This document shows positions 1 through 64,000 of a stretch of 64,000 nt of DNA, piece by piece. The DNA is taken from the NCBI RefSeq assembly GCF_023923205.1, contig NZ_CP099490.1, positions 1,798,001 through 1,862,000 on the forward strand, written 5' to 3'. Source of the DNA: Ornithinimicrobium cryptoxanthini. GTDB lineage: Bacteria; Actinomycetota; Actinomycetes; Actinomycetales; Dermatophilaceae. Numbering within the stretch: position 1 is the first letter of the stretch; each line of letters starts with the position of its first letter. The notes under the pieces were generated by a model that was given only the letters and a program-made list of their open reading frames with translations, had not been told where the DNA came from and did not search any database. The translations under genes were made by a program, and so were the position numbers.

Positions 1-636
1 GTGGCCTTCCTCGGGCACCTGGGCAACTGGGACACCGTCGGGGCGTGGGCCACCCACCACCTGGCCAGGGTGACGACGGTCGCCGAGCGGCTGAAGCCCG
101 AGGAGGTCTTCGACCAGTTCGTGGCCTACCGCGAGGCGCTCGGCATGACCATCCTGCCGCTGACCGGTGACACGCCCCCGTTCCCGACCCTGGTCCGCAC
201 GGTGCACGCCGGCGGACTGGTGCCGCTCCTCGCCGATCGCGACCTGACCGCGTCCGGGATCGAGGTCACGCTGTGCGGGCACGCTGCGCGCATGGCTGGT
301 GGTCCTGCCGCGCTCGCCCTGGCCACCGGTGCCCCTCTGCACCCGGTGACCGTCACCTACGAGCCGCTCCCGGAGGCCGAGGCTCCCGCAGAGTCGCGCA
401 CGCTCGCCGACCGGGCCAGAGGGGCACTGCCACGTCGGCGCCGACCGGACCCCTCCGCATACCGCGTGGTGCTGACGTTCGGGCCGGCCGTGCCCGTGCC
501 GACGGGCGGGACCCGGGCCGAGCAGATCACCGAGCTGACCCAGGCCTGTGCCGACTACCTCGGAGAGACCCTGCGCGAGCACACGGAGGACTGGCACATG
601 ATGCAGCGCGTCTTCGTCGCGGACGGGATCCGCTGA
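1..636 (+). CDS. patA: Phosphatidylinositol mannoside acyltransferase, 3' part (PatA-like)
   Basis: This is the C-terminal 211 residues of a lysophospholipid-type acyltransferase; the gene begins before the window, so the GTG at position 1 is internal. The acyltransferase signature HLGNWD sits at fragment residues 6-11, where the His and Asp act in catalysis. The family acylates a mannose of phosphatidylinositol mannosides at the inner face of the plasma membrane. The stop overlaps the ATG of pimA by one base, so the two are translated together. The patA-pimA pair and the Rv2609c-like gene that follows reproduce the mycobacterial PIM locus. The function is inferred from motif and neighbours. 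Confidence 0.88.
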   Translation: MAFLGHLGNWDTVGAWATHHLARVTTVAERLKPEEVFDQFVAYREALGMTILPLTGDTPPFPTLVRTVHAGGLVPLLADRDLTASGIEVTLCGHAARMAGGPAALALATGAPLHPVTVTYEPLPEAEAPAESRTLADRARGALPRRRRPDPSAYRVVLTFGPAVPVPTGGTRAEQITELTQACADYLGETLREHTEDWHMMQRVFVADGIR

Positions 637-1886
637 TGCGCATCGGTCTGGTCTGTCCCTACTCCTTCGACGTCCCCGGCGGGGTCCAGCTGCACATCCG
701 TGACCTGGCGGACTACCTCATCGACCGGGGGCACGAGGTCTCCGTCCTGGCCCCTGCCGAGGAGGACACCGAGCTGCCGTCGTATGTCGTGAGCGCAGGT
801 CGGGCGGTCCCGGTCCGTTACAACGGCTCGGTCGCCCGCCTCGCCTTCGGCCCGATCGTGGCCAACCGGGTGCAGGCCTGGCTCGACAAGCACGACTTCG
901 ATCTCCTGCACCTGCATGAGCCGGCGGCGCCGAGCCTGTCGCTGCTGGCGCTCTGGGCGGCCGAGGTGCCCGTGGTGGCGACGTTCCACAGCTCGCAGAC
1001 CCGGTCGGTGGCGCTGCGCGCGGCCCAGCCGATGCTGCAGCCGGGGCTGGACAAGATCTCGGCCCGCATCGCCGTGTCGGAGTCTGCGCACCGCACCATG
1101 GCCGCCCATGTCGGTGGCAGCACGGTGGTCGTCCCCAACGGGGTCTATGTCCAGCGCTTCTGCACCGGCACCGATGTCGTCCCGGACCCTGGGGCCGCCC
1201 GCGTGGTCTTCCTCGGTCGGTTCGACGAACCCCGCAAGGGGCTGCCCGTGCTGCTGGCGGCGCTGCCGCTGGTGCGGGCGCAGGTCCCCGACCTCGAGGT
1301 GCTGGTCGCAGGGCCCGGAGACATCAGCGAGGTCCAGGAGACCCTGTCCGGCCAGGTGGCTGACTGTGTGCGCTTTCTCGGTCTGGTCAGCGAGGAGGAG
1401 AAGGTCGAGCTGCTGGCCGGTGCCAACGCCTACATCGCGCCCAACACCGGTGGCGAGAGCTTTGGCATCATCCTCGTCGAGGCGATGAGCGCGGGAGCGC
1501 CCGTGATCGCCAGCGAGCTGGAGGCGTTCACCGCGGTGCTCGGCGACCAGGGCGCTGGCCGGGTCTTCCCCGTCGGCGACCACCGGGCACTGGCGGCCGA
1601 GATGGTCCGGGTCCTGGAGGACCCGGTCGAGCAGGAGCGGCTCCGCGCGGCGGCCCGGGTGCGGGCGTTGGCGTTTGACTGGTCCCGCGTCGGGGCGCGG
1701 ATCGAGGCGGTCTATGACTCGGTCGCGGTCGAGCGCGAGCGTGCTGCTGGCGACTCGGTCGGCAAGCACCGAGAGGCTGCGGAGACCCGTGCGTGGACCG
1801 CCCCGATCGCGGCCGCGGTGTCGACGCCCCGGGCCGTCGTGAACCGACGGGTGTCACGGCCCCTGCGCAGGTGGCTGGACCGATGA
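636..1886 (+). CDS. pimA: Phosphatidylinositol alpha-mannosyltransferase PimA (GT4)
   Basis: A 416-residue GT-B glycosyltransferase of family GT4 that transfers mannose from GDP-mannose to phosphatidylinositol, the first step of PIM synthesis. The N-terminal acceptor domain has the GGVQLHIRD loop near residue 15. The donor domain has the E-x7-E signature (ESFGIILVEAM) near residue 272. The open frame extends upstream to about 273, but the ATG overlapping the patA stop gives the conserved MRIGLVCPYS N-terminus and is preferred. It ends in an ATGA overlap with the next membrane-protein gene. Confidence 0.93.
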   Translation: MRIGLVCPYSFDVPGGVQLHIRDLADYLIDRGHEVSVLAPAEEDTELPSYVVSAGRAVPVRYNGSVARLAFGPIVANRVQAWLDKHDFDLLHLHEPAAPSLSLLALWAAEVPVVATFHSSQTRSVALRAAQPMLQPGLDKISARIAVSESAHRTMAAHVGGSTVVVPNGVYVQRFCTGTDVVPDPGAARVVFLGRFDEPRKGLPVLLAALPLVRAQVPDLEVLVAGPGDISEVQETLSGQVADCVRFLGLVSEEEKVELLAGANAYIAPNTGGESFGIILVEAMSAGAPVIASELEAFTAVLGDQGAGRVFPVGDHRALAAEMVRVLEDPVEQERLRAAARVRALAFDWSRVGARIEAVYDSVAVERERAAGDSVGKHREAAETRAWTAPIAAAVSTPRAVVNRRVSRPLRRWLDR

Positions 1887-2431
1887 TCAGCGACTGGGGA
1901 CCGTTGGAGTTCGCCATCATCGGCGCCGTGCTCCTGGCGCTCCTGCTGGCCGTGGGGTGGTATCTCTCCTACACGGCGGTGCGGATCGACCGGCTGCACC
2001 ACCGCGTGATCGGCACCGCTGCGGCTCTGGACGCCCAGCTGGTGCGCCGCGCCGAGGCTGCCCTGGAGGTCGCCTACGTCGCAGGCATCGACCCCGCCTC
2101 GGCCACGCTGCTGGCCGCGGCGTCGGCCCAGGCGCTGGACCACGACGAGCCCTGGAGCCAGGAGCGTCTGGACGCGGAGTCGCAGCTGACCGAGGTCATC
2201 CGGCTCACCGAGTCGCCGACGGGCGAGCACCTCGTCGAGGTCGCGGAGCTGCTGACCCGGTTGCAGGGCGCGGGGGAGCGGGTCAAGCTGGCCCGCCGCT
2301 TCCACAACGAGGCGGTCAGTGAGACGCGTCAGGTCCGTGGGCACCGGTTGGTGCGGGCCCTGCGGCTGGCCGGGAGCGCCCGGGTGCCGCTGCCGATCAA
2401 CTTCGACGACGACTGGCCGCGCGAGGCCTGA
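1883..2431 (+). CDS. Conserved membrane-anchored protein of the PIM locus (Rv2609c-like position)
   Basis: A 182-residue protein with a single N-terminal membrane helix (about residues 8-30) followed by a mostly helical cytoplasmic region rich in Ala, Leu, Glu and Arg. The ATG at 1883 overlaps the pimA stop and puts the helix at the N-terminus; an upstream in-frame start at 1793 would add a non-conserved Arg-rich leader. The position after pimA corresponds to mycobacterial Rv2609c. I cannot assign a biochemical role; a link to PIM or envelope synthesis is suggested only by position. Confidence 0.8.
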
Positions 2432-2579
2432 GCCCCGGGCTGGTGCGGTGCCACGCGCCTGGGACCGTAGACTGGACAGCCGACCCCCACGACCACGTGG
2501 GACGACTGCCCCGGCGGCGTCCCGCACCCGTGACCCCGGCAGTATGCCGAGCACCAGTTCGCCCGGAAGGCACCAGCAG

Positions 2580-3506
2580 ATGAGCACCCCAGAGAGCAAT
2601 GCGGCTTCGAGCGCGACCCCCGGTCAGCAGGCCGGCACCACCCGAGTCAAGCGCGGCATGGCCGACATGCTCAAGGGTGGCGTCATCATGGACGTCGTCA
2701 CGGCCGACCAGGCCAAGATCGCCGAGGACGCCGGCGCGGTGGCCGTCATGGCCCTAGAGCGGGTCCCGGCGGACATCCGCGCGCAGGGCGGCGTCTCCCG
2801 GATGAGTGACCCGGACATGATCGACAGCATCATCGAGGCCGTCTCCATCCCGGTGATGGCCAAGGCCCGGATCGGCCACTTCGTGGAGGCCCAGGTCCTG
2901 CAGAGCCTTGGGGTGGACTACATCGACGAGTCCGAGGTGCTCACCCCTGCGGACTACGCCAACCACATCGACAAGTGGGCCTTCACGGTGCCGTTCGTCT
3001 GTGGTGCGACCAACCTGGGTGAGGCACTGCGCCGGATCACCGAGGGCGCGGCGATGATCCGCTCCAAGGGCGAGGCCGGCACCGGTGACGTGTCCAACGC
3101 GACCACCCACATGCGCGAGATCCGGCAGGCGATCCGACGGCTGCAGAGCCTGCCCGAGGACGAGCTTTTTGTCGCAGCCAAGGAGCTGCAGGCACCCTAT
3201 GACCTGGTCGCCGAGGTCGCCCGCACCGGCAAGCTGCCCGTCGTGCTCTTCACCGCCGGCGGGATCGCCACCCCCGCCGACGCCGCGATGATGATGCAGC
3301 TCGGTGCCGAAGGTGTCTTCGTCGGATCCGGCATCTTCAAGGCCGGCAACCCCGAGGCCCGGGCCGAGGCGATCGTCAAGGCCACCACCTTCCACGACGA
3401 CCCCGACATGATCGCCAAGGTCTCGCGCGGGCTGGGTGAGGCCATGGTCGGCATCAACGTCGAGGAGATCCCGCAGCCGCACCGGCTGGCCGAGCGCGGC
3501 TGGTGA
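2580..3506 (+). CDS. pdxS: Pyridoxal 5'-phosphate synthase subunit PdxS
   Basis: A 308-residue (beta/alpha)8 synthase subunit that builds PLP from ribose 5-phosphate, glyceraldehyde 3-phosphate and ammonia. Conserved family blocks include [13 protein letters not shown] near the N-terminus, [12 protein letters not shown], and the lysine-bearing MAKARIGHF near residue 95. The ATG at 2580 follows a 148-bp gap and gives the normal family length. An upstream in-frame extension (from 2319) is not conserved and overlaps the preceding gene. The GTG of pdxT overlaps its stop (GTGA), as expected for a synthase/glutaminase pair. Confidence 0.96.
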
Positions 3507-4171
3507 CACGGCATACCTCTGCCCCTCTGATCGGGGTCCTGGCCGTCCAGGGCGACGTGGTCGAGCACGTCCGCGCGCTGACCCTGGCCGGTGCTCAAGC
3601 GGTCCCTGTGCGCCGTCCCGCCGAACTGGCGACGGTTGATGGCCTCGTCATCCCCGGCGGCGAGTCGAGCACGATCGACCGGCTGATCCGCATCTTCGAG
3701 CTGGATGCGCCCCTGCGCGCCCGGCTGGCCGACGGGATGCCCGCCTTCGGGTCCTGCGCCGGGATGATCCTGCTGTCCGGTCAGATCCTGGACGGGCACC
3801 GCGACCAGCGCTGTCTCGGCGCACTGGACATCTCCACGCGGCGCAACGCCTTCGGCCGACAGGTGGACTCCTTTGAGGTGGACCTGCCGGTCACCGGGCT
3901 GGCGGAGCCCTTCCGGGCCGTCTTCATCCGGGCCCCCTGGGTGGAGCGCGTGGGTGAGGACGTCGAGGTGCTGGCACGGGTCGAACGTGAGGGCAGCGAG
4001 CATGTGGTGGCCGTGCGCCAGGGCAGGGTGCTGGCCACCTCCTTCCACCCCGAGATGACCGACGACCCGAGGATCCACGCGCTGTTCGTGGAGATGGTGC
4101 GGGAGGCGGGTAGCATCGACAGCCGAGCAAACACCAGAGCAACCGCACGCGCGACAAGCAAGGATGACTGA
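3503..4171 (+). CDS. pdxT: Pyridoxal 5'-phosphate synthase glutaminase subunit PdxT
   Basis: A 222-residue class I glutamine amidotransferase that hydrolyses glutamine and channels ammonia to PdxS. The N-terminus shows [10 protein letters not shown]. The nucleophile cysteine lies in GSCAGMI, the oxyanion strand in PGGESS, and the His/Glu pair in FHPEM near the C-terminus. The start is GTG overlapping the pdxS stop. The tail beyond about residue 200 is Thr/Ala/Arg-rich and probably disordered. The TGA overlaps the ATG of yebC by one base. Confidence 0.95.
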
Positions 4172-4941
4172 TGGCAGGGCATTCCAAGTGGGCGACGACC
4201 AAGCACAAGAAGGCGATCACTGACGCCAAGCGCGGCAAGCTCTTTGCCAAGCTGATCAAGAACATCGAGGTGGCCGCACGCACCGGCGGCGGCGACCCGG
4301 CGGGCAACCCGACGCTGTTCGACGCCATCCAGAAGGCCAAGAAGACCTCGGTCCCCAACGACAACATCGACCGCGCCGTCAAGCGCGGCTCGGGCGCGGA
4401 GGCCGGCGGTGCCAGCTATGAGGCGCTCGTCTATGAGGGCTATGCCCCCGGCGGTGTCGCGCTCTATATCGAGTGTCTGACCGACAACAAGAACCGTGCC
4501 GTCATGGAGGTCCGCACCGCGCTGACGCGCAACGGCGGGACCATGGCGGACAGCGGGTCGGTCGCCTACCTCTTCGAGCGCAGGGGTCAGGTCGTCGTCC
4601 CCAAGACCCAGGAGGACGGCGAGACCAGCGAGGACGCCCTGCTCGAGGTCGTGCTGGAAGCCGGTGCAGACGAGATCTCGGACCTGGGGGACTCCTTCGA
4701 GGTGACCTCCGAGGCCACCGACGTGGTGGCCGTGCGCACGGCGCTGCAGGAGGCTGGGTTGGACTACGACTCGGCCGAGGTGACTTTTGTGCCGAGCATG
4801 CAGGTGCCCCTCGACGTCAACGGTGCACGCAAGATGATCCGCGTGGTCGACGCGCTGGAGGACTGCGACGACGTGCAGAACGTCTTTTCCAACGCTGACA
4901 TCTCCGACGAGGTCCTCGCCGAGCTCGACGCCGACGACTGA
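4171..4941 (+). CDS. yebC: YebC/PmpR/TACO1-family translation factor
   Basis: A 256-residue full-length YebC-family protein, starting with the hallmark [14 protein letters not shown] and containing [16 protein letters not shown] and YEGYAPGG. Members were long called transcription regulators; recent work on the family supports a ribosome-associated role that relieves stalling at proline-rich stretches. That would suit this genome, whose DUF349 protein at 15555-17846 is unusually proline-rich. It lies between pdxT and ruvC, the usual actinobacterial place. Its 3' end is 131 bp before ruvC, which has its own LexA-type promoter. Confidence 0.95.
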
Positions 4942-5005
4942 CGCTGGCCAGGCTGCACGGCGAGTCCTGCGCCGGACTGTCCGTGCGGTGTCGTAGCGTG
5001 GTTCG

Positions 5006-5019
5006 CGAACAGGTGTTCG
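5006..5019 (+). promoter_or_regulatory. LexA (SOS) box upstream of ruvCAB
   Basis: CGAACAGGTGTTCG is a perfect CGAAC-N4-GTTCG palindrome, the Gram-positive/actinobacterial LexA operator. It lies 53 bp before the ruvC GTG. A -10-like TAGCGT at 4994-4999 sits just upstream, so LexA bound here would cover the transcription start region. The neighbouring GTTCGCGAAC (5001-5010) is an overlapping palindrome. This predicts DNA-damage induction of ruvCAB independent of yebC. Confidence 0.87.
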
Positions 5020-5072
5020 GACCGGGCCGCGAGGTGGCCGCAGGTCCGGCGCCGCGGAGGAGGGCTGGACAG

Positions 5073-5753
5073 GTGCGTGTCCTTGGCGTGGACCCTGGGC
5101 TGACCCGTTGCGGCCTGGGCGTCGTGGAGTCCGACGGAGGCCGCCGGGTGCGGATGGTCGCCGTGGGTGTCGTCCGCACGCCCGTGGGTGATGATCCCCA
5201 GGAGCGCCTGCTGACGCTGCAGACAGAGATCGACGAGTGGTTGGCCGAGCACCGCCCGGACGCCGTCGCGGTCGAGCGGGTCTTTGCCAAGGCCAACATC
5301 AAGGGGATCATGGGCACGGCGCAGGCGTCTGCCGTGCCGATGCTGGCCGCCGCCAGGCTCGGCCTGCCGCTCGCGCTGCACACGCCCACGGAGGTCAAGG
5401 CTGCCGTGACGGGCAACGGGCGTGCCGACAAGGCGCAGGTCACCCTGATGATCACCCGCATCCTCGGACTCGACACCCCGCCCAGGCCGGCCGATGCCGC
5501 CGACGCCCTCGCGCTGGCGGTGTGCCACCTGTGGCGCGGCCAGGCCGACGCACGTCTGCAGGACGCGGCCCAGGGCAACGCGCTGCAACGTGCCGCGGGC
5601 GAGGCTGCGCGCTCCGGCAGGCCGCGCAACCGGCTAGAGGAGCTGCACGCCGCGCACCCGGGCCGCCGCAGGAGTGGGGCCCCTGCAGTCAAGGCCACCG
5701 CCGTCAAGGCCACCGCAGTCAAGGCCACCGCCGTGCGAAGGAGCGCCCAGTGA
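5073..5753 (+). CDS. ruvC: Crossover junction endodeoxyribonuclease RuvC
   Basis: A 226-residue Holliday-junction resolvase, a metal-dependent homodimeric nuclease. The catalytic acidic residues are visible: Asp in VLGVDPGL at the N-terminus, Glu in VERVFAKAN, and the C-terminal Asp pair in [11 protein letters not shown]. The GTG at 5073 follows a purine-rich GGAGGAGGG and gives the conserved start VRVLGVDPG; the longer frame from 4983 would run through the LexA box. The C-terminus has about 45 extra residues after the nuclease fold, ending in a tandem KATAV repeat. The stop overlaps the ruvA GTG. Confidence 0.95.
5685..5732 (+). repeat. 15-bp tandem repeat in the 3' end of ruvC
   Basis: Three consecutive 15-bp units of the form GC(A/C)GTCAAGGCCACC encode three successive A-V-K-A-T pentapeptides in the basic, disordered C-terminal tail of RuvC. 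Units differ only at the third base. The lysines could add nonspecific DNA affinity; the number of units is likely to vary between strains. Confidence 0.85.
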
Positions 5754-6349
5754 TCGCGTCTGTCCGGGGCACCGTGCTGCACGTCGGTCTCGACCATGTC
5801 GTCGTCGAGGTCGGCGGTGTCGGCCTGCAGGTCCGCACCACGCCGGCCACCGCTGCCGGTTGCACCACGGGTCGCGAGGTCACCCTGGCTACCACGCTGG
5901 TGGTGCGCGAGGAGTCCCTGACGCTCTATGGCTTCGACAGCAGCGAGGCCCGGGGCCTGTTCGAGCAGGTCCAGACCGTCTCCGGGGTGGGGCCGCGGCT
6001 GGCGATGGCGATGCTGTCCGTCCATCCGCCCGAGCAGGTGCGCCAGGCCATCGCCGGCGGTGACCTGGTGGCGCTGACCAAGGTGCCCGGCATCGGCAAG
6101 AAGGGCGCCGAGCGCATCGTCCTCGAGCTCAAGGACAAGATCCTGGCCATGGGCGTCGAGCCCTCCCTCGGCGCGACCCCCAGCTCCGGTGCAGCAGACG
6201 CGACCAGCAACCAGGTCCAGGCCGCGCTGGTCGGCCTCGGCTGGAGCGCCAAGCAGGCTGACGACGCGGTCGCGAGGGTCGCCACCAGCGGCGCCCCCAC
6301 CCAGGTGTCCGAGTTCCTGCGGGCCGCGCTGCGGGAGCTGGGCCGGTGA
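5750..6349 (+). CDS. ruvA: Holliday junction branch migration protein RuvA
   Basis: A 199-residue RuvA that tetramerises on four-way junctions and positions the RuvB motors. It has the N-terminal OB-fold ([12 protein letters not shown]), tandem helix-hairpin-helix motifs ([14 protein letters not shown] and [20 protein letters not shown]), and the C-terminal RuvB-binding domain ([19 protein letters not shown]). The GTG at 5750 overlaps the ruvC stop; the longer upstream frame is a shadow of ruvC. It ends in a GTGA overlap with ruvB. Confidence 0.95.
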
Positions 6350-7491
6350 GCCTGCATGATCAGGCTGGCCAGGGCGAGGGCTGGGCGCTGTCCGCCGATG
6401 GCCCCGACCGTGCCGGTGACGGCTCCGTCGACGCCACCGCCCGCGTGGTTGACGGAGCCGCCGCCACGGACGAGGAGCGGCAGGTCGAGGCCGCACTGCG
6501 GCCCCGCCGGCTCGCGGAGTTCCCCGGCCAGCAGAGGGTGCGTGACCAGCTCGGCCTCGTGCTGGAGGCCGCGCGTCGCAGGCAGGCCCCACCGGACCAC
6601 GTGCTGCTCTCGGGCCCGCCTGGCCTTGGCAAGACCACCCTGGCAATGATCATCTCGGCCGAGCTCGAACAACCGATGCGGATCACCAGCGGGCCGGCCA
6701 TCCAGCATGCCGGCGACCTGGCCGCGGTGCTGTCCTCGCTCGTCGAGGGCGAGGTCCTCTTCGTCGACGAGATCCACCGGATGGCCCGGCCCGCCGAGGA
6801 GCTGCTCTATCTGGCGATGGAGGACTTCCGGGTCGACGTCATCGTCGGCAAGGGACCCGGGGCCACCGCCATCCCGCTGGAGCTGCCACCGTTCACGGTG
6901 GTGGGCGCCACCACCCGCGCCGGCCTGCTCCCGGCACCGTTGCGGGACCGGTTCGGCTTCACCGGGCACCTCGACTACTACTCGACCGAGGACCTCCAGC
7001 GGATCCTGGTCCGCAGCGCCGGGCTGCTGGAGATCGAGGCCACCCGCGACGGCATCTATGAGATCGCCTCACGCTCCCGAGGCACCCCGCGGATCGCCAA
7101 CCGGCTGCTGCGACGGGTCCGGGACTGGGCCCAGGTGCACGGCCAGCACATCGTGGACCATGAGGCGGCCCTCGCGGCACTCGAGCTGTTCGACGTCGAC
7201 CAGCAGGGTCTGGACCGGCTCGACCGTGCCGTCCTCGAGGCGCTGTGCAAGAGGTTCGGCGGGGGACCGGTCGGTCTGGGCACCCTGGCCGTCGCTGTCG
7301 GTGAGGAGCCGGACACGGTCGAGACCGTGGCCGAGCCCTACCTCGTGCGGGAGGGTTACATCGTCCGCACCCCGCGCGGCCGGTCGGCCTCGCGCACCGC
7401 CTGGGAGCACCTCGGGCTGACGCCACCCCACCCGGGCGTCGCCCAGGACCAGCTGCCGATCGGGGAGCAGCCCGGTCGTCTCGACCACTGA
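6346..7491 (+). CDS. ruvB: Holliday junction helicase motor RuvB
   Basis: A 381-residue AAA+ ATPase driving branch migration with RuvA. Walker A is GPPGLGKTT (about residue 90), Walker B and the following helix are VDEIHRM, sensor 1 is in GATTRAGLL, the arginine finger region in PLRDRFGF, and the winged-helix DNA-binding domain ends with TPRGR. The N-terminus is about 45 residues longer than in E. coli RuvB, acidic and poorly conserved, as in other actinobacteria. The start is GTG overlapping the ruvA stop. Confidence 0.96.
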
Positions 7492-7650
7492 ACGGGTCGC
7501 CATACCACCACGGCCGGGTCGTCTGCACACGTGCCCACGCGAGACGTTGCCAGCCGTCGGCAGGCCCCCGAGGGCGGTCGTCGTGCCGGTGCCCCGACCA
7601 CATCTGGGGCAGAGGTGACCGAACCGTGATCTGCCGCGCGGGGTGTGGTG

Positions 7651-7680
7651 TTGGGCGGACCCAGACTCGTCACCTAGACT
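7651..7680 (+). promoter_or_regulatory. Promoter ahead of yajC-secDF
   Basis: TTGGGC at 7651-7656 and TAGACT at 7675-7680 are separated by 18 bp, matching a housekeeping actinobacterial promoter. The region 7492-7761 has no gene on either strand that I can support. Transcription would begin near 7687 and give a leader of about 75 nt ahead of yajC. Confidence 0.6.
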
Positions 7681-7761
7681 GCCGCGAGTGTCCACCGGGA
7701 GGACCGACAGCGGTCACGGTGCCGGGACACCCTCAGACAGACGTTTGTTAGGAACTCTTTG

Positions 7762-8097
7762 ATGTCGCCAATGGCCTCGGCCGCTAACTCGGGTGGGAGT
7801 GGGTTCACCTCGAGCCTGCTCCTGCTGTTGCCGCTCCTCCTGATCGCCTACATCGTCTGGTCTCAGCGACGTCGGCAGAAGAAGATGCAGGAGCTGCAGG
7901 CCGACCTGCAGGTCGGGGCCCGCGTGATGACCACGACCGGCCTCTATGGCACGATCGCCCAGCTCGACGAGTCCACCGTGATGCTCGAGGCCGCGCCAGG
8001 CGTCGTCCTCCAGTGGGACCGCCGCGCCGTCGTGCCGGCCCCCGGTGACCAGCCGCCGCACGTGCAGCCGGGCGCCGACGAGGCCGGGACAGTCTGA
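7762..8097 (+). CDS. yajC: Preprotein translocase subunit YajC
   Basis: A 111-residue single-span membrane protein, partner of SecDF in the holotranslocon. After a short Ser/Gly-rich N-terminus comes one hydrophobic helix (LLLLLPLLLIAYIVW), then a basic RRRQKKM and the conserved soluble domain with VGARVMTTTGLYGTI. ATG 7762 is preferred over the adjacent TTG because TTAGGAA lies at a suitable distance upstream. The TGA overlaps the secD ATG by one base. Confidence 0.94.
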   Translation: MSPMASAANSGGSGFTSSLLLLLPLLLIAYIVWSQRRRQKKMQELQADLQVGARVMTTTGLYGTIAQLDESTVMLEAAPGVVLQWDRRAVVPAPGDQPPHVQPGADEAGTV

Positions 8098-9980
8098 TGG
8101 CGCGCAACCCGCGCAACCGTCACTCTCGCAACACGCTCCTGGCTCTGCTGGCGATCATCGTCCTGCTCTTCACCGGGATCGGCGCCGCCAGCATGTGGGG
8201 CACTCCGAAAGGGCAGTGGACTCCGCTGCTGGGGCTTGACCTGGCCGGCGGTCGGCAGGTGGTCATCGAGCCGATCGTCGAAGGCGGGGCGAGCGTCAGC
8301 GGTGAGCAGCTCGACCAGGCCATCGACATCATCCGCCGGCGCGTGGACGGCAGCGGCGTGGCCGAGGCCGAGGTCTCACGCCTGGGCTCCAACATCCAGG
8401 TGGCCATCCCCGGTTCACCGACGGCCTCCCAGCTCGAGGCGTTGAGCAGGTCCTCCCAGCTGCGCTTCCGCACCGTCCTGGTGGCGACCCCCGTGGCCAC
8501 GCAGGCGCCCACCGAGCCGCCACGTGAGCTCCCGATGCCGGTCGGACCGGTCGAGGAGCCGACCGAGGCGCCGGAGCAGAGCACGGACCCCGCGACCGAC
8601 GACACCGAGACCACCAACGCCGCCTATCCCGAGGGGTTGCTCGCCGACCAGCAGCAGGTCCTCCAGGCGGGCGGTCCGGTCCCGGTCCCGCAGAGCAACG
8701 ACGGCGCCGAGGCGACAGAGTCACCGGCGCCGGGAGCTGACGACGACAGCGCGACCTCAGACGGCCCCGAGGCCCCTGACGTCACGGACGGCCCCGTGCC
8801 GACCAACGCCAGCGACCTGGCGTGGGTCACCCCCGAGCTGCAGGCCCAGTTCATCGACTATGACTGCTCCGACGCCGACAACCAGCGGGCTGCGGCCACC
8901 ACACCGATGGCCGAGGCGATGGTGGCCTGCAACGTGGACGGCACCGAAAAATACATTCTCGGCCCCTCCGAGCTCAGCGGCGCCGAGCTGACCGATGCCA
9001 GCTCCGGCCTCCAGGTCGGTGCGGGAGGCCAGCCCACCGGCCGCGTGGAGGTGCGACTGCAGTTCAACGACGAGGGCACGACCGCCTTCCGCGAGATCAC
9101 CACCCGGCTCTTCGGTTTCGGGCAGAACACCACGCAGAACCGGTTTGCGATCGTCCTGGACGGACAGGTCATCTCCGCCCCGGGTGTCAACACCCCGATC
9201 AACGACGGTGTCGCCACCATCTCGGGTGGCTTCACCAACGACAGCGCCAAGGAGCTGGCCAACCAGCTGAAGTTCGGCGCGCTGCCGATGAGCTTCGACG
9301 TGCAGACCTCCGAGCAGCTGAGCCCTCAGCTCGGCGGTGAGCAGCTGCGGTTGGGCATCATCGCCGGAGCGATCGGCATGGTGCTGGTCTTCATCTACTC
9401 GCTGTTCCAGTACAGGGCGCTGGGGCTGGTGACGATCGCCTCACTGATCATCGCCGGTGTCATGGCCTACGGCGCGGTGACGCTCCTGGGGTGGACCAGC
9501 AACTTCCGGCTCACCATGGCCGGGGTGACTGGTCTGATCGTGGCCATCGGTGTCACTGCCGACAGCTTCATCGTCTATTTCGAACGCATCAGGGACGAGG
9601 TCCGCACCGGCCGACCGCTCAGGTATGCCGTGGACACCGGCTGGAAGCGGGCCCGCCGCACCATCCTGATCTCCGACTTCGTCAACCTGATCGCCGCCGG
9701 CGTGCTCTACTTCCTGTCCGAGTCCGGTGTCAAGGCCTTCGCCTTCGCGCTCGGACTGAGCACCGTGATCGACCTGTTGGTCGTGGTCATGTTCACCCAC
9801 CCCGTGGTCAGCATGCTCGCCAACACCAAGTTCTTCGGTGAGGGCCACAAGTGGTCGGGGATGGACCCCGAGCACCTGGGCGCGCGCCGTTCGACCTATC
9901 TGGGACGTGGACAGTTCGCCATGCCTGAACCGGAACGGACCGGCCCGACCCGCGAACAGACCGAGGGAGGCATCGTCTGA
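8097..9980 (+). CDS. secD: Protein translocase subunit SecD
   Basis: A 627-residue membrane protein that with SecF uses the proton motive force to pull secreted proteins out of SecYEG. The first membrane helix is at about residues 13-32, followed by the conserved LGLDLAGGRQ and the large extracytoplasmic domain. This domain carries an acidic, Pro/Thr/Glu-rich insertion at about residues 135-240, typical of actinobacterial SecD. Five C-terminal helices contain GVTADSFIVYFERIRDE. The one-base overlaps with yajC and secF indicate a single operon. Confidence 0.96.
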   Translation: MARNPRNRHSRNTLLALLAIIVLLFTGIGAASMWGTPKGQWTPLLGLDLAGGRQVVIEPIVEGGASVSGEQLDQAIDIIRRRVDGSGVAEAEVSRLGSNIQVAIPGSPTASQLEALSRSSQLRFRTVLVATPVATQAPTEPPRELPMPVGPVEEPTEAPEQSTDPATDDTETTNAAYPEGLLADQQQVLQAGGPVPVPQSNDGAEATESPAPGADDDSATSDGPEAPDVTDGPVPTNASDLAWVTPELQAQFIDYDCSDADNQRAAATTPMAEAMVACNVDGTEKYILGPSELSGAELTDASSGLQVGAGGQPTGRVEVRLQFNDEGTTAFREITTRLFGFGQNTTQNRFAIVLDGQVISAPGVNTPINDGVATISGGFTNDSAKELANQLKFGALPMSFDVQTSEQLSPQLGGEQLRLGIIAGAIGMVLVFIYSLFQYRALGLVTIASLIIAGVMAYGAVTLLGWTSNFRLTMAGVTGLIVAIGVTADSFIVYFERIRDEVRTGRPLRYAVDTGWKRARRTILISDFVNLIAAGVLYFLSESGVKAFAFALGLSTVIDLLVVVMFTHPVVSMLANTKFFGEGHKWSGMDPEHLGARRSTYLGRGQFAMPEPERTGPTREQTEGGIV

Positions 9981-11248
9981 TGTTCAGCTTCGCAAAGTTT
10001 GGCAACGACCTCTTCTCCGGCAGGCGCTCCTTCAACATCGTGGGGCGGCGCAACCTGTGGTACACCATCGCGGCCGTGCTGCTGCTGGTCTCCCTCTTCG
10101 GAATCCTGGTCAAGGGACTCAACTTTGGCATCGAGTTCCGCGGTGGCACCGAGCTGCGGGTGCCCGGCGTCAGCAACATGCAGGACTACGAGACCAGGGC
10201 TGAGACCACGCTGCGTGAGCAGGCCCCGGACCTGCCCGAGGTCTCCGTCACCCAGATCGGTGACAGCACGGTGCGCCTGCAGACCGGTGAGCTCACGGTC
10301 GACGAGTCGAACAGTGCGATCACCTCGCTGGCCGACGAGTTCGGCGTCAACCCCGACAACGTCACCAGCTCGTTCGTGGGACCGTCCTGGGGCGACACGG
10401 TCACCACCAAGGCGATCCAGGCGCTGGTGGCCTTCCTGGCTCTGGTGACCGTCGTGCTCGCGCTCTACTTCCGCACCTGGAAGATGGCCCTGGCCGCCAT
10501 GATCGCGCTGCTGCACGACGTGGCGTTCACCGTCGGGATCTATGCCCTCCTCGGCATCGAGATCTCGCCCGCCTCGATGATCGGCTTCCTCACGATCCTC
10601 GGCTACTCGATCTATGACACCATCGTCGTCTTCGACAAGGTGCGGGAGAACACCGAGTACGCCCTGGAGTCGAAGCGCACCACCTATGCCCACGCGGCCA
10701 ACCTGGCGGTCAACCAGACCCTGGTGCGGTCCATCAACACCTCGGTGGTGGCACTGCTGCCGGTCGCCGCGATCCTCTTCTTCGGCGTCGCGTTCATCGG
10801 CCCGGGGACCCTGCTCGACCTCTCGGTCGCGTTGTTCGTCGGGATGGCGGTCGGCACCTACTCCTCGATCTTCATCGCCACGCCCCTGTTGGTGCACCTG
10901 CGCCAAGGGGAGGCGGAGGTCAAGGCCCTTGACGCCAAGATCGCCAAGCGCGCCGACCGGGTGGCCGGCAAGGTGGACTACTCCGCGCCCCCAGGCATGG
11001 AGGCCATCGACAACAACGCCCCTCCCGGGATGGAGGCCATCGACGCCACCTCCCGCTCAGGTGGGGTCGACCTGCTGACCGAGCCGGATGAGGACCTGCC
11101 GGAGGCACCGGAGGCATCGGGCGCCGCCACCAAAGCGCCGACCGGGACCACGCCCGCCCCCGACGTGCACCCACGAGCGCGGACTGTGCACCCGCGCGCC
11201 CGCGGCCCGCGCAACCAGCCGAAGCGGCCGCCGAGGTCGAAGCGCTGA
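9980..11248 (+). CDS. secF: Protein translocase subunit SecF
   Basis: A 422-residue six-helix partner of SecD. It shows the N-terminal basic segment and first helix, the IEFRGGTELRV motif of the periplasmic domain, and the GYSIYDTIVVFDKVRE motif of the proton-conducting membrane domain. About 100 residues after the last helix form a hydrophilic tail with a repeated PPGMEAID and an Arg/Pro-rich basic end. It overlaps the secD stop by one base. Transcription may continue into apt, which also has its own promoter. Confidence 0.96.
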   Translation: MFSFAKFGNDLFSGRRSFNIVGRRNLWYTIAAVLLLVSLFGILVKGLNFGIEFRGGTELRVPGVSNMQDYETRAETTLREQAPDLPEVSVTQIGDSTVRLQTGELTVDESNSAITSLADEFGVNPDNVTSSFVGPSWGDTVTTKAIQALVAFLALVTVVLALYFRTWKMALAAMIALLHDVAFTVGIYALLGIEISPASMIGFLTILGYSIYDTIVVFDKVRENTEYALESKRTTYAHAANLAVNQTLVRSINTSVVALLPVAAILFFGVAFIGPGTLLDLSVALFVGMAVGTYSSIFIATPLLVHLRQGEAEVKALDAKIAKRADRVAGKVDYSAPPGMEAIDNNAPPGMEAIDATSRSGGVDLLTEPDEDLPEAPEASGAATKAPTGTTPAPDVHPRARTVHPRARGPRNQPKRPPRSKR

Positions 11249-11261
11249 GCACGGCGCACGG

Positions 11262-11267
11262 CATACT
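11262..11267 (+). promoter_or_regulatory. -10 element for a probably leaderless apt transcript
   Basis: CATACT ends 6 nt before the apt ATG at 11274, with no Shine-Dalgarno between. This spacing puts the transcription start at or within a base or two of the start codon, the layout of leaderless actinobacterial mRNAs. Confidence 0.45.
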
Positions 11268-11273
11268 CACGCT

Positions 11274-11837
11274 ATGACCCCAGACCAGCGTCCCGTCGAC
11301 GGTGACGGTCCCGATCCACACCTGGCCCGGGACGTCGCGGCCAGCCTGCGCGCGATCCCGGACTTCCCCGAGCCGGGGGTGCTCTTCAAGGACTTCACCC
11401 CGCTCCTGCTCGACGTCGACCTGCGCAACCGGGTCAGCACAGATGTGGTGCGTCGTTATGACGGCGCTGCCGACCTTGTGATCGGCATCGAGGCACGCGG
11501 TTTCATCCTGGGGTCGGTCATCGCCGACCGGCTCGGTGCGGGCTTCGTCCCGGTCCGCAAGGAGGGCAAGCTGCCCTCGCAGACACACTCGGTGTCCTAC
11601 TCGCTCGAATACGGCTCGGCGACCGTCGAGGTGCACACCGACGCGATCCAGGCGGGCCAGCGCGTGCTGATCGTCGACGACGTGCTGGCGACCGGCGGGA
11701 CGGCTGCCGCCGCCGTGGAGCTGGTCCGACGCTGCGGCGGCGAGGTCGTGGCCGTCGAGGTCGTCCTGGAGCTGGGCTTCCTGCGCGGCCGGGACAAGCT
11801 CGCGGGAACGCGCGTCAACGCCCTGCTAACCGACTAG
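11274..11837 (+). CDS. apt: Adenine phosphoribosyltransferase
   Basis: A 187-residue type I phosphoribosyltransferase that salvages adenine with PRPP to make AMP. Visible motifs are FPEPGVLFKDFTPLL, the IEARGFILG loop, RKEGKLPS, and the PRPP-binding VLIVDDVLATGGTAAAA near residue 125. The ATG at 11274 gives the usual family length; the frame open from 11088 overlaps secF. Its place between secF and rel is conserved in actinobacteria, coupling purine salvage with the purine-derived alarmone. Confidence 0.95.
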   Translation: MTPDQRPVDGDGPDPHLARDVAASLRAIPDFPEPGVLFKDFTPLLLDVDLRNRVSTDVVRRYDGAADLVIGIEARGFILGSVIADRLGAGFVPVRKEGKLPSQTHSVSYSLEYGSATVEVHTDAIQAGQRVLIVDDVLATGGTAAAAVELVRRCGGEVVAVEVVLELGFLRGRDKLAGTRVNALLTD

Positions 11838-11897
11838 ACCCAGGGACGCGGGGTCGGCGCGAGGTGCGCGCGGGCGAAGTCGCCGGCTCGTTCGGCC

Positions 11898-11903
11898 TAC
11901 AAT
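11898..11903 (+). promoter_or_regulatory. -10 element for a probably leaderless rel transcript
   Basis: TACAAT, a near-consensus -10, ends 6 nt before the rel ATG at 11910. No ribosome binding site fits in the gap, so the message is probably leaderless. Confidence 0.5.
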
Positions 11904-11909
11904 CACGTC

Positions 11910-14213
11910 ATGAGTGAGGACCTCCCGCAGACCTCCTCCCACACCAGCCAGGGCGTGCGGGCTCGCCTGGCCAGACTGGGAGGGACCCGCGCCGGGTCGA
12001 ACCCGGTGCTGGAGCCGTTGCTGCGCGCCGTGAAGGCGACCCACCCCAAGGCCGACCTCGAGCTGATCGAGCGCGCCTACGACGTCGCCGAGCGCGCCCA
12101 CCGGGGCCAGGAACGCAAGAGCGGCGACGCCTACATCACCCACCCCCTGGCGGTCGCCACCATCCTGGCCGAGCTGGGCATGACCCCCTCGACCCTGGCC
12201 GCGGCGCTGCTGCACGACACGGTCGAGGACACGGCATACTCCCTGACCCAGCTGCGCACGGAGTTCGGCGAGGAGATCGCCATGATGGTCGACGGGGTGA
12301 CCAAGCTCGACAAGGTGCAGTATGGCGAGGCCGCCCAGGCGGAGACCGTCCGCAAGATGGTGGTCGCCATGGCGCGGGACATCCGCGTGCTGGTCATCAA
12401 GCTCGCCGACCGGCTGCACAACGCCCGCACCTGGCGTTATGTCTCGCCCGAGTCGGCCGCCCGCAAGGCCAACGAGACGCTGGAGATCTATGCGCCGCTG
12501 GCGCACCGGCTCGGCATGAACACGATCAAGTGGGAGCTGGAGGACCTCTCCTTCGCCCAGCTCTATCCCAAGGTCTATGACGAGATCGTGCGGATGGTCG
12601 CCCAGCGCGCCCCGGCCCGGGAGGAGTACCTCGCGGCCGTGCGGCGCGACATCCAGAAGGACCTCAAGGAGGCCCGGGTCAAGGCCGTCGTCACCGGCCG
12701 CCCGAAGCACTACTACTCCGTCTATCAGAAGATGATCGTGCGCGGGCGGGACTTCGAGCAGATCTATGACCTGGTGGCCGTGCGGGTGCTCGTCGAGACG
12801 GTCCAGGACTGTTATGCAGTGCTCGGTGCGCTGCACGCGCGGTGGAACCCGGTCCCGGGCCGGTTCAAGGACTACATCGCGATGCCGAAGTTCAACATGT
12901 ACCAGTCGCTGCACACCACCGTGATGGGCCCCGACGGCAAGCCCGTCGAGGTGCAGATCCGCACCCACCAGATGCACCGCCGGGCGGAGTATGGCGTGGC
13001 CGCCCACTGGAAATACAAGGAGGACGGCTCCAAGTCGCTCGGCTCCGACGGCGGACCGGCCCAGATGGAGGGCATGGAGTGGCTGCGCCAGCTCCTCGAC
13101 TGGCAGAAGGAAACCGCGGACCCGGGTGAGTTCCTGGAGTCCCTGCGCTTTGAGATCAGCGGTGCCGAGGTCTATGTCTTCACCCCTGGTGGTGACGTCA
13201 TGGCGCTGCCGTCCGGCGCGACCCCGGTCGACTTCGCCTATGCGGTCCACACCGAGGTCGGCCACCACTGCGTCGGGGGTCGGGTCAACGGCAAGCTGGT
13301 GGCCCTGGACAGCTCCCTGAGCAACGGCGACGTGGTCGAGATCCTCACCAGCAAGGCGGCCGGGGCCGGCCCGAGCCGCGACTGGCTCAACTTCGTCAAG
13401 AGCCCGCGGGCCCGCAACAAGATCCGCCAGTGGTTCTCCAAGGAGCGCCGCGAGGAGATGATCGAGTCCGGCAAGGACCAGATCGCCAAGGTGCTGCGCA
13501 AGCAGAACCAGCCGCTGCAGCGGCTGATGTCGCACGAGACGCTGACGGCTGTCGCCAACGACCTGCGCTACACCTCGGTCGACGGGCTGTATGCCGCGGT
13601 GGGTGAGGGCCATGTCTCCGCAGCCCACGTGGTGAGCCAGCTGGTCGCCAACCTCGGCGGTGAGGACGGCGCCACCGAGGACCTGGCGGAGGCGACCCTG
13701 CCGAGCCGGGGCCGCAGCCGCACCCTGGACGCCGGTGTCACGGTGGTCGGCACGGATGATGTGTGGGTCAAGCTGGCCAAGTGCTGCACACCTGTCCCGG
13801 GTGACCCGATCATGGGGTTCGTCACCACCGGCAACGGGGTCTCGGTGCATCGCACCGACTGCACCAACGCCGAGTCGCTGCGGCGCTATCCCGAACGCAT
13901 CATCGACGTGGCCTGGAGCCCGACCGAGACCAGTGTGTTCCTGGTGCAGCTGCAGGTGGAGGCCCTCGACCGAGCCGGCCTGCTCGCGGAGATGACCAAG
14001 GTGCTGACCGAGCAGCACGTCAACATCCTGGCTGCGTCGGTGCAGACCGGACGGGACCGGGTCGCCCTGTCGAAGTTCACCTTCGAGATGGCCGACCCGA
14101 GCCACCTCGAGTCAGTGGTCCGCGCGGTGCGGCGCGTCAGCGGCGTCCTGGACGCCTATCGGATCACCGGCACCGCCCAGACCGACCCGCACCGCCGGCA
14201 CCGCACGGCCTGA
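11910..14213 (+). CDS. rel: Bifunctional (p)ppGpp synthetase/hydrolase Rel
   Basis: A 767-residue long RSH enzyme that makes and degrades (p)ppGpp. Domains in order: HD hydrolase (HPLAVATIL and HDTVEDT, about residues 70-120), synthetase ([12 protein letters not shown] and [16 protein letters not shown], about 260-350), TGS ([27 protein letters not shown], about 420), the Cys-containing zinc-finger-like region ([13 protein letters not shown]), and a C-terminal ACT domain. The intact HDTVEDT argues that the hydrolase is active. Convergent with the M18 peptidase; a shared hairpin lies between them. Confidence 0.96.
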
Positions 14214-14223
14214 GCCCCCTGGC

Positions 14224-14249
14224 GCCTGAGGGTCTGAGCCCCCTCAGGC
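14224..14249. terminator. Bidirectional hairpin between rel and the M18 peptidase gene
   Basis: GCCTGAGGG (14224-14232) pairs perfectly with CCCTCAGGC (14241-14249) around an 8-nt loop. The right arm contains the M18 stop codon. The two genes converge here, so the hairpin probably ends transcription from both sides; no clear T-tract is present. Confidence 0.6.
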
Positions 14250-15551
14250 AGGGAAGAGGAAGGCTGCGAGCGCCGCGGCATACATCGCCTGGTCGGCCAC
14301 CCCGCACGCCTCGCGGGTGGAGTGCATCGACAGCGTGGGAGCCCCGAAGTCGACCGTGGTCGCGCCGGTCAGCGCCGAGGTCATCGGCCCCACCGTCGAG
14401 CCACAGGGCAGGTCGGTGCGGGTCACGAACGACTGCACCGGCACGCCCGCCTGCTCGCAGGCCAGCCGGAACGCGGCGGCGCCCATGCCGTCGGTGGCAT
14501 AGCGGGCCTGCGCGTTGATCTTGAGCACCGGGCCGCCGTTCAGCTGCACGTGGTGGCCCGGCTCGTGGCGGTCGGCATAGTTGGGGTTGGTGGCGTGCGC
14601 CATGTCGCCTGAGGCGATGACGGTGCCGGCCAGGGCCCGCAGGTAGTCCTCGCGGGTGCCGCCCCTCGAGAGCACGATCCGCTCCAGCATCGCCGGCAGG
14701 AAGGTCGACTGGGCCCCGCGCTCGGTGGTGCTGCCGACCTCCTCGTGGTCAAACAGGGCCACGACGGGGACGACGCCGGCGCCGGGGGCCAGGTCCTCGT
14801 CGACGGAGGTGGCCAGCGCGACTGTCGCGGCGAACGAGGTGGCCAGGTTGTCCAGCCGGGCCGAGGCCAGCAGGTCACGGTCGCGGCCGATGCGGCGCGC
14901 CGGAGTCAGGTCATGGGTCATCAGGTCCCAGCCCAGGACGTCCTCGGGGGCCACGTCGAGGCGGTCCGCGACGAAGCCCACGAAGTCACCAGCCTCGTGG
15001 CCCTGCCCCCAGTGCGGCACCAGGTGCTGCTGGGCGTTGAGGCGCAGCCCCTCGCTGTTGACCGTGCGGTCCAGGTGCGGTGCCAGCTGGGAGACCCGCA
15101 GCAGGGGCTCGTCGATGAGCAGCAGTCGCGGCTGTGCCCCGTGGTCGGAACGCACCGCGACCCGGCCCGACAGGCCCAGGTCACGGTCCAACCAGGTATT
15201 GAGCAACGGCCCACCATAGATCTCGACCGCGAGCTGCTGCCAGCCGTGCCGCAGGACGTCGGGGCGTGGCTTGATCCGCAGGTTGGGGGAGTCGGTGTGC
15301 GCGCCGACGACCCGGAAGGGCGTGGCCGGCCCCTGATCCGCCTCGGTGGTCCAGGCGATCAGTGATCCGCCCCGGACCGCCAGATAGCGGCCGGGCTCGG
15401 TCGGTGTCGGGTCGGTCTCAGCCACCCGCGTGAAACCGCTGGCGCCGAGGATGAGCGCGGCGCCCTCGACCGCGTGGAACGGGGAGGGAGAGGCATCGAG
15501 GTATGACGCCAGGAGGGCTGCGATGTCGTCCTGGTCGAACTCGTGGGCCAC
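14244..15551 (-). CDS. M18 family aminopeptidase
   Basis: A 435-residue cytosolic dinuclear-zinc aminopeptidase of the aspartyl-aminopeptidase family. Metal and catalytic motifs are GAHTDSPNLRIKP near residue 85, DNLATSFAATVAL, FDHEEVGSTTERGA near residue 265, and HATNPNYADRH near the C-terminus. It begins at a GTG only 3 bp after the stop of the DUF349 gene, so it is the last gene of a cyclophilin-DUF349-peptidase transcript. Its likely role is peptide turnover from acidic or neutral N-termini. Confidence 0.93.
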   Translation of the reverse strand: MAHEFDQDDIAALLASYLDASPSPFHAVEGAALILGASGFTRVAETDPTPTEPGRYLAVRGGSLIAWTTEADQGPATPFRVVGAHTDSPNLRIKPRPDVLRHGWQQLAVEIYGGPLLNTWLDRDLGLSGRVAVRSDHGAQPRLLLIDEPLLRVSQLAPHLDRTVNSEGLRLNAQQHLVPHWGQGHEAGDFVGFVADRLDVAPEDVLGWDLMTHDLTPARRIGRDRDLLASARLDNLATSFAATVALATSVDEDLAPGAGVVPVVALFDHEEVGSTTERGAQSTFLPAMLERIVLSRGGTREDYLRALAGTVIASGDMAHATNPNYADRHEPGHHVQLNGGPVLKINAQARYATDGMGAAAFRLACEQAGVPVQSFVTRTDLPCGSTVGPMTSALTGATTVDFGAPTLSMHSTREACGVADQAMYAAALAAFLFPA

Positions 15552-15554
15552 GGG

Positions 15555-17846
15555 TCAGCCGCCGAACTCGGAGACGCCGCCCCGGGCAGAGTCCAACCAC
15601 TCGCGGCGCGCGTCGAGCGCGGCCTGGGCCTGCTGGATCTTCGTGTCGTCGCCGGAGGCCTGCGCCGCGGCGAGGTCCTGCTCGAGGCCCTGCACCGCGC
15701 GCTCGAGCTGCTCGACCATCGACTGGGCACGGGCGTTGAGCTCGGGGTTGGTGCGGGTCCACTTGGCGTCGTCGAGGTCGCGGACGGCCTGCTCGACCTT
15801 GCGGAGGCGACCCTCCACGCGGGACATGTCCTCGCGGGGCACCTTGCCGGCCTCGTCCCAGCGGTCCTGGATGGCCCGCAGCTGGGCCTTGGCCGAGGTC
15901 AGGTCCTTGACCGGGACCAGCGACTCGGCCTCCTTGAGGAGGTCCTCCTTGACGACCAGGTTGGCCTTGAACTCTTCGTTCTCGGCGGCCACCACCTCGT
16001 CCTTGGCGTTGAAGAAGGCGTCCTGGGCAGTCTTGAAGCGCTCCCACAGGGCGTCGTCGTCCGCACGCTGGGCACGACCGGCGCGACGCCAGTCCTGCAT
16101 CAGCCGCTTGAAGGCACCGGCGGTGGAGCCCCAGTCCTTGCTGGTGGAGAGTGCCTCGGCCTCAGCGACCAGCTTCTCCTTGGCCCGCTTGGCTTCGGTG
16201 TGCTGGGTGTCGAGCTCGCTGAAGAAGCCCTTGCGCGACTTGTCGAAGGTGCTGCGGGCCGAGCTCAGCCGCTGCCAGAGGGCGTTCTCGACGTCCTTGT
16301 CGAGCTTGGGGCCCTTCTTCTGCAGGCCGCGCCACTCGTCGAGCATGCCGCGCATCCGTGCGCTGGCGGTCTTCCACTGCACCTGGTGGACGTCGGCGGC
16401 GGCGAGCTTCTCGGCCTCGGCGACGAGCGCCTCGCGGGTCACGGTGGCCTCAGCCTTGGCCTGGGTGCGTGCCTCGGTCTCGGCGCGCTGGCGGTCCTTG
16501 ACCGCGACCTCGATCTGGTCCACGGCCTCGCGCAGCGCCGGCAGGTCGCCGACGACGTTGGCCTCACCGATCTGGTCTCGGAGCGTCTTCAGCGCCTCGC
16601 GCGCCTCGTGGGCGGAGAGGTCGGTCTGCCCCAGACGCTGCTGGAGCAGGCCGGCGTTGGCGGTCAGCTCGTCATACTTGCGGGCGAAGTAGGCTAATGC
16701 CTCCTCGTGGCTGGCCTCGGGGTAGGACCCGACGGCACGCTCCTGCTCACCGTCCTTGACGAAGACCGTGCCGTCGTCGCCCACCCGGCCGAACTTTACC
16801 GAGTCGGACATGGCCGCTGGGGGCGGCATGACCGGCACGACAGGACGCGCTGCCGGCCGGCGGCCTGCGAGGGCCGCGGGTGATGGCACGGGCGGACCCG
16901 GCTTCGGCGTCGGAACCGGGCTCGGGGGAGTGGCTGCGGGCTCGGGGGCTGCCTCAGTTGCCGGCTCTGGTGTGGCCACGGGGGCGGGCTCGGGCGCTGC
17001 CTCAGCGGCCGGCTCCGGTGCGGCCACAGCTGCGGGCTCGGGGGCAGGCTCGGCCTCCGACGACGCCTCAGCAGCGGGCTCCGACACGACCTCAGGAGTC
17101 GCTGTGTCCGGGACTGACGCGAGCGGGTCGGGCTCGGGGGTCGGGTCGACGGGGTCGGGGACTGGGGACGGTGCTGGGTCCGGCTGGCCCGGCTCGGGCT
17201 GAGGTTCAGGTGTCGGCTCGACGGGCTCTGGCAGACCGGGGACCGGGACGGTCGACGGGTCGGGGCTGGGCACTGACTCCGCCACCTCCGCACCGCTCGT
17301 CTCTCCTGCGGGTTCGGGTGTTGTCTCAGGGGCCGGCTCGGCTGCGGGCTCGGGGGTCGGGTCGATGGGGTCGGGGACTGGGGACGGTGCTGGGTCCGGC
17401 TGGCCCGGCTCGGGCTGAGGTTCAGGTGTCGGCTCGACCGGCTCTGGCAGACCGGGGACCGGGACGGTCGACGGGTCGGGGCTGGGCACTGACGCCGCCA
17501 CCTCGGCACCGCTCGTCTCGGCTGCGGGTTCGGGTGCTGTCTCAGGGGCCGGCTCTGGTGTGGGCTCGGGTGCTGTCTCGGTGGCCGGCTCGACGGGGTC
17601 GGGGACTGGGGAGGGTGCTGGGTCCGGCTGACCCGGCTCGGGCTGAGGTTCAGGTGTCGGCTCGACCGGCTCCGGCAGACCGGGGACCGGGACGGCCGAC
17701 GGGTCGGGGCTGGGCACTGACGCCGCCACCTCGGCACCGCTGCTCTCGGCTGCCTGGTCTGCGGGTGCCGTCTCGGGTGTCGTCTCGTCCGGAGCCACCG
17801 AGGGCTCGTCCGGTGTGGCTGGGGTTCCCTGCGTGTGCTCGCTCAC
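15555..17846 (-). CDS. DUF349 domain protein with a long repeated Pro/Glu arm
   Basis: A 763-residue protein. Residues 1 to about 345 are a low-complexity arm of Pro, Glu, Ala, Ser and Thr, containing three near-identical copies of a roughly 48-residue block. Residues 350 to 760 are charged, helical DUF349 repeats with Trp-containing signatures such as WRRAGRAQR, with coiled-coil character. The family's function is unknown. The start is a GTG overlapping the cyclophilin stop. There is no signal peptide, so the arm is cytoplasmic or a spacer. The proline-rich arm should need EF-P or a similar factor for translation. Confidence 0.86.
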   Translation of the reverse strand: MSEHTQGTPATPDEPSVAPDETTPETAPADQAAESSGAEVAASVPSPDPSAVPVPGLPEPVEPTPEPQPEPGQPDPAPSPVPDPVEPATETAPEPTPEPAPETAPEPAAETSGAEVAASVPSPDPSTVPVPGLPEPVEPTPEPQPEPGQPDPAPSPVPDPIDPTPEPAAEPAPETTPEPAGETSGAEVAESVPSPDPSTVPVPGLPEPVEPTPEPQPEPGQPDPAPSPVPDPVDPTPEPDPLASVPDTATPEVVSEPAAEASSEAEPAPEPAAVAAPEPAAEAAPEPAPVATPEPATEAAPEPAATPPSPVPTPKPGPPVPSPAALAGRRPAARPVVPVMPPPAAMSDSVKFGRVGDDGTVFVKDGEQERAVGSYPEASHEEALAYFARKYDELTANAGLLQQRLGQTDLSAHEAREALKTLRDQIGEANVVGDLPALREAVDQIEVAVKDRQRAETEARTQAKAEATVTREALVAEAEKLAAADVHQVQWKTASARMRGMLDEWRGLQKKGPKLDKDVENALWQRLSSARSTFDKSRKGFFSELDTQHTEAKRAKEKLVAEAEALSTSKDWGSTAGAFKRLMQDWRRAGRAQRADDDALWERFKTAQDAFFNAKDEVVAAENEEFKANLVVKEDLLKEAESLVPVKDLTSAKAQLRAIQDRWDEAGKVPREDMSRVEGRLRKVEQAVRDLDDAKWTRTNPELNARAQSMVEQLERAVQGLEQDLAAAQASGDDTKIQQAQAALDARREWLDSARGGVSEFGG
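17160..17303 (-). repeat. 144-bp direct repeat, copy 3 (in DUF349 gene)
   Basis: Third copy in the coding direction of a 144-bp unit encoding the SVPSPDPSTVPVPG...PSPVPDP block. It differs from the copy at 17376-17519 by only a few substitutions (for example, Glu replaces Ala in AESVPSPD). Confidence 0.9.
17376..17519 (-). repeat. 144-bp direct repeat, copy 2 (in DUF349 gene)
   Basis: Middle copy of the same unit, nearly identical to its neighbours and 216 bp from the copy at 17160. The near identity at synonymous positions points to recent duplication or gene conversion. Confidence 0.9.
17604..17747 (-). repeat. 144-bp direct repeat, copy 1 (in DUF349 gene)
   Basis: First copy in the coding direction, 228 bp from the copy at 17376 and slightly more diverged (SAVPVPG instead of STVPVPG). 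Spacers between copies encode looser Pro/Glu/Ala repeats. Confidence 0.9.
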
Positions 17847-18580
17847 TCTGACGCCTTTTCCTGTGTGACCTCGACCGAGAGGATGCTGATCGGTGCCGCG
17901 GGAGGCCCGTCGGCACCGCCGCCATCGACGCCTTGTTCGGCGACGCGGTCAACGATGTCCATTCCACTAGTGACCCTACCGAAGATGCTGTATCCACCAC
18001 CTTGCGTCGGCAGCTCGGTGTCGTTGTAGACGATGAAGAACTGCCCGCCGTTGCTGTTGGGGTCCTGGCTTCGCGCCATCGCAAGGGTGCCGGGTGGATA
18101 CTTGCCGTCCTCGGGGGCGTTCTCGATGCCGAAGGTGTAGCCCGGCGTGCCCCGTCCAGTGCCGGTCGGGTCACCGCACTGCAGCACATAGATCCCCTGC
18201 GTCGTCAGTCGGTGACAGGGACTGTCCTCCCAGTAGCCATGCTCGGCCAGGTGCGCGAAGGACCCGACAGTCTGGGGTGCCTTGTCGCCGTAGAGCTCGA
18301 CCTCGATGATGCCGCAGTTGGTGGTGATCGCACCCTGCCACGTGCCGGTGATCTCAGCCTCCGGCGCCTCCACCTGGGTCTGCCTGCCGCTGGGCACGGC
18401 GGGCGCATAGCCACAGCCGGCGTCGGCGCCGGCCGGAGACAGTGTGGTGGAGACGGCCGTCTCCTGAGGGGACGAGGACGGTTCGGCCACTGGAGCCTGA
18501 GAACTGCCGCAGGACGCGACGACAAGCGCGCTACCCACCAGCAACCCCCGGGCCAGCCACCGGTGACGACCCAACGCCAT
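17843..18580 (-). CDS. Cyclophilin-type peptidyl-prolyl isomerase, lipoprotein
   Basis: A 245-residue secreted isomerase. The N-terminus is a lipoprotein signal: basic residues, a hydrophobic stretch and the lipobox VVASC (Cys at about residue 24), so the mature protein is anchored outside the membrane. A disordered Ser/Thr/Pro linker leads to the cyclophilin domain, with IEVELYGDKAPQTVGSF, CHRLTTQGIYVLQCGDPTGTG and NSNGGQFFIVYND. It sits upstream of, and overlaps, the DUF349 gene. The position next to the MBL gene and hisS matches mycobacterial Rv2582. Confidence 0.93.
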   Translation of the reverse strand: MALGRHRWLARGLLVGSALVVASCGSSQAPVAEPSSSPQETAVSTTLSPAGADAGCGYAPAVPSGRQTQVEAPEAEITGTWQGAITTNCGIIEVELYGDKAPQTVGSFAHLAEHGYWEDSPCHRLTTQGIYVLQCGDPTGTGRGTPGYTFGIENAPEDGKYPPGTLAMARSQDPNSNGGQFFIVYNDTELPTQGGGYSIFGRVTSGMDIVDRVAEQGVDGGGADGPPAAPISILSVEVTQEKASE

Positions 18581-18694
18581 TCTTGTGCTCCTGACGTGCT
18601 CATCGGGTGGAGCCGCCAGTTTAGGCAGCGGCCCGACGCGAAGTGGTCACAACGTGATGACGGTTTGGACACGATCACGCGTAGGTTGGGTCAT

Positions 18695-19387
18695 GTGTTG
18701 GTGAAGCGGATTGAGGCGGCGGCCTTCGGGACCAATTGCTACGTCGTGGCGCCGGAGTCGGGACAGGAGTGCGTCATCGTCGACCCCGGCGTGGGTGTCG
18801 AGGCACACCTGGCAGAGGTGCTCGCGGACAGCGGGTTGCGCCCGGCCGCGGTCCTGCTCACCCACGGTCACCTCGACCACACCTACTCCGTCACGCCGGT
18901 CTGTGCGGGGACGACGGCCGCCTACATCCACGAGGATGACCGCTATCGCCTCCGCGACCCGCTGTCCAGCACGAGCCCGGCGCTGCTCAACATGCTGGAG
19001 CAGCAGTTCGGCACCCGCGCCTCGTGGAGCGAGCCCGACACCGTCGTGGACGTCAGGGGAGGGCAGGTCCTCCAGCTGGCTGGGCTGACCCTCGGCATCT
19101 CCCACGCCCCCGGTCACACGGAGGGGTCCGTCCTCTTCGACCTGGCCGGGGTCCCGAGCGGCATCGACGCGGACGTCGACCGCACGGTCCTCACCGGTGA
19201 CGTCCTTTTTGCGGGGTCCATCGGGCGCACCGACCTCCCGGGCGGCGACCACGGTGCGATGCAGCGCTCCCTGCGTGACGTCATACTCCCGCTGTCCGAC
19301 ACCAGCCTGGTGCTGCCCGGTCACGGGCCAGCCACCACGATCGCCCACGAGCGGGTGACCAACCCCTATCTGACCTCGCTGCGCTGA
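18695..19387 (+). CDS. MBL-fold hydrolase (glyoxalase II-like)
   Basis: A 230-residue metallo-beta-lactamase-fold hydrolase. The metal-binding THGHLDH motif, [10 protein letters not shown] and [19 protein letters not shown] are all present, typical of the YcbL/glyoxalase II-like group cleaving thioesters such as lactoyl-thiols. The GTG at 18695 gives the conserved N-terminus [20 protein letters not shown] 18701 is an alternative. No clear ribosome binding site is present, and TAGGTT lies 7 nt upstream, so the message may be leaderless. It precedes hisS as in mycobacteria (Rv2581c). Confidence 0.9.
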
Positions 19388-19438
19388 CGCCCGCCGCGCT
19401 CACCTCCTTCCGGCGACGGGCCAGGGCCAGGATCTCGT

Positions 19439-19444
19439 TAGACT
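19439..19444 (+). promoter_or_regulatory. -10 element for a probably leaderless hisS transcript
   Basis: TAGACT ends 7 nt before the hisS GTG at 19452, leaving no room for a ribosome binding site. I see no good -35 at the usual distance. Confidence 0.45.
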
Positions 19445-19451
19445 CGCCGTC

Positions 19452-20855
19452 GTGATCAAGCCCCGCACCGCCCCCGGCACCCTCGAGCTCCTGCCCACCG
19501 AGCAGATCGCGTTCCAGCGCATGCTCGACGTGATCCGCAGCGGCTACGAGCGGTTCGGCTTCCTGCCGATCGAGACGCCGGCCTACGAGGTCACCGACGT
19601 GCTGCTGACCAAGACCGGCGGCGAGACGGAGCGGCAGGTGCTCTTCGTCCAGTCCACGGGAGCGCTGGAGAAGGCTGCAGCGAACCCCGCGGCGGGGCTG
19701 CCCGACCTCGCGCTGCGCTTCGACCTCACCGTGCCGCTCGCGCGCTATGTGGCCGAGCACGAGCACCAGCTCACCTTCCCGTTCCGTCGCTATCAGATGC
19801 AGCGCGTCTATCGCGGTGAGCGTCCCCAGCGGGGCCGGTTCCGGGAGTTCTATCAGTGCGACATCGACATCATCGGCAAGGACGGTCTCAGCTCACGCCA
19901 CGACGCTGAGTGCCCGGCGGTGATCCACACGATCTTCACCGACCTGGCCATCGGCCCGTTCACGGTCCAGCTCAACAACCGCAAGCTGATGCGCGGCTAC
20001 TTCGAGGACCTCGGGCTGACCGACGCAGACCTGCAGGTCACGGTCCTGCGTGAGGTCGACAAGCTGGACAAGCGCGGTGCGGACGCGATCCGCCAGACCC
20101 TCGTGGGCGAGGGCCTGGGGCTGTCGGAGGAGGCCGCGGACGCCGTCCTGGCCCTCGTCGCCGTCCGTTCCACCTCCCACCAGGAGGCGCTGGCGCACCT
20201 GGACCGGGTCCTGGGGGAGTCGCGCGGCTCGGAGCTGCTCGCGACGGGAGTCGCCGAGCTGCGTGAGGTGCTGACGGTGCTGCGTGACCTGGGTGTCCCC
20301 GAGAGCGACTACGCCCTAAACTTCTCGATCGCCCGCGGTCTGGACTACTACACGGGCACCGTCTATGAGACGACCCTGGATGACCACCCGGAGATCGGGT
20401 CGGTCTGCTCCGGCGGCCGCTACGACGACCTGGCGGGGCAGTACACCAAGTCCACGCTGCCCGGTGTCGGCATGTCGATCGGGCTCAGCCGCCTCTTCTG
20501 GCAGCTGCGCGAGGCCGGGCTGGTGCAGACCGCCGAGTCGACGGTGCAGGTGCTGGTGCCGCAGCTTGATGAGGCCCACCTGCCGCAGTGCCTGGCCCTG
20601 GCCACCGACCTGCGACAGGGCGGGATCAACACCGAGGTGGTCCTGGACGGCGGCAAGCTCGGCAAACAGCTGAAGTATGCCGATCGCGCCGGGATCCGCT
20701 TCGTCGCCATCCTGGGGGAGCAGGAGGTCGGGGCCGGCACGGTGACGATCAAGGACCTGCGTCGTCAGGACCAGTTCTCCGTCGCCCGCGACGAGATCGT
20801 GCCGGCGCTGCGCGTCGAGCTGGCGCAGCCCCTCGACCTGCCGCGCGACGACTGA
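19452..20855 (+). CDS. hisS: Histidine--tRNA ligase
   Basis: A 467-residue class II aminoacyl-tRNA synthetase charging tRNA-His. Motif 2 with its loop is [20 protein letters not shown] (about residue 115), the histidine-binding signature is [12 protein letters not shown] (about 297), and motif 3 is [13 protein letters not shown]. The C-terminal anticodon-binding domain begins near residue 360 ([14 protein letters not shown]). It lies directly upstream of the TrpR-like regulator and the his operon, so histidine synthesis and its use are neighbours. A strong hairpin separates them. Confidence 0.96.
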
Positions 20856-20860
20856 GGCGA

Positions 20861-20932
20861 CGAGTGCCCCGACTGTGCGGGTCGGGAGCACGGCGAATTC
20901 AAGGGGTCAGCGGCACGTCACCGGGGCACTCG
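20861..20932. repeat. 11-bp inverted repeat with 50-nt loop after hisS
   Basis: CGAGTGCCCCG (20861-20871) and CGGGGCACTCG (20922-20932) are perfect inverted repeats starting 5 bp after the hisS stop. The 50-nt loop is too long for a simple terminator but can itself form smaller stems. It may form a structured 3' UTR or be a remnant of an insertion. Confidence 0.6.
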
Positions 20933-21004
20933 CGCAGCAACTCGGCATCCTTGCCCTGCGCACACGGCATACCTGTGCGGCCGGCCGGGTCGAGTCGTCA
21001 TACC

Positions 21005-21028
21005 CCGACCATGCGGTGGCATGGTCGG
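21005..21028 (+). terminator. Hairpin between hisS and the TrpR-family gene
   Basis: CCGACCATGC (21005-21014) pairs perfectly with GCATGGTCGG (21019-21028) around a GGTG loop. The strong 10-bp stem without a T-tract is the usual look of actinobacterial intrinsic terminators. It would insulate the his operon promoter from hisS transcription. Confidence 0.65.
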
Positions 21029-21043
21029 AATCAGCCGCGAAGC

Positions 21044-21069
21044 GTGTTAGCGTAATAACGCGCTAACAC
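21044..21069. promoter_or_regulatory. Palindromic operator ahead of the TrpR-family gene and his operon
   Basis: GTGTTAGCG (21044-21052) and CGCTAACAC (21061-21069) form a perfect 9-bp inverted repeat around TAATAACG, an AT-rich island in GC-rich DNA. It lies 36 bp before the regulator's ATG, where the core promoter must be; TAATAA could serve as a -10. By position and symmetry it is the likely binding site of the TrpR-family protein encoded downstream, giving autoregulation and control of hisGDCBHAF-IE. Confidence 0.7.
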
Positions 21070-21105
21070 ACCGGTTGGCGTCGGACACCACTCACGGGAG
21101 CCTTG

Positions 21106-21474
21106 ATGAAGCGACGCGACACCGGCCAGCCCCTCAGCGTCGCTGACGAGTCGTCACGAGGTGCGCGGGCGCAGGTCGAGCTGGCGCGGGCCCTGGCAGC
21201 CGTCGACGACGCAGACCGGATGACGGACTTCCTGGCCGACCTGTGCACACCGGCAGAACTGGAGGCGCTCGCCGACCGGTGGAGCGTGGTGCCGCTGCTG
21301 GCCGACGGGGTGTCCTACCGCCAGGTGCACGAGCAGACCGGGGTCAGCGTCACCACCGTCGGACGAGTGGCCCGCTGCCTGGAGCACGGCACCGGTGGTT
21401 ATCGCGACGTGCTCGCCCAGACCCGCGCGGAAGCCCTCGGGCATAGCCGCGGTGCGCAGCCGGCCCACGGCTGA
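21106..21474 (+). CDS. TrpR/YerC-YecD-family repressor, putative histidine operon regulator
   Basis: A 122-residue DNA-binding protein of the Trp-repressor superfamily. The conserved segment [24 protein letters not shown] is followed by a helix-turn-helix ([22 protein letters not shown], about residues 69-91). The first 20 residues are basic and variable. ATG 21106 has GGGAG at a good distance, better than the adjacent TTG. It precedes hisG by 80 bp on the same strand. Such proteins have been proposed as histidine-sensing regulators in other bacteria; that role here rests on position and the palindrome upstream. Confidence 0.85.
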
Positions 21475-21554
21475 GCGCACCGGATCAACCTGACGCGACG
21501 ACGCGCCTGCCCCAGACACCAGGGCCCACAGCGGCCCAGACCCGGAAGGTCACG

Positions 21555-22463
21555 ATGACCCCGCCTGCCACCACCCGAGACCGCCTGCGCGTGGCGATCC
21601 AGAAGTCCGGCCGCCTGGCCGAGCCCGCCCGCGACCTGCTCGCCTCCTGCGGCCTGACCTGGCGGGAGAGCCGCGACCGGCTCTTCTGCTATGGCGAGTC
21701 CCTGCCCGTCGACCTACTGCTCGTGCGCGACGACGACATCCCCGGCCTGATCGCCGACGGCGTCTGTGACCTCGGGATCGTCGGGCGCAACGTGCTCGTC
21801 GAGAACGACCTGGCGCGGCAGCACGATGGTGGGACGAGCGCCTTGAAGGAGTGGCGTCAGCTGGGCTGGGGCGTGTGCCGGTTGGACATCGCGATCAACG
21901 ACGACGAGCAGTGGACCGGCCCGGAGCAGCTGGCCGGGCAGCGCATCGCCACGAGCTTTCCGCGCACCCTCAGCCGGTGGCTGTCCGACAAGGGGGTCAG
22001 CGCTGAGGTGGTCACCCTCTCCGGCTCGGTCGAGATCGCCCCACGCCTCGGGCAGGCGGACGTGGTGTGCGACCTGGTCTCCACCGGCGGGACCCTGGCC
22101 GCGAACTCGCTGAAGCCGGTCGAGACCCTGCTGCACTCCGAGGCGGTCATCGCCGGGCCGGTCGCGGCGCTGGAGGACGGTCGTGAGGAGATCGCTGACC
22201 TGCTGCTGCGGCGGATGGACGGTGCCCTGCGCCTGAAGGAGACCCGCCTGCTGATGCTGCGTGCCGACCGCGCCGTCCTCACCGACGTGCTGCAGCGGCT
22301 GCCGGCCGGCGGCGAGCCGACGATCCTGGCCGTGGACGGTCGCGACGAGGTCTCGGTGCAGCTGCTGTGCCACAACGCCGTGCCGTGGCCGCGGCTGGAG
22401 GAGCTCAAGCGTGCCGGCGCACACACGATCATGGTGCTGCCGGTCGAGGGGATGCTGGCATGA
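21555..22463 (+). CDS. hisG: ATP phosphoribosyltransferase, long form (gammaproteobacterial type)
   Basis: A 302-residue HisG catalysing the first, committed step of histidine synthesis (ATP + PRPP to phosphoribosyl-ATP). The length and the C-terminal ACT-like regulatory domain mark the long, self-regulated form. Motifs [52 protein letters not shown] and [10 protein letters not shown], and the end [10 protein letters not shown], follow the enterobacterial/xanthomonad protein closely. GGAAGG lies 5-6 nt before the ATG. It overlaps hisD by ATGA. Confidence 0.96.
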
Positions 22464-23782
22464 GGACCGTGGTCTGGGCAGAGCTGGCTGAGGCCGAGCG
22501 CGCCGACCTGCTCTCGCGGGGGACTGCTGTGGCCGGCCCGCAGGTCACCGCCGGGGTCGCCGAGATCCTCGCCGGTGTGCGCGAGCGTGGAGATGCCGCG
22601 CTGGACGAGTATGGCGCGCGCTTCGACCCCGTCCCCGCCGAGTCAGTGGTGGTCGCACCCGAGGAGATCGCCGAGGCGGTCCGGGGCCTGACGCCCGAGC
22701 TGGGCGAGGCCATCACCGTGGCGGCAGACACCATCCGGACCTTCCACGAGGGCGGGATGGCCAGCGACTATGAGGTCGAGACGGCTCCGGGCGTGAACTG
22801 CGCCAGAGTGATCCGGCCGATCCGCCGGGTGGGCCTCTATGTCCCGGCCGGCTCCGCGCCGCTGCCGTCGACAGCGCTGATGCTCGGTGTCCCGGCGCAG
22901 CTCGCCGGATGCCCTGAGATCGTGCTGTGCACCCCTCCGGGACCGGACGGGCGGGCCGATGCGACCGTGCTGGCCGCGGCTGCCGAGTGCGGCATCAGCC
23001 AGGTCTTCGTGATCGGCGGGGCACAGGCGATCGCCGCCATGGCCTATGGCACTGCCTCGGTCCCGCGCTGCGACAAGATCTTCGGCCCGGGCAACGCCTG
23101 GGTCACCGAGGCCAAGCGGCAGGTCAGCACCGCCGAGGGAGGACCGGGCATCGACCTGCCTGCCGGGCCCTCGGAGGTCGTCGTCATCGCTGACGCCGGG
23201 GCTGACCCCGAGTTTGTCGCGGCCGACCTGCTCTCGCAGGCGGAGCACGGCCCGGACTCGCAGGTGCTCCTGCTCACCGACGACGCTGTGCTGGCGCAGG
23301 CGGTCGGCGAGCAGCTGGAGGCCCAGCTGGTGGACCTCCCGCGCGCCGAGACCGCGGCAAAGGCACTGGGGGCCAGTGCGGTCGTGATCACCAGCGACCT
23401 GGACGAGGCCCTCACCATCAGCAACGACTATGCGCCGGAGCACCTGATCCTCGCGCTGCGCGAGCCGTCGACCTGGGTGGACCGCGTCGAGCGCGCCGGA
23501 TCGGTCTTCCTGGGGGACTGGGCACCAGAGACCCTGGGCGACTACTGCAGCGGGACCAACCACGTCCTGCCCACGGCCGGCGCGGCGCGGTGGACCGGTG
23601 GCGTCAATGTCGCGAGCTTCCAGATCGCGATGACCGTGCAACGTGTCACGCCGGCCGGCCTGGCAGCACTGGCCGCGACGGCGGTGGAGCTATCCGCTGC
23701 CGAGGGACTCCTCGGGCACCAGGCGGCCGTCACCCGCCGCCTGGCCCGCGCCCGGGGCACGGACCGTGAGGGGAACTCATGA
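22460..23782 (+). CDS. hisD: Histidinol dehydrogenase (gammaproteobacterial type)
   Basis: A 440-residue zinc enzyme performing the last two NAD-dependent oxidations, histidinol to histidine. Signatures include [60 protein letters not shown] and GTNHVLPT, with the metal-binding Gln/His in SQAEHG. The start at 22460 gives ATGA coupling to hisG; the longer frame is a hisG shadow. The closest remembered relatives are proteobacterial ([22 protein letters not shown] block). Confidence 0.95.
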
Positions 23783-25014
23783 CGAGCAGCGAAACCCCTG
23801 CAAAAACACGGGGCCGGGCAGCAGAACCCCTGCAAAAATTGTTTCCGGCCCACCTGATCCGGGCGGACCTGCAGGACTTCACCGGCTACTCCTCCGCACG
23901 GACCAGCGACGACGGCCCGCCGGCCATGATCTGGCTCAACGCCAACGAGGCCTCCAGCGCCAGCGCCGTCGACCCGGAAGGCGCCAACCGCCGCTATCCC
24001 GATCCGCAGCCGGCCGAGCTGGTCGAGGCCCTGGCCCGGACCTATGCCGTCTCGCCCGACCGTGTCGTCGTCGGCCGGGGCAGCGACGAGGCCATCGACC
24101 TGCTGGTCCGCACCCTGTGCCGACCGGGCAGCACGGACGCGGTCGTGCAGACCTCACCGACCTTCGGGATGTATGCCGTCAGCGCCCGGCTGCAGGCCGT
24201 GCCGGTCATCGACGTCCCCCAGCGGGACCTCGGCGCCAGTTGGGAAGTTGACGTCGCCGCCGTCGCGCACGCCGCCCGCGGTGCGGGTGCCCGGCTGGTC
24301 TTCCTCGCCAGTCCCGGCAACCCCACGGGGGCCGTCGTCCCGCTGGATCAGGTCGCAGACCTGGCACACGCCCTGGCGGACACCGCGGTCGTCGTGATCG
24401 ACGAGGCCTACCAGGAGTTCGCAGGCCCACCCAGCGCCACGACGCTGCTGCCAGAGCACGCCAACCTCGTGGTGCTCCGCACCCTGTCCAAGGCGCACGG
24501 CCTGGCAGGAGTGCGCGTCGGCGTCGCCCTGAGCCATCCCGACCTGGCCACGGTGCTGCGCCGGGTGCAGGCGCCCTATCCCGTCCCCGCCCCCGTCGCC
24601 GAACTGGCGGTCAGCGCCCTGTCCACCTCGGCCCGGCGCTCCGTCGCTGCTCGGGTCGCCGAGACCCGCGCCGGGCGCGAGCGCCTCGTCGAGCTCCTGA
24701 GTGCCGACCCGAGGGTGCGCACCGTCTGTGGCAGCGAGGCCAACTTCCTGCTCGTCCGCAGCCCCGACGTGGATGCGCTGCTGACCGTCCTGCGCGGCAG
24801 TGGCATCGTGGTGCGCGACATGCGACACCTCCTCGACGACGCCCTGCGCGTGACCGTGGGCTCGCCGGCGGAGATCGACGCAGTGGCACGCGCTCTTGGC
24901 CGGCCCGCTGAAGGGGCACCGACCGCCTCGGTGCAGCCACCGACCGACGAGCTCCACAGCAGACCTGATCTCACCCGACCAACCACCACACCAGCCCGAG
25001 GACAACACCCATGA
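23779..25014 (+). CDS. hisC: Histidinol-phosphate aminotransferase (gammaproteobacterial type)
   Basis: A 411-residue fold type I PLP aminotransferase making histidinol phosphate. Motifs: WLNANEAS, RYPDPQPAELVEAL, VVGRGSDEAIDLLVR, SPGNPTGAVV, DEAYQEF and the PLP-lysine segment RTLSKAHGLAGVRVG (about residue 240). YSSAR...WLNANE and VQAPYPVPAPVAELAVSALS resemble E. coli HisC rather than actinobacterial ones. It has an N-terminal extension of about 25 residues encoded over a low-GC 14-bp direct repeat, and a 40-residue hydrophilic tail. ATGA overlaps join it to hisD and hisB. Confidence 0.94.
   Translation: MTSSETPAKTRGRAAEPLQKLFPAHLIRADLQDFTGYSSARTSDDGPPAMIWLNANEASSASAVDPEGANRRYPDPQPAELVEALARTYAVSPDRVVVGRGSDEAIDLLVRTLCRPGSTDAVVQTSPTFGMYAVSARLQAVPVIDVPQRDLGASWEVDVAAVAHAARGAGARLVFLASPGNPTGAVVPLDQVADLAHALADTAVVVIDEAYQEFAGPPSATTLLPEHANLVVLRTLSKAHGLAGVRVGVALSHPDLATVLRRVQAPYPVPAPVAELAVSALSTSARRSVAARVAETRAGRERLVELLSADPRVRTVCGSEANFLLVRSPDVDALLTVLRGSGIVVRDMRHLLDDALRVTVGSPAEIDAVARALGRPAEGAPTASVQPPTDELHSRPDLTRPTTTPARGQHP
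23793..23838 (+). repeat. 14-bp direct repeat at the 5' end of hisC
   Basis: AACCCCTGCAAAAA occurs at 23793-23806 and again at 23825-23838, 32 bp apart. The A-runs stand out in this GC-rich operon. The repeat encodes parts of the non-conserved N-terminal extension of HisC in two different frames, so it is not a protein repeat. Confidence 0.75.
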
Positions 25015-26105
25015 GCACCCTGCGCCCCGTCCTGTTCATCGACCGGGACGGCACGATCATCGAAGAACCCGAGGACTGCCAGATCGACTCCTACGAGAAG
25101 CTGCGCCTGGTGCCCGGGGTCCTGCCGGCCCTGACCATGCTGCGCGACGCCGGGTGGGACTTTGTGATGGTCTCCAACCAGAACGACCTCGGCGGCCCGA
25201 ACTTCCCGGTCGAGACCTTCCAGGGCCCGCACGACCTGCTGCTGCACATCCTGGAGAGCCAGGGCGTCACCTTCAAGGAGGTGCACGTCGACCCGCACCC
25301 GCCAGGTCCGAACCAGCCGGACACCCGCAAGCCGGGCATCGGCATGGTGCGTCACCTGCTCAGGGACCGCACCATCGACTGGGACCGCTCGATGATGGTC
25401 GGCGACCGGCTCTCCGACCGGGAGTTCGGCGACAACCTCGGCATCAAGACCTTCCTGCTGCAGAGCTCGATGGGCCAGGGTGGCGACGAGGCGGTCAGCT
25501 GGGAGCAGATCGCCCACGTCCTGGCGAACCGTCCGCGGGTCGCGGTCGTCGACCGCAACACCTCCGAGACCAGGATCCACGTCGAGGTCGATCTGGACCG
25601 CACCGGCGACATCGAGATCTCCACCGGCCTGGGCTTCCTGGACCACATGCTCGACCAGCTCGCCAAGCACGGCGGCTTCTCGATGAAGGTCACCTGCGAG
25701 GGCGACCTGCACATTGACGAGCACCACACCACCGAGGACACGGCCCTGGCGATCGGCCAGGCCCTCGACGAGGCACTCGGCGACCGGCGCGGCATCGGCC
25801 GCTATGGCTTCACGGCGCCGATGGACGAGGCGCAGGCGAGCGCCGCTCTCGACCTGTCGGGTCGGCCGTTCCTGAAGTTCGACTGCACCTTCGAGCGCGA
25901 GATGGTCGGCGACCTGCCCACCGAGATGGTCGAGCACTTCTGGCGCTCTTTCGCCGAGGCCCTGCGGGCGACGCTGCACCTGGGCGTCACCGGAGACAAC
26001 GCCCACCACAAGATCGAGGTGGGCTTCAAGGCCGTCGCCCGTGCGCTGCGCCAGGCGATCGCGGTGGAGGGCACCGAGCTGCCGTCGACCAAGGGGGTCC
26101 TGTGA
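25011..26105 (+). CDS. hisB: Bifunctional histidinol-phosphatase/imidazoleglycerol-phosphate dehydratase HisB
   Basis: A 364-residue fusion. Residues 1 to about 165 are a HAD phosphatase (DRDGT with nucleophile Asp11 and Asp13; SNQ near 55; RKPGIG; MVGDRLSDREF). Residues about 175-364 are IGP dehydratase (GLGFLDHMLDQLAKHGG, DEHHTTED, GRYGF, DNAHHKIE, and the end LPSTKGVL). Actinobacteria normally have only the dehydratase here. The zinc loop that carries C-x-H-x(n)-C-x-C in E. coli is cysteine-free (about residues 91-106, HVDPHPPGPNQPDTRKP), so the phosphatase domain probably lacks structural zinc. ATGA-coupled to hisC. Confidence 0.95.
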   Translation: MSTLRPVLFIDRDGTIIEEPEDCQIDSYEKLRLVPGVLPALTMLRDAGWDFVMVSNQNDLGGPNFPVETFQGPHDLLLHILESQGVTFKEVHVDPHPPGPNQPDTRKPGIGMVRHLLRDRTIDWDRSMMVGDRLSDREFGDNLGIKTFLLQSSMGQGGDEAVSWEQIAHVLANRPRVAVVDRNTSETRIHVEVDLDRTGDIEISTGLGFLDHMLDQLAKHGGFSMKVTCEGDLHIDEHHTTEDTALAIGQALDEALGDRRGIGRYGFTAPMDEAQASAALDLSGRPFLKFDCTFEREMVGDLPTEMVEHFWRSFAEALRATLHLGVTGDNAHHKIEVGFKAVARALRQAIAVEGTELPSTKGVL

Positions 26106-26118
26106 GCGCTGGTGGGCG

Positions 26119-26730
26119 ATGAGGCGACCGACGATCGCGCTGGTCGACTCCGGCGGGACCAACATCGCCTCGGTGCGCTACGCCCTGGACCGGGTCGGTG
26201 CCGACGCGCGGTTGACCGACGACCCTGACGTCATCCGCGCTGCCGACCGGGTGATCCTGCCCGGTGTCGGGGCGGCCGCGGCCGGCATGCGCCGGCTGCA
26301 CGCCGCCGGTCTGGTCGAGGTGCTGCGCGACCTGGAGCAGCCGCTGCTCGGCGTGTGCCTGGGCATGCAGCTGCTCTTCGACCGCTCTGCCGAGGACGGC
26401 GGGACGACGTGTCTGGGTCTGCTGGCCGGCGAGGTGGTCGCGATCACGCCCCGCCCCGGCCAGCGCGTGCCGCACATGGGTTGGAACGAGCTGACCTCCC
26501 TGCGCGAGGACCCGTTGACCAGCGGGCTGGCCGACGGCACGCGCGCCTATTTTGTGCACAGCTATGGTGCGCCTGTGACCGGGGACACCGTGATGACCAC
26601 CGACCACTGCGGGACCTGGAGTGCCGTCGTCCGCAGTGGCAACCACTGGGGTGCGCAGTTCCACCCCGAGAGGTCGGCTACCGCAGGCCTGCGGCTGCTG
26701 ACAAACTTTGTCCTGGAGGTGTCGCCATGA
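26119..26730 (+). CDS. hisH: Imidazole glycerol phosphate synthase, glutaminase subunit HisH
   Basis: A 203-residue class I amidotransferase supplying ammonia to HisF. Triad positions: Cys in LLGVCLGMQLLF (about residue 79) and His/Glu in GAQFHPERS near the C-terminus. LPGVGAAAAGM, VPHMGWNEL and YFVHSYGAPV are family blocks; QFHPERS-TAGLRLLTNF is the proteobacterial pattern. The ATG lies 13 bp after hisB, the only gap inside the operon; no strong ribosome binding site is seen, so translation may be coupled. ATGA overlap with hisA. Confidence 0.95.
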   Translation: MRRPTIALVDSGGTNIASVRYALDRVGADARLTDDPDVIRAADRVILPGVGAAAAGMRRLHAAGLVEVLRDLEQPLLGVCLGMQLLFDRSAEDGGTTCLGLLAGEVVAITPRPGQRVPHMGWNELTSLREDPLTSGLADGTRAYFVHSYGAPVTGDTVMTTDHCGTWSAVVRSGNHWGAQFHPERSATAGLRLLTNFVLEVSP

Positions 26731-27473
26731 CCGACTTCACCATCTATCCGGCAATCGACGTGCGCGAAGGTCGCGTGGTTCGGCTGCTGAAGGGTGACTA
26801 CAACAAGGAGACCCGCTATCCCGACGACCCGCTGACGGTCGCGCGGGAGTATGCCGAGGGTGGAGCCACCTGGCTGCACCTGGTCGACCTGGACGCGGCC
26901 CGGGCTGGTGACTACACACTGGTGCCGCTGCTGCGACAGATCGTGGCCGAGACCGGGCTGTCCGTGCAGACCGGTGGTGGGGTGCGCGGCAAGGAGGACG
27001 TCGCCGAGGTGCTCGAGGCCGGCGCCAGCCGCGTGGTCCTGGGCTCGCTGGCCGTGCGCGAACCGGAGACGGTCGCGTCCTGGATCGAGGAGTTCGGTCC
27101 CGAGCGGATCACGGTCGCGTTCGACACCCGGGCCGGTGAGGACGGCTCGTGGGTGCTGCCCACCAGCGGGTGGACCGCAGACTCCGAGACCGACCTGGCA
27201 GCGCTGCTGAGCCACTATGCCCGGTCCGGGCTGGCGCACGCGCTGTGCACCGACATCGGGCGCGACGGGACCCTGTCCGGCCCCAATCTCAACCTCTACA
27301 CCTTCCTGACCCGGGCGGTGCCCGACGTGGCGGTCCAGGCCTCCGGCGGTGCGCGCCACGCCGCCGATGTGCGCAGCGTGCGCAAGGTCGGCTGCGCCGG
27401 CGTGATCCTGGGCAAGGCGCTGCTCGAGGACAAGCTGACCATCACCGAGGCGATTGCTGAGGAGCGCCAGTGA
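26727..27473 (+). CDS. hisA: ProFAR isomerase HisA (proteobacterial type, not PriA)
   Basis: A 248-residue (beta/alpha)8 isomerase opening the ProFAR ring. The two catalytic aspartates are in PAIDVREG (near residue 11) and CTDIGRDGT (near residue 175); phosphate-binding loops are [11 protein letters not shown] and [11 protein letters not shown]. The block [20 protein letters not shown] is proteobacterial. Actinobacteria normally encode PriA, which also works as TrpF and has a distinct FVVTDI-KDGTL-GPNLDLL region and RGRGWE; those features are not seen. It is therefore predicted to be monofunctional. GTGA overlap with hisF. Confidence 0.93.
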
Positions 27474-28258
27474 CGTTGGCGCGCAGGGTGATTGCCTGCC
27501 TCGACGTCCGGGACGGACGGGTGGTCAAGGGCACTCGCTTCCGCGACCACCAGGACATGGGCGGCATCACCGAGCTGGCCGCGCACTACAGCGCGGAGGG
27601 CGTCGACGAGCTGGTCTTCTATGACATCACCGCCAGCCCGCAGGGGCGGCGCGTCGACCTGTCGTGGGTCGACGCCGTCGCCCGTCAGATCGACATCCCG
27701 TTCTGCGTGGCCGGTGGCATCGGCTCCGTCGCTGACGCCCGCGCGGTGCTCCTGGCCGGAGCCGACAAGATCTCCGTCAACACCCCCGCGACCCGCCGCC
27801 CCGAGCTGGTCCAGGAGCTGGCCCGCGAGTTCGGCAGCCAGTGTGTCGTCGTCGGGGTGGACAGTCTGCGCGACGAGGACGGCACCTGGCGCATCCGGCA
27901 GCTCACCGGCGACCCCGACGCCACTCGAGCCCTGGAGGTCACCACGCTCGACTGGGTCGAGCGGGTCCAGGAGCTCGGTGCCGGTGAAGTCGTGCTCAAC
28001 GCGATGGGCTCCGACGGTGTCCGACAGGGGTATGACGTGGAGCAGCTGAGCGCCGTGCGGCAGGTCTGTGAGGTGCCCCTGATCGCATCGGGCGGGGCGG
28101 GGCGGGCCCAGCACTTCATCGACGTCTTCCGGGCGGCGGACGTCGACGGCGCGCTGGCGGCCGGGGTCTTCCACTCCGGCGACCTCAGCATCGCGGCCCT
28201 CAAGGTGGAGCTGGCGGCTGCCGGCATCGTCGTCCGGCACGTGGAGGTGTTGTCATGA
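27470..28258 (+). CDS. hisF: Imidazole glycerol phosphate synthase, cyclase subunit HisF (gammaproteobacterial type)
   Basis: A 262-residue (beta/alpha)8 cyclase that with HisH makes IGP and AICAR. Catalytic Asp residues are in [13 protein letters not shown] (near residue 12) and [52 protein letters not shown] and ASGGAG follow the E. coli/xanthomonad type; actinobacterial HisF has DELTFLDVTASS and IPLTVGGG instead. The GTG start overlaps the hisA stop; ATGA joins it to hisIE. Confidence 0.95.
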
Positions 28259-28926
28259 CCACCCCGCAGGGGGAGGCTCACGCTGGGGCGCAAAGTAGCG
28301 CGCAGCGTCCGGCGCTGCAGCTGCCGCACGGGTTGGGCGTGGCCGACCTCGACTTCGCCAAGCAGGGCGGGCTGCTCCCCGTCGTGGTCCAGCACCACCG
28401 CACCGGGCACGTGCTGATGCTGGGTTATCAGGATGCCGAGGCCCTGACCACGACCCTGCGGACCGGGCTGGGCACGTTCTTCAGCCGCAGCCGCCAGCGG
28501 CAGTGGGTCAAGGGCGCCACCAGCGGCAACTACCTGCGGGTGGTCTCGGTCGAGGTCGACTGTGACCGGGACACCGTGCTCCTGGTGTGCTACCCGGACG
28601 GGCCGACCTGCCACACGGGGGAGGAGACCTGCTTCACCGGCGGGGCCGGCTCGTTCCTGGCGGAGCTCGAGGAGATCGTGCTCGCGCGTGACCAGGAGCG
28701 ACCCGAGGGGTCCTACACGAGCTCGCTGCTGGAGGGCGGCGTGCGCCGGATCGCCCAGAAGGTGGGGGAGGAGGGCGTCGAGACGGCCCTGGCTGCCGTG
28801 GCCCAGGACGATCCCGACCTGATCGGCGAGTCGGCCGACCTGATCTATCACCTGCTGGTCCTGCTCCGCAGCCGCGGCCTCGCCCTCGCGGACGTCGAGG
28901 TCGAGCTGCGACGACGCCACGGCTGA
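28255..28926 (+). CDS. hisI: Bifunctional PRA-cyclohydrolase/PRA-pyrophosphohydrolase HisIE
   Basis: A 223-residue fusion of steps two and three of the pathway. The cyclohydrolase domain (about residues 25-125) has the metal and zinc cysteines in VEVDCDRD and [12 protein letters not shown]. The pyrophosphohydrolase domain (about 140-223) has [24 protein letters not shown]. In actinobacteria hisI and hisE are generally separate genes, so the fusion supports transfer of the operon. The first 20 residues are extra. It is the last gene; lgt follows on the same strand after a short gap. Confidence 0.95.
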
Positions 28927-29022
28927 AGCCCACGCGGCGGTCCGAACCACCCCACAACGGGGAGCGAGCAGGGGGTCGTTTCTCGACGGGGCATGCGGTC
29001 CAGCATGATGGGCGGTGTGATC

Positions 29023-29991
29023 ATGTCGATCCCCAGCCCAGACATCAGCCAGTTCTCCATCGGCCCGCTGACCATCCACATCTATGCCCTGTGCCTGATG
29101 GCCGGCATGATCCTGGCCTGGGTGCTGGGGCGCTGGCGGTGGGTGAGGCGCGGCGGACTGGCCGAGACCTGGGAGTCGATCGCCTTCGTGGCGATCATCA
29201 GCGGCATCATCGGTGCCCGCATCTATCACGTCCTCACACACTGGGGGGACTACTTCGGGGCTGGCCGCGACCCGATCAGCGCGCTCTACATCTGGGAGGG
29301 CGGCATCGCGATCTTCGGCGCCCTCATCGGCGGCGGCCTCGGTGCGCTGTATGTCGCGTGGCGCAAGGGCGCCCGGCTCAGCGCCTTCGCCGACGCACTG
29401 GCTCCGGGTCTGATCTTCGCCCAGGCCACCGGCCGGCTCGGCAACTGGTTCAACCAGGAGCTCTTCGGTGGCCCCGACGACGGACCGCTGGGCCTGGAGA
29501 TCGATCCGGACCGGCGCCCTCCCGAGTTCCGGGACGTGGAGACCTTCCAGCCGACCTTCCTCTATGAGCTGACCTGGAACGCGCTCGGCGGGCTGCTGCT
29601 GCTCTGGCTGGACCGCAAGTTCACCCTGGGTTGGGGCAAGCTGTTTGCGCTCTACATGGTGGTCTACGGCTCGGGCCGATTCTGGATCGAGGGGATCCGG
29701 ACGGACTTCAGCTATCTGATCGGCCCGTTTCGCACCAACCAGTTCACGGCCCTGATCTTCATCGTCGTGGGGCTGCTGCTCTTCGCCGCGCTGCACAAGC
29801 TCCGGCCCGGACGTGAGCCCTGGGTCGAACGGGCCGGTGTGGGCGGGCCGGACGAGGTCACCCCCGCGGAGGAGAGGGCCGGCTCTGGCGAGGCTGCGAC
29901 AGACAGCGTCGTCGTGGACGAGGTGGCCAGCGACGCGCAGTCAGAGGACGTCGGCGCCGAGGCCGGGGGGCCCGACCCTCGGGAGACGTGA
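29023..29991 (+). CDS. lgt: Prolipoprotein diacylglyceryl transferase
   Basis: A roughly 322-residue, seven-helix membrane enzyme that transfers diacylglycerol to lipobox cysteines, needed for lipoproteins such as the cyclophilin here. The signature GRLGNWFNQELFG (about residue 145) and the IYHVLTHW, YIWEGGIAIFGALIGG and GRFWIEGIRTD segments are intact. The last 65 residues are an acidic tail. ATG 29023 gives the typical MSIPSPDI start with GGGCGG upstream; in-frame ATG 28993 is possible. Actinobacteria often have trp genes between his and lgt; none is here. Confidence 0.93.
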   Translation: MSIPSPDISQFSIGPLTIHIYALCLMAGMILAWVLGRWRWVRRGGLAETWESIAFVAIISGIIGARIYHVLTHWGDYFGAGRDPISALYIWEGGIAIFGALIGGGLGALYVAWRKGARLSAFADALAPGLIFAQATGRLGNWFNQELFGGPDDGPLGLEIDPDRRPPEFRDVETFQPTFLYELTWNALGGLLLLWLDRKFTLGWGKLFALYMVVYGSGRFWIEGIRTDFSYLIGPFRTNQFTALIFIVVGLLLFAALHKLRPGREPWVERAGVGGPDEVTPAEERAGSGEAATDSVVVDEVASDAQSEDVGAEAGGPDPRET

Positions 29992-30022
29992 CACTGGTGT
30001 GCCCCCGCGCACCAGTGTCACG
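29987..30022 (+). terminator. Terminator overlapping the lgt stop codon
   Basis: CGTGACACTGGTG (29987-29999) pairs perfectly with CACCAGTGTCACG (30010-30022) around a 10-nt C-rich loop. The left arm contains the lgt TGA. It is followed by about 100 bp of non-coding DNA before the convergent membrane-protein gene, and may work in both directions. Confidence 0.75.
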
Positions 30023-30122
30023 TGTGCACATCACCCCTGCTCAGGGCCACCTCGTCAGGGGCCACCGCATCAGGAACGACCGTGTCAGGGCTTCTCAAGA
30101 CCTCTGCTGACTCCCGCCCAGA

Positions 30123-30740
30123 TCACCGTGGGCTGAGCGGCACGGAGCGCAGGCCCAGGCGACGCAGCTCCAGTCCGGCCAGCGCGGCGACGGTCTCTGT
30201 GTCCCCTGCCCGCCACTGCTCGAGCGGGTCGGGGTGGACCCGGGCCAGCGTGGCAGGAGCCTGGGTCACCAGCGCCCGCAGTGCCAGGAGCTCGACGGTG
30301 CCCGGAGCCTCGCGCAGCCGGGCGATCGCCGTGGCGCGTCGCAGATAGGTGACCCGCAGCGCCAGATAGGCACCTGCCACGAGCAGGATCGGGGTGGCTG
30401 CCACCAGGATGGCGAGCAGCCAGGCGACCCGGTTGACGGCACTGTCGAGCGAGTCACCGGCCTGGACGAGCGATCCGCCCGCGTCCGCCGCGCCGGCGAA
30501 GGGCCCCGTCAACCGGTCGCCGACGAGCGGCACCTCGCTGATCCGGCCGGCCACCTCATCGAATCGTCCCTGCACCGTCGTGCCCGCCGCGCGCAGCGGG
30601 TCCGCAGGGGCGGCGAGGAGGCTGACCAGGCCGAAGGTCCAGCGGCCGATGAGCACCCAGGCGACCACCCAGCCCAGGACGAGCAGATCCCCCACGACCT
30701 GCCGGGAGCGTCGGACGGGAGTTTCGGCATACCACTGCAT
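30123..30740 (-). CDS. Conserved membrane protein of unknown function next to xerD
   Basis: A 205-residue protein with one N-terminal membrane segment (about 18-42), an extracellular region containing amphipathic helix, a second membrane segment (about 100-125, [26 protein letters not shown]), and a cytoplasmic C-terminus with LLALRAL and an Arg-rich end. I do not recognise a functional domain. The ATG at 30740 is only 12 bp from the divergent xerD ATG, so the two promoters must overlap. The longer frame antisense to xerD is a shadow. Confidence 0.75.
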
Positions 30741-30752
30741 GACAATGAATGT

Positions 30753-31754
30753 ATGCCGACGCCCGCCCTCGCACCCCGCGACCCGCTGAGCCGGGCCGCC
30801 CGTGGGTGGCTCGACCACCTCAGGGTCGAGCGCGGCTCGTCGGAGCACACCCTGAAGGCCTATCAGCGTGATCTGAACCGTTATCTGGGTTTCCTCCGGG
30901 CCCGGGAGGTGGCCTCGCCGGTCGAGGTCTCCGAGGGCATGGTCTCCGACTTCCTGGCCCACCTGCGCACCGGCGACGAGGATTGCCCGCCGCTGGCCGC
31001 GTCGTCGGCCGCCCGGGCTCTGGTGGTGGTCCGCGGGTTCCACCGCTTCCTCGCGGCCGAGGGAGAGTCCGCCGACGACCCGGCACAGGTGGTGGCTCCG
31101 CCGACCCCGGCCAGACGACTGCCCAAGGCGATCAGCATCGAGGAGGTAGAGCGGCTGCTGGAGGCCGCCAGCGTCGGCAATACCCCGGCGAGCCTGCGCG
31201 ACCGTGCGCTGCTGGAGGTGCTCTATGGCTCTGGGGCCAGGGTGAGCGAGGCGATCGGGCTGGACATCGACGACATCGACCTGGGGCCGCGCGGCGGTGC
31301 CGGTGGGGCGCAGGGCCCAGGGGAGCAGGGCGACACGGCGCCCGGTGCCGTGGTGCGACTGTTCGGCAAGGGCAGCAAGGAGCGGATCGTGCCGCTGGGG
31401 CGCTATGCGGCCGATGCCCTGGACGCCTGGCTGGTGCGCGGCAGGCCAGCGTTCGCGACCAAGGGCAGGGGCACCCCGGCGGTCTTCCTCAACCAGCGCG
31501 GCGGGCGACTGTCCCGGCAGAGCGCGTGGTCCGTCATACAACGTGCCGCGGAGGCGGCAGACCTGTCCGGGCACCTGAGCCCGCACACCCTGCGACACTC
31601 CTTTGCCACCCACCTGCTGGACGGTGGGGCCGACGTCCGGGTGGTGCAGGAGCTGCTGGGCCACGCCTCCGTGACGACGACCCAGATCTACACGCTGGTC
31701 ACCGTGCGTCACCTGCGTGAGGTCTATGCCCAGTCCCACCCCCGGGCCCGGTGA
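30753..31754 (+). CDS. xerD: Tyrosine recombinase XerD
   Basis: A 333-residue site-specific recombinase resolving chromosome dimers at dif with XerC. The catalytic set is complete: Arg in [13 protein letters not shown], Lys in [31 protein letters not shown] with the nucleophile Tyr. The N-terminal SAM-like core-binding domain begins at about residue 15. A Gly-rich insertion of about 20 residues (near 180-200) precedes the catalytic Lys strand. The start at ATG 30753 gives normal length. Leaderless translation is likely, given the 12-bp divergent spacing. Confidence 0.93.
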
Positions 31755-31846
31755 GGCTGACCGGAGCACCACCATTGGTCCCCGGGGCCGTCTGCAGTTA
31801 AGGTCGGAGCGATCGGCGAGACGCCGAACACGGACCGGAGGGCGGA

Positions 31847-32779
31847 GTGAGTGTGACATCCGAGGCGACGAGGCAGGACGCAGCGAGCAACAAGACCTCG
31901 CACGACCGGCTGCCCGGCACCGAGACCGCAGGCAGCGGACAGGTCGGTCCGACCGGTCGGGTGATGCCCGAGTTCCCCACCCCACCGCCGCTGGATCGGC
32001 ACGGTCCGGCCCGGATCATCGCGATGTGCAACCAGAAGGGTGGCGTGGGCAAGACCACGACCACCATCAACCTGGGTGCCGCCCTGGCGGAGGCCGGCCG
32101 CCGCGTGCTGCTGGTCGACTTCGACCCGCAGGGCGCCCTGTCCGTGGGCCTCGGCATCCCGACCCACCAGCTCGACACCACGATCTACAACCTGCTGGTC
32201 GAGCGCGGCCATGACGTCCACGACGTGATCCAGCAGACCCGCGTGGAGAACCTGGACGTCGTCCCCGCCAACATCGACCTGTCCGCGGCCGAGGTCCAGC
32301 TCGTCGGGGAGGTGGCCCGCGAGCAGGTCCTGGCCCGCGTGCTGCGCCCCGTGCTGGACGAGTATGACGTCGTCCTGATCGACTGCCAGCCCTCCCTCGG
32401 GCTGCTCACCGTCAACGCGCTCACCGCGGCTCACGGTGTGATCATCCCGCTGGAGTGCGAGTTCTTCGCGATGCGCGGCGTGGCCCTGCTGATCGAGACC
32501 ATCGACAAGATCACCGACCGGCTCAACCCGGCGCTGACTCTCGACGGCATCCTCGCGACGATGTATGACGGGCGCACCCTGCACTCCAAGGAGGTCGTGC
32601 GCTCCGTGGTCGACCACTTCCAGGACAAGGTCTTCCACACCGTCATCAGCCGGACCATCAAGTTCCCCGACGCCACCCTCGCGGCGGAGCCGATCACGTC
32701 CTACGCGAGCACCCACAGCGGCGCTGAGGCCTACCGGCAGCTGGCCCGCGAGCTCGTCTCGCGCGGCGGCGCGCCCTGA
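31847..32779 (+). CDS. ParA/Soj-family ATPase linked to scpAB
   Basis: A 310-residue Walker-type ATPase. The deviant Walker A is NQKGGVGKTTTTINLGA (about residue 63), with LLVDFDPQGALS and VLIDCQPSLGLLTVNAL as the A' and B motifs. The first 55 residues are hydrophilic and variable. This ParA paralogue, fixed next to scpA-scpB in actinobacteria (Rv1708-like), is distinct from the origin-proximal ParA and lacks a ParB partner here; a role in chromosome organisation with condensin is inferred. Confidence 0.9.
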   Translation: MSVTSEATRQDAASNKTSHDRLPGTETAGSGQVGPTGRVMPEFPTPPPLDRHGPARIIAMCNQKGGVGKTTTTINLGAALAEAGRRVLLVDFDPQGALSVGLGIPTHQLDTTIYNLLVERGHDVHDVIQQTRVENLDVVPANIDLSAAEVQLVGEVAREQVLARVLRPVLDEYDVVLIDCQPSLGLLTVNALTAAHGVIIPLECEFFAMRGVALLIETIDKITDRLNPALTLDGILATMYDGRTLHSKEVVRSVVDHFQDKVFHTVISRTIKFPDATLAAEPITSYASTHSGAEAYRQLARELVSRGGAP

Positions 32780-32781
32780 CC

Positions 32782-33729
32782 TTGCAGGTCGCCCACGTGG
32801 AGCCCGCGGCGGAGGCAGTCGCCGACCCGGCCACCGACCCGAAGTTCGATCCGGGCACACCCGAACCCGTCCTCCACCCGGAACAGGCCGTCCCCGGTGG
32901 TGTGCTCACCCGCCGTGGTCCCGTGCCGTTCCAGGTGCACCTCGACGTCTTCCAGGGTCCGTTCGAGCTGCTCCTCGGCCTGATCGCCAAGCACAAGCTG
33001 GATGTCACCGAGATCGCCCTGGCCACCATCACCGACGAGTTCGTGGCGCACCTGCGGGCCGCGCAGAGCACCAGCGAGGAGTGGGACCTGTCCCAGGCCT
33101 CGGAGTTCGTGCTGATCGCGGCGACCCTGCTGGACCTGAAGGCCTCCCGGTTGCTGCCGAACCGTCGGGAGGAGGACGAGGAGGACCTCGAGCTGATCGA
33201 GGCCCGAGACCTGCTCTTTGCCCGGCTGCTGCAGTATCGCGCGTTTAAAGACGTCGCGGCCGCCTTCTCGAGCAGGATGGCCACGGTCGGTCGGATCTTC
33301 CCGCGCGACGTGGCGCTGGAGGATGAGTTCACCTCGCTCCTGCCCGAGCTGATCATGAACATCACGCCCGATCAGCTGGCCATGATCGCGGCCCGGGCGA
33401 TGATCCCCAAGCCCCCGCCGACCGTCGGCCTCACCCACCTGCACGCGCCCCAGGTCTCGGTGCGGGAACAGGCTGCGATCGTCGTGGAGCGGCTCCGCTC
33501 GCGGGGCACGGTCAGCTTCCGGGACCTGGTCTCGGACGCGGACACGACGCTGGTCATCGTGGCCCGCTTCCTGGCGCTGCTCGAACTGTTCCGCGAGTCG
33601 GTGATCGGCCTGGAGCAGGAGGACGCGCTCGGCGAGCTGACGGTCCGCTGGACCGGGTCGGCCACGGGCGGGGTCGACGTCAGTGACGAGTTCGACGAGG
33701 ACGACGTGCAGGAGGTCGATGATGACTGA
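32782..33729 (+). CDS. scpA: Segregation and condensation protein A
   Basis: A roughly 315-residue kleisin linking the SMC heads. The SMC-binding N-terminal domain is clear (FQVHLDVFQGPFELLLGLIAKHKLDVTEIAL), with EFVLIAATLLDLKASRLLP and the C-terminal winged-helix segment (VSFRDLV...VIVARFLALLELFRE). Both ends are acidic. The TTG at 32782 directly follows the parA stop; GTG 32797 is an equally plausible start, since neither has a good ribosome binding site. It ends with an acidic tail overlapping the AGGAGG of scpB. Confidence 0.92.
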   Translation: MQVAHVEPAAEAVADPATDPKFDPGTPEPVLHPEQAVPGGVLTRRGPVPFQVHLDVFQGPFELLLGLIAKHKLDVTEIALATITDEFVAHLRAAQSTSEEWDLSQASEFVLIAATLLDLKASRLLPNRREEDEEDLELIEARDLLFARLLQYRAFKDVAAAFSSRMATVGRIFPRDVALEDEFTSLLPELIMNITPDQLAMIAARAMIPKPPPTVGLTHLHAPQVSVREQAAIVVERLRSRGTVSFRDLVSDADTTLVIVARFLALLELFRESVIGLEQEDALGELTVRWTGSATGGVDVSDEFDEDDVQEVDDD

Positions 33730-34369
33730 GCCCGAGATCGAGAACCAGTCCGAGGTCGAGAGCGAGCCTGAGGACGGGGCCGTAGAGCAGGTCGCCTTTG
33801 ACATCAACGACTTCCCCGGTGGCGCACGATCTGCGCTCGAGGCCGTCCTGATGGTCATCGATGAGCCCGCGGACGAGGCTGTCCTCGCCTCGGCCCTGGA
33901 ACTGCCGCTGGAGGACGTCACCGCCATCCTGGAAGACCTCGCGGCCGACTATGCCGAGAGCGACCGCGGCTTCATGCTGCGCAAGCTGGGCGGGCGCTGG
34001 CGGATCTATACCAAGCCTGCCTATGCCCCTGTCGTGGAGAAGTTCCTGATGGGCGGGCAGCAGGCGCGGCTCACGCAGGCCTCCCTGGAGACCCTGGCCG
34101 TCGTCGCCTATCGTCAGCCGATCTCCCGTGCGCGCGTCAGTGCTGTGCGCGGCGTCAACGTGGACGGTGTCGTCCGGACGCTGATCTCACGCGGCCTCAT
34201 CCAGGAGGTCGTCATCGACGGTGAGCCCGGAGCGGCTGCGCTCTATGGCACCACCGACCTGTTCCTGCAGCGGATGGGCCTGGACAGCCTGGACGATCTG
34301 CCAGCGTTGGCGCCCTATCTGCCGTCCGCTGATGTCATCGAAGAACTCGCCTCGGAAGGACACGCATGA
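33722..34369 (+). CDS. scpB: Segregation and condensation protein B
   Basis: A 215-residue ScpB with two winged-helix domains (SALEAVLMVIDEPADEAVLASAL and TQASLETLAVVAYRQPISRARVSAVRGVNVDGVVRTL), forming the SMC-ScpAB complex. ATG 33722 sits 7 nt after AGGAGG (33709-33714) and is preferred to ATG 33719. The start lies inside the end of scpA, indicating coupled translation. The stop overlaps the ATG of the pseudouridine synthase gene. Confidence 0.94.
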   Translation: MTEPEIENQSEVESEPEDGAVEQVAFDINDFPGGARSALEAVLMVIDEPADEAVLASALELPLEDVTAILEDLAADYAESDRGFMLRKLGGRWRIYTKPAYAPVVEKFLMGGQQARLTQASLETLAVVAYRQPISRARVSAVRGVNVDGVVRTLISRGLIQEVVIDGEPGAAALYGTTDLFLQRMGLDSLDDLPALAPYLPSADVIEELASEGHA

Positions 34370-35358
34370 ACCCGCCCCAGCAACGAGGTGGCTCCAGTGG
34401 GGGCCGTTCAGGTGGCTCCAGCGGGGGTCGCTCAGGTGGTTCCAGTGGGGGTCGCTCGGGTGGCTCCGGCGGTGGCCGCGGTGCGCCAGGTGGCGGCGGC
34501 AAGCGCCGGCACAATCCGCGTGGTCGCCCCGGCCGTCCGGTCGGACCGGACGCCGGCCCGCCCCGCAAGGTCAAGCCCAAGCGCCAGGCTGGGCCGCCGC
34601 CGGTGGACGACTCCGGTGCCGATGTCCACCAGCCCGACGGTGTCCGGCTGCAGAAGCTGCTGGCCGCTGCGGGCATCGGCAGCCGCCGCGCGTGCGAGCT
34701 GCTGATCACGCAGGGACGGGTGGAGGTGGACGGACACATCGTCACCGAGCTCGGCGTCCGCGTCGACCCGGTCGGCCAGACCATCCACGTGGACGGCACC
34801 CGCGTCGTGCTCGACGAGAGCCGGCTCTATCTGGCGTTCAACAAGCCGCTGGGAGTGGTCTCGACGATGAACGACGACCTCGGCCGTCCCTCCATCGCCG
34901 ACTACCTGCCGCCCCGCAACGAGCGCCTCTTCCACGTCGGCCGTCTGGACGCCGACACCGAAGGACTCCTGCTGCTCACCAACGACGGTGAGCTGGCGCA
35001 CCGGCTGCAGCACCCGTCATACGAGGTGCCCAAGACCTATATCGCCCGGGTGCCGGGTCCGATCCCGCGCGACCTCGGCAAGACCCTCCGGGCCGGTGTG
35101 GAGCTCGAGGAGGGCCGCGTCGCCGTCGACTCCTTCAAACTGATCGACTCCGCGCCGGGCAAGGCGATCGTCGAGCTGATCCTTCACGAGGGCAAAAAGC
35201 ACGTGGTGCGCCGCCTGCTCGCCGAGGTGGGGCACCCCGTGGAGGCGCTCTCCCGGGTCCAGGTCGGCCCGATCCTGCTCGGTCAGCTGCGCTCGGGCAG
35301 GACCCGTGCGCTCACCGCGGAGGAGGTCGGGGGCCTCTATCGGGCTGCCGGACTCTAG
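34366..35358 (+). CDS. RsuA/RluB-family rRNA pseudouridine synthase
   Basis: A 330-residue enzyme. Residues 1-80 are a disordered Gly/Ser/Arg arm built of GGSSGGRS repeats and then basic residues, likely to bind RNA. The S4 domain follows ([22 protein letters not shown], about 93-115). The catalytic domain has the aspartate in [20 protein letters not shown], followed by KTYIARV and [10 protein letters not shown]. RluB modifies 23S rRNA near position 2605 in E. coli; the exact target here is inferred. Conserved next to scpB and cmk. Confidence 0.92.
34387..34479 (+). repeat. 24-bp tandem repeat in the pseudouridine synthase gene
   Basis: Units at 34387-34410, 34411-34434 and 34435-34458, plus a partial fourth to 34479, encode repeated G-G-S-S-G-G-R-S. 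Differences are mostly at third positions. The copy number probably varies between strains. Confidence 0.88.
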
Positions 35359-35423
35359 GACCGGGCACAGCCGTGGCCACCCGGGCGGACGATCAGCTCC
35401 GCCCGGGCCGTTAGGCTGGTCCG

Positions 35424-36155
35424 GTGCCCGACAACCCCATCACCATCGCCATCGACGGGCCCAGTGGATCTGGCAAGTCCAGCGTCTCCAAGGAGGTCGC
35501 CCGTCGCCTGGGCCTGGCCTACCTCGACACCGGCGCGATGTATCGCGCCCTGACCTGGTGGTGCCTGGACCGGGGCATCGACCTGACCGACGCCGAAGCA
35601 GTGTCCTGGGCCGCGCAGGGCTTCCCGTTGCAGATCAGCACCGACCCCGACCGGCCCACGGTGCAGGTGGACGGGCGGGACATCAGCGCCGACATCCGCA
35701 CCACGGACATCTCGGAGCAGGTCTTCCACGTCGCCACGAACCTTGGAGTCCGTGCGAGCCTGCGCGACCAGCAGCGGCAGGTTATCGCGCACGCCCGTCG
35801 CGACGGCGCCGGGATCGTGGTGGAGGGCCGGGACATCACGACGGTGATCGCCCCCGACGCCGAGCACCGCGTGCTGCTCACGGCCTCGGAGCAGGCACGA
35901 CTCGCCCGCCGGGCCAGGGAGCTCTTCGAGACCGACGACGCCGGCGCGATCGAGGCCACCCGCGCCCAGGTCGTGGGCCGCGACGCCGCAGACTCCACCG
36001 TCTCGGCCTTCTTCGAGCCCGCGCCGGGAGTGGTGGGAATCGACACCTCCGAGCTGACGTTCGCACAGTCAGTGGCAGCCGTGCTCGACACCGTCGCGGC
36101 GGGCGCGGCCCCCTACACCCCTGTCCACACCCCAGACACCGGAGGCAACCGATGA
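35424..36155 (+). CDS. cmk: Cytidylate kinase
   Basis: A 243-residue P-loop kinase phosphorylating CMP and dCMP. The P-loop is [10 protein letters not shown] near residue 11, [12 protein letters not shown] follows, [21 protein letters not shown] is the CMP-binding/LID region, and ARRARELF is the basic lid. The GTG at 35424 has TAGGCT ending 6 nt upstream, so the message is probably leaderless. The TGA overlaps the ATG of the rhodanese gene. Confidence 0.95.
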
Positions 36156-37021
36156 GCACCCAGACGGACTCGCAGACCAAGCTGGCGGCATACGCCCACC
36201 CTGAGCGGCTGGTGAGCACCAAGTGGCTTGCCGAGCACCTCGGTGACGACAACCTGGTCGTGCTCGAGTCCAACGAGGACGTCCTGCTCTATGACACGGG
36301 CCATATCCCCGGCGCACGCAAGCTGGACTGGCACCTGGATCTGAACGACCAGCTCTCGCGCGACTACGTCGACGGTGAGCGCTTCGCCCAGGTGATGGGG
36401 GAGCGAGGCATCGGACGCGAGACGACCGTGGTGATCTATGGGGACAAGAGCAACTGGTGGGCGACCTACGCCCTGTGGGTGATGACGCTGTTCGGGCACG
36501 AGGACGTCCGCATCCTCGACGGCGGCCGCGCCAAGTGGCTCGCGGAGGGGCGTGAGATGACCACCGAGATCCCCGACGTGGACCCCGCCGACTACCCCGT
36601 CATCGAGCGCGACGACTCGGTGATCCGTGCCTTCAAGCAGGACGTGGTCGAGCACCTGGGCCAGCCGATGGTGGACGTGCGCTCGCCCGGTGAGTTCTCC
36701 GGTGAGCTGCTCTCGATGCCCGACTACCCCCAGGAGGGTGCCATGCGCGGCGGGCACATCCCGGGTGCGAAGTCGGTGCCGTGGGGCAGGGCGGCCAACG
36801 AGGACGGCACCTTCAAGACCCGCGCGGAGCTGGAGGAGCTCTATCAGCAGGAGCAGGGACTGGCGCCGTCCGACGACGTGGTGGCCTACTGCCGCATCGG
36901 AGAGCGCTCCAGCCACACCTGGTTCGTCCTGACCCACCTGCTCGGCTTCGAGAAGGTGCGCAACTATGACGGGTCCTGGACCGAGTGGGGCAACTCCGTC
37001 GGCGTCCCCGTGGAGCGCTGA
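36152..37021 (+). CDS. Two-domain thiosulfate/mercaptopyruvate sulfurtransferase (SseA type)
   Basis: A 289-residue tandem rhodanese. The first domain (about 25-140) lacks the catalytic cysteine ([11 protein letters not shown] instead), as usual. The second (about 165-285) has the active-site loop [13 protein letters not shown]. It likely mobilises sulfane sulfur from thiosulfate or 3-mercaptopyruvate. The stop overlaps the ATG of the SufE-like gene; the same pairing exists in mycobacteria (sseA with a SufE-like gene), suggesting that sulfur is passed to the neighbour. ATG 36152 is preceded by GGAGGC. Confidence 0.9.
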
Positions 37022-37500
37022 TGGCGCAGTTCGCAGCATCGGACCGCACCGACGACCTGCCCGAGGCCATGGCCGAGCTGGCGGGGGAGTTCCACGCGCT
37101 TGCCGAGCGGGACCGCCTCCAGCTCCTGCTAGAGCTGGCCAACGACCTGCCGGACCTGCCGGAGCGGTATGCCGGCCGGCTGGACGAGATGGAGAAGGTC
37201 GACGAGTGCCAGTCGCCGGTCTTCCTCGCGGTCGAGGTCGATCCGGAGGGGGAACGGGCGGTGCACCTGCACCTGTCCGCCCCGCCTGAGGCACCGACCA
37301 CGCGCGGCTTCGCCGGCATCCTGCACGAGAGCCTCGACGGCCTGCCCGCCGAGGAGGTCCTTGCGGTGCCCGACGAGGCACCCTTCCGCTTCGGCCTCGC
37401 CGAGGCCGTGTCCCCGCTGCGGATGCGTGGGATGGTGGGCATGCTGGGCCGGATCAAGCGCCAGGTGCGCGCTCACATCAGCATCGACGAGAGGCAGTGA
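37021..37500 (+). CDS. SufE-family sulfur acceptor
   Basis: A 159-residue SufE-fold protein. The sulfur-accepting cysteine lies in [15 protein letters not shown] (about residue 62), in the usual ECQ/S context. SufE proteins take persulfide from a cysteine desulfurase or sulfurtransferase for Fe-S assembly. Here it is coupled to the rhodanese by a one-base overlap, and ends in a GTGA overlap with der. The direct donor is inferred. Confidence 0.88.
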
Positions 37501-38972
37501 CCGTGTCGGACAGCAACGGCGAGGGGGGTGCGGTCCTCGACCCCTCGGTGGAGAACGCCCTGCGGGCCGGCCTGGACGATTTTGAGCTCAGCGAGGAGGA
37601 CCTCGCGCTCGTCGAGGGACGCCGAGCCGAGGCGGCGGAGCAGGCCGAGGCCGCGACCCGCCCCGTGGTGGCCGTCGTCGGACGGCCCAACGTCGGCAAG
37701 TCGACCCTGGTCAATCGCATCCTGGGCCGTCGCGAGGCGGTCGTGGAGGACGTCCCTGGTGTGACCCGGGACCGGGTGGCGTATGACGCGGAGTGGTCCG
37801 GACGCCGGTTCACCGTCGTCGACACCGGCGGCTGGGAGGTCGATGCGACCGGCATCCACCTGCGCGTGGCCGAGCAGGCTGAGGTCGCGGTCGCGCTGTC
37901 GGACGTCGTCCTGTTCGTCGTCGACGCACGGGTCGGGGCGACCGACACGGACGAGAGCGTGGTCCGACTGCTGCGCCGCTCGGGCAAGCCGGTCGTGCTC
38001 GTGGCCAACAAGGTCGACGACCAGAAGGCCGAGCTTGAGGCCGCCGCGCTGTGGTCCCTGGGCCTAGGGCAGCCGTGGCCGGTCTCGGCCCTGCACGGTC
38101 GGGGCAGCGGTGACGTGCTCGACGCAGTCCTGGCCGAGCTGCCGGACAGCACGACGGTCGCCGGCGCCTATCCGCGTGGCGGCCCGCGCCGGGTGGCCCT
38201 GCTGGGGCGACCCAACGTCGGCAAGTCCTCCCTGCTCAACAAGCTGGCCGGTGAGGAACGCGCCGTGGTCGACGACGTGGCCGGCACCACCCGCGACCCG
38301 GTGGACGAGCTCATCGAGCTGGGTGGTCAGCCGTGGCGCTTCGTGGACACGGCCGGGATCCGGCGCCGGGTGCACCAGACCCGGGGCGCTGACTTCTATG
38401 CGTCCCTGCGCACCCAGACTGCGCTGGAGAAGGCTGAGGTGGCGGTCGTGCTGGTGGACGCCTCGGAGGCCATCGCCGAGCAGGACATCCGGGTGATCCA
38501 GCAGGTGATCGACTCTGGGCGGGCTCTGGTGATCGGCTACAACAAGTGGGACCAGGTCGACGAGGAGCGCCAGCACTTCCTGGAGCGTGAGATCGAGCGA
38601 GAGCTGGTCCAGGTCACCTGGGCACCGCGGGTGAACCTGTCCGCCCTGACCGGCCGGCATACCAACAGGCTGGTCCCGGCGCTGACGACGGCACTGGAGT
38701 CGTGGGACCGCCGCATCACGACCGCCAGGCTCAACGCCTTCCTGGGTGAGATCGTCGCGGCCCACCCGCATCCCGTGCGTGGAGGCAAGCAGCCACGGAT
38801 CCTGTTTGCCACCCAGGCAGACACCCGGCCACCGCGCTTCGTGGTCTTCGCCAGCGGCTTTATCGAGCACGGCTACCGGCGCTTCCTCGAGCGCCGCCTG
38901 CGCGAGGAGTTCGGCTTTGAGGGCAGTCCCATCGAGATCTCCGTGCGAGTCCGGGAGCGGCGTCGGCGTTAG
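37497..38972 (+). CDS. der: Ribosome assembly GTPase Der (EngA)
   Basis: A 491-residue double GTPase required for 50S maturation. G domain 1 (about residues 58-215): [20 protein letters not shown] domain 2 (about 230-400): [19 protein letters not shown]. The C-terminal KH-like domain includes [32 protein letters not shown]. The N-terminal 55 residues are acidic and actinobacteria-specific. The start GTG 37497 overlaps sufE; GTG 37503 is an alternative. Followed by a weak inverted repeat and the tRNA-Pro region. Confidence 0.95.
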
Positions 38973-39040
38973 TCGCTGGTGGTGGCGCCGTCTGCGACCC
39001 ACAGGTCACTCGCGTCACCTTCCGGCGTGCAGTTGGACGC

Positions 39041-39076
39041 ATCCTTCACGCTCCGGTCGGCATTCCTGTGAAGGAT
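39041..39076. terminator. Inverted repeat after der
   Basis: ATCCTTCAC (39041-39049) and GTGAAGGAT (39068-39076) are perfect inverted repeats with an 18-nt loop, inside a 222-bp gap between der and tRNA-Pro. Flanking the arms, CAGTTGG occurs as a direct repeat (near 39031 and 39082), giving a nested, partly symmetric block. It may terminate der transcription; there is no T-tract. Confidence 0.45.
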
Positions 39077-39078
39077 CC

Positions 39079-39171
39079 ATGCAGTTGGTCACCGCGCTGG
39101 GCAAGGGGTGGTCGCACCCGGTGGTCCCAGCACATAGTCAGGATTACTTTGTCGGGCGGATCATGGGATAA
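39079..39171 (+). CDS. Possible 30-residue small ORF upstream of tRNA-Pro
   Basis: ATG 39079 is preceded by GAAGGA at 5 nt, and an open frame of 30 codons ends with TAA. The product would start MQLVTALGKGW and is neither clearly membrane-spanning nor recognisable. It overlaps the likely tRNA promoter, so it may be chance. Confidence 0.2.
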   Translation: MQLVTALGKGWSHPVVPAHSQDYFVGRIMG

Positions 39172-39172
39172 G
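39144..39172 (+). promoter_or_regulatory. Probable promoter of tRNA-Pro
   Basis: TTACTT (39144-39149) and GATAAG (39167-39172) are spaced 17 bp apart. Transcription would start about 15 nt before the mature tRNA 5' end. Confidence 0.4.
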
Positions 39173-39194
39173 GTTCAGGTCGCTCACGAGCACT

Positions 39195-39268
<74 letters not shown>

Positions 39269-39284
39269 CCGAGGAACGTGCAGG

Positions 39285-39322
39285 TCAGAGGCCGTCTCCA
39301 GAACATCTGGGACGGCCTCTGA
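39285..39322 (+). terminator. Terminator after tRNA-Pro
   Basis: TCAGAGGCCGTC (39285-39296) pairs perfectly with GACGGCCTCTGA (39311-39322) around a 14-nt loop, 16 bp beyond the tRNA. It may also stop the convergent VOC gene. Confidence 0.75.
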
Positions 39323-39384
39323 ACTGTCCGCCGATGCCCGTGCTGGTCCGGCACGCAGCGCGTGGTCAGGCACCTCAAGAGCCG

Positions 39385-39873
39385 TCAGGTGCGGACTGCC
39401 GCCTCCATCGCGCTCTTGATCTCGGAGACATCGATGCGGGACTGCGACAGCATGGTGCGCATCGCAGCGGCCGCACGCTGAGGGTCGGGGTCCTCGAACA
39501 GCTCGTCCAGCTCGCTCGGATAGATCTGCCAGGACAGGCCGAACCGATCCTTGAGCCAGCCACAGGGACCGAACTCGCCACCCGTCCCCAGCGTCTCCCA
39601 GAGCCGGTCGGCCTCCTCCTGGTCGTCGCAGGCCAGGACCAGGGACGCCGCCTCGGTGAAGGGGAACTCCGGTCCTCCGTTGAGGGCCTGGAAACGCTGG
39701 CCGTTGAGCTCGAAGTCCACGGTCAACACACTGCCGACCGGGTTGGGCGACGGCGTCTCGACCGTGTAGTGCGTGACTTTGGTGATGCGCGAGTTCGGCA
39801 CCAGGGAGACATAGAAGGTGGCTGCCTCCTCGCCCTCGGTGTTGAACCACAGACAGGTGGTGACCGGTAGCAT
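39385..39873 (-). CDS. VOC-superfamily (PhnB/3-demethylubiquinone methyltransferase-like) protein
   Basis: A 162-residue protein with two beta-alpha-beta-beta-beta units. FNTEGEEAATFYVSLVPNSRI and GGPEFPFTEAASLVLACDDQEEADRLWE are typical of the PhnB/YP_-type glyoxalase-fold group annotated after a misassigned methyltransferase family. The enzymatic activity is unknown. The ATG at 39873 has AAGGAG at 7 nt on the minus strand; the longer frame is spurious. It stands alone between the tRNA terminator and a divergent phospholipid gene. Confidence 0.85.
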   Translation of the reverse strand: MLPVTTCLWFNTEGEEAATFYVSLVPNSRITKVTHYTVETPSPNPVGSVLTVDFELNGQRFQALNGGPEFPFTEAASLVLACDDQEEADRLWETLGTGGEFGPCGWLKDRFGLSWQIYPSELDELFEDPDPQRAAAAMRTMLSQSRIDVSEIKSAMEAAVRT

Positions 39874-40002
39874 GTGTGGGCTCCTTGCCAGATCGGTGAC
39901 GCCGCGGGTGCGGTGCCTAAGGTTCAGACCGACTCTCCCGCCTGATCTCATCGGTGCGCGCCGTGTCGGACTATCTGCGCCCACGGCCGTAGGCTGTCTC
40001 CC

Positions 40003-40608
40003 GTGAGCAAGAGGCAGGGGCACGGGGGTGGTCAGAACGCGCTCAACGTGCCCAATGTGCTGTCCATGCTGCGCGTGGCTGGAGTCCCCATCTTCCTGTG
40101 GGCCATCCTGACCGAGCAGGACGTGCTGGCGCTCCTGGTGCTCATGGGATCGGGGATTACCGACTACCTCGACGGCAAGATCGCCCGTCACTATGGCCTG
40201 GTCACGACGCTGGGCCAATATCTCGACCCGATCGCCGACCGGCTCTACATCGCCTCGACCCTCTTCGGCCTGGCCTGGCGCGACATCATCCCGTGGTGGT
40301 TGGTCGCACTGCTGGTCGCTCGCGACGCCTTCATCCTCGGGATGTATCCCGCGGTGCGCTCCTACGGCCTTCCGGTGCCCCCGGTGCACTTCATCGGCAA
40401 GGCCGCCACCTTCAACCTCATCTATGCCTTTCCCCTGCTGCTGCTGGGCAGCTTCGACTCCTGGCTCGGCACGGTCGCCCTGCCGGTTGGTTGGGCCTTC
40501 GCCTGGTGGGGCACGGGGCTCTACTGGCTGGGCGGGCTGCTCTATGCGTGGCAGGTCAGCGATATGCTCGGCCAACGACGGAGACAGTGGCAGGCGGTGG
40601 ATGCGTGA
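40003..40608 (+). CDS. CDP-alcohol phosphatidyltransferase (PgsA2-like)
   Basis: A 201-residue, six-helix membrane enzyme. The family signature D-G-x2-A-R-x8-G-x3-D-x3-D is complete (DGKIARHYGLVTTLGQYLDPIADR, starting near residue 55). It exchanges the CMP of CDP-diacylglycerol for an alcohol; the acceptor is not certain (glycerol phosphate or another). It is first in the conserved cluster with DUF881 genes and gcvH, like mycobacterial Rv1822. TAGGCT ends 7 nt before the GTG, suggesting a leaderless message. The stop overlaps the next GTG. Confidence 0.9.
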   Translation: MSKRQGHGGGQNALNVPNVLSMLRVAGVPIFLWAILTEQDVLALLVLMGSGITDYLDGKIARHYGLVTTLGQYLDPIADRLYIASTLFGLAWRDIIPWWLVALLVARDAFILGMYPAVRSYGLPVPPVHFIGKAATFNLIYAFPLLLLGSFDSWLGTVALPVGWAFAWWGTGLYWLGGLLYAWQVSDMLGQRRRQWQAVDA

Positions 40609-41468
40609 GGTTCCTACGCAACCGAGTCGTCGACCCCGATCGGGACCCCGCGGAGTCGATGGCTCTCCTCCGCGAGGTGATGGACCCACCGCTCGACCCG
40701 GGATACAGCTCCTGGGCTGAGACGCGCGAGCTCAGTGGGCTGCCGCGGAGCACCGGGGGCAAGAGCTGGCTCCTGCTCGTGACGGCAGTGGCGCTGGGCT
40801 TCCTGCTCACGGTGTCGGCGCAGACGTTGCGCACCCCCGCCCTCGACGACGGCACGGCGGAGAGCGAACTGCGGGAGCGAGTCGAGGCCGCCGACCTGCT
40901 GGGTGACGAGCGGGCTGCTGAGATCGATGTGCTGCGGACCGAGGTGGCGGCGCTGCAGGCCTCGCAGCTGGCCGCGCAACCTGACCCCGCTGCTGCGCGC
41001 GCGGCGTCGATCAACGCGGGGGCCGCGGCACTGGTCGGACCCGGAGTTGTGGTCACGCTCAACGACCCGCCGCTCTCGGCGGATGCGCAGGAGGGCGAGC
41101 GGGTGCTCTCCCGAGACGTGCAGCTCATCGTCAACGGACTCTGGGCCAACAGCGCCGAGGCGATCTCGATCAACGACCTCCGGCTGACCTCGACCTCGAC
41201 GATCCGGTTTGCGGGCAAGGCCATCGTCGTCGACAACAAGGGGTTGGCGCGCCCCTACGTGATCAGCGCCATCGGCCCGCAGGCACAGCTGATGGCCGAG
41301 CTGACCTCGGGTGACACGGGCACCTATCTCAGCGACCTCAGGTCCGAGTTCAGGATCGTGGTCGACGTTGCTGCAGACGATGACATCACCGTGCCGGCAG
41401 CGGCCCGGCTCAGCACGCGGGTCGCGCGTGTGCCGGACGACAGCATGACAACGGAGGACAGTTCGTGA
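40605..41468 (+). CDS. DUF881 membrane-anchored protein (first copy)
   Basis: A 287-residue protein with a hydrophilic N-terminus of about 60 residues, one membrane helix (SWLLLVTAVALGFLLTVSA, about 62-82), a coiled-coil segment (about 90-130), and an extracytoplasmic DUF881 domain (GAAALVGPGVVVTLNDPP, VNGLWANSAEAISINDLRLTSTSTIRFAGKAIVV). The GTG at 40605 overlaps the previous stop. Rv1823-like. The function is unknown; DUF881 genes sit beside division and envelope genes. Confidence 0.88.
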   Translation: MRFLRNRVVDPDRDPAESMALLREVMDPPLDPGYSSWAETRELSGLPRSTGGKSWLLLVTAVALGFLLTVSAQTLRTPALDDGTAESELRERVEAADLLGDERAAEIDVLRTEVAALQASQLAAQPDPAAARAASINAGAAALVGPGVVVTLNDPPLSADAQEGERVLSRDVQLIVNGLWANSAEAISINDLRLTSTSTIRFAGKAIVVDNKGLARPYVISAIGPQAQLMAELTSGDTGTYLSDLRSEFRIVVDVAADDDITVPAAARLSTRVARVPDDSMTTEDSS

Positions 41469-41797
41469 TCCCTCTCATCGGCCTGCTGGCGGGCGTCTTT
41501 ATCGGGCTGTTCCTGTCGCCGACCGTGCCCCTGTGGCTCGAGCCCTATCTGCCGATCGCCGTGATCGCTGCCCTTGACGCGGTGTTCGGCGGTGTTCGTG
41601 CTGCCCTGGACGGTGCCTTCAACGACAAGGTCTTCGTCGTGTCGGTGCTGTCCAACGTGCTCGTCGCCGCTGTGATCGTCCTGCTCGGCAACCAGCTGGG
41701 GGTCGGAGCACAGCTCTCGACGGGTGTCGTGGTCGTCCTGGGGCTGCGGATCTTCTCGAACGTCGCCGCCATCCGGCGCCACCTCATGGGGGCCTAG
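41465..41797 (+). CDS. sbp: Small basic protein, DUF1290 family
   Basis: A 110-residue protein with three or four membrane helices. The pattern IPLIGLLAGVFIGLF, VIAALDAVFGGVRAALDGAFNDKVF and NQLGVGAQLSTGVVVVLGLRIFSNVAAIRRHL is typical of Sbp/Rv1824. It sits between two DUF881 genes, which suggests a membrane complex of the three. The GTG overlaps the previous stop. The function is unknown. Confidence 0.9.
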   Translation: MIPLIGLLAGVFIGLFLSPTVPLWLEPYLPIAVIAALDAVFGGVRAALDGAFNDKVFVVSVLSNVLVAAVIVLLGNQLGVGAQLSTGVVVVLGLRIFSNVAAIRRHLMGA

Positions 41798-41800
41798 CCC

Positions 41801-42922
41801 GTGGCACAGCCCCGCAAGAAGCGCCGGGCGGTGCGCCGGCAGGGACCGCCGCCCGTCCGCTCAGCTCCGGACGTCGCGATCGACCTCGGCCAGCCACCTG
41901 TTGCTGAGGTGGTCAGCGACTCGACCGCCGACGAACCGGCGGTCGAGTCACCAGGCATGGACCAGCGAAACGATGCCACCCCAAGCGATGCCATACCGAG
42001 CGATGCCACACCGAGCGATGCCACCCCAAGCGATGCCACACCGAGCGATGCTGCCCCGGACGGTGACGAGCCGGGCGATGTCCCGCCAGCAGGAGATGCG
42101 GCATACGAGATCCCGACCGAGACCGCTGCTGCCGCTCCGGTCGATGCCGGCCCGGTCGACGACGATCCCGCCACGCCAGCGGCAGAAGGCGGCAACATGC
42201 CGGTCTCCACGCGCCACGCGTGGCGCCGCCTCGAACGTCTGCTCAAGCCTCGCATCAGCACCGGCAACGTGCTCGCTGCGCTGATGACGCTCGCAGTCGG
42301 GTTTGCCCTGGTCGCTCAGGTGCAGAACGCGCAGGGCGGCGGGTTGCAGGACCTCTCCGAGACCGAGCTGGTGGCGCTGCTCGACGACGTGAGCGAGCGG
42401 GCCGACTCGCTCGAGGAGGAGATCCGGCTCCTGGAAGCCGACCGGCGCACCCTGGAGCAGGGGTCGGGTGTCGAGGCAGCGGAGGCCGCCCAGGCACGCC
42501 TGACCAGCAACCAGATCCTTGCCGGGTCGGTGCCGGTCATCGGACCAGGCATCACGATGAGTGTGTCGGCACCAGAGGGCGGGTTCACTCCGACGATGAT
42601 GATCGACGTCATGCAGGAGCTGCGCAACGCCGGAGCAGAGGCCATCCAGTTCGGCACCGTGCGGGTCGTCGCGAACACCTGGATCGGGACCGAGGACGGG
42701 CAGCTGACGGTGGACGGGCAGATCGTGGAGGCACCTTTCCGCATCCTCGCGATCGGCGACTCGCACACCCTCTCCGGCGCGATGGCGATCCCCGGCGGCT
42801 TCACCGACAGCGTGCGCGGCATCGGTGGTGACGTGCAGATCGTGGAGGGTGAGTCGCTGCTCATCGACTCCTTGAAGATCACGGGCGAGCCTCGCTACGC
42901 TCGCCCCGTCCCGTCAGAGTAG
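41801..42922 (+). CDS. DUF881 membrane-anchored protein (second copy) with repeated N-terminal arm
   Basis: A 373-residue protein. The cytoplasmic N-terminus of about 160 residues begins with a basic patch (PRKKRRAVRR) and is otherwise acidic and disordered, with six ATPSD-type pentapeptide units. It is followed by one membrane helix (about 163-182, VLAALMTLAVGFALVAQV), a Glu/Leu coiled coil, and a DUF881 domain (LAGSVPVIGPGITMSVSAPEGG, VRVVANTWI, YARPV end). Rv1825-like. It starts 3 bp after sbp. Confidence 0.88.
   Translation: MAQPRKKRRAVRRQGPPPVRSAPDVAIDLGQPPVAEVVSDSTADEPAVESPGMDQRNDATPSDAIPSDATPSDATPSDATPSDAAPDGDEPGDVPPAGDAAYEIPTETAAAAPVDAGPVDDDPATPAAEGGNMPVSTRHAWRRLERLLKPRISTGNVLAALMTLAVGFALVAQVQNAQGGGLQDLSETELVALLDDVSERADSLEEEIRLLEADRRTLEQGSGVEAAEAAQARLTSNQILAGSVPVIGPGITMSVSAPEGGFTPTMMIDVMQELRNAGAEAIQFGTVRVVANTWIGTEDGQLTVDGQIVEAPFRILAIGDSHTLSGAMAIPGGFTDSVRGIGGDVQIVEGESLLIDSLKITGEPRYARPVPSE
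41972..42061 (+). repeat. 15-bp tandem repeat in the second DUF881 gene
   Basis: Six consecutive 15-bp units starting GATGCC (the last GATGCT) encode D-A-T/I-P-S pentapeptides. Units 1 and 4 (CACCCCAAGC) and units 3 and 5 (CACACCGAGC) are identical pairs, which suggests expansion by duplication of two units at a time. Confidence 0.9.
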
Positions 42923-42963
42923 GGTCGGCACCACGGAACGTTTCGATGAGGAGACTGGAAGAC

Positions 42964-43353
42964 ATGAGCGAACTTGAGTACCCCGAGGACCTTCGCTACA
43001 CCAGCGACCACGAGTGGATCCGGGACCAGGGAGAGGGCGTGGTCCGGGTCGGCATCACGTCCTACGCCCAGGACGCGCTGGGCGACGTGGTCTATGCCAG
43101 CCTTCCGGCCGTCGGCGATGAGCTGGCCGTGGGTGACGCCTGCGGCGAGGTGGAGTCGACCAAGTCCGTCAGTGACATCTACGCACCGCTCGCCGGTGAG
43201 GTCGTCGCCGTCAACGAGGCGCTCGACGCCACCCCCGAACTGCTCAACTCCGACCCCTACGGTGAGGGCTGGATGATGGAGATCAAGCTGGCCAACGAGG
43301 CGGACCTCGACGGGCTCCTGGATGCGGGCGCCTACCGGGAGCAGGTCAACTAG
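42964..43353 (+). CDS. gcvH: Glycine cleavage system H protein
   Basis: A 129-residue lipoyl carrier shuttling the aminomethyl intermediate between GcvP, GcvT and lipoamide dehydrogenase. The lipoylated lysine is in EVESTKSVSDIYAP (about residue 64). The ATG at 42964 follows GGAGACTGGAAG and gives the conserved start; 42946 would add six residues. gcvP is downstream in the same cluster, but gcvT and the lipoamide dehydrogenase are not in the window. Confidence 0.95.
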   Translation: MSELEYPEDLRYTSDHEWIRDQGEGVVRVGITSYAQDALGDVVYASLPAVGDELAVGDACGEVESTKSVSDIYAPLAGEVVAVNEALDATPELLNSDPYGEGWMMEIKLANEADLDGLLDAGAYREQVN

Positions 43354-43379
43354 GCTGGCGGTCGAAACGAGGAGGTTTT

Positions 43380-43832
43380 GTGAGCGACAGGGAGCGTGAG
43401 CACTACGGGTCCGGTGTGGACCCGACAGCCAACCTGCCCCCGGGGGCCGACCTGCCGGCGCAGGGCTACTCCTTCGACGAGGACCTGCCGCGGCTGTCCG
43501 ACGCCGACCAGCGCACGGTCGATGCGCTCTTGCCGGGCACGGCCCTGCTGATCGTCCTGCGCGGACCCAACACCGGCGCGCGCTTCCTGCTCGACGCCGA
43601 GGAGGTCAGTTCTGGACGGCATCCGAGCAGTGACATCTTCCTGGACGATGTCACCGTCTCGCGTCGGCACGCGGTCTTCGCGCGATCGGGCTCCGGCTAT
43701 GAGGTGCGCGACATCGGGTCGCTGAACGGGACCTACGTCAACCGTGAGCGGATCGACCAGCAGACGCTGGAGCCGGGGGACGAGGTCCAGATCGGGAAGT
43801 TCCGGCTGGTCTTCTATCTTGGGCGGCAGTGA
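43380..43832 (+). CDS. garA: FHA-domain protein, GarA/OdhI homologue lacking the phospho-switch motif
   Basis: A 150-residue protein with a C-terminal FHA domain (about 60-148: RGPNTGARFLLDAEEVSSGRHPSSDIFLDDVTVSRRHAVF, DIGSLNGTYVNRERI, GDEVQIGKFRLVF). The phosphothreonine-binding Arg, Ser and Asn are present. GarA inhibits 2-oxoglutarate dehydrogenase and regulates glutamate metabolism, and is switched off by phosphorylation of an N-terminal ETTSV motif. No such motif is seen in the first 55 residues here. AGGAGG lies 5 nt before the GTG. Confidence 0.9.
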   Translation: MSDREREHYGSGVDPTANLPPGADLPAQGYSFDEDLPRLSDADQRTVDALLPGTALLIVLRGPNTGARFLLDAEEVSSGRHPSSDIFLDDVTVSRRHAVFARSGSGYEVRDIGSLNGTYVNRERIDQQTLEPGDEVQIGKFRLVFYLGRQ

Positions 43833-44605
43833 GTCTGCTCACGATCGGACAGGTGCTGCGCGAGCTGCAGCAGGAGTTCCCAGATCTCACCGTCTCCAAG
43901 ATCCGATTCCTCGAGACTGAGGGGCTGGTGCTGCCGCAGCGCCGAGAGTCGGGTCAGCGTGCCTTCGCCCCTGACGATGTGGTGCGCCTCCGCTTCGTGC
44001 TGCGGGCCCAGCGAGACAAGTTCTGGCCGCTGAAGGTCATCAAGGCAGCCCTGGACCGGATGGACCTGGGGGTGGACCTCCAGACTCCGGAGCGATCGAC
44101 CAACGAGTATGCCGAGGCACCGGGCACCGAGGACCAGGCCGGGACCGGCGACGGCCCGGCCGGCAGCGCGGCCACCGACACCTCTGCCAGTGCCGCGCCC
44201 CGGCTGCCGACGGCCGCCCAGCTGCGGCGCCGACGAGCGATCCGGCTGACCCCGCTCGAGCTGCGCGAGCACACCGGGCTGGACCTGGCGGCCTACACCC
44301 AGCTCAAGGCCTTCGGACTGATCCGGCTCGACTCCTCGGGCCGCCACCCGGCCGACGACCTGGACGTCGCCCGGGAGTGCACCGCCTTGGCGGCCTACGG
44401 GCTGGAACCACGCCACCTGCGCCTCTTTCGGGTCGCCGCCGACCGGGAGGTGAGCCTGGCCCAGCAGATCCTCGAGCCGGTCCGCCGTCGGCGAGCCCGA
44501 GGGGTGCCCGAGGCTGACCCGGAGGCGCTCGAGACGGAGATCATCGCCCACACCCTCGCCCTCCACGTGGCCCTCGTGCGGGCAGGTCTGGGTCAGACGC
44601 AGTAG
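43829..44605 (+). CDS. MerR-family regulator (FtsR/Rv1828-like)
   Basis: A 258-residue regulator. The N-terminal winged helix-turn-helix (LTIGQVLRELQQEFPDLTVSKIRFLETEGLVLPQR) is of the MerR type, with a longer wing than classic MerR. A disordered Ala/Thr/Gly linker (about 95-130) joins a second helical domain beginning RLTPLELREHTGLDL. The Corynebacterium homologue FtsR controls ftsZ. No metal cysteines are present. The GTG overlaps the garA stop. Confidence 0.9.
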   Translation: MSLLTIGQVLRELQQEFPDLTVSKIRFLETEGLVLPQRRESGQRAFAPDDVVRLRFVLRAQRDKFWPLKVIKAALDRMDLGVDLQTPERSTNEYAEAPGTEDQAGTGDGPAGSAATDTSASAAPRLPTAAQLRRRRAIRLTPLELREHTGLDLAAYTQLKAFGLIRLDSSGRHPADDLDVARECTALAAYGLEPRHLRLFRVAADREVSLAQQILEPVRRRRARGVPEADPEALETEIIAHTLALHVALVRAGLGQTQ

Positions 44606-44615
44606 CCTGGGGTGC

Positions 44616-45110
44616 GTGAAGGAGTTGGACGTCCTGGGTGTGCGCGTCGAGATGCCGACCAACAACCCCATCGTGCTGTTGCGGGAACGAGATGGCCAGC
44701 GTTACCTGCCGATCTGGATCGCCGCGCCCGAGGCCACTGCGATCGCCTACGCCCAGCAGGGCGTGCAGGCACCGCGACCGCTGACCCACGACCTGATGGT
44801 CACCGTCCTGGAGGATCTGGGTCACCGGTTGGACGAGGTGCGGATCACCAGGCTCGAGGACAACATCTTCTATGCGGTCCTGGTCATTGACGGCACGATC
44901 GAGATCTCGGCCCGGCCCTCGGACGCCATCGCCCTCGCGCTGCGAGCCGCGACGCCGATCCTGGCTGCCGAGGACGTTTTGGACGCCGCCGGCGTGGCGA
45001 TGGCTGTCGATGACGAGGACGAGGTGGAGCGCTTCCGCGAGTTCCTGGACCAGGTGTCGGCAGAGGACTTTGACGAAGGACAGGACGACCCACCGCGTGG
45101 CGGTGATTGA
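44616..45110 (+). CDS. DUF151 (bifunctional nuclease-like) protein
   Basis: A 164-residue protein with the DUF151 core LGVRVEMPTNNPIVLLRERDGQRYLPIWIA, EATAIAYAQQG, RPLTHDLM and SARPSDAIALALR. Plant and Thermotoga members have been linked to nuclease activity, but the activity of actinobacterial ones (Rv1829-like) is not established. The acidic C-terminus extends beyond the domain. TAGCCT ends 7 nt before the GTG, so translation may be leaderless. Confidence 0.88.
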   Translation: MKELDVLGVRVEMPTNNPIVLLRERDGQRYLPIWIAAPEATAIAYAQQGVQAPRPLTHDLMVTVLEDLGHRLDEVRITRLEDNIFYAVLVIDGTIEISARPSDAIALALRAATPILAAEDVLDAAGVAMAVDDEDEVERFREFLDQVSAEDFDEGQDDPPRGGD

Positions 45111-45169
45111 CCCAGGGCGCAACTACGCCTACCGTCGAATCACACCAACGTAGTCTAGGAGGACTGCCA

Positions 45170-45742
45170 GTGGGCACAGGAGCCGAAGTGCGCGGCCCGC
45201 AGGATCCCGCGTCGCCGGAGCAGGGGTTGCTGTTCACCTCCGACGTGCCAGCGCTCGAGGAGGGCATCGGCTACCGCGGTCCGACCGCGTGCAGCGCGGC
45301 CGGGGTGACCTACCGACAGCTGGACTACTGGGCCCGGACCGGGCTGCTGGAGCCGTCCGTGCGCAACCCGAGCGGGTCGGGCACCCAGCGTCTCTACAGC
45401 TTCCGCGACATCCTGGTCCTCAAGCTCATCAAGCGGCTGCTGGACGCGGGGGTCTCCCTGCAGCAGATCCGGGTCGCCATCAACCACCTGCGCGAGCGAG
45501 GGGTGCAGGACCTGGCGCACATCACCTTGATGAGCGACGGCGCCAGCGTCTATGAGTGCACCTCCGACGACGAGGTCATCGACCTGGTCCGCGGCGGACA
45601 GGGCGTCTTCGGCATCGCCGTCGGAAGCGTGTGGCGCGAGGTAGAGGGGACCCTGGCCTCCATGCCCAGCGAGAAGGCTGAGGCACCCGGCGCAGGCGAC
45701 GATGAGCTCTCGCAGCGCCGGCGCGCCCGCAAGAGCAGCTGA
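45170..45742 (+). CDS. MerR-family regulator (Rv1830-like)
   Basis: A 190-residue regulator with the HTH CSAAGVTYRQLDYWARTGLLEPSVR (about residues 38-62) and helical DUF-like effector part (SFRDILVLKLIKRLLDAGVSLQQIR). The GTG at 45170 has a perfect AGGAGG at 7 nt (45157-45162); an in-frame GTG at 45107 overlaps the DUF151 stop and would add 21 unconserved residues. The target genes are unknown; the paralogue upstream and gcvP downstream are conserved neighbours. Confidence 0.88.
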   Translation: MGTGAEVRGPQDPASPEQGLLFTSDVPALEEGIGYRGPTACSAAGVTYRQLDYWARTGLLEPSVRNPSGSGTQRLYSFRDILVLKLIKRLLDAGVSLQQIRVAINHLRERGVQDLAHITLMSDGASVYECTSDDEVIDLVRGGQGVFGIAVGSVWREVEGTLASMPSEKAEAPGAGDDELSQRRRARKSS

Positions 45743-45799
45743 ACCGCAGACCTCTCGGGTCGGCACCTTTCTGGTTAGACTCGGCACTGCTGTTGAACC

Positions 45800-45915
45800 C
45801 GCGCGTGAGAGTCCTCACGCTGTGAGGCGCCGAAGGGGCAATCTCCCCGCCAAGCTCTCAGGCGCCAGGAACGCGCGGCCGAGGCAACTCTGAACGGGTC
45901 ACCGGACAGAGGGGG
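45800..45915 (+). promoter_or_regulatory. Glycine riboswitch ahead of gcvP
   Basis: The 192-bp gap before gcvP holds the glycine-aptamer landmarks in order: GTGAGAGTCC (45805-45814), GGCGCCGAAGGGGCAA (45826-45841), CTCTCAGGC (45855-45863) and GGACAGAGGGGG (45904-45915). It is close to the gcvP ATG (45935), leaving little room for a terminator, so control of translation initiation is likely. A single aptamer is clear; I cannot confirm a second. It should turn gcvP on when glycine is abundant. Confidence 0.88.
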
Positions 45916-45934
45916 CGCACCAGAAGGAGCCCTC

Positions 45935-48754
45935 ATGTCAACGCTTCCGGAGTTCGCGAGCCGTCACATCGGCCCCCGCGACGACGACGTCGCCACCATG
46001 CTGGAGACCGTCGGCTACCCCAGCCTCGCGGCTCTGGTGGACGCCGCGGTGCCCCCACGGATCCGCACCGGCGCAGCCCTCGACATCGAACCGGCCGAGT
46101 CCGAACAGGCGGTCATCGCCGAGCTGCGCGAGGTCGCTAGCCAGAACACCGTCGTCACCTCGATGATCGGTCTGGGCTACTACGGCACCCAGACACCGCC
46201 CGTCGTGCGTCGCAACATCCTCGAGAACCCTGCGTGGTACACCGCCTACACGCCCTACCAGCCGGAGATCTCCCAGGGCCGGCTCGAGGCGCTGCTCAAC
46301 TTCCAGACCGTCGTCTCCGACCTGACCGGCCTGCCCACGGCGGGTGCCTCCTTGCTGGACGAGGGCACCGCGGTGGCCGAGGCGATGACCCTGATGCGTC
46401 GCGGCACCAAGCTCGGCGACGACGCGGTCCTGCTCGTCGACGAGCACCTCCTGCCGCAGAGCGCCGCCGTCCTGGCCACCCGTGCGCAGTCCCTCGACAT
46501 CGAGGTGGTCACCGGCGACCTGTCCGATCCAGAGGCGCTGGCTGCTGGCAGGCCCGTCTTCGGGGCCATCGTGCAGTATCCCGGCGCCGACGGAGAGATC
46601 CGCGACTGGTCCGCCCTCGCCGAGACCGTGCACGCCGGCGGCGGGCTGGTCACCGCGGCCGCGGACCTGCTCGCCCTGACGGTGCTGCGGGCACCGGCGG
46701 AGTGGGGTGCCGACGTGGCCGTCGGCACCACCCAGCGGTTCGGCGTCCCGATGGCCTTCGGAGGCCCCCACGCGGGCTTCATGAGCGTGCGCGCGGGGCT
46801 GGAGCGGACCATGCCCGGCCGCCTCGTCGGGGTGAGCAGGGATGCCAGCGGCGCTCCGGCATACCGGCTGGCCCTGCAGACCCGTGAGCAGCACATCCGG
46901 CGCGAGAAGGCGACCTCCAACATCTGCACCTCACAGGTGCTCCTGGCCGTGATGGCCAGCATGTATGCCGTGTGGCACGGTCCCGACGGGTTGCGCCGCA
47001 TCGCCGAGCTCGTGCACGGCCGCGCACGCTACCTGCGCGACGCGCTGGTCGCCGGAGGAGTGGAGGTGGTGACGACCAACTTCTTCGACACGCTGACGGT
47101 CCGAGCCGACTCCGCGGCGGTTGTCTCCGCCGCCCTCACCGAGGGCGTCAACCTCTGGCCGCTCGACCCCGAGCACGTGCTGCTCAGCACCGACGAGTCG
47201 ATCACCCGGGCTGACCTGGACAAGGTGCTGCGTGCCTTCGGGGTCGAGGCCCCGACCGCTCCCGGAGCTGAGGGTCCCGCCTGGGACCCAACGTTCTCCC
47301 GGACCAGTGACTACCTGACCCACCCGGTCTTCAACACCCACCGCAGCGAGACGCAGATGCTGCGTTACATCAAGGCCCTCGGCGACAAGGACTTCGCCCT
47401 CGACCGCGGCATGATCCCGCTCGGGTCCTGCACGATGAAGCTGAACGCCACGACCGAGATGGAGTCGATCACCTGGCCGGAGTTTGCCTCGTTGCACCCG
47501 TTTGCCCCGCACGACCAGACGGTCGGGTCGCGGCAGATCGTCAGCGAGCTGGCGTCGTGGCTGGCCGAGATCACCGGATACCACACGGTCAGCCTGCAGC
47601 CCAACGCCGGCTCCCAGGGCGAGCTCGCAGGCCTGCTGGCCATTCGCGCCTACCACCTGGCCCAGGGCGATGAAGCCCGCAGGATCTGCCTGATCCCGGC
47701 GAGCGCCCACGGCACCAACGCCGCCAGCGCGGTCATGGCCGGGCTCAAGGTCGTCGTGGTCAAGACCGCCCCTGGCGGCGACATCGACATGGACGACCTG
47801 CGGACCAAGATCGACAATCACCGCGAGGAGCTGGCGGCCATCATGGTCACCTACCCCTCGACCCACGGCGTCTTCGAGGAGACGATCAGCGAGCTGTGCG
47901 AGCTGGTGCACGAAGCCGGAGGCCAGGTCTACGTCGATGGCGCAAACCTCAACGCCATCATGGGACTGGCCCGTCCGGGCGAGTTCGGCGGCGACGTCTC
48001 GCACCTCAACCTGCACAAGACGTTCTGCATCCCGCACGGCGGCGGCGGCCCCGGTGTCGGTCCGGTTGCGGTGCGTGAGCACCTGGCCCCCCACCTGCCC
48101 AACCACCCGCTGGACAGCAGCGCCGGCCCCGAGTCCGGCGTCGGTGCCATCTCGGCGGCACCCTACGGCTCGGCAGGCATCCTGCCCATCTCGTGGGCCT
48201 ACGTGCGCCTGATGGGCGGCGCGGGCCTGACCCGTTCGGCCGAGGTTGCCGTGCTCAACGCCAACTACGTCGCCAAGCGCCTCGGTGAGCACTACCCGGT
48301 GCTCTATGCCGGCAAGAACGGCCTGGTGGCCCACGAGTGCATCCTCGACCTGCGCGGCCTCACCAAGGAGACCGGAGTCACCGTCGACGACGTGGCCAAG
48401 CGCCTGATCGACTACGGGTTCCATGCCCCGACGATGAGCTTTCCTGTCGCCGGCACCCTGATGGTGGAGCCGACCGAGAGCGAGGACCTGGGCGAGCTGG
48501 ACCGTTTCATCGACGCGATGATCGCGATCCGCCGCGAGATGGACGACGAGGGTGCCCGCGAGATGCTGCGCGGTGCCCCCCACACAGCGCTGGAGCTGGC
48601 GGGGGAGTGGGAGCACTCGTACGACCGCATGGCCGCGGCCTTCCCTGGGGGTGCAGCCGGGAAGTACTGGCCGCCGGTCAAGCGCATCGACGGCGCCTTC
48701 GGAGACCGCAACCTGGTCTGCTCCTGTCCGCCACCCGAGGCGTTCGAGGACTGA
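45935..48754 (+). CDS. gcvP: Glycine dehydrogenase (decarboxylating), GcvP
   Basis: A 939-residue single-chain P protein of the glycine cleavage system, decarboxylating glycine on PLP and passing the aminomethyl group to GcvH. The two halves are related; the C-terminal half carries the PLP lysine in [16 protein letters not shown] (about residue 695) with YVDGANLNA and [13 protein letters not shown]. The N-terminus has [18 protein letters not shown] precedes the ATG and lies beside the riboswitch. It is followed by a strong terminator. Confidence 0.96.
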
Positions 48755-48769
48755 GCCTTCGAGCCTGTC

Positions 48770-48807
48770 AGGTTGTGCCTGCCGGACGTGTCCGGCAGGC
48801 ACAACCT
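48770..48807 (+). terminator. Strong terminator after gcvP
   Basis: A perfect 17-bp stem (AGGTTGTGCCTGCCGGA with its complement) closes on a CGTG loop, 15 bp after the gcvP stop. It is the most stable simple hairpin in the window. Confidence 0.88.
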
Positions 48808-48850
48808 GTCTGCGTCTGACTAGTCTGTCTTCAACGTCAGGAGGCGCCAT

Positions 48851-50341
48851 ATGGGACAGGAAGTCAGTTCTGCTGCGTTCAGCCGTGAGGACCGGCAGGC
48901 CTACCGGCACAAGGTGCTGCAGTCGCTCGACATCTTCGAGCACATGCTCGAGCAGAGCCGGTTCGACTTCACCCGCCCGCAGATGGGTCTGGAGATCGAG
49001 CTCAACCTGGTCGACAGCGCCCTTGACCCTGCTCTTATCAACGAGGTGGTCCTCGCGGACCTCGAGGGGACCGAGTTCGACTTCCAGGCCGAGGTCGGCC
49101 GCTACAACATCGAGATGAACGTGCCGCCGCGCCCGATGGCCGGCGACCAGGCGGTGCGTCTGGAGCGCTGGCTCAACGAGTCCCTGCGCCGCGCTGGGGA
49201 TGCTGCCCGGGTCCACGGGGCGCAGGTCACTGCTGTCGGCATCCTGCCGACCCTGATGCAGGACCTGTTTGACGACGAGTGGCTCAGCCTCGGCGTGCGC
49301 TACACCGCGCTGAACAACGCGATCCTCGCCGAGCGTGGAGAGGGCCTGGAGCTGGACATCGAGGGCCCGACCGGCGAGCGGGTCTCGGGCTACTTCGAGA
49401 CGATCGGACCGCTGTCGGGGTGCACCTCCGTGCAGCTGCACCAGCAGGTGACCCCGCAGGACTTCCCGATGTACTGGAACGCGGCCTCCGCCATCACCGG
49501 GGTGCAGGTCGCCCTCGCCGCGAACTCGCCATACCTGTTCGGCCGGCGGCTGTGGGCCGAGACGCGGATCCCGTTGTTCAGCCAGATGGTCGACACCCGA
49601 TCCGTGGAGCTCAAGGCCCAGGGCGTGCGCCCCCGGGCCTACTTCGGCGACCGCTGGATCACCTCGATCTTCGACCTGTTCGAGGAGAACGTCCGTTGCT
49701 TCCCGGCGCTGCTGCCGGAGCAGACCGAGGAGGATCCGGTCGCGGTCTACAAGTCTGGGGAGGTCCCCACCCTCGGGGAGCTACGGCTGCACAACGGGAC
49801 CGTCTACCGCTGGAACCGGCCGATCTATGACAACGTGCGCGGCGTGCCGCACCTGCGCGTCGAGAACCGGGTCCTGCCCGCCGGCCCCTCGGTGATCGAC
49901 ATGGTGGCCAACGCGTGCTTCTACTACGGGCTGCTCGAGAAGCTGACCAGCAGCGGGCGCCCGATCTGGACCAAGATGCCGTTCAGCGACGCCGAGGACA
50001 ACTTCGAGCAGGCGGCCCGCCACGGCATCGTCTCCTCGCTGGCCTGGCCCGGGCTCGGCAAGCTGCCGGTGACCGAGCTGGTCGCCGAGCACCTGCTGCC
50101 GCTGGCCGACGAGGGGCTGGCCGGCCTGGGGCTGCGCAAGGAGGTGCGGGCGCACTATCTGGAGGTCATCGCCGAGCGGTGCCGGTCGGGTCAGAACGGT
50201 TCGTCCTGGCAGGTGGCCTGCACCGAGCACTTCGAGGAGCAGGGGGATGACCGTCCCACCGCGCTGCACAAGATGTTTGCGCTCTACATCGAGAACATGG
50301 ACGAGAACCGGCCGGTGCACACCTGGGAGCTCCCCGGCTAG
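48851..50341 (+). CDS. GCS2-family glutamate--cysteine ligase-like protein
   Basis: A 496-residue carboxylate-amine ligase of the GCS2 family. GLEIELNLVD near residue 47, RYNIEMNVPPRP, TSVQLHQQVTPQDF and VENRVLPAGPSVIDMVAN form the expected ATP/metal/substrate core. Related proteins make gamma-glutamyl peptides; because actinobacteria generally use mycothiol rather than glutathione, the real amine substrate is uncertain. AGGAGG lies 6 nt before the ATG. It is single, between the gcvP terminator and a convergent phosphatase. Confidence 0.85.
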   Translation: MGQEVSSAAFSREDRQAYRHKVLQSLDIFEHMLEQSRFDFTRPQMGLEIELNLVDSALDPALINEVVLADLEGTEFDFQAEVGRYNIEMNVPPRPMAGDQAVRLERWLNESLRRAGDAARVHGAQVTAVGILPTLMQDLFDDEWLSLGVRYTALNNAILAERGEGLELDIEGPTGERVSGYFETIGPLSGCTSVQLHQQVTPQDFPMYWNAASAITGVQVALAANSPYLFGRRLWAETRIPLFSQMVDTRSVELKAQGVRPRAYFGDRWITSIFDLFEENVRCFPALLPEQTEEDPVAVYKSGEVPTLGELRLHNGTVYRWNRPIYDNVRGVPHLRVENRVLPAGPSVIDMVANACFYYGLLEKLTSSGRPIWTKMPFSDAEDNFEQAARHGIVSSLAWPGLGKLPVTELVAEHLLPLADEGLAGLGLRKEVRAHYLEVIAERCRSGQNGSSWQVACTEHFEEQGDDRPTALHKMFALYIENMDENRPVHTWELPG

Positions 50342-50368
50342 GACGGCACCGGCCTCCCACCCCGCCTG

Positions 50369-50950
50369 TCAGGCGAGGATATTCCACCCCTCGATGACCG
50401 GATCCTCCCGGTGGTGTCCCAGGATGCCGACCGCTCCGGTCTCAAAGGTCAGGTGCGCGCCAAACCGGGGTTCGGTGCGCAGGAAGACCGCCGTCAGGAT
50501 CCGCAGCGACTGGCCGTGACCGAAGAGCAGGACGTCACCCTCGAGGTGGCTGACGTTCGCCAGCACCCGGCTGGCCCGGGCCGCGACCTCCTCGACGGTC
50601 TCTCCGGGTGTCCGTCCGGGCTGCACACCGTCACGCCAGACGCTCCAGGCAGTGCCGGTCTCAGCGCGGATCTGCGCGGTGCTGATGCCCTCGGCGGCGC
50701 CGTAGTCCCACTCGACGAGATCAGGGTCCACGGTGTCGACCCGCTGACCGGCCAGCTCTGCCGTGCGCAGAGCTCGTTGCAGAGGTGAGGACCGCACATG
50801 GGCGATGTCGAACCGCGCCAGCAGCGGCCGCAACGCTCGGGCTCCCTCCTCGCCGGAGGGCAGCAGGGGCAGGTCGGTCAGGCCAGTGTGCTGACCGGAC
50901 TCCGACCACTCGGTCGCTCCGTGCCGGACCAGGATCAGTCGCTGCGTCAT
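50369..50950 (-). CDS. Histidine phosphatase-superfamily protein
   Basis: A 193-residue phosphoglycerate mutase-like phosphatase. The catalytic RHG is in LILVRHGATEW, with SSPLQRALRTAEL (second Arg), the acid/base Glu in VEWDYGAAEG, and the second His in LLFGHGQSLRIL. The substrate is unknown; candidates include sugar phosphates and alpha-ribazole phosphate. It diverges from the OsmC gene with 18 bp between start codons, so the promoters overlap. Confidence 0.9.
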   Translation of the reverse strand: MTQRLILVRHGATEWSESGQHTGLTDLPLLPSGEEGARALRPLLARFDIAHVRSSPLQRALRTAELAGQRVDTVDPDLVEWDYGAAEGISTAQIRAETGTAWSVWRDGVQPGRTPGETVEEVAARASRVLANVSHLEGDVLLFGHGQSLRILTAVFLRTEPRFGAHLTFETGAVGILGHHREDPVIEGWNILA

Positions 50951-50968
50951 TCTGGCAGGCTAGTGCGT

Positions 50969-51391
50969 ATGAGCGATGACAACCTGCGGAAGATCACCCT
51001 GACCCGCACGGGGGAGCGTGACTACGAGGCCGAGAACCCCAGAGGGGGCCGGCTCACCTTCGGGGAGGGGCAGTCGGCAGACTTCACGCCGGTGGAGCTG
51101 CTGCTGACCGCGATCGCAGGCTGCTCCGCCATCGACGTGGACTACCTGACCACGCGACTGGCCGAGCCGACCCAGTTCGACGTCGCAGCAGAGGCGGAGA
51201 AGCTGCGTGACCACGAGGGGAACCACCTCGGCGAGGTGAGGATCACCTTCACCGCGCGGTTCCCAGCCGGACCCGAGGGAGACGCCGCTCGCACCCGGCT
51301 CCCGGACGCGGTGGCCAAGTCGCGGGACCGGCTGTGCACCGTCTCGCGCACCGTCCAGCTCCCCACGCCGGTGGACTACGTCATCACCTGA
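50969..51391 (+). CDS. OsmC-family protein
   Basis: A 140-residue peroxidase-fold protein with TPVELLLTAIAGCSAIDVDYLTTR, carrying the first conserved cysteine. The second position lies in RDRLCTVSRTVQ, so the redox pair of OsmC/Ohr proteins is present. Probable role: reduction of organic hydroperoxides. The ATG at 50969 has no ribosome binding site; a GTG 6 nt upstream is an alternative. Confidence 0.85.
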   Translation: MSDDNLRKITLTRTGERDYEAENPRGGRLTFGEGQSADFTPVELLLTAIAGCSAIDVDYLTTRLAEPTQFDVAAEAEKLRDHEGNHLGEVRITFTARFPAGPEGDAARTRLPDAVAKSRDRLCTVSRTVQLPTPVDYVIT

Positions 51392-51503
51392 CAGAGCTCG
51401 CGCGCCGCCTCGGACTCAGCGACGCGGTGGTGCTCGGGCTCGGTGTGCTGGCCTACCTTTTCCCGCGCCCCTCCGGCGGGACGGGCGGGACGGCCTAAAC
51501 AGG

Positions 51504-51532
51504 TTGAAGGCAGAGATGCGGACCCGGATACT
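51504..51532 (+). promoter_or_regulatory. Promoter of the double-GNAT gene (leaderless)
   Basis: TTGAAG (51504-51509) and GATACT (51527-51532) are separated by 17 bp, a strong sigma-70-like match. The -10 ends 6 nt before the ATG at 51539, so the mRNA should begin at or next to the start codon. Confidence 0.65.
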
Positions 51533-51538
51533 TTGGGC

Positions 51539-52468
51539 ATGACCACCTGGGGACACCTCCGCACCGAGGACGTGCCCGCCTGGGCCGAGCTGACCAACCT
51601 TCTGGCGCGCGTGGACGAGACCGAGGAGTTCTATGAGCCGGAGGACCTGGCCGAGGAGCTGACCGAGCACGGGTTCACGTCGGAGCTGGACTCGTGGACG
51701 CTGTGGCAGGCGGAGCAGCTCGTCGGCTATGGCCAGCTGCGGTTGCGCCAGGACCACCAGGGTGACGTGGTGGCCCACCTGGGCGGCGGCATACACCCTG
51801 ATCACCGGGGGCGGGGCCTCGGCCGGGCGCTGATGGACCGGATGGAGGCGCGCGCAGTCGAGCTGGGCGACCAGCGTCATCCAGGTGCGCGCCAGCTCTG
51901 GGGTGCGTCAGGCAACCTGGAGGGCGCTTCGGTGCGGCCCATGCTGGAGCACCGAGGCTACCGGCCCGTGCGGTGGTGGAACGAGATGAAGCAGCTCTTG
52001 CCTGCCACGGTGGACGTGCCCGAGGTGGACGCGCTGCTGGTGTCGCCCACCGACGAGCACCAGGAAGCCACCCGCCTGGCCCACAACGAGGCCTTCCGCG
52101 ACCACTGGGGGTCGGGACCGACCACGCCCGAGCGCTGGGCCGACAGCTGGACCGCACGCTCCAACCGCCCGGCCCTGTCCACCCTCGCACTGGACGCGGA
52201 CGGCAGTGTCCTCGCCTACGTGATGGTCGGCCAGTGGGTTGCGGGGGAGGCCTACGTCAACCTGGTCGGCACCGTTCCCGCAGCGCGCGGTCGCGGGCTG
52301 GCGCACGCTGCCCTCCTCCGCACGATCGGTCGCGCGGAAGGATATGAGTCGATCTCGCTCGACGTGGACTCCCACAGCCCGACGGGGGCCACCCGGCTCT
52401 ATGAGAAGGCGGGCTTTGTGCTCAGCAAGACCACGGCGTCCTATCAGCGGGAGGCACTGCGCCGCTGA
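51539..52468 (+). CDS. Tandem GNAT-domain N-acetyltransferase
   Basis: A 309-residue protein with two GNAT folds. The first (about 1-150) has the acetyl-CoA loop GGIHPDHRGRGLGRALMDRM; the second (about 165-305) has LVGTVPAARGRGLAHAALLRTI and SPTGATRLYEKAGF. The overall layout resembles mycothiol synthase MshD, but a specific assignment is not safe without comparison. ATG 51539 sits 6 nt after a -10 element; the longer frame from 51443 is not supported. Confidence 0.82.
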   Translation: MTTWGHLRTEDVPAWAELTNLLARVDETEEFYEPEDLAEELTEHGFTSELDSWTLWQAEQLVGYGQLRLRQDHQGDVVAHLGGGIHPDHRGRGLGRALMDRMEARAVELGDQRHPGARQLWGASGNLEGASVRPMLEHRGYRPVRWWNEMKQLLPATVDVPEVDALLVSPTDEHQEATRLAHNEAFRDHWGSGPTTPERWADSWTARSNRPALSTLALDADGSVLAYVMVGQWVAGEAYVNLVGTVPAARGRGLAHAALLRTIGRAEGYESISLDVDSHSPTGATRLYEKAGFVLSKTTASYQREALRR

Positions 52469-52499
52469 CGGTGCCGCCCCCGCGTGGCTATTGTGAGGC

Positions 52500-53120
52500 A
52501 TGGCCACCTTCCTCGACATCCACCCCGTGGACCCGCAGCCCCGTCTCGTCAGCCGGGTGGTCGACACCCTGCGCGAGGGCGGACTGGTCGCCTACCCCAC
52601 CGATGCCTGCTATGCGCTGGGGGCCGAGCTGGGCAACCGCTCGGCCAGGGACCGGATCATCGACATCCGCAAGCTGGACGACAAGCACCACTTCACGCTG
52701 GTCTGTGCCGACTTCGCACAGCTGGGGCAGTTCGTGCAGCTCGACAACGCAGTGTTCCGGGCGGTCAAGGCCGCCTCACCTGGGCCGTTCACCTTCATCC
52801 TGCCGGCCACGCCCGAGGTGCCCAAGAAGTTGTTGCACCCCAAGAAGCGCACCGTGGGGGTGCGGATCCCGGAGCACCGGATCACCCAGGCCATCCTTGC
52901 GGAGCTGGGCGAACCGATGCTCTCCAGCACGCTGCTGCTGCCCGGTGACGAGGAGCCGCTGACCTTCGGCTGGGAGATCAAGGAGCGACTCGACGGTCAG
53001 GTCGACATCGTGATCGACGGTGATGCGACCGGCCACGAGCCGACGACGGTGATCGACTTCTCGCAGGGCTACCCCGAGGTGGTGCGGCAGGGCGCAGGGG
53101 ATCCCGCACAGTTCAGCTGA
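52500..53120 (+). CDS. YrdC/YciO-type L-threonylcarbamoyladenylate synthase-like protein
   Basis: A 206-residue YrdC-fold protein: GGLVAYPTDACYALGAEL, KLDDKHHFTLVCAD, SPGPFTFILPATPEVPKKL and RIPEH. It is of the YciO type, whose role in the t6A tRNA modification is less certain than that of Sua5/TsaC. PTDACYAL replaces the usual PTETVYGL. It stands between the GNAT gene and the convergent nirK. Confidence 0.87.
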   Translation: MATFLDIHPVDPQPRLVSRVVDTLREGGLVAYPTDACYALGAELGNRSARDRIIDIRKLDDKHHFTLVCADFAQLGQFVQLDNAVFRAVKAASPGPFTFILPATPEVPKKLLHPKKRTVGVRIPEHRITQAILAELGEPMLSSTLLLPGDEEPLTFGWEIKERLDGQVDIVIDGDATGHEPTTVIDFSQGYPEVVRQGAGDPAQFS

Positions 53121-53123
53121 CCG

Positions 53124-55850
53124 CTACTCGGTGACCCGCAGGACCCCGTGGGCACCGCGCTCCGCATCGACCATCACGTGTGACACCAACGGATAGTGCC
53201 CGGCCTCCGGGAGCACGAGCTCCACGAAACCGCCCTGGGCCGGCTGCAGGCCCAGTGCCTGAGCGCTGCCGGTGCCCTCACCGTCGGCACTGTCCGAGCC
53301 TGCGCCGTCCGGCCCGCCGAGGACCCAGCGGCCCTCCTCATAGACGGTGTCGAACTGACCACCGACCACGTGGAAGCTGCTGGCGCGGTTTGGACCGGAG
53401 TCCAGCACCCAGATCCGCACCCGCTCACCGACCCCGGCCTCGAGCTGGTGCTCGTCATACTGGTTGGCGATGCCGTTGAAGACGACCAGGTCGGGGCGCT
53501 CGGCGACGATCTTGTCGGCACTGACCTCGGTGGCGTCGTCGGCCGACGTGGCGACCTCGCTGAGATACACCTCGGACTGCACCAGGAGATATTCGTGGTC
53601 GACCTCCGGGAGGTTGGGCGGGTCGATGATCACCGCACCGGTCATGCCCGCCGCGATGTGACTGGACATCGGCATGGTCGAGCAGTGATACATCCAGATG
53701 CCCGAGTGCGTGGCTGTGAAGCGATAGACGAGGGACTCACCCGGGGGGATGGTGCGCATCGGACGGTCCGGCGCCAGCGACCCGGCGTGGAAGTCGATGG
53801 AGTGGCCCATCGTGCCGTCGTTGACGAGGGTGATCTCGAAGACGTCACCGACCTTGCCGCGCAGCGTGGGGCCCGGGGCCGTCCCGTTGAAGGTCCACCG
53901 CTTCTGCCACACGCCGGGCGCGACCTCCAGCGCGACCTCCTGGGCCGTGAAGGTGACCTTGTGCAGGGTGCCCTCAGGGGCTGGCGCCAGCACGGGGTCG
54001 ATCGGTGCCAGGACCGGTGGGGGGTCATTTGTGAGGATCGGCGCGGCGGGGGCCGAGCCCGCCGGACCGCCGTGCAGGTCGCCCTGGGTGTCGCCGCTGG
54101 GACCGCTGGGGCTGTCGGCCGACGTGCCCGCGGGTGCGCCCTCGGTCTGCACCGTGAAGGTCATCCCCATCTGCCGGTGGCCCACGACGGTGCACCAGCC
54201 GTCCATCGGGCCGGTGACGACGTCAATGACGACCTCGGCGCGCTCCTCGTGGCCCAGTCGCGGGGTCTTGGCGTCGCCCAGGACGAGGTCGTGCGTGGTG
54301 GACGGGTCGTTGTTGACCAGGTCGATGACCAGACGGTTGCCGAGGGGCACGGTGATGCTCGACGGGGTGTAGGACATGCCGTCGGCAGAGACCTCGACCC
54401 GCGTGGTCTCGCCGGTCGCGACCACCCCCTGGGCCTGGGCCGCCGATGTCGGAGTGGTGCTGCTGAGACCGGCGGCGACGGGGTCCAGCCCGACGCCGAT
54501 CGTGATCGCCACCAGGAGTGCGGAGACGCCACCGACCGACTGGGCGACGGTCAGCGCCGACGCAGGGCGTTCGACAGGGGTGCCGGGCTGGCGCACCGGC
54601 ACCGCGGGCGGACTGTCGGCGGCCGCCCGGCGGGCCCGGACAAAACTGACGATCGCGGCGATCATCAGGGGGATGAAGCAAGCCAAGGCCGCCAGCACGA
54701 GCACGGACACGGTCACGCGCACCAGACTGGGCACCGGCAGCAGGCACAGCAGGAGTCCGACATTGATCACCACCAGGCGCAGCGCGGCCAGCTTGTTGAA
54801 CCAGGCCTGCGGGATGCGGACCAAGGACGGGCCCCCGCCGAGGACGACGGGCATCAGATAGGACAGGGCCCCGGTGAGCAGCTGGGCGGCGAAGCCGACG
54901 ACGAAGATCGAGGCCAGCAGACCCACCGAGTCCGAGACCGGGCCCCGTGCGACGAGCCAGGTCGTGACGGCGATCCCCACGGCAAGCCAGACCAGGGCTG
55001 AGCCCACGGAAGCCGTGGCAAACTCACGCGGCGGGCGCCGACGGGCGGGCCGCCACAGGGCACGGCCCCACCACACCAGGCCTGCGGCATACACCAGCAG
55101 GCCAGCGACCGTCACCCAGCGCAAGCCCGCAAAGGCGCCAGCGTTGAGGATCACCAGCGCGGTCGCGAGCAGGGGCAGGGCCTGGGTGGCCAGCGACTCG
55201 GCCCGGGTGTCCATCGGGGTGCGCAACATGGTCGGCCAGAGCGTGATCAGGGTGCCGGTGACGGTCAGTCCGACCCACCCGAGCAGGTTCGTCATCATGT
55301 GGGCGACCAGCAGCCGCTCGTGCCAGCTCTGGCTGAGACCGAGGGCCAGCGTGGCCCCGAAGGCGGCGCCGAGCGGCAGACAGACCGCGGCCAGCAGGTA
55401 GTAGCGCAGGGTGATCCGGAACCGTCCCGGCAGGGCGTGCCGCAGTCGGCGCCGCAGCATCAGCGCGTGCCAGATGACTGCGACCGACACCAGGCTGGCC
55501 CCGACCACGACGAGCCACCAGGTGGCGGTGGGCACGCCGACCAGGACGACCGAGGTGCCGACCAGCAGGAGCACGAGGCGGCGGTTCTGGTGGGATCGGG
55601 AGTCCAGCTCGTCAGGAGTCTTCAGCAGCGCCTGGGCGAAGTGGGTGCTCCACACGAAGATGGCATGGGTCAGCGCCCCGAGCAGGACGAGGTGCACCAT
55701 CAGCCACGTCGCGTCCGGCACCCACTGGTGGATCGCCGCGACGACGACGGCCAGGACCATCCAGAGCAGGCTCGGGTGGTCGCGCATCGGCCACCTGCCT
55801 CGTGCCTGACGGCCGGAGGGCGCGGGACGGGGGGACGTCGTCAGACTCAT
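53124..55850 (-). CDS. nirK: Membrane-anchored copper nitrite reductase with three cupredoxin domains
   Basis: A 908-residue fusion. Residues 1 to about 430 hold roughly ten membrane helices with conserved His (WLMVHLVLLGALTHA, LLVAHMMTNLLG), resembling NnrS/heme-copper-like folds. Residues about 470-565 form an extra cupredoxin with a type 1 copper set (TTHD, WCTVVGHRQM). After a Ser/Gly/Pro linker come the two NirK cupredoxins: MGHSIDFHAG (about 683), IWMYHCSTMPMSSHIAAGM (about 721) and SSFHVVGG (about 825), giving type 1 (His, Cys, His, Met) and type 2 (three His) sites. It should reduce nitrite to NO outside the membrane. ATGA-coupled to the NnrS-like gene. Confidence 0.9.
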   Translation of the reverse strand: MSLTTSPRPAPSGRQARGRWPMRDHPSLLWMVLAVVVAAIHQWVPDATWLMVHLVLLGALTHAIFVWSTHFAQALLKTPDELDSRSHQNRRLVLLLVGTSVVLVGVPTATWWLVVVGASLVSVAVIWHALMLRRRLRHALPGRFRITLRYYLLAAVCLPLGAAFGATLALGLSQSWHERLLVAHMMTNLLGWVGLTVTGTLITLWPTMLRTPMDTRAESLATQALPLLATALVILNAGAFAGLRWVTVAGLLVYAAGLVWWGRALWRPARRRPPREFATASVGSALVWLAVGIAVTTWLVARGPVSDSVGLLASIFVVGFAAQLLTGALSYLMPVVLGGGPSLVRIPQAWFNKLAALRLVVINVGLLLCLLPVPSLVRVTVSVLVLAALACFIPLMIAAIVSFVRARRAAADSPPAVPVRQPGTPVERPASALTVAQSVGGVSALLVAITIGVGLDPVAAGLSSTTPTSAAQAQGVVATGETTRVEVSADGMSYTPSSITVPLGNRLVIDLVNNDPSTTHDLVLGDAKTPRLGHEERAEVVIDVVTGPMDGWCTVVGHRQMGMTFTVQTEGAPAGTSADSPSGPSGDTQGDLHGGPAGSAPAAPILTNDPPPVLAPIDPVLAPAPEGTLHKVTFTAQEVALEVAPGVWQKRWTFNGTAPGPTLRGKVGDVFEITLVNDGTMGHSIDFHAGSLAPDRPMRTIPPGESLVYRFTATHSGIWMYHCSTMPMSSHIAAGMTGAVIIDPPNLPEVDHEYLLVQSEVYLSEVATSADDATEVSADKIVAERPDLVVFNGIANQYDEHQLEAGVGERVRIWVLDSGPNRASSFHVVGGQFDTVYEEGRWVLGGPDGAGSDSADGEGTGSAQALGLQPAQGGFVELVLPEAGHYPLVSHVMVDAERGAHGVLRVTE

Positions 55851-56929
55851 GAGGTTGCCACCAGATAGATCGCGCAGATCGCGAGCAGGAGCACCGCGAC
55901 GATGGTCAGGACGGAGCCGGACTGCCAGGCCACCGGGCTGGCGCCGCCGAGCAGGTTGCCACCGACGCGCAGCAGCATTCCGGTGTGCAACACCACCAGC
56001 GGTGCCCAGAGCAGTGGGCGGTAGGGCAGTTTTACGGAGAGCACCGCAGGCAGGATCACGGGCGCGTGAGCCATCACCATCGACATGGCGAAGCCCAGGA
56101 AGGTGGCGTGCACGACGGTGTCATAGGCCGTCGGGTGGTTGGCCAGCAGCCCACCGCCGGCGCCGGGGACCGCGCCGAGGGCCCACAGGCTCCCCGCGAC
56201 GGCCAGCCAGCCGTAGCCGGCCAGGAGCGCTGCTGCGCTGAAGCGCGGCAGGCCGGTGCCGTTGATGAACCGTCTGGCCACGTCGTGCCGTGCCAGCCAG
56301 GCGGTCAGGATCAGCAGGGAGAGCCCGAAGAACGGCCCTCCGACGGCTGGCCAGATCAGTGAGGTCGCGACCGCGGCGGTCAGCAGGAGAGACAGGGCCA
56401 TCAGCTGCTCACCCGCGCCCCTGGGCATGGCCAGGCGAGCGAGCTCGGCACGCTCGGCCGCGATCGTCAGGACCAGGAAGGCGACCAGCCAGGGGAGCAC
56501 AGCCCCGACGTCCGTGCGCAGCCACAGGGCCGCACCACCGGCCGCGAGTATGCCGCCGAGCAGCTGGACCAGGACAGTCACCTCGTGCGCCCGTTGCCAG
56601 AGCGCGGCATAGACCGCGACCAGCGCCAGGCAGCCCAGGACCAGAAGGACCTGGCCGACAACCAGGGGTGCAGGACTGATCAGGGCCAGACCGCCGGCTC
56701 CGAGGAGCCCAGGGGCGAGGGCCCCCCACAGCCTGCGCAGTGCCTGCGCCCGCTCCAGGGCGATGACGGTGCCGAGGAAGCCGAGCACCATGAGCATGCC
56801 GTGCACATCCGGCAGACGGTCGAGGGTCACGGGTGCGGGCAGACCGAGCAGCAGGAGTGCGGCGTTCAGGCCGGCCAGCATGCTGATGCCGCCGCCGGCC
56901 AGGAGCAGGAACCGGGTGGGTCGGGTCAC
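55847..56929 (-). CDS. NnrS-like polytopic membrane protein
   Basis: A 360-residue protein of about twelve membrane helices. Conserved His-containing helices DVHGMLMVLGFLGTVIALERA and VVHATFLGFAMSMVMAHAPVILPAV resemble NnrS, a heme/copper membrane protein linked to NO stress and denitrification. GTG 56929 gives a normal N-terminus; the longer frame to 57088 would add an Arg/Pro leader antisense to the His-rich tail. Four-base overlaps with both neighbours place it in a hemerythrin-NnrS-nirK operon. It may handle NO released by NirK. Confidence 0.82.
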   Translation of the reverse strand: MTRPTRFLLLAGGGISMLAGLNAALLLLGLPAPVTLDRLPDVHGMLMVLGFLGTVIALERAQALRRLWGALAPGLLGAGGLALISPAPLVVGQVLLVLGCLALVAVYAALWQRAHEVTVLVQLLGGILAAGGAALWLRTDVGAVLPWLVAFLVLTIAAERAELARLAMPRGAGEQLMALSLLLTAAVATSLIWPAVGGPFFGLSLLILTAWLARHDVARRFINGTGLPRFSAAALLAGYGWLAVAGSLWALGAVPGAGGGLLANHPTAYDTVVHATFLGFAMSMVMAHAPVILPAVLSVKLPYRPLLWAPLVVLHTGMLLRVGGNLLGGASPVAWQSGSVLTIVAVLLLAICAIYLVATS

Positions 56930-57486
56930 GGGTGGTGCTCGTGCGAGTGGCCGTTGTCGTGCGAGTGCCCGTGGTCGTGCTCGTGCGGGTGGTCGTGGGG
57001 GTGCTCGTGCCCGCCCCCGAGGAGGTGTCCGCGGCCATCGGTCAAGGGTGCCTGCGGGGGAGGTGTCGAGGCGTCCACCCGTTCCCACTCCGCACCGGCG
57101 AGCGACATCGCGGCAGCCGGGAACAGGCCGTTGTCCTCCTTGTCGATGTGGGTCCGGAGAGCGAGCTCAAACTCTGGCGCCCGTGCGAAGGCACCGCCGA
57201 CGACCACCTCGAGCAGCTCGTCGAGGGTGGTGTGCTCTCCGCACAGCACGTCGATGTGGTCGGTGAACTCCTCCTGCTCGCGCATGACGCTGAACAGCCC
57301 GACCTCCTCGGCCTGGGTGTGCGGGTGCAGCAACCGGGCCACGACCTCCGCGGTGGCCCGGACCTCCGCTGCGTCCCCGGCCTGGGCCGCCCGCACCATC
57401 AGACCTGTCGCATTGATGATCTCGTCGTGCTCAGCCATGAACCGGCCGACGACCGTGATCGACTGACAGCCACAGTAGGAACACAT
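56926..57486 (-). CDS. Hemerythrin-domain protein with CSYCGC start and His-rich tail
   Basis: A 186-residue protein. The N-terminus MCSYCGC has three closely spaced cysteines. The hemerythrin bundle follows, with iron ligands in MAEHDEIINAT, LHPHTQAEEVGLF, LCGEHTTLDELLE and LRTHIDKEDNGLFPAA. The last 30 residues alternate His with Asp, Glu, Gly or Pro, a strong metal-binding tail. It probably binds O2 or NO, or repairs metal centres; the tail may bind copper or nickel, possibly for NirK. ATG 57486 has AAGGAG at 7 nt and is preferred over GTG 57492. Confidence 0.87.
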   Translation of the reverse strand: MCSYCGCQSITVVGRFMAEHDEIINATGLMVRAAQAGDAAEVRATAEVVARLLHPHTQAEEVGLFSVMREQEEFTDHIDVLCGEHTTLDELLEVVVGGAFARAPEFELALRTHIDKEDNGLFPAAAMSLAGAEWERVDASTPPPQAPLTDGRGHLLGGGHEHPHDHPHEHDHGHSHDNGHSHEHHP

Positions 57487-57597
57487 GGGCACACTCCTTG
57501 GTCTGTGCGGGCGGTGGCTTCGCGGGGCAGGGCTGCGCGGCGATCTGCGGACGATGCCGCGGCCGGGGGACGGACGTGAGCGTCCGGTGGACGCGAC

Positions 57598-57900
57598 CTA
57601 GCGCGTGCGGGTCAGTCGCAGGGTCCAGGCCTCGGGGCCGGGCACGAGGTACTCGACGTCGATGGCACCGCTCTCGCGGTCGTTGATCTGGGCGAGCAGC
57701 GGCTTGGGGTCGTGCGGAGCCACCAGGTCGAGAGCGCCGCCGACCTTGACCGCGGACAGTGCCCCGAAGACGGTGGCGTGGCGGATCGCGTGCGGTATGG
57801 CGCGGACGTCAAGCTCGGGGACGTCATGGTCGTGCTCACCGCAGGTGCAGGCAGAGGCGGACTGGCCGGACACGTCCTGGACGGGAATCTCGCTGGTCAT
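57598..57900 (-). CDS. DUF2249 protein
   Basis: A 100-residue protein with a flexible start carrying a CTCGEHDHD metal-binding patch and the DUF2249 core (LDVRAIPHAIRHATVFGALSAVKVGGALDLVAPHDPKPLLAQI...WTLRLTR). The family is found with hemerythrin and denitrification genes; its function is not established. The ATG at 57900 has AGGAGA at 7 nt. It is the first gene of the minus-strand nitrite operon, 111 bp ahead of the hemerythrin gene. The longer frame antisense to the regulator is a shadow. Confidence 0.87.
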   Translation of the reverse strand: MTSEIPVQDVSGQSASACTCGEHDHDVPELDVRAIPHAIRHATVFGALSAVKVGGALDLVAPHDPKPLLAQINDRESGAIDVEYLVPGPEAWTLRLTRTR

Positions 57901-57930
57901 GGTGGGTTCTCCTGGGGTTTGCGGTTGTGA

Positions 57931-57957
57931 CTCAAGTATTATTACACTCACAATGTG
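57931..57957. promoter_or_regulatory. Divergent promoter region between DUF2249 and HTH regulator genes
   Basis: A 54-bp gap holds the AT-rich stretch AAGTATTATTACACTCACAA. TATTAT (57937-57942) can serve as -10 for the plus-strand regulator, 12 nt before its GTG; TAATAC on the other strand overlaps it and can serve DUF2249. CACAATGTG at 57949-57957 is a near-palindrome spanning the GTG. The overlapping promoters imply shared control. Confidence 0.55.
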
Positions 57958-58650
57958 AAGAAATCGAACCGGCTCGGACCCGAGCCCTGGCGCCCGTCTG
58001 GTGCGACGGATCAGTCGCCCGCCGAGCGGGTTCTGGCGGCTCTGACCGAGCAGGTGGGGCCGGTCACGACCGCCGAGCTGGTGGCGGTCATCGGGTTGCA
58101 CGCCAACACTGTGCGGGCCCACCTGCAGGAGCTCACCGAGGCAGGTCTGGTGCGGATGGAGACGGTGGCCTCCGTGGGTCGGGGGCGACCGGCCCACCGC
58201 TACTCCATCACCGACGAGGGGCGCGCCGTGCCCCGAGTCAACGACCCCGCGTTCGCGGAGTACCGCGGCCTGACCACGGCCTTCGCGACCTATCTCGCAT
58301 CGAGGTCGGACAACCCCTCCGACGAGGCCCGCGAGATCGGTCGAGCCTGGGGCCGTCAGCTCGGTGACGATGCGGGCCCGGGCCGCGCTGACCCCGCAGG
58401 CATGATCATGCAACTGCTGGCCCGACTCGGTTTCACACCGGTCCCTCCTCCTGCCACCAACCCGGGGGAGGGGATAGCGCTCCGGACCTGCCCGCTGCTG
58501 GAGCTGGCGGAGGAGATGCCCGAGGTGATCTGTCAGGTCCACCAGGGACTGGTCGAGGGAGCGCTGGACCAGGCCGGCGCCTCGAGCGTGGGGGTCGAGC
58601 TCCTGCCCTTCGCCGAACCGGGAGCATGTCGGTTGCACCTACGGCCCTGA
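57955..58650 (+). CDS. HTH regulator with C-terminal Cys/His metal-binding pattern (copy 1)
   Basis: A 231-residue regulator. The winged helix-turn-helix is TTAELVAVIGLHANTVRAHLQELTEAGLV (about 38-66) with a GRGRPAHRY wing. The C-terminal half ends with C-x13-C-x2-H-x28-C-x2-H (CPLLELAEE...ICQVH...ACRLH), a candidate Fe-S or metal site similar in style to SufR-type regulators. A related protein at 61597 has exactly the same spacing. It diverges from the nitrite operon and precedes narK, so it probably controls both. The GTG has no ribosome binding site. Confidence 0.87.
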   Translation: MKKSNRLGPEPWRPSGATDQSPAERVLAALTEQVGPVTTAELVAVIGLHANTVRAHLQELTEAGLVRMETVASVGRGRPAHRYSITDEGRAVPRVNDPAFAEYRGLTTAFATYLASRSDNPSDEAREIGRAWGRQLGDDAGPGRADPAGMIMQLLARLGFTPVPPPATNPGEGIALRTCPLLELAEEMPEVICQVHQGLVEGALDQAGASSVGVELLPFAEPGACRLHLRP

Positions 58651-58752
58651 GACACGGCACAATATGACACCACGTAGTAGGTGGGAGGGGCCTGGCGTCC
58701 ACACCACCACGGCATCCACCGCCACGGCGTGTGCACACCACTAAGGAGCGCG

Positions 58753-59988
58753 ATGTCCGAGCTAGCGGGCACCACCACCGACACCCCGACGACGAAGGCG
58801 CCCCGCCGCGCCTGGCTGATGCTGATCATGGCCACCCTGGGGTTCGCCGTGAACTTCTGGGCCTGGGCGTTGCTGAGCCCACTGGGCCCACTCTGGCGGG
58901 ACAACAACGCCCTCGGCGACATCACCGAGGGCGACGTCGCGCTGCTCGTGGCTGTGCCGGTCATCGTCGGGTCCCTCGGCCGCATCCTGGTCGGCGCCTG
59001 GACCGACCGCTACGGCGGCCGGGTGATGTTCCCCCTGGTGTCCGCAGCCACGATCGTCCCCGTGCTGGTCATCGGCTTCTGGGCGCAAAGCTCCCTGATC
59101 GCCCTCCTGATCACCGGCATTTTCCTCGGCATCGGCGGCACCGCCTTCGCCGTGGGCGTGCCCTTCGTCAACTCGTGGTTCCCGCCCGCCCAGCGCGGGC
59201 TGGCCATCGGCATCTTCGGAGCCGGCATGGGCGGCACTGCCATCAGCGCGTTCACCACGGTCCCGCTCTACAACCAGTCCGAGTCGCTGCCGTTCCTGGT
59301 CACCGCGATCGCCCTGGCCATCTATGCCGTGGCCGCGTGGCTGGTCATGCGGGACGCGCCGGGACGCACGATCCCGACCACGTCGTTGGTCGCCCGCGTC
59401 GTCGCCAACTCCAAGCTGTCCATCACCTGGATGCTGGCCTTCCTCTATGCCGTGGCCTTCGGCGGCTACGTCGCCTTCTCGGTCTACCTGCCGTCCTATC
59501 TGAAGGTGGCCTACGAACTCGACCCCGGTGACGCCTCCAACCGGATGGCCGGCTTCGTCATCGTGGCGGTCATCGGCCGGCCCCTCGGCGGGTGGCTGGC
59601 CGACAAGCTCGGTGCCATCGAGGTGCTCTCCGGATGCTTCCTGGTGGTGGCCATCGGTGCGACGATCGCCTCCACCACGCCGATCCTGGAGCACCTGGGC
59701 ACCTTCGCGTTCCTGGGGATGGCTGCCGCGCTGGGCGCCGGCAGCGGCGCAACCTTTGCCCTCATCGCCAAGGTGACCGAGCCGGCCCGCGTCGGCGGGG
59801 TCACCGGCATCGTGGGTGCCGCCGGCGGCCTCGGTGGCTTCCTGCCGCCGCTGCTGATGGGCTACATCTATGGCCGCACCGAGTCCTACGCGCTCGGTCT
59901 GCTCCTGCTGGCCATCACGGCCATCGTGGCGCTGATCCTGACGATCACGCTGGTGCGCAAGAAGCAGGCCGAGCCGGCCACCGCCTGA
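58753..59988 (+). CDS. narK: Nitrate/nitrite transporter NarK (MFS)
   Basis: A 411-residue, 12-helix major facilitator of the nitrate/nitrite porter family. The substrate-binding arginine regions and Gly-rich signatures are visible: PVIVGSLGRILVGAWTDRYGGR in helices 2-3, GIFGAGMGGTAISAF in helix 5, and GVTGIVGAAGGLGGFLPP in helix 11. It imports nitrate or exchanges it for nitrite for the NarG encoded downstream. ATG 58753 has AAGGAG at 4 nt; 58681 would add a non-conserved His-rich leader. Confidence 0.92.
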   Translation: MSELAGTTTDTPTTKAPRRAWLMLIMATLGFAVNFWAWALLSPLGPLWRDNNALGDITEGDVALLVAVPVIVGSLGRILVGAWTDRYGGRVMFPLVSAATIVPVLVIGFWAQSSLIALLITGIFLGIGGTAFAVGVPFVNSWFPPAQRGLAIGIFGAGMGGTAISAFTTVPLYNQSESLPFLVTAIALAIYAVAAWLVMRDAPGRTIPTTSLVARVVANSKLSITWMLAFLYAVAFGGYVAFSVYLPSYLKVAYELDPGDASNRMAGFVIVAVIGRPLGGWLADKLGAIEVLSGCFLVVAIGATIASTTPILEHLGTFAFLGMAAALGAGSGATFALIAKVTEPARVGGVTGIVGAAGGLGGFLPPLLMGYIYGRTESYALGLLLLAITAIVALILTITLVRKKQAEPATA

Positions 59989-60048
59989 CCACTCTGGCGG
60001 GCCCACACCGCCACCGGCTCGAGCACCGGCGGGTGGCAGCATTGGGCG

Positions 60049-61320
60049 GTGCGCCGCGTCCTGCTCGACATCACCCCGCTGCGGCAGTCGCGTCCCTACC
60101 GCCACCTCTATCTGGGGATGGTCACCTCGGGCATCGGTGCCCAGCTGGCGACCACCGCCATCGCTCTGCAGATCTATGCGCTGACCGGATCATCGTTCGC
60201 CGTCGGTCTGGTCGGCCTCTATGCGCTGGTCCCGATCGTCGTGCTCGGGCTGTATGGCGGGGCGGTGCTCGACACCCACGACCGCCGGACGGTGGCTCTG
60301 GTCGGCGGGATCGTGCTGTGGGTTACCGGCGGTCTCAACGTGGCGCAGGCGGCGCTCGGCAACACCGAGGTCGGCGTGCTCTATGCGCTGGTGGCGCTGC
60401 ACAGTGCTGGGTTTGCCATCATGAGCCCGGCCAGGTCGTCCATCTATCCGCGACTGCTGCCCCTCGAGCAGCTGCCCGCGGCGAACGCCCTGAGTGTGGC
60501 CTCGATGAACATCGCGATGACGGTCGGGCCGCTGCTGGCCGGGGTGATCGTCCAGTTCAGTGGCTACACCACGGCATACATCCTGGACGTCCTGCTCTTC
60601 ACCGTCGCGATGTGGGGACTGTCGGCCCTTCCCCCCATCAGGCCCGAGACGAAGGCGACCAGGAGGGCACCCGGCCTGTCGAGCGTGGTCGACGGCCTGC
60701 GCTTCCTGGGCACCCGCCCCAACGTGCGGATGACCTTCCTGGCCGACTTCTGCGCGATGATCCTGGCGCAGCCCCGAGCGCTGTTCCCGGCGATCGCCGT
60801 GGTGGCGCTGGCCGGCGGGGAGGCCACCGTGGGCGTGCTCTCGGCCGCCCTCGCGGTGGGGGCAGTGGTGGCGATGATGTTCTCCGGCCCGCTCGGTGCG
60901 GTCATCCACCAGGGACGCGCCGTGGTCTGGGCCGTGGTGGCCTGGGGCGTGTGCATCGTCCTCGTCGGACTGGCGGTGCTGGGCTCCGGACGCGTCTTCG
61001 GTCCCGGCGCGGCCCTGGTGCTCGCCTGCCTCGGTCTCGCGGCGGCGGGAGCAGCGGACTCGGTCTCGGCGGTCTTCCGCAACACCATCCTGCAGGCGGC
61101 GACACCGGACCACCTGCGAGGGCGGTTGCAGGGGATCTTCATCGTGGTGGTGGCTGGCGGCCCCAGGCTCGGCGAACTGGTCTCTGGCACCATCGCCTCC
61201 GCGTGGACGGAGTGGGGAGCACTGCTCCTCGGTGGTCTGGCGTGCGTCGTCGCGATGCTGAGCCTGGCACGGGTCCAGCGGGGCTTCCTGACCTATGACG
61301 CGCGCGATCCGCAACCCTGA
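60049..61320 (+). CDS. MFS exporter (EntS-like)
   Basis: A 423-residue, 12-helix permease. LRQSRPYRHLYLGMVTSGIGAQLATTAIALQIYALTGSSFAVGLVGL and LDTHDRRTVALVGGIVLWVTG are typical of the EntS/MFS_3 group exporting siderophores or drugs. The substrate is unknown. It lies 60 bp after narK on the same strand but has no obvious link to nitrate respiration. The GTG lacks a strong ribosome binding site. Confidence 0.85.
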   Translation: MRRVLLDITPLRQSRPYRHLYLGMVTSGIGAQLATTAIALQIYALTGSSFAVGLVGLYALVPIVVLGLYGGAVLDTHDRRTVALVGGIVLWVTGGLNVAQAALGNTEVGVLYALVALHSAGFAIMSPARSSIYPRLLPLEQLPAANALSVASMNIAMTVGPLLAGVIVQFSGYTTAYILDVLLFTVAMWGLSALPPIRPETKATRRAPGLSSVVDGLRFLGTRPNVRMTFLADFCAMILAQPRALFPAIAVVALAGGEATVGVLSAALAVGAVVAMMFSGPLGAVIHQGRAVVWAVVAWGVCIVLVGLAVLGSGRVFGPGAALVLACLGLAAAGAADSVSAVFRNTILQAATPDHLRGRLQGIFIVVVAGGPRLGELVSGTIASAWTEWGALLLGGLACVVAMLSLARVQRGFLTYDARDPQP

Positions 61321-61397
61321 GCGCTGAGGCGCTCGCCCACCAGCTCCACGTGTCGCGTACGGCCATAGGCGGCGGCCGGCCAGGCCTCGCGCGGCTG

Positions 61398-61576
61398 TTC
61401 CGCTAAATATGCCGGTCGCGCCGACGACTTCAGACAAAATGCCGTTTTAGCGCATGGGATCGTGCCCTAATCCAGCCGTAAGGTGGGTCGAAACTGCAGG
61501 TCACGACACGCGTCTGCCCCCCTGTCGCGACTACGGTCAACGCGCTAGGGTGGCGCCCAAGTGCATTCCGCTAAAT
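61398..61576. promoter_or_regulatory. Three CGCTAAA motifs upstream of the narG-linked regulator
   Basis: TTCCGCTAAAT occurs at 61398-61408 and 61566-61576, and the inverted TTTTAGCG at 61445-61452. This AT-containing motif is rare in the GC-rich surroundings. The last copy lies 20 bp before the regulator's ATG at 61597. They may be operator sites for the regulator or another nitrate/redox regulator. The rest of the 276-bp gap has no gene I can support. Confidence 0.5.
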
Positions 61577-61596
61577 CGCACGGAGAGATGGTCACC

Positions 61597-62433
61597 ATGA
61601 CAGCGCAGCCGTCGGGAGCGGGCTTGGAGCTGCTCCGCTCTGACGTGCGCCGACGCCTGTTCGACCACCTGTCCAGCCTGCCGGCCGGGACCTCGACCGG
61701 TGCTACCGGACACACGAGCCGCCAGCAGGCGCTGAGTGCGCAGGAGCTCGCCGAGGTCGTCGGCCTGCACCTGACCACGGTCCGGTTCCACCTCGACCAG
61801 CTGGTGGACGCCGGACTGCTCATGGCGGTCCGGGCGGCCCCCTCTGGAGGCGCCGGACGACCCCGCAAGCTCTACTCGGTGCCGACAGTGCCGATGCAGG
61901 CGCCCACCGAGCCACACGCGCTCCAGGCCTATGCCGCGCTGTCCGAGATCGTGACCCGCGCCACCGAACAGTCCGCCAGCCCCTCTGGTGAGCGCACCGA
62001 CCACGACCAGTCCCCCTTGGAGCAGACACCGCGGGTGCTGGAGGAGTCGGGCCGCGAGTGGGCGCGCGACCGCGTGGACCGGGTGGTCGTCGAGGTCAGC
62101 CAGCTTGGGCCCGCGACGACCCCCGGCGCCTGGCTGGCCAAGATCGGCGTCGTCCTGGACCTGCTGGTCGGCTGGGGGCACGCCCCCGAGCTGCGGACCA
62201 CGGCCGGAACAGCCGAGACCGACATCCTCCTGCGGGACTGCCCCTTCCTGGCCCTGGCCAAGGACCAGCCGCACCTGGTCTGTGGCGTTCACCGAGGCCT
62301 GCTGCGCGGTGCGTTGGACGCCTTGGGCGAGGAGAGCGTCGAGCTGGACCTCGCGCCGTTGGTCGATCAGCGCACCTGCCGAGCACACCTGACTGTGACC
62401 ACCCCGTTCGCCGACCGTGGAGAGCAGAGATGA
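61597..62433 (+). CDS. HTH regulator with C-terminal Cys/His metal-binding pattern (copy 2)
   Basis: A 278-residue paralogue of the regulator at 57955. The HTH is LSAQELAEVVGLHLTTVRFHLDQLVDAGLL (about 47-76), with GAGRPRKLY in the wing. The C-terminus has the identical C-x13-C-x2-H-x28-C-x2-H pattern (CPFLALAKD...VCGVH...TCRAH). ATG 61597 lies 9 nt after GGAGAG; upstream in-frame starts run into the motif region. Its stop overlaps the narG ATG, so regulator and nitrate reductase share a transcript. Confidence 0.88.
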   Translation: MTAQPSGAGLELLRSDVRRRLFDHLSSLPAGTSTGATGHTSRQQALSAQELAEVVGLHLTTVRFHLDQLVDAGLLMAVRAAPSGGAGRPRKLYSVPTVPMQAPTEPHALQAYAALSEIVTRATEQSASPSGERTDHDQSPLEQTPRVLEESGREWARDRVDRVVVEVSQLGPATTPGAWLAKIGVVLDLLVGWGHAPELRTTAGTAETDILLRDCPFLALAKDQPHLVCGVHRGLLRGALDALGEESVELDLAPLVDQRTCRAHLTVTTPFADRGEQR

Positions 62434-64000
62434 CAGACACCGCAGCACGACCGCAGAACGAGCAGCTTGGCTTCGACGGCCCACTGTCCGCCGCGCTCGT
62501 GGGGACCCGCAGGTTCTTCACGCGCGGCAAGGTCTCCGACGACCAACGCACCCTCTCTCTCGAGGGCGGGCGCGCGGGCGACTCCTTCTACCGCGACCGG
62601 TGGAGCCACGACAAGGTGGTGCGCTCCACCCACGGCGTCAACTGCACCGGCTCCTGCTCGTGGAAGGTCTACGTCAAGGACGGGATCATCACCTGGGAGG
62701 CGCAGCAGACCGACTACCCGACAACCGGCGGGGACCGGCCGGAGTACGAACCTCGCGGCTGCCCCCGTGGCGCGGCGTTCTCCTGGTACACCTACAGCCC
62801 CACCCGGGTGCGATACCCCTATGTCCGCGGGACTCTGTTGGAGCTCTACCGCCGAGCCAAGCAGGAGTTCGGCGACCCCGTCGTCGCCTGGGCCAGCATC
62901 GTGCAGGACGAGCAGAAGTCCAAGGTCTACAAGTCCGGCCGAGGCAAGGGCGGGCTGGTCCGTTCCACGTGGGAGGAGACGGTCGAGATGATCGCCGCCG
63001 CCCACGTCTACACCATCAAGCGTTGGGGTCCGGACCGGATCGCAGGGTTCTCCCCGATCCCAGCGATGTCGCAGGTCAGCTACGTCTCCGGCGCGCGCTT
63101 CAACGAGCTCATCGGTGCTCCGATGCTGTCGTTCTACGACTGGTATGCCGACCTGCCCAACGCCTCGCCGCAGATGTGGGGCGACCAGACCGACGTGCCG
63201 GAGTCCGGCGACTGGTGGGACGCGGCATACCTGATCATGTGGGGTTCCAACGTCCCGATGACCCGCACCCCAGACGCGCACTGGATGGTGGAGGCGCGAT
63301 ATCGCGGCCAGAAGGTCATCGCCGTGGCGCCGGACTATGCCGAGAACGTCAAGTTCGCCGACGAGTGGGTCGCCCCCGCACCCGGCACCGACGGCGCGCT
63401 GGCCATGGGCATGGGCCACGTCATCCTCAAGGAGTTCTTCGTCGACCAGCAGGTCGAGTTCTTCGAGGGCTACACCAAGCGCTTCACCGACCTGCCGTTC
63501 CTGGTCTCACTGGTTCCGGTCGACGACGAGGCCGGGGTCGGGGGGGACACGGGGGGCGGAGCCTCCCGTGCGAGTTCCTACCGACCTGGGAAGTTCGTGG
63601 TCGCGGGCGATCTCGAGGGCCACCCCGAGGGCTCGTCGGAGAACGCCATGTGGAAGCCCGTGGTGCTGGACCGAGGCACCGACGACGTGGCCGTGCCGCA
63701 GGGCTCGATCGGGCACCGCTTCGGCCCCGAGGGCGAGGGGAAGTGGAACCTTGACCTCGGCGACATCGATCCGGTCCTGTCGCTGTATGCCGACACCGGC
63801 GACTCGGTGCCCTTGGAGCTGCCCCGTTTCGACAGCGGCGACAAGGTCGTCTACGAACAGCGCGGGGTGCCGGTCCGGCGCATCGGTGGACACCTGGTGA
63901 CCACGGTCCTCGACCTGATGCTGGCGCACTACGGAGTGGGCCGTCCGGGGCTGCCCGGCACCTGGCCGGAGGACCTGGAGGACCCGTCGGTGCCAGCCAC
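62430..64000 (+). CDS. narG: Respiratory nitrate reductase alpha subunit NarG, 5' part
   Basis: The first 523 codons of NarG, cut by the window edge. After GKVSDDQRTLSLEGGRAGDSFYRDRW comes the FS0 cluster and Mo-bis-MGD motif H-x3-C-x3-C (THGVNCTGSCSWKV, about residue 70), then the last Cys in GCPRGAAFSWY. Downstream blocks IPAMSQVSYVSGARF, MWGSNVPMTRTPDAHW and APGTDGALAMGMGHVIL bind molybdopterin. NarG reduces nitrate to nitrite at the cytoplasmic face with NarH and NarI, presumably encoded beyond the window. A Gly-rich insertion lies near residues 367-377 (positions 63530-63560), over runs of seven and six G; the frame stays open. Confidence 0.94.
   Translation, partial: MTDTAARPQNEQLGFDGPLSAALVGTRRFFTRGKVSDDQRTLSLEGGRAGDSFYRDRWSHDKVVRSTHGVNCTGSCSWKVYVKDGIITWEAQQTDYPTTGGDRPEYEPRGCPRGAAFSWYTYSPTRVRYPYVRGTLLELYRRAKQEFGDPVVAWASIVQDEQKSKVYKSGRGKGGLVRSTWEETVEMIAAAHVYTIKRWGPDRIAGFSPIPAMSQVSYVSGARFNELIGAPMLSFYDWYADLPNASPQMWGDQTDVPESGDWWDAAYLIMWGSNVPMTRTPDAHWMVEARYRGQKVIAVAPDYAENVKFADEWVAPAPGTDGALAMGMGHVILKEFFVDQQVEFFEGYTKRFTDLPFLVSLVPVDDEAGVGGDTGGGASRASSYRPGKFVVAGDLEGHPEGSSENAMWKPVVLDRGTDDVAVPQGSIGHRFGPEGEGKWNLDLGDIDPVLSLYADTGDSVPLELPRFDSGDKVVYEQRGVPVRRIGGHLVTTVLDLMLAHYGVGRPGLPGTWPEDLEDPSVPA

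Follow-up and report, generated by a model that had tools for sequence, protein, structure and literature searches.

Probable transfer of a gammaproteobacterial-type histidine operon to the Ornithinimicrobium lineage and probable specialisation of the native PriA

The histidine genes of Ornithinimicrobium cryptoxanthini are very probably a transferred gammaproteobacterial-type operon, the arrival of which was followed by loss of the native hisD, hisC, hisB and hisH from their locus and by specialisation of the native PriA to SubTrpF2. The recipient would have been an ancestor shared by Ornithinimicrobium, Serinicoccus and probably Kytococcus; the donor, a gammaproteobacterium that branched at or close to the root of the Lysobacter/Xanthomonadales line, would have supplied a complete his operon together with the regulator HisR and its operator. 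With this pathway in place, native hisD, hisC, hisB and hisH would have become redundant and been deleted from the native locus; the native priA, which serves the HisA and TrpF functions, would have been indispensable in a genome without trpF. It would have stayed at its old address, lost its histidine-substrate-binding residues and become the TrpF-only SubTrpF2. We infer this order of events, this direction of transfer and a single event. It is considered likely that one ancient operon replacement caused both a graded decay of HisN and, across Ornithinimicrobium, Serinicoccus and Kytococcus, the stepwise change from PriA to SubTrpF2, in a mirror of SubHisA. Genomes with the operon encoding full-length bifunctional HisB are called carriers here, and relatives with actinobacterial his genes are called non-carriers or natives.

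In the window, which is the whole stretch of 64,000 nucleotides of O. cryptoxanthini DNA that was analysed, reading of the open reading frames gives nine intact genes on the + strand, hisR and then hisG-D-C-B-H-A-F-IE, with the following features in and beside the cassette:

19452..20855, + strand: hisS, histidyl-tRNA synthetase, upstream flank, outside the cassette; also upstream in Kytococcus
21044..21070, no strand: candidate HisR operator region, a 20-bp core at 21051-21070 (CGTAATAACGCGCTAACACA) plus an upstream half-site
21106..21474, + strand: hisR, TrpR-family (YerC/YecD, HisR) repressor, 122 aa, first gene of the operon
21555..22463, + strand: hisG, ATP phosphoribosyltransferase, long form with HisG_C
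22460..23782, + strand: hisD, histidinol dehydrogenase, gammaproteobacterial type
23779..25014, + strand: hisC, histidinol-phosphate aminotransferase, gammaproteobacterial type
25011..26105, + strand: hisB, bifunctional histidinol-phosphatase (HAD) / IGP dehydratase
26119..26730, + strand: hisH, glutaminase subunit of IGP synthase
26727..27473, + strand: hisA, gammaproteobacterial-type ProFAR isomerase, not PriA
27470..28258, + strand: hisF, cyclase subunit of IGP synthase
28255..28926, + strand: hisIE, fused PRA-CH / PRA-PH
28993..29991, + strand: lgt, downstream flank, outside the cassette

The gene order is that of the E. coli K-12 his operon, hisG-D-C-B-H-A-F-I(E), and the complete operon with bifunctional HisB and fused HisIE that the preliminary description had reported is confirmed by curated models over their cut-offs: HisB scores 502 bits against 443 for the bifunctional HisB model NF003937, and HisIE 248 bits against 187 for the fused model NF002747. 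The starts are corrected to the ATG of hisR at 21106, to 22460 for hisD and to 26119 for hisH; position 21044, where the operon had been said to begin, is the first base of a 9-bp inverted repeat and not a gene start. The whole genome has one HisG match and one HisB match. The G+C and GC3 of the cassette are similar to those of neighbouring genes, so a foreign origin is not visible in base composition by itself. No Rfam match to a T-box or other RNA leader lies within 17000-30000, and a scan of the window region for sigma-70 promoters and terminators found nothing.

The TrpR-like regulator that had been placed at the head of the cassette is indeed there and belongs to the TrpR fold family; by profile match it fits the HisR/YerC subfamily and not the TrpR subfamily, since the product passes the YerC/YecD model TIGR02531 (57 against a cut-off of 42) and falls below the cut-off for TrpR proper (29 against 67). 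Its closest solved relative is 3g1c, a structure named HisR in PMC9413887. The inverted repeat upstream (GTGTTAGCG and CGCTAACAC, separated by 8 bp, with arms at 21044-21052 and 21061-21069) forms part of the predicted operator, and a TANNNT-like -10 element at 21048-21053 presumably overlaps it. In each of the 20 carrier loci read, a predicted site precedes hisR; its palindrome matches a mean of 5.7 of 10 pairs, compared to 3.0 for sliding 20-mers. A search pattern built from the same carrier sites that were later counted has a single exact match in the genomes of 18 of 22 carriers (the other four being G013, G014, G022 and G045) and none in 14 non-carriers; relative to hisB, the match is on the same strand and 3.7-4.1 kb upstream. 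None of 12 native his loci has a match to hisR. HisR of Ruminococcus gnavus was stimulated by histidine to bind DNA in vitro, according to the part of PMC9413887 that describes it; HisR of the carriers would be expected to bind histidine and to repress its own operon through the single operator at the operon head, and histidine co-repression in O. cryptoxanthini is a prediction. The same study of Xanthomonadales HisR, in the passages concerned, confines actinobacterial HisR to Coriobacteriales/Eggerthellales and never finds it clustered with his genes, unlike hisR of the window, which sits in the his cluster. A his-clustered HisR of proteobacterial type is now added to Actinomycetota.

The operon is restricted to a small part of the family. 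Full-length HisB was found in 26 of 26 genus-level and two of two Kytococcus-group genomes searched (24 of 24 genus genomes in the genus-level search). A search of 149 genomes of the family found it in nine of nine genomes of the genus and two of two of the Kytococcus group; in the remaining 138 the best HisB match is the dehydratase domain only (134) or there is none (four). By genus, full-length HisB is present in two of the 53 sampled from the family and absent from the other 51, so the fused operon is not widespread in the family. In a sample of 394 genomes of the class, which included no other carrier, the fused HisB model was passed by the genome of the window alone. A HisB search of genome contigs yielded 33 loci, comprising the carrier clade and dehydratase-only relatives. 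The transfer event proposed earlier is upheld, but it is older than had been supposed, taking in the whole Ornithinimicrobium/Serinicoccus clade plus Kytococcus.

Evidence from trees on the origin of the operon covers HisD, HisC, HisB, HisH, HisA and HisF, with native comparators for these six proteins. Because trees without outgroups cannot show the partners of the carriers, planctomycete/Rhodothermia outgroups were used for HisD, HisC, HisH, HisA and HisF; Bacteroides, enterobacterial, Pseudoalteromonas and Deinococcus comparators were taken from viral contigs and plasmid records. Most trees were built by a quick method, and those of HisC and PriA carried long-branch warnings. The carriers group with the gammaproteobacterial type in HisD (support 99), HisC (95), HisH (97), HisA (98) and HisF (100), and a grouping of carriers with natives is rejected for HisD (p 0.0006), HisC (0.012), HisA (0.007) and HisF (0.0001). 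The proteobacterial type ascribed to these four proteins thus holds; for HisH it holds in the best tree, but the native grouping is not rejected (p 0.22), nor is it for HisB (p 0.10), of which the native form spans only half of the columns. Vertical inheritance, in which the fused operon would be an ancient actinobacterial form lost elsewhere, draws on these two unrejected groupings and on the unremarkable composition; it is nevertheless extremely improbable, as four of the six proteins tested reject it, sampled relatives still have his genes of native type together with priA at its position, one native his gene is kept by the carriers at the native address, and the operator is of proteobacterial type.

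With respect to the donor, carrier HisB is sister to a Lysobacter group (support 97/96) consisting of three Lysobacter and ten other proteins, beside which the carriers stand without nesting in it; HisB of the window is 63% identical to that of Lysobacter. Xanthomonadales had been named as the closest relatives, and this sister position agrees, but the carriers are not nested and HisB is the only protein tested, its tree being the only one with named Xanthomonadales sequences (the three Lysobacter proteins). No Xanthomonadales occur among 40 of 103 plasmid records listed or among the listed viral-contig matches, and the 120 matches listed in a HisD protein search, the carrier clade included, are uninformative on the donor. 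As neither sister group is nested in the other, the Lysobacter group might instead have taken the operon from the carrier actinobacteria; this reverse flow is very unlikely, given that the operon type, the fusions and the near outgroups in the HisB tree (E. coli and Pseudoalteromonas) are gammaproteobacterial, the class of Lysobacter. Lysobacter belongs to the gammaproteobacteria.

The native his locus of the carriers bears a deletion scar. The corresponding locus of relatives reads hisD-hisC-hisB-(hypothetical)-hisH-priA-sseB, with glnA-glnE in front in three of 12; the carrier locus reads glnA-glnE-hypothetical-priA-sseB in 13 of 13. Native hisD, hisC, hisB and hisH have no match at E<=1e-3 in the ancestral his locus of the carriers (13 loci): they are gone, while the native priA stays. 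The trees and this loss together bear out the proposal of a single transferred cassette that replaced the native set and kept its regulator, with the amendment that priA was retained.

The evolution of enzyme specificity has been studied with PriA as a model. A second, PriA-type copy is present in 22 of 22 carriers (among them 20 of 20 genus genomes), and TrpF was found in none of 36 genomes searched, with 14 of 14 controls positive. Residues were counted from matched segments of 22 carrier and 17 native PriA sequences, one native lacking column 11. The ProFAR-binding Arg85, Thr105, Trp145 and Thr170 are lost in 22 of 22 carriers and kept in 17 of 17 non-carriers; the catalytic Asp11 and Asp175, as well as Asp130, Ser81 and Arg143, are kept in 22 of 22 carriers. 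From these residues, carrier PriA looks fit only for tryptophan synthesis, in the TrpF role. Three Serinicoccus-type PriA matches were listed with an internal TGA; the frames there are 235 aa, so the TGA is taken as the gene end.

The same enzyme, of the same clade and likewise from genomes without TrpF, was named SubTrpF2 in Ornithinimicrobium and Serinicoccus by Rosas-Becerra et al. (April 2026, PMC13055916), whose passages on it report TrpF-only activity of the O. murale gene by complementation. There, SubTrpF2 is ascribed to duplication of hisA and recruitment at a locus that those passages do not report, with Arg19 to Gln as the key change. Duplication would predict the presence of both copies, which is seen in every Ornithinimicrobium and Serinicoccus genome of that paper and here in 20 of 20 genus genomes. 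Such an origin has almost no probability, however: SubTrpF2 clusters with native PriA (support 99), a clade of SubTrpF2 with the carriers' own HisA is rejected (p-AU 1.9e-8), and the SubTrpF2 locus corresponds to the ancestral his locus from which hisDCBH have gone. In contrast to the published account, hisA is here the foreign gene, SubTrpF2 is the native PriA, still in the ancestral his locus, and Kytococcus is added. Gln19 is present in carrier PriA and also in 11 of 11 non-carrier PriA sequences of the same family, and so does not mark the functional shift; this weakens the published criterion, not the membership of carrier PriA in SubTrpF2.

Operon replacement followed by PriA specialisation accounts, in mechanism and in history, for a PriA subfamily published as a duplication product. 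It makes visible an ancestral locus that a deletion has cleanly scarred, and it sets the changes marking the shift (85, 105, 145 and 170) apart from the pre-existing Gln19. As described in PMC5404923, Corynebacterium received a trp operon, and its PriA retained the HisA function as SubHisA; in both cases a transferred amino-acid operon frees PriA of one job and PriA specialises, but here, in mirror image, the transferred operon was his and the function retained was TrpF. If true, the two would form a matched pair of natural experiments on gene gain resolving a two-job enzyme. Actinomyces SubTrpF, in the same description, is likewise a PriA without HisA activity that is changed at the Trp145 position (Trp139 there), but was driven by gene loss and not by replacement of his genes. 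Passages of Fani 2007 (PMC1963479) describe movement of an entire gammaproteobacterial his operon to Campylobacter and CFB bacteria, a whole-operon transfer including hisNB (fused hisB) like the present one; they give 0% hisNB in Actinobacteria among 36 histidine producers, whereas the carriers have fused hisB, and they hold no PriA consequence of operon transfer, whereas PriA is specialised here.

At least two independent acquisitions of related gammaproteobacterial his operons, one by Kytococcus and one by Ornithinimicrobium/Serinicoccus, are possible but unlikely; hisDCBH would then have been lost, and PriA have decayed, in parallel in both. The HisF tree places Kytococcus outside Ornithinimicrobium plus the gammaproteobacterial type (86), which lowers the single-event reading and raises this rival; the free HisB tree has Kytococcus nearer Lysobacter, weakly (60/19); Kytococcus HisB is 62-63% identical to that of the window, as far as Lysobacter (63%); and the two hosts do not group in the GlnE tree, though this tree is not decisive for the host phylogeny (p 0.22). 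Against these observations, a single carrier clade is compatible with HisF (p 0.12) and is slightly likelier than the free tree for HisB; HisD (99), HisC (99), HisH (95) and HisA (96) unite the two hosts, in trees without Xanthomonadales; SubTrpF2 of Ornithinimicrobium and Kytococcus is one clade (99), with a long Kytococcus branch; and hisR as first gene, an operon downstream of hisS and the same deletion scar are found in both.

Deletion of the native phosphatase HisN from carriers was expected, and this was borne out in part only. HisN scores over its cut-off in 18 of 20 non-carriers versus none of 22 carriers; in 20 of 20 genus carriers it is below the cut-off but present, so that the Ornithinimicrobium gene is not deleted, and it is missing only in Kytococcus (best match 136-137 bits). 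Another enzyme had been guessed to be the histidinol phosphatase of Kytococcus (PMC5516325); the foreign bifunctional HisB offers one.

The genome of Ornithinimicrobium cryptoxanthini is a single contig of 3.77 Mb, and its his cassette consists of one operator followed by nine intact genes, hisR, hisG, hisD, hisC, hisB, hisH, hisA, hisF and hisIE, with the same G+C content as the surroundings. The gene order, bifunctional HisB and fused HisIE of the preliminary description are borne out, the two fused forms by curated models; the leading gene, described there as TrpR-like, does belong to the TrpR family but falls with YerC/YecD (HisR) rather than with TrpR proper. Upstream of hisR, 20 of 20 loci have a site that reads GTGTTAGCGTRMTAGCRCGTTRNTACA, anchored on its left ten bases with the right part as an independent observation. 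The core pattern, built from these same sites, occurs exactly once in each of 18 of the 22 carrier genomes and nowhere in 14 non-carriers, with one match in the 36 genomes for the backward control. All 18 matches lie on the hisB strand, 3.7-4.1 kb upstream of that gene; the genome-wide scan found no exact match in carriers G013, G014, G022 and G045. No match to hisR was found in 12 native his loci and six comparator loci (E. coli, plasmids). These results point to HisR as a switch devoted to the operon that it heads. A HisR-like protein with 60% identity (P0223) is assigned to an Actinomycetaceae bacterium, and so further actinobacteria may carry this regulator. The lgt gene adjoins the cassette (window 28993-29991; 7156-9958 of locus L082); its usual place in actinobacteria is after trpCBA.

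Named relatives of the HisB belong to Ornithinimicrobium, Serinicoccus, Kytococcus and Ornithinicoccus. Full-length HisB was found in 24 of 24 genus-level genomes and, in a family sample of 149 genomes from 53 genera, in all nine genomes of the genus and both of the Kytococcus group (loci L049 and L135); the best match was to the dehydratase domain only in 134 of the remaining genomes and was absent from four, some of these 138 having a separate weak HAD match. The two samples combined contain 26 + 2 distinct carriers, of which 22 were taken into the later tests (omitting G005, G009, G019, G023, G084 and G176). The preliminary description left the event to be mapped among related genera; across the 53 genera of the family sample, full-length HisB is confined to Ornithinimicrobium genus-level and Kytococcus-group genomes. 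In other families of the order, 13 of 14 genomes matched over the dehydratase domain only and one not at all, and the bifunctional HisB model was passed by one of 394 genomes of the class, that of the window, which was the only carrier in that sample. Within the reach of each contig, the 19 named carrier loci share one gene order, with hisR visible in 18 (L040 starts at hisG). A contig labelled as an Acidobacteria MAG (L063) has an Ornithinimicrobium-type operon beside hisS; the label is probably a binning error.

Among the 120 matches listed, the nearest named HisB outside the carrier clade is that of Lysobacter (approximately 63% identity); HisB of other family members has 40-49% identity over the dehydratase domain. 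In a careful HisB tree, carriers and Kytococcus grouped at 97/96 with a set comprising three Lysobacter and ten other proteins. Trees with planctomycete and Rhodothermia outgroups and, as present for each protein, gammaproteobacterial-type comparators (E. coli, Erwinia, Pseudoalteromonas, Deinococcus-plasmid, Bacteroides) joined carriers to the latter with support of 99 for HisD, 95 for HisC, 97 for HisH, 98 for HisA and 100 for HisF. Of the eight His proteins, native comparison covered these five and HisB. The proteobacterial origin previously proposed is upheld for HisD, HisC, HisA and HisF, for which grouping with native actinobacterial proteins was rejected (p = 0.0006, 0.012, 0.007 and 0.0001), whereas this grouping stands unrejected for HisH (p = 0.22) and HisB (p = 0.10). 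From the protein trees, the donor is predicted to be a lineage with a gammaproteobacterial his operon; the putative Xanthomonadales link comes from HisB and the regulator. Transfer of a whole gammaproteobacterial his operon is known for Campylobacter and CFB bacteria (PMC1963479). Plasmids of Deinococcus radiophilus (L072) and D. proteolyticus (L073) carry hisG-D-B-H-A-F-IE with bifunctional HisB and no match to hisR at these loci; the D. radiophilus cluster is interrupted between hisD and hisB by an IS630 transposase.

The order glnA-glnE-hisD-hisC-hisB-hyp-hisH-priA-sseB occurs in three of 12 native loci, all of one genus; hyp is present in five of the 12, and sseB follows priA in all. The 13 carrier loci, both Kytococcus included, read glnA-glnE-hyp-priA-sseB, followed within the stretch by infC in 12. 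The proposed replacement of the native his set is supported for hisD, hisC, hisB and hisH, which are gone from the locus, but not for priA, which is retained with hyp in 13 of 13. Remnants of these four native genes were undetectable at the carrier loci with one native set as query. The 209-aa hyp product (L081:10211-10840, minus strand), encoded between hisB and hisH where present in native loci, has no Pfam or NCBIfam match, was kept despite loss of the surrounding his genes, and has 27-33% identity in Kytococcus. A transposase gene, which we take to be IS30-like (L081:4493-6112, minus strand), adjoins tsnR near the old his locus; it had no match in 12 other carrier priA loci. In both Kytococcus, priA and sseB are fused in frame (L134, priA 9244 to sseB 10617; L135, 9325 to 10683), encoding 470 and 465 aa; in the window's genome they merely overlap.

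PriA of actinobacteria normally performs both the HisA and TrpF steps (PMC13055916). TrpF had no match in the window's genome or in any of 36 genomes, carriers and non-carriers (controls positive, 14 of 14). The window's genome has three PF00977 proteins: the HisA and HisF of the window and a third (G000:C1:2231500-2232213, within glnA-glnE-hyp-priA-sseB-infC-tsnR), for which the best model is hisA-trpF, yet under the cut-off (204 versus 306 bits). By Mycobacterium tuberculosis numbering, following PMC13055916, PriA of 22 carriers retains Asp11, Asp130, Asp175, Arg143 and Ser81, and Arg85, Thr105, Trp145 and Thr170 are all replaced; these four are all present in 17 non-carrier PriAs (copy number checked in 14 of the 17 genomes). 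PMC13055916 already describes SubTrpF2, of which the O. murale gene complements trpF, not hisA, in E. coli, ties changes at these four positions to its loss of HisA activity, and derives it from hisA duplication without reporting the locus. A clade of SubTrpF2 with its own HisA was rejected (p-AU = 1.9e-8); SubTrpF2 joins native PriA at 99 and, in contrast to that account, is here native PriA at the ancestral his locus. All 11 non-carrier PriAs read from the family already have Gln19, which that paper counts among the SubTrpF2 changes; this residue therefore predates the shift. Among the papers listed by a literature search, with most subscription papers outside its scope, none was seen to report the operon replacement or to connect whole-operon transfer with SubTrpF2.

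A single acquisition in the common ancestor of Kytococcus and Ornithinimicrobium is favoured, because regulator position, neighbouring hisS and locus scar are the same in both. Trees without Xanthomonadales unite the two (HisD 99, HisC 99, HisH 95, HisA 96), and one HisB clade is unrejected in the careful tree (p = 0.54). Separate acquisitions, toward which the HisF tree points by placing Kytococcus outside Ornithinimicrobium plus the gammaproteobacterial type (86), are less likely; one HisF carrier clade is unrejected (p = 0.12). In the GlnE tree, a common clade of the two hosts is neither recovered nor rejected (p = 0.22), and 21 other sampled family members sit on their own branch at 89.

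Bifunctional HisB supplies its own histidinol phosphatase. Native HisN is over the cut-off in 18 of 20 non-carriers (267-271 bits in the other two) and in none of 22 carriers, which score 235-265 bits (nine), 180-203 (eleven) and, in two Kytococcus, 136-137, a level also attained by paralogues; the low scores would fit a relaxed need. Kytococcus has been described as lacking HisN, with Cg0911 suggested in its place (PMC5516325); the step could more simply be assigned to the fused HisB.
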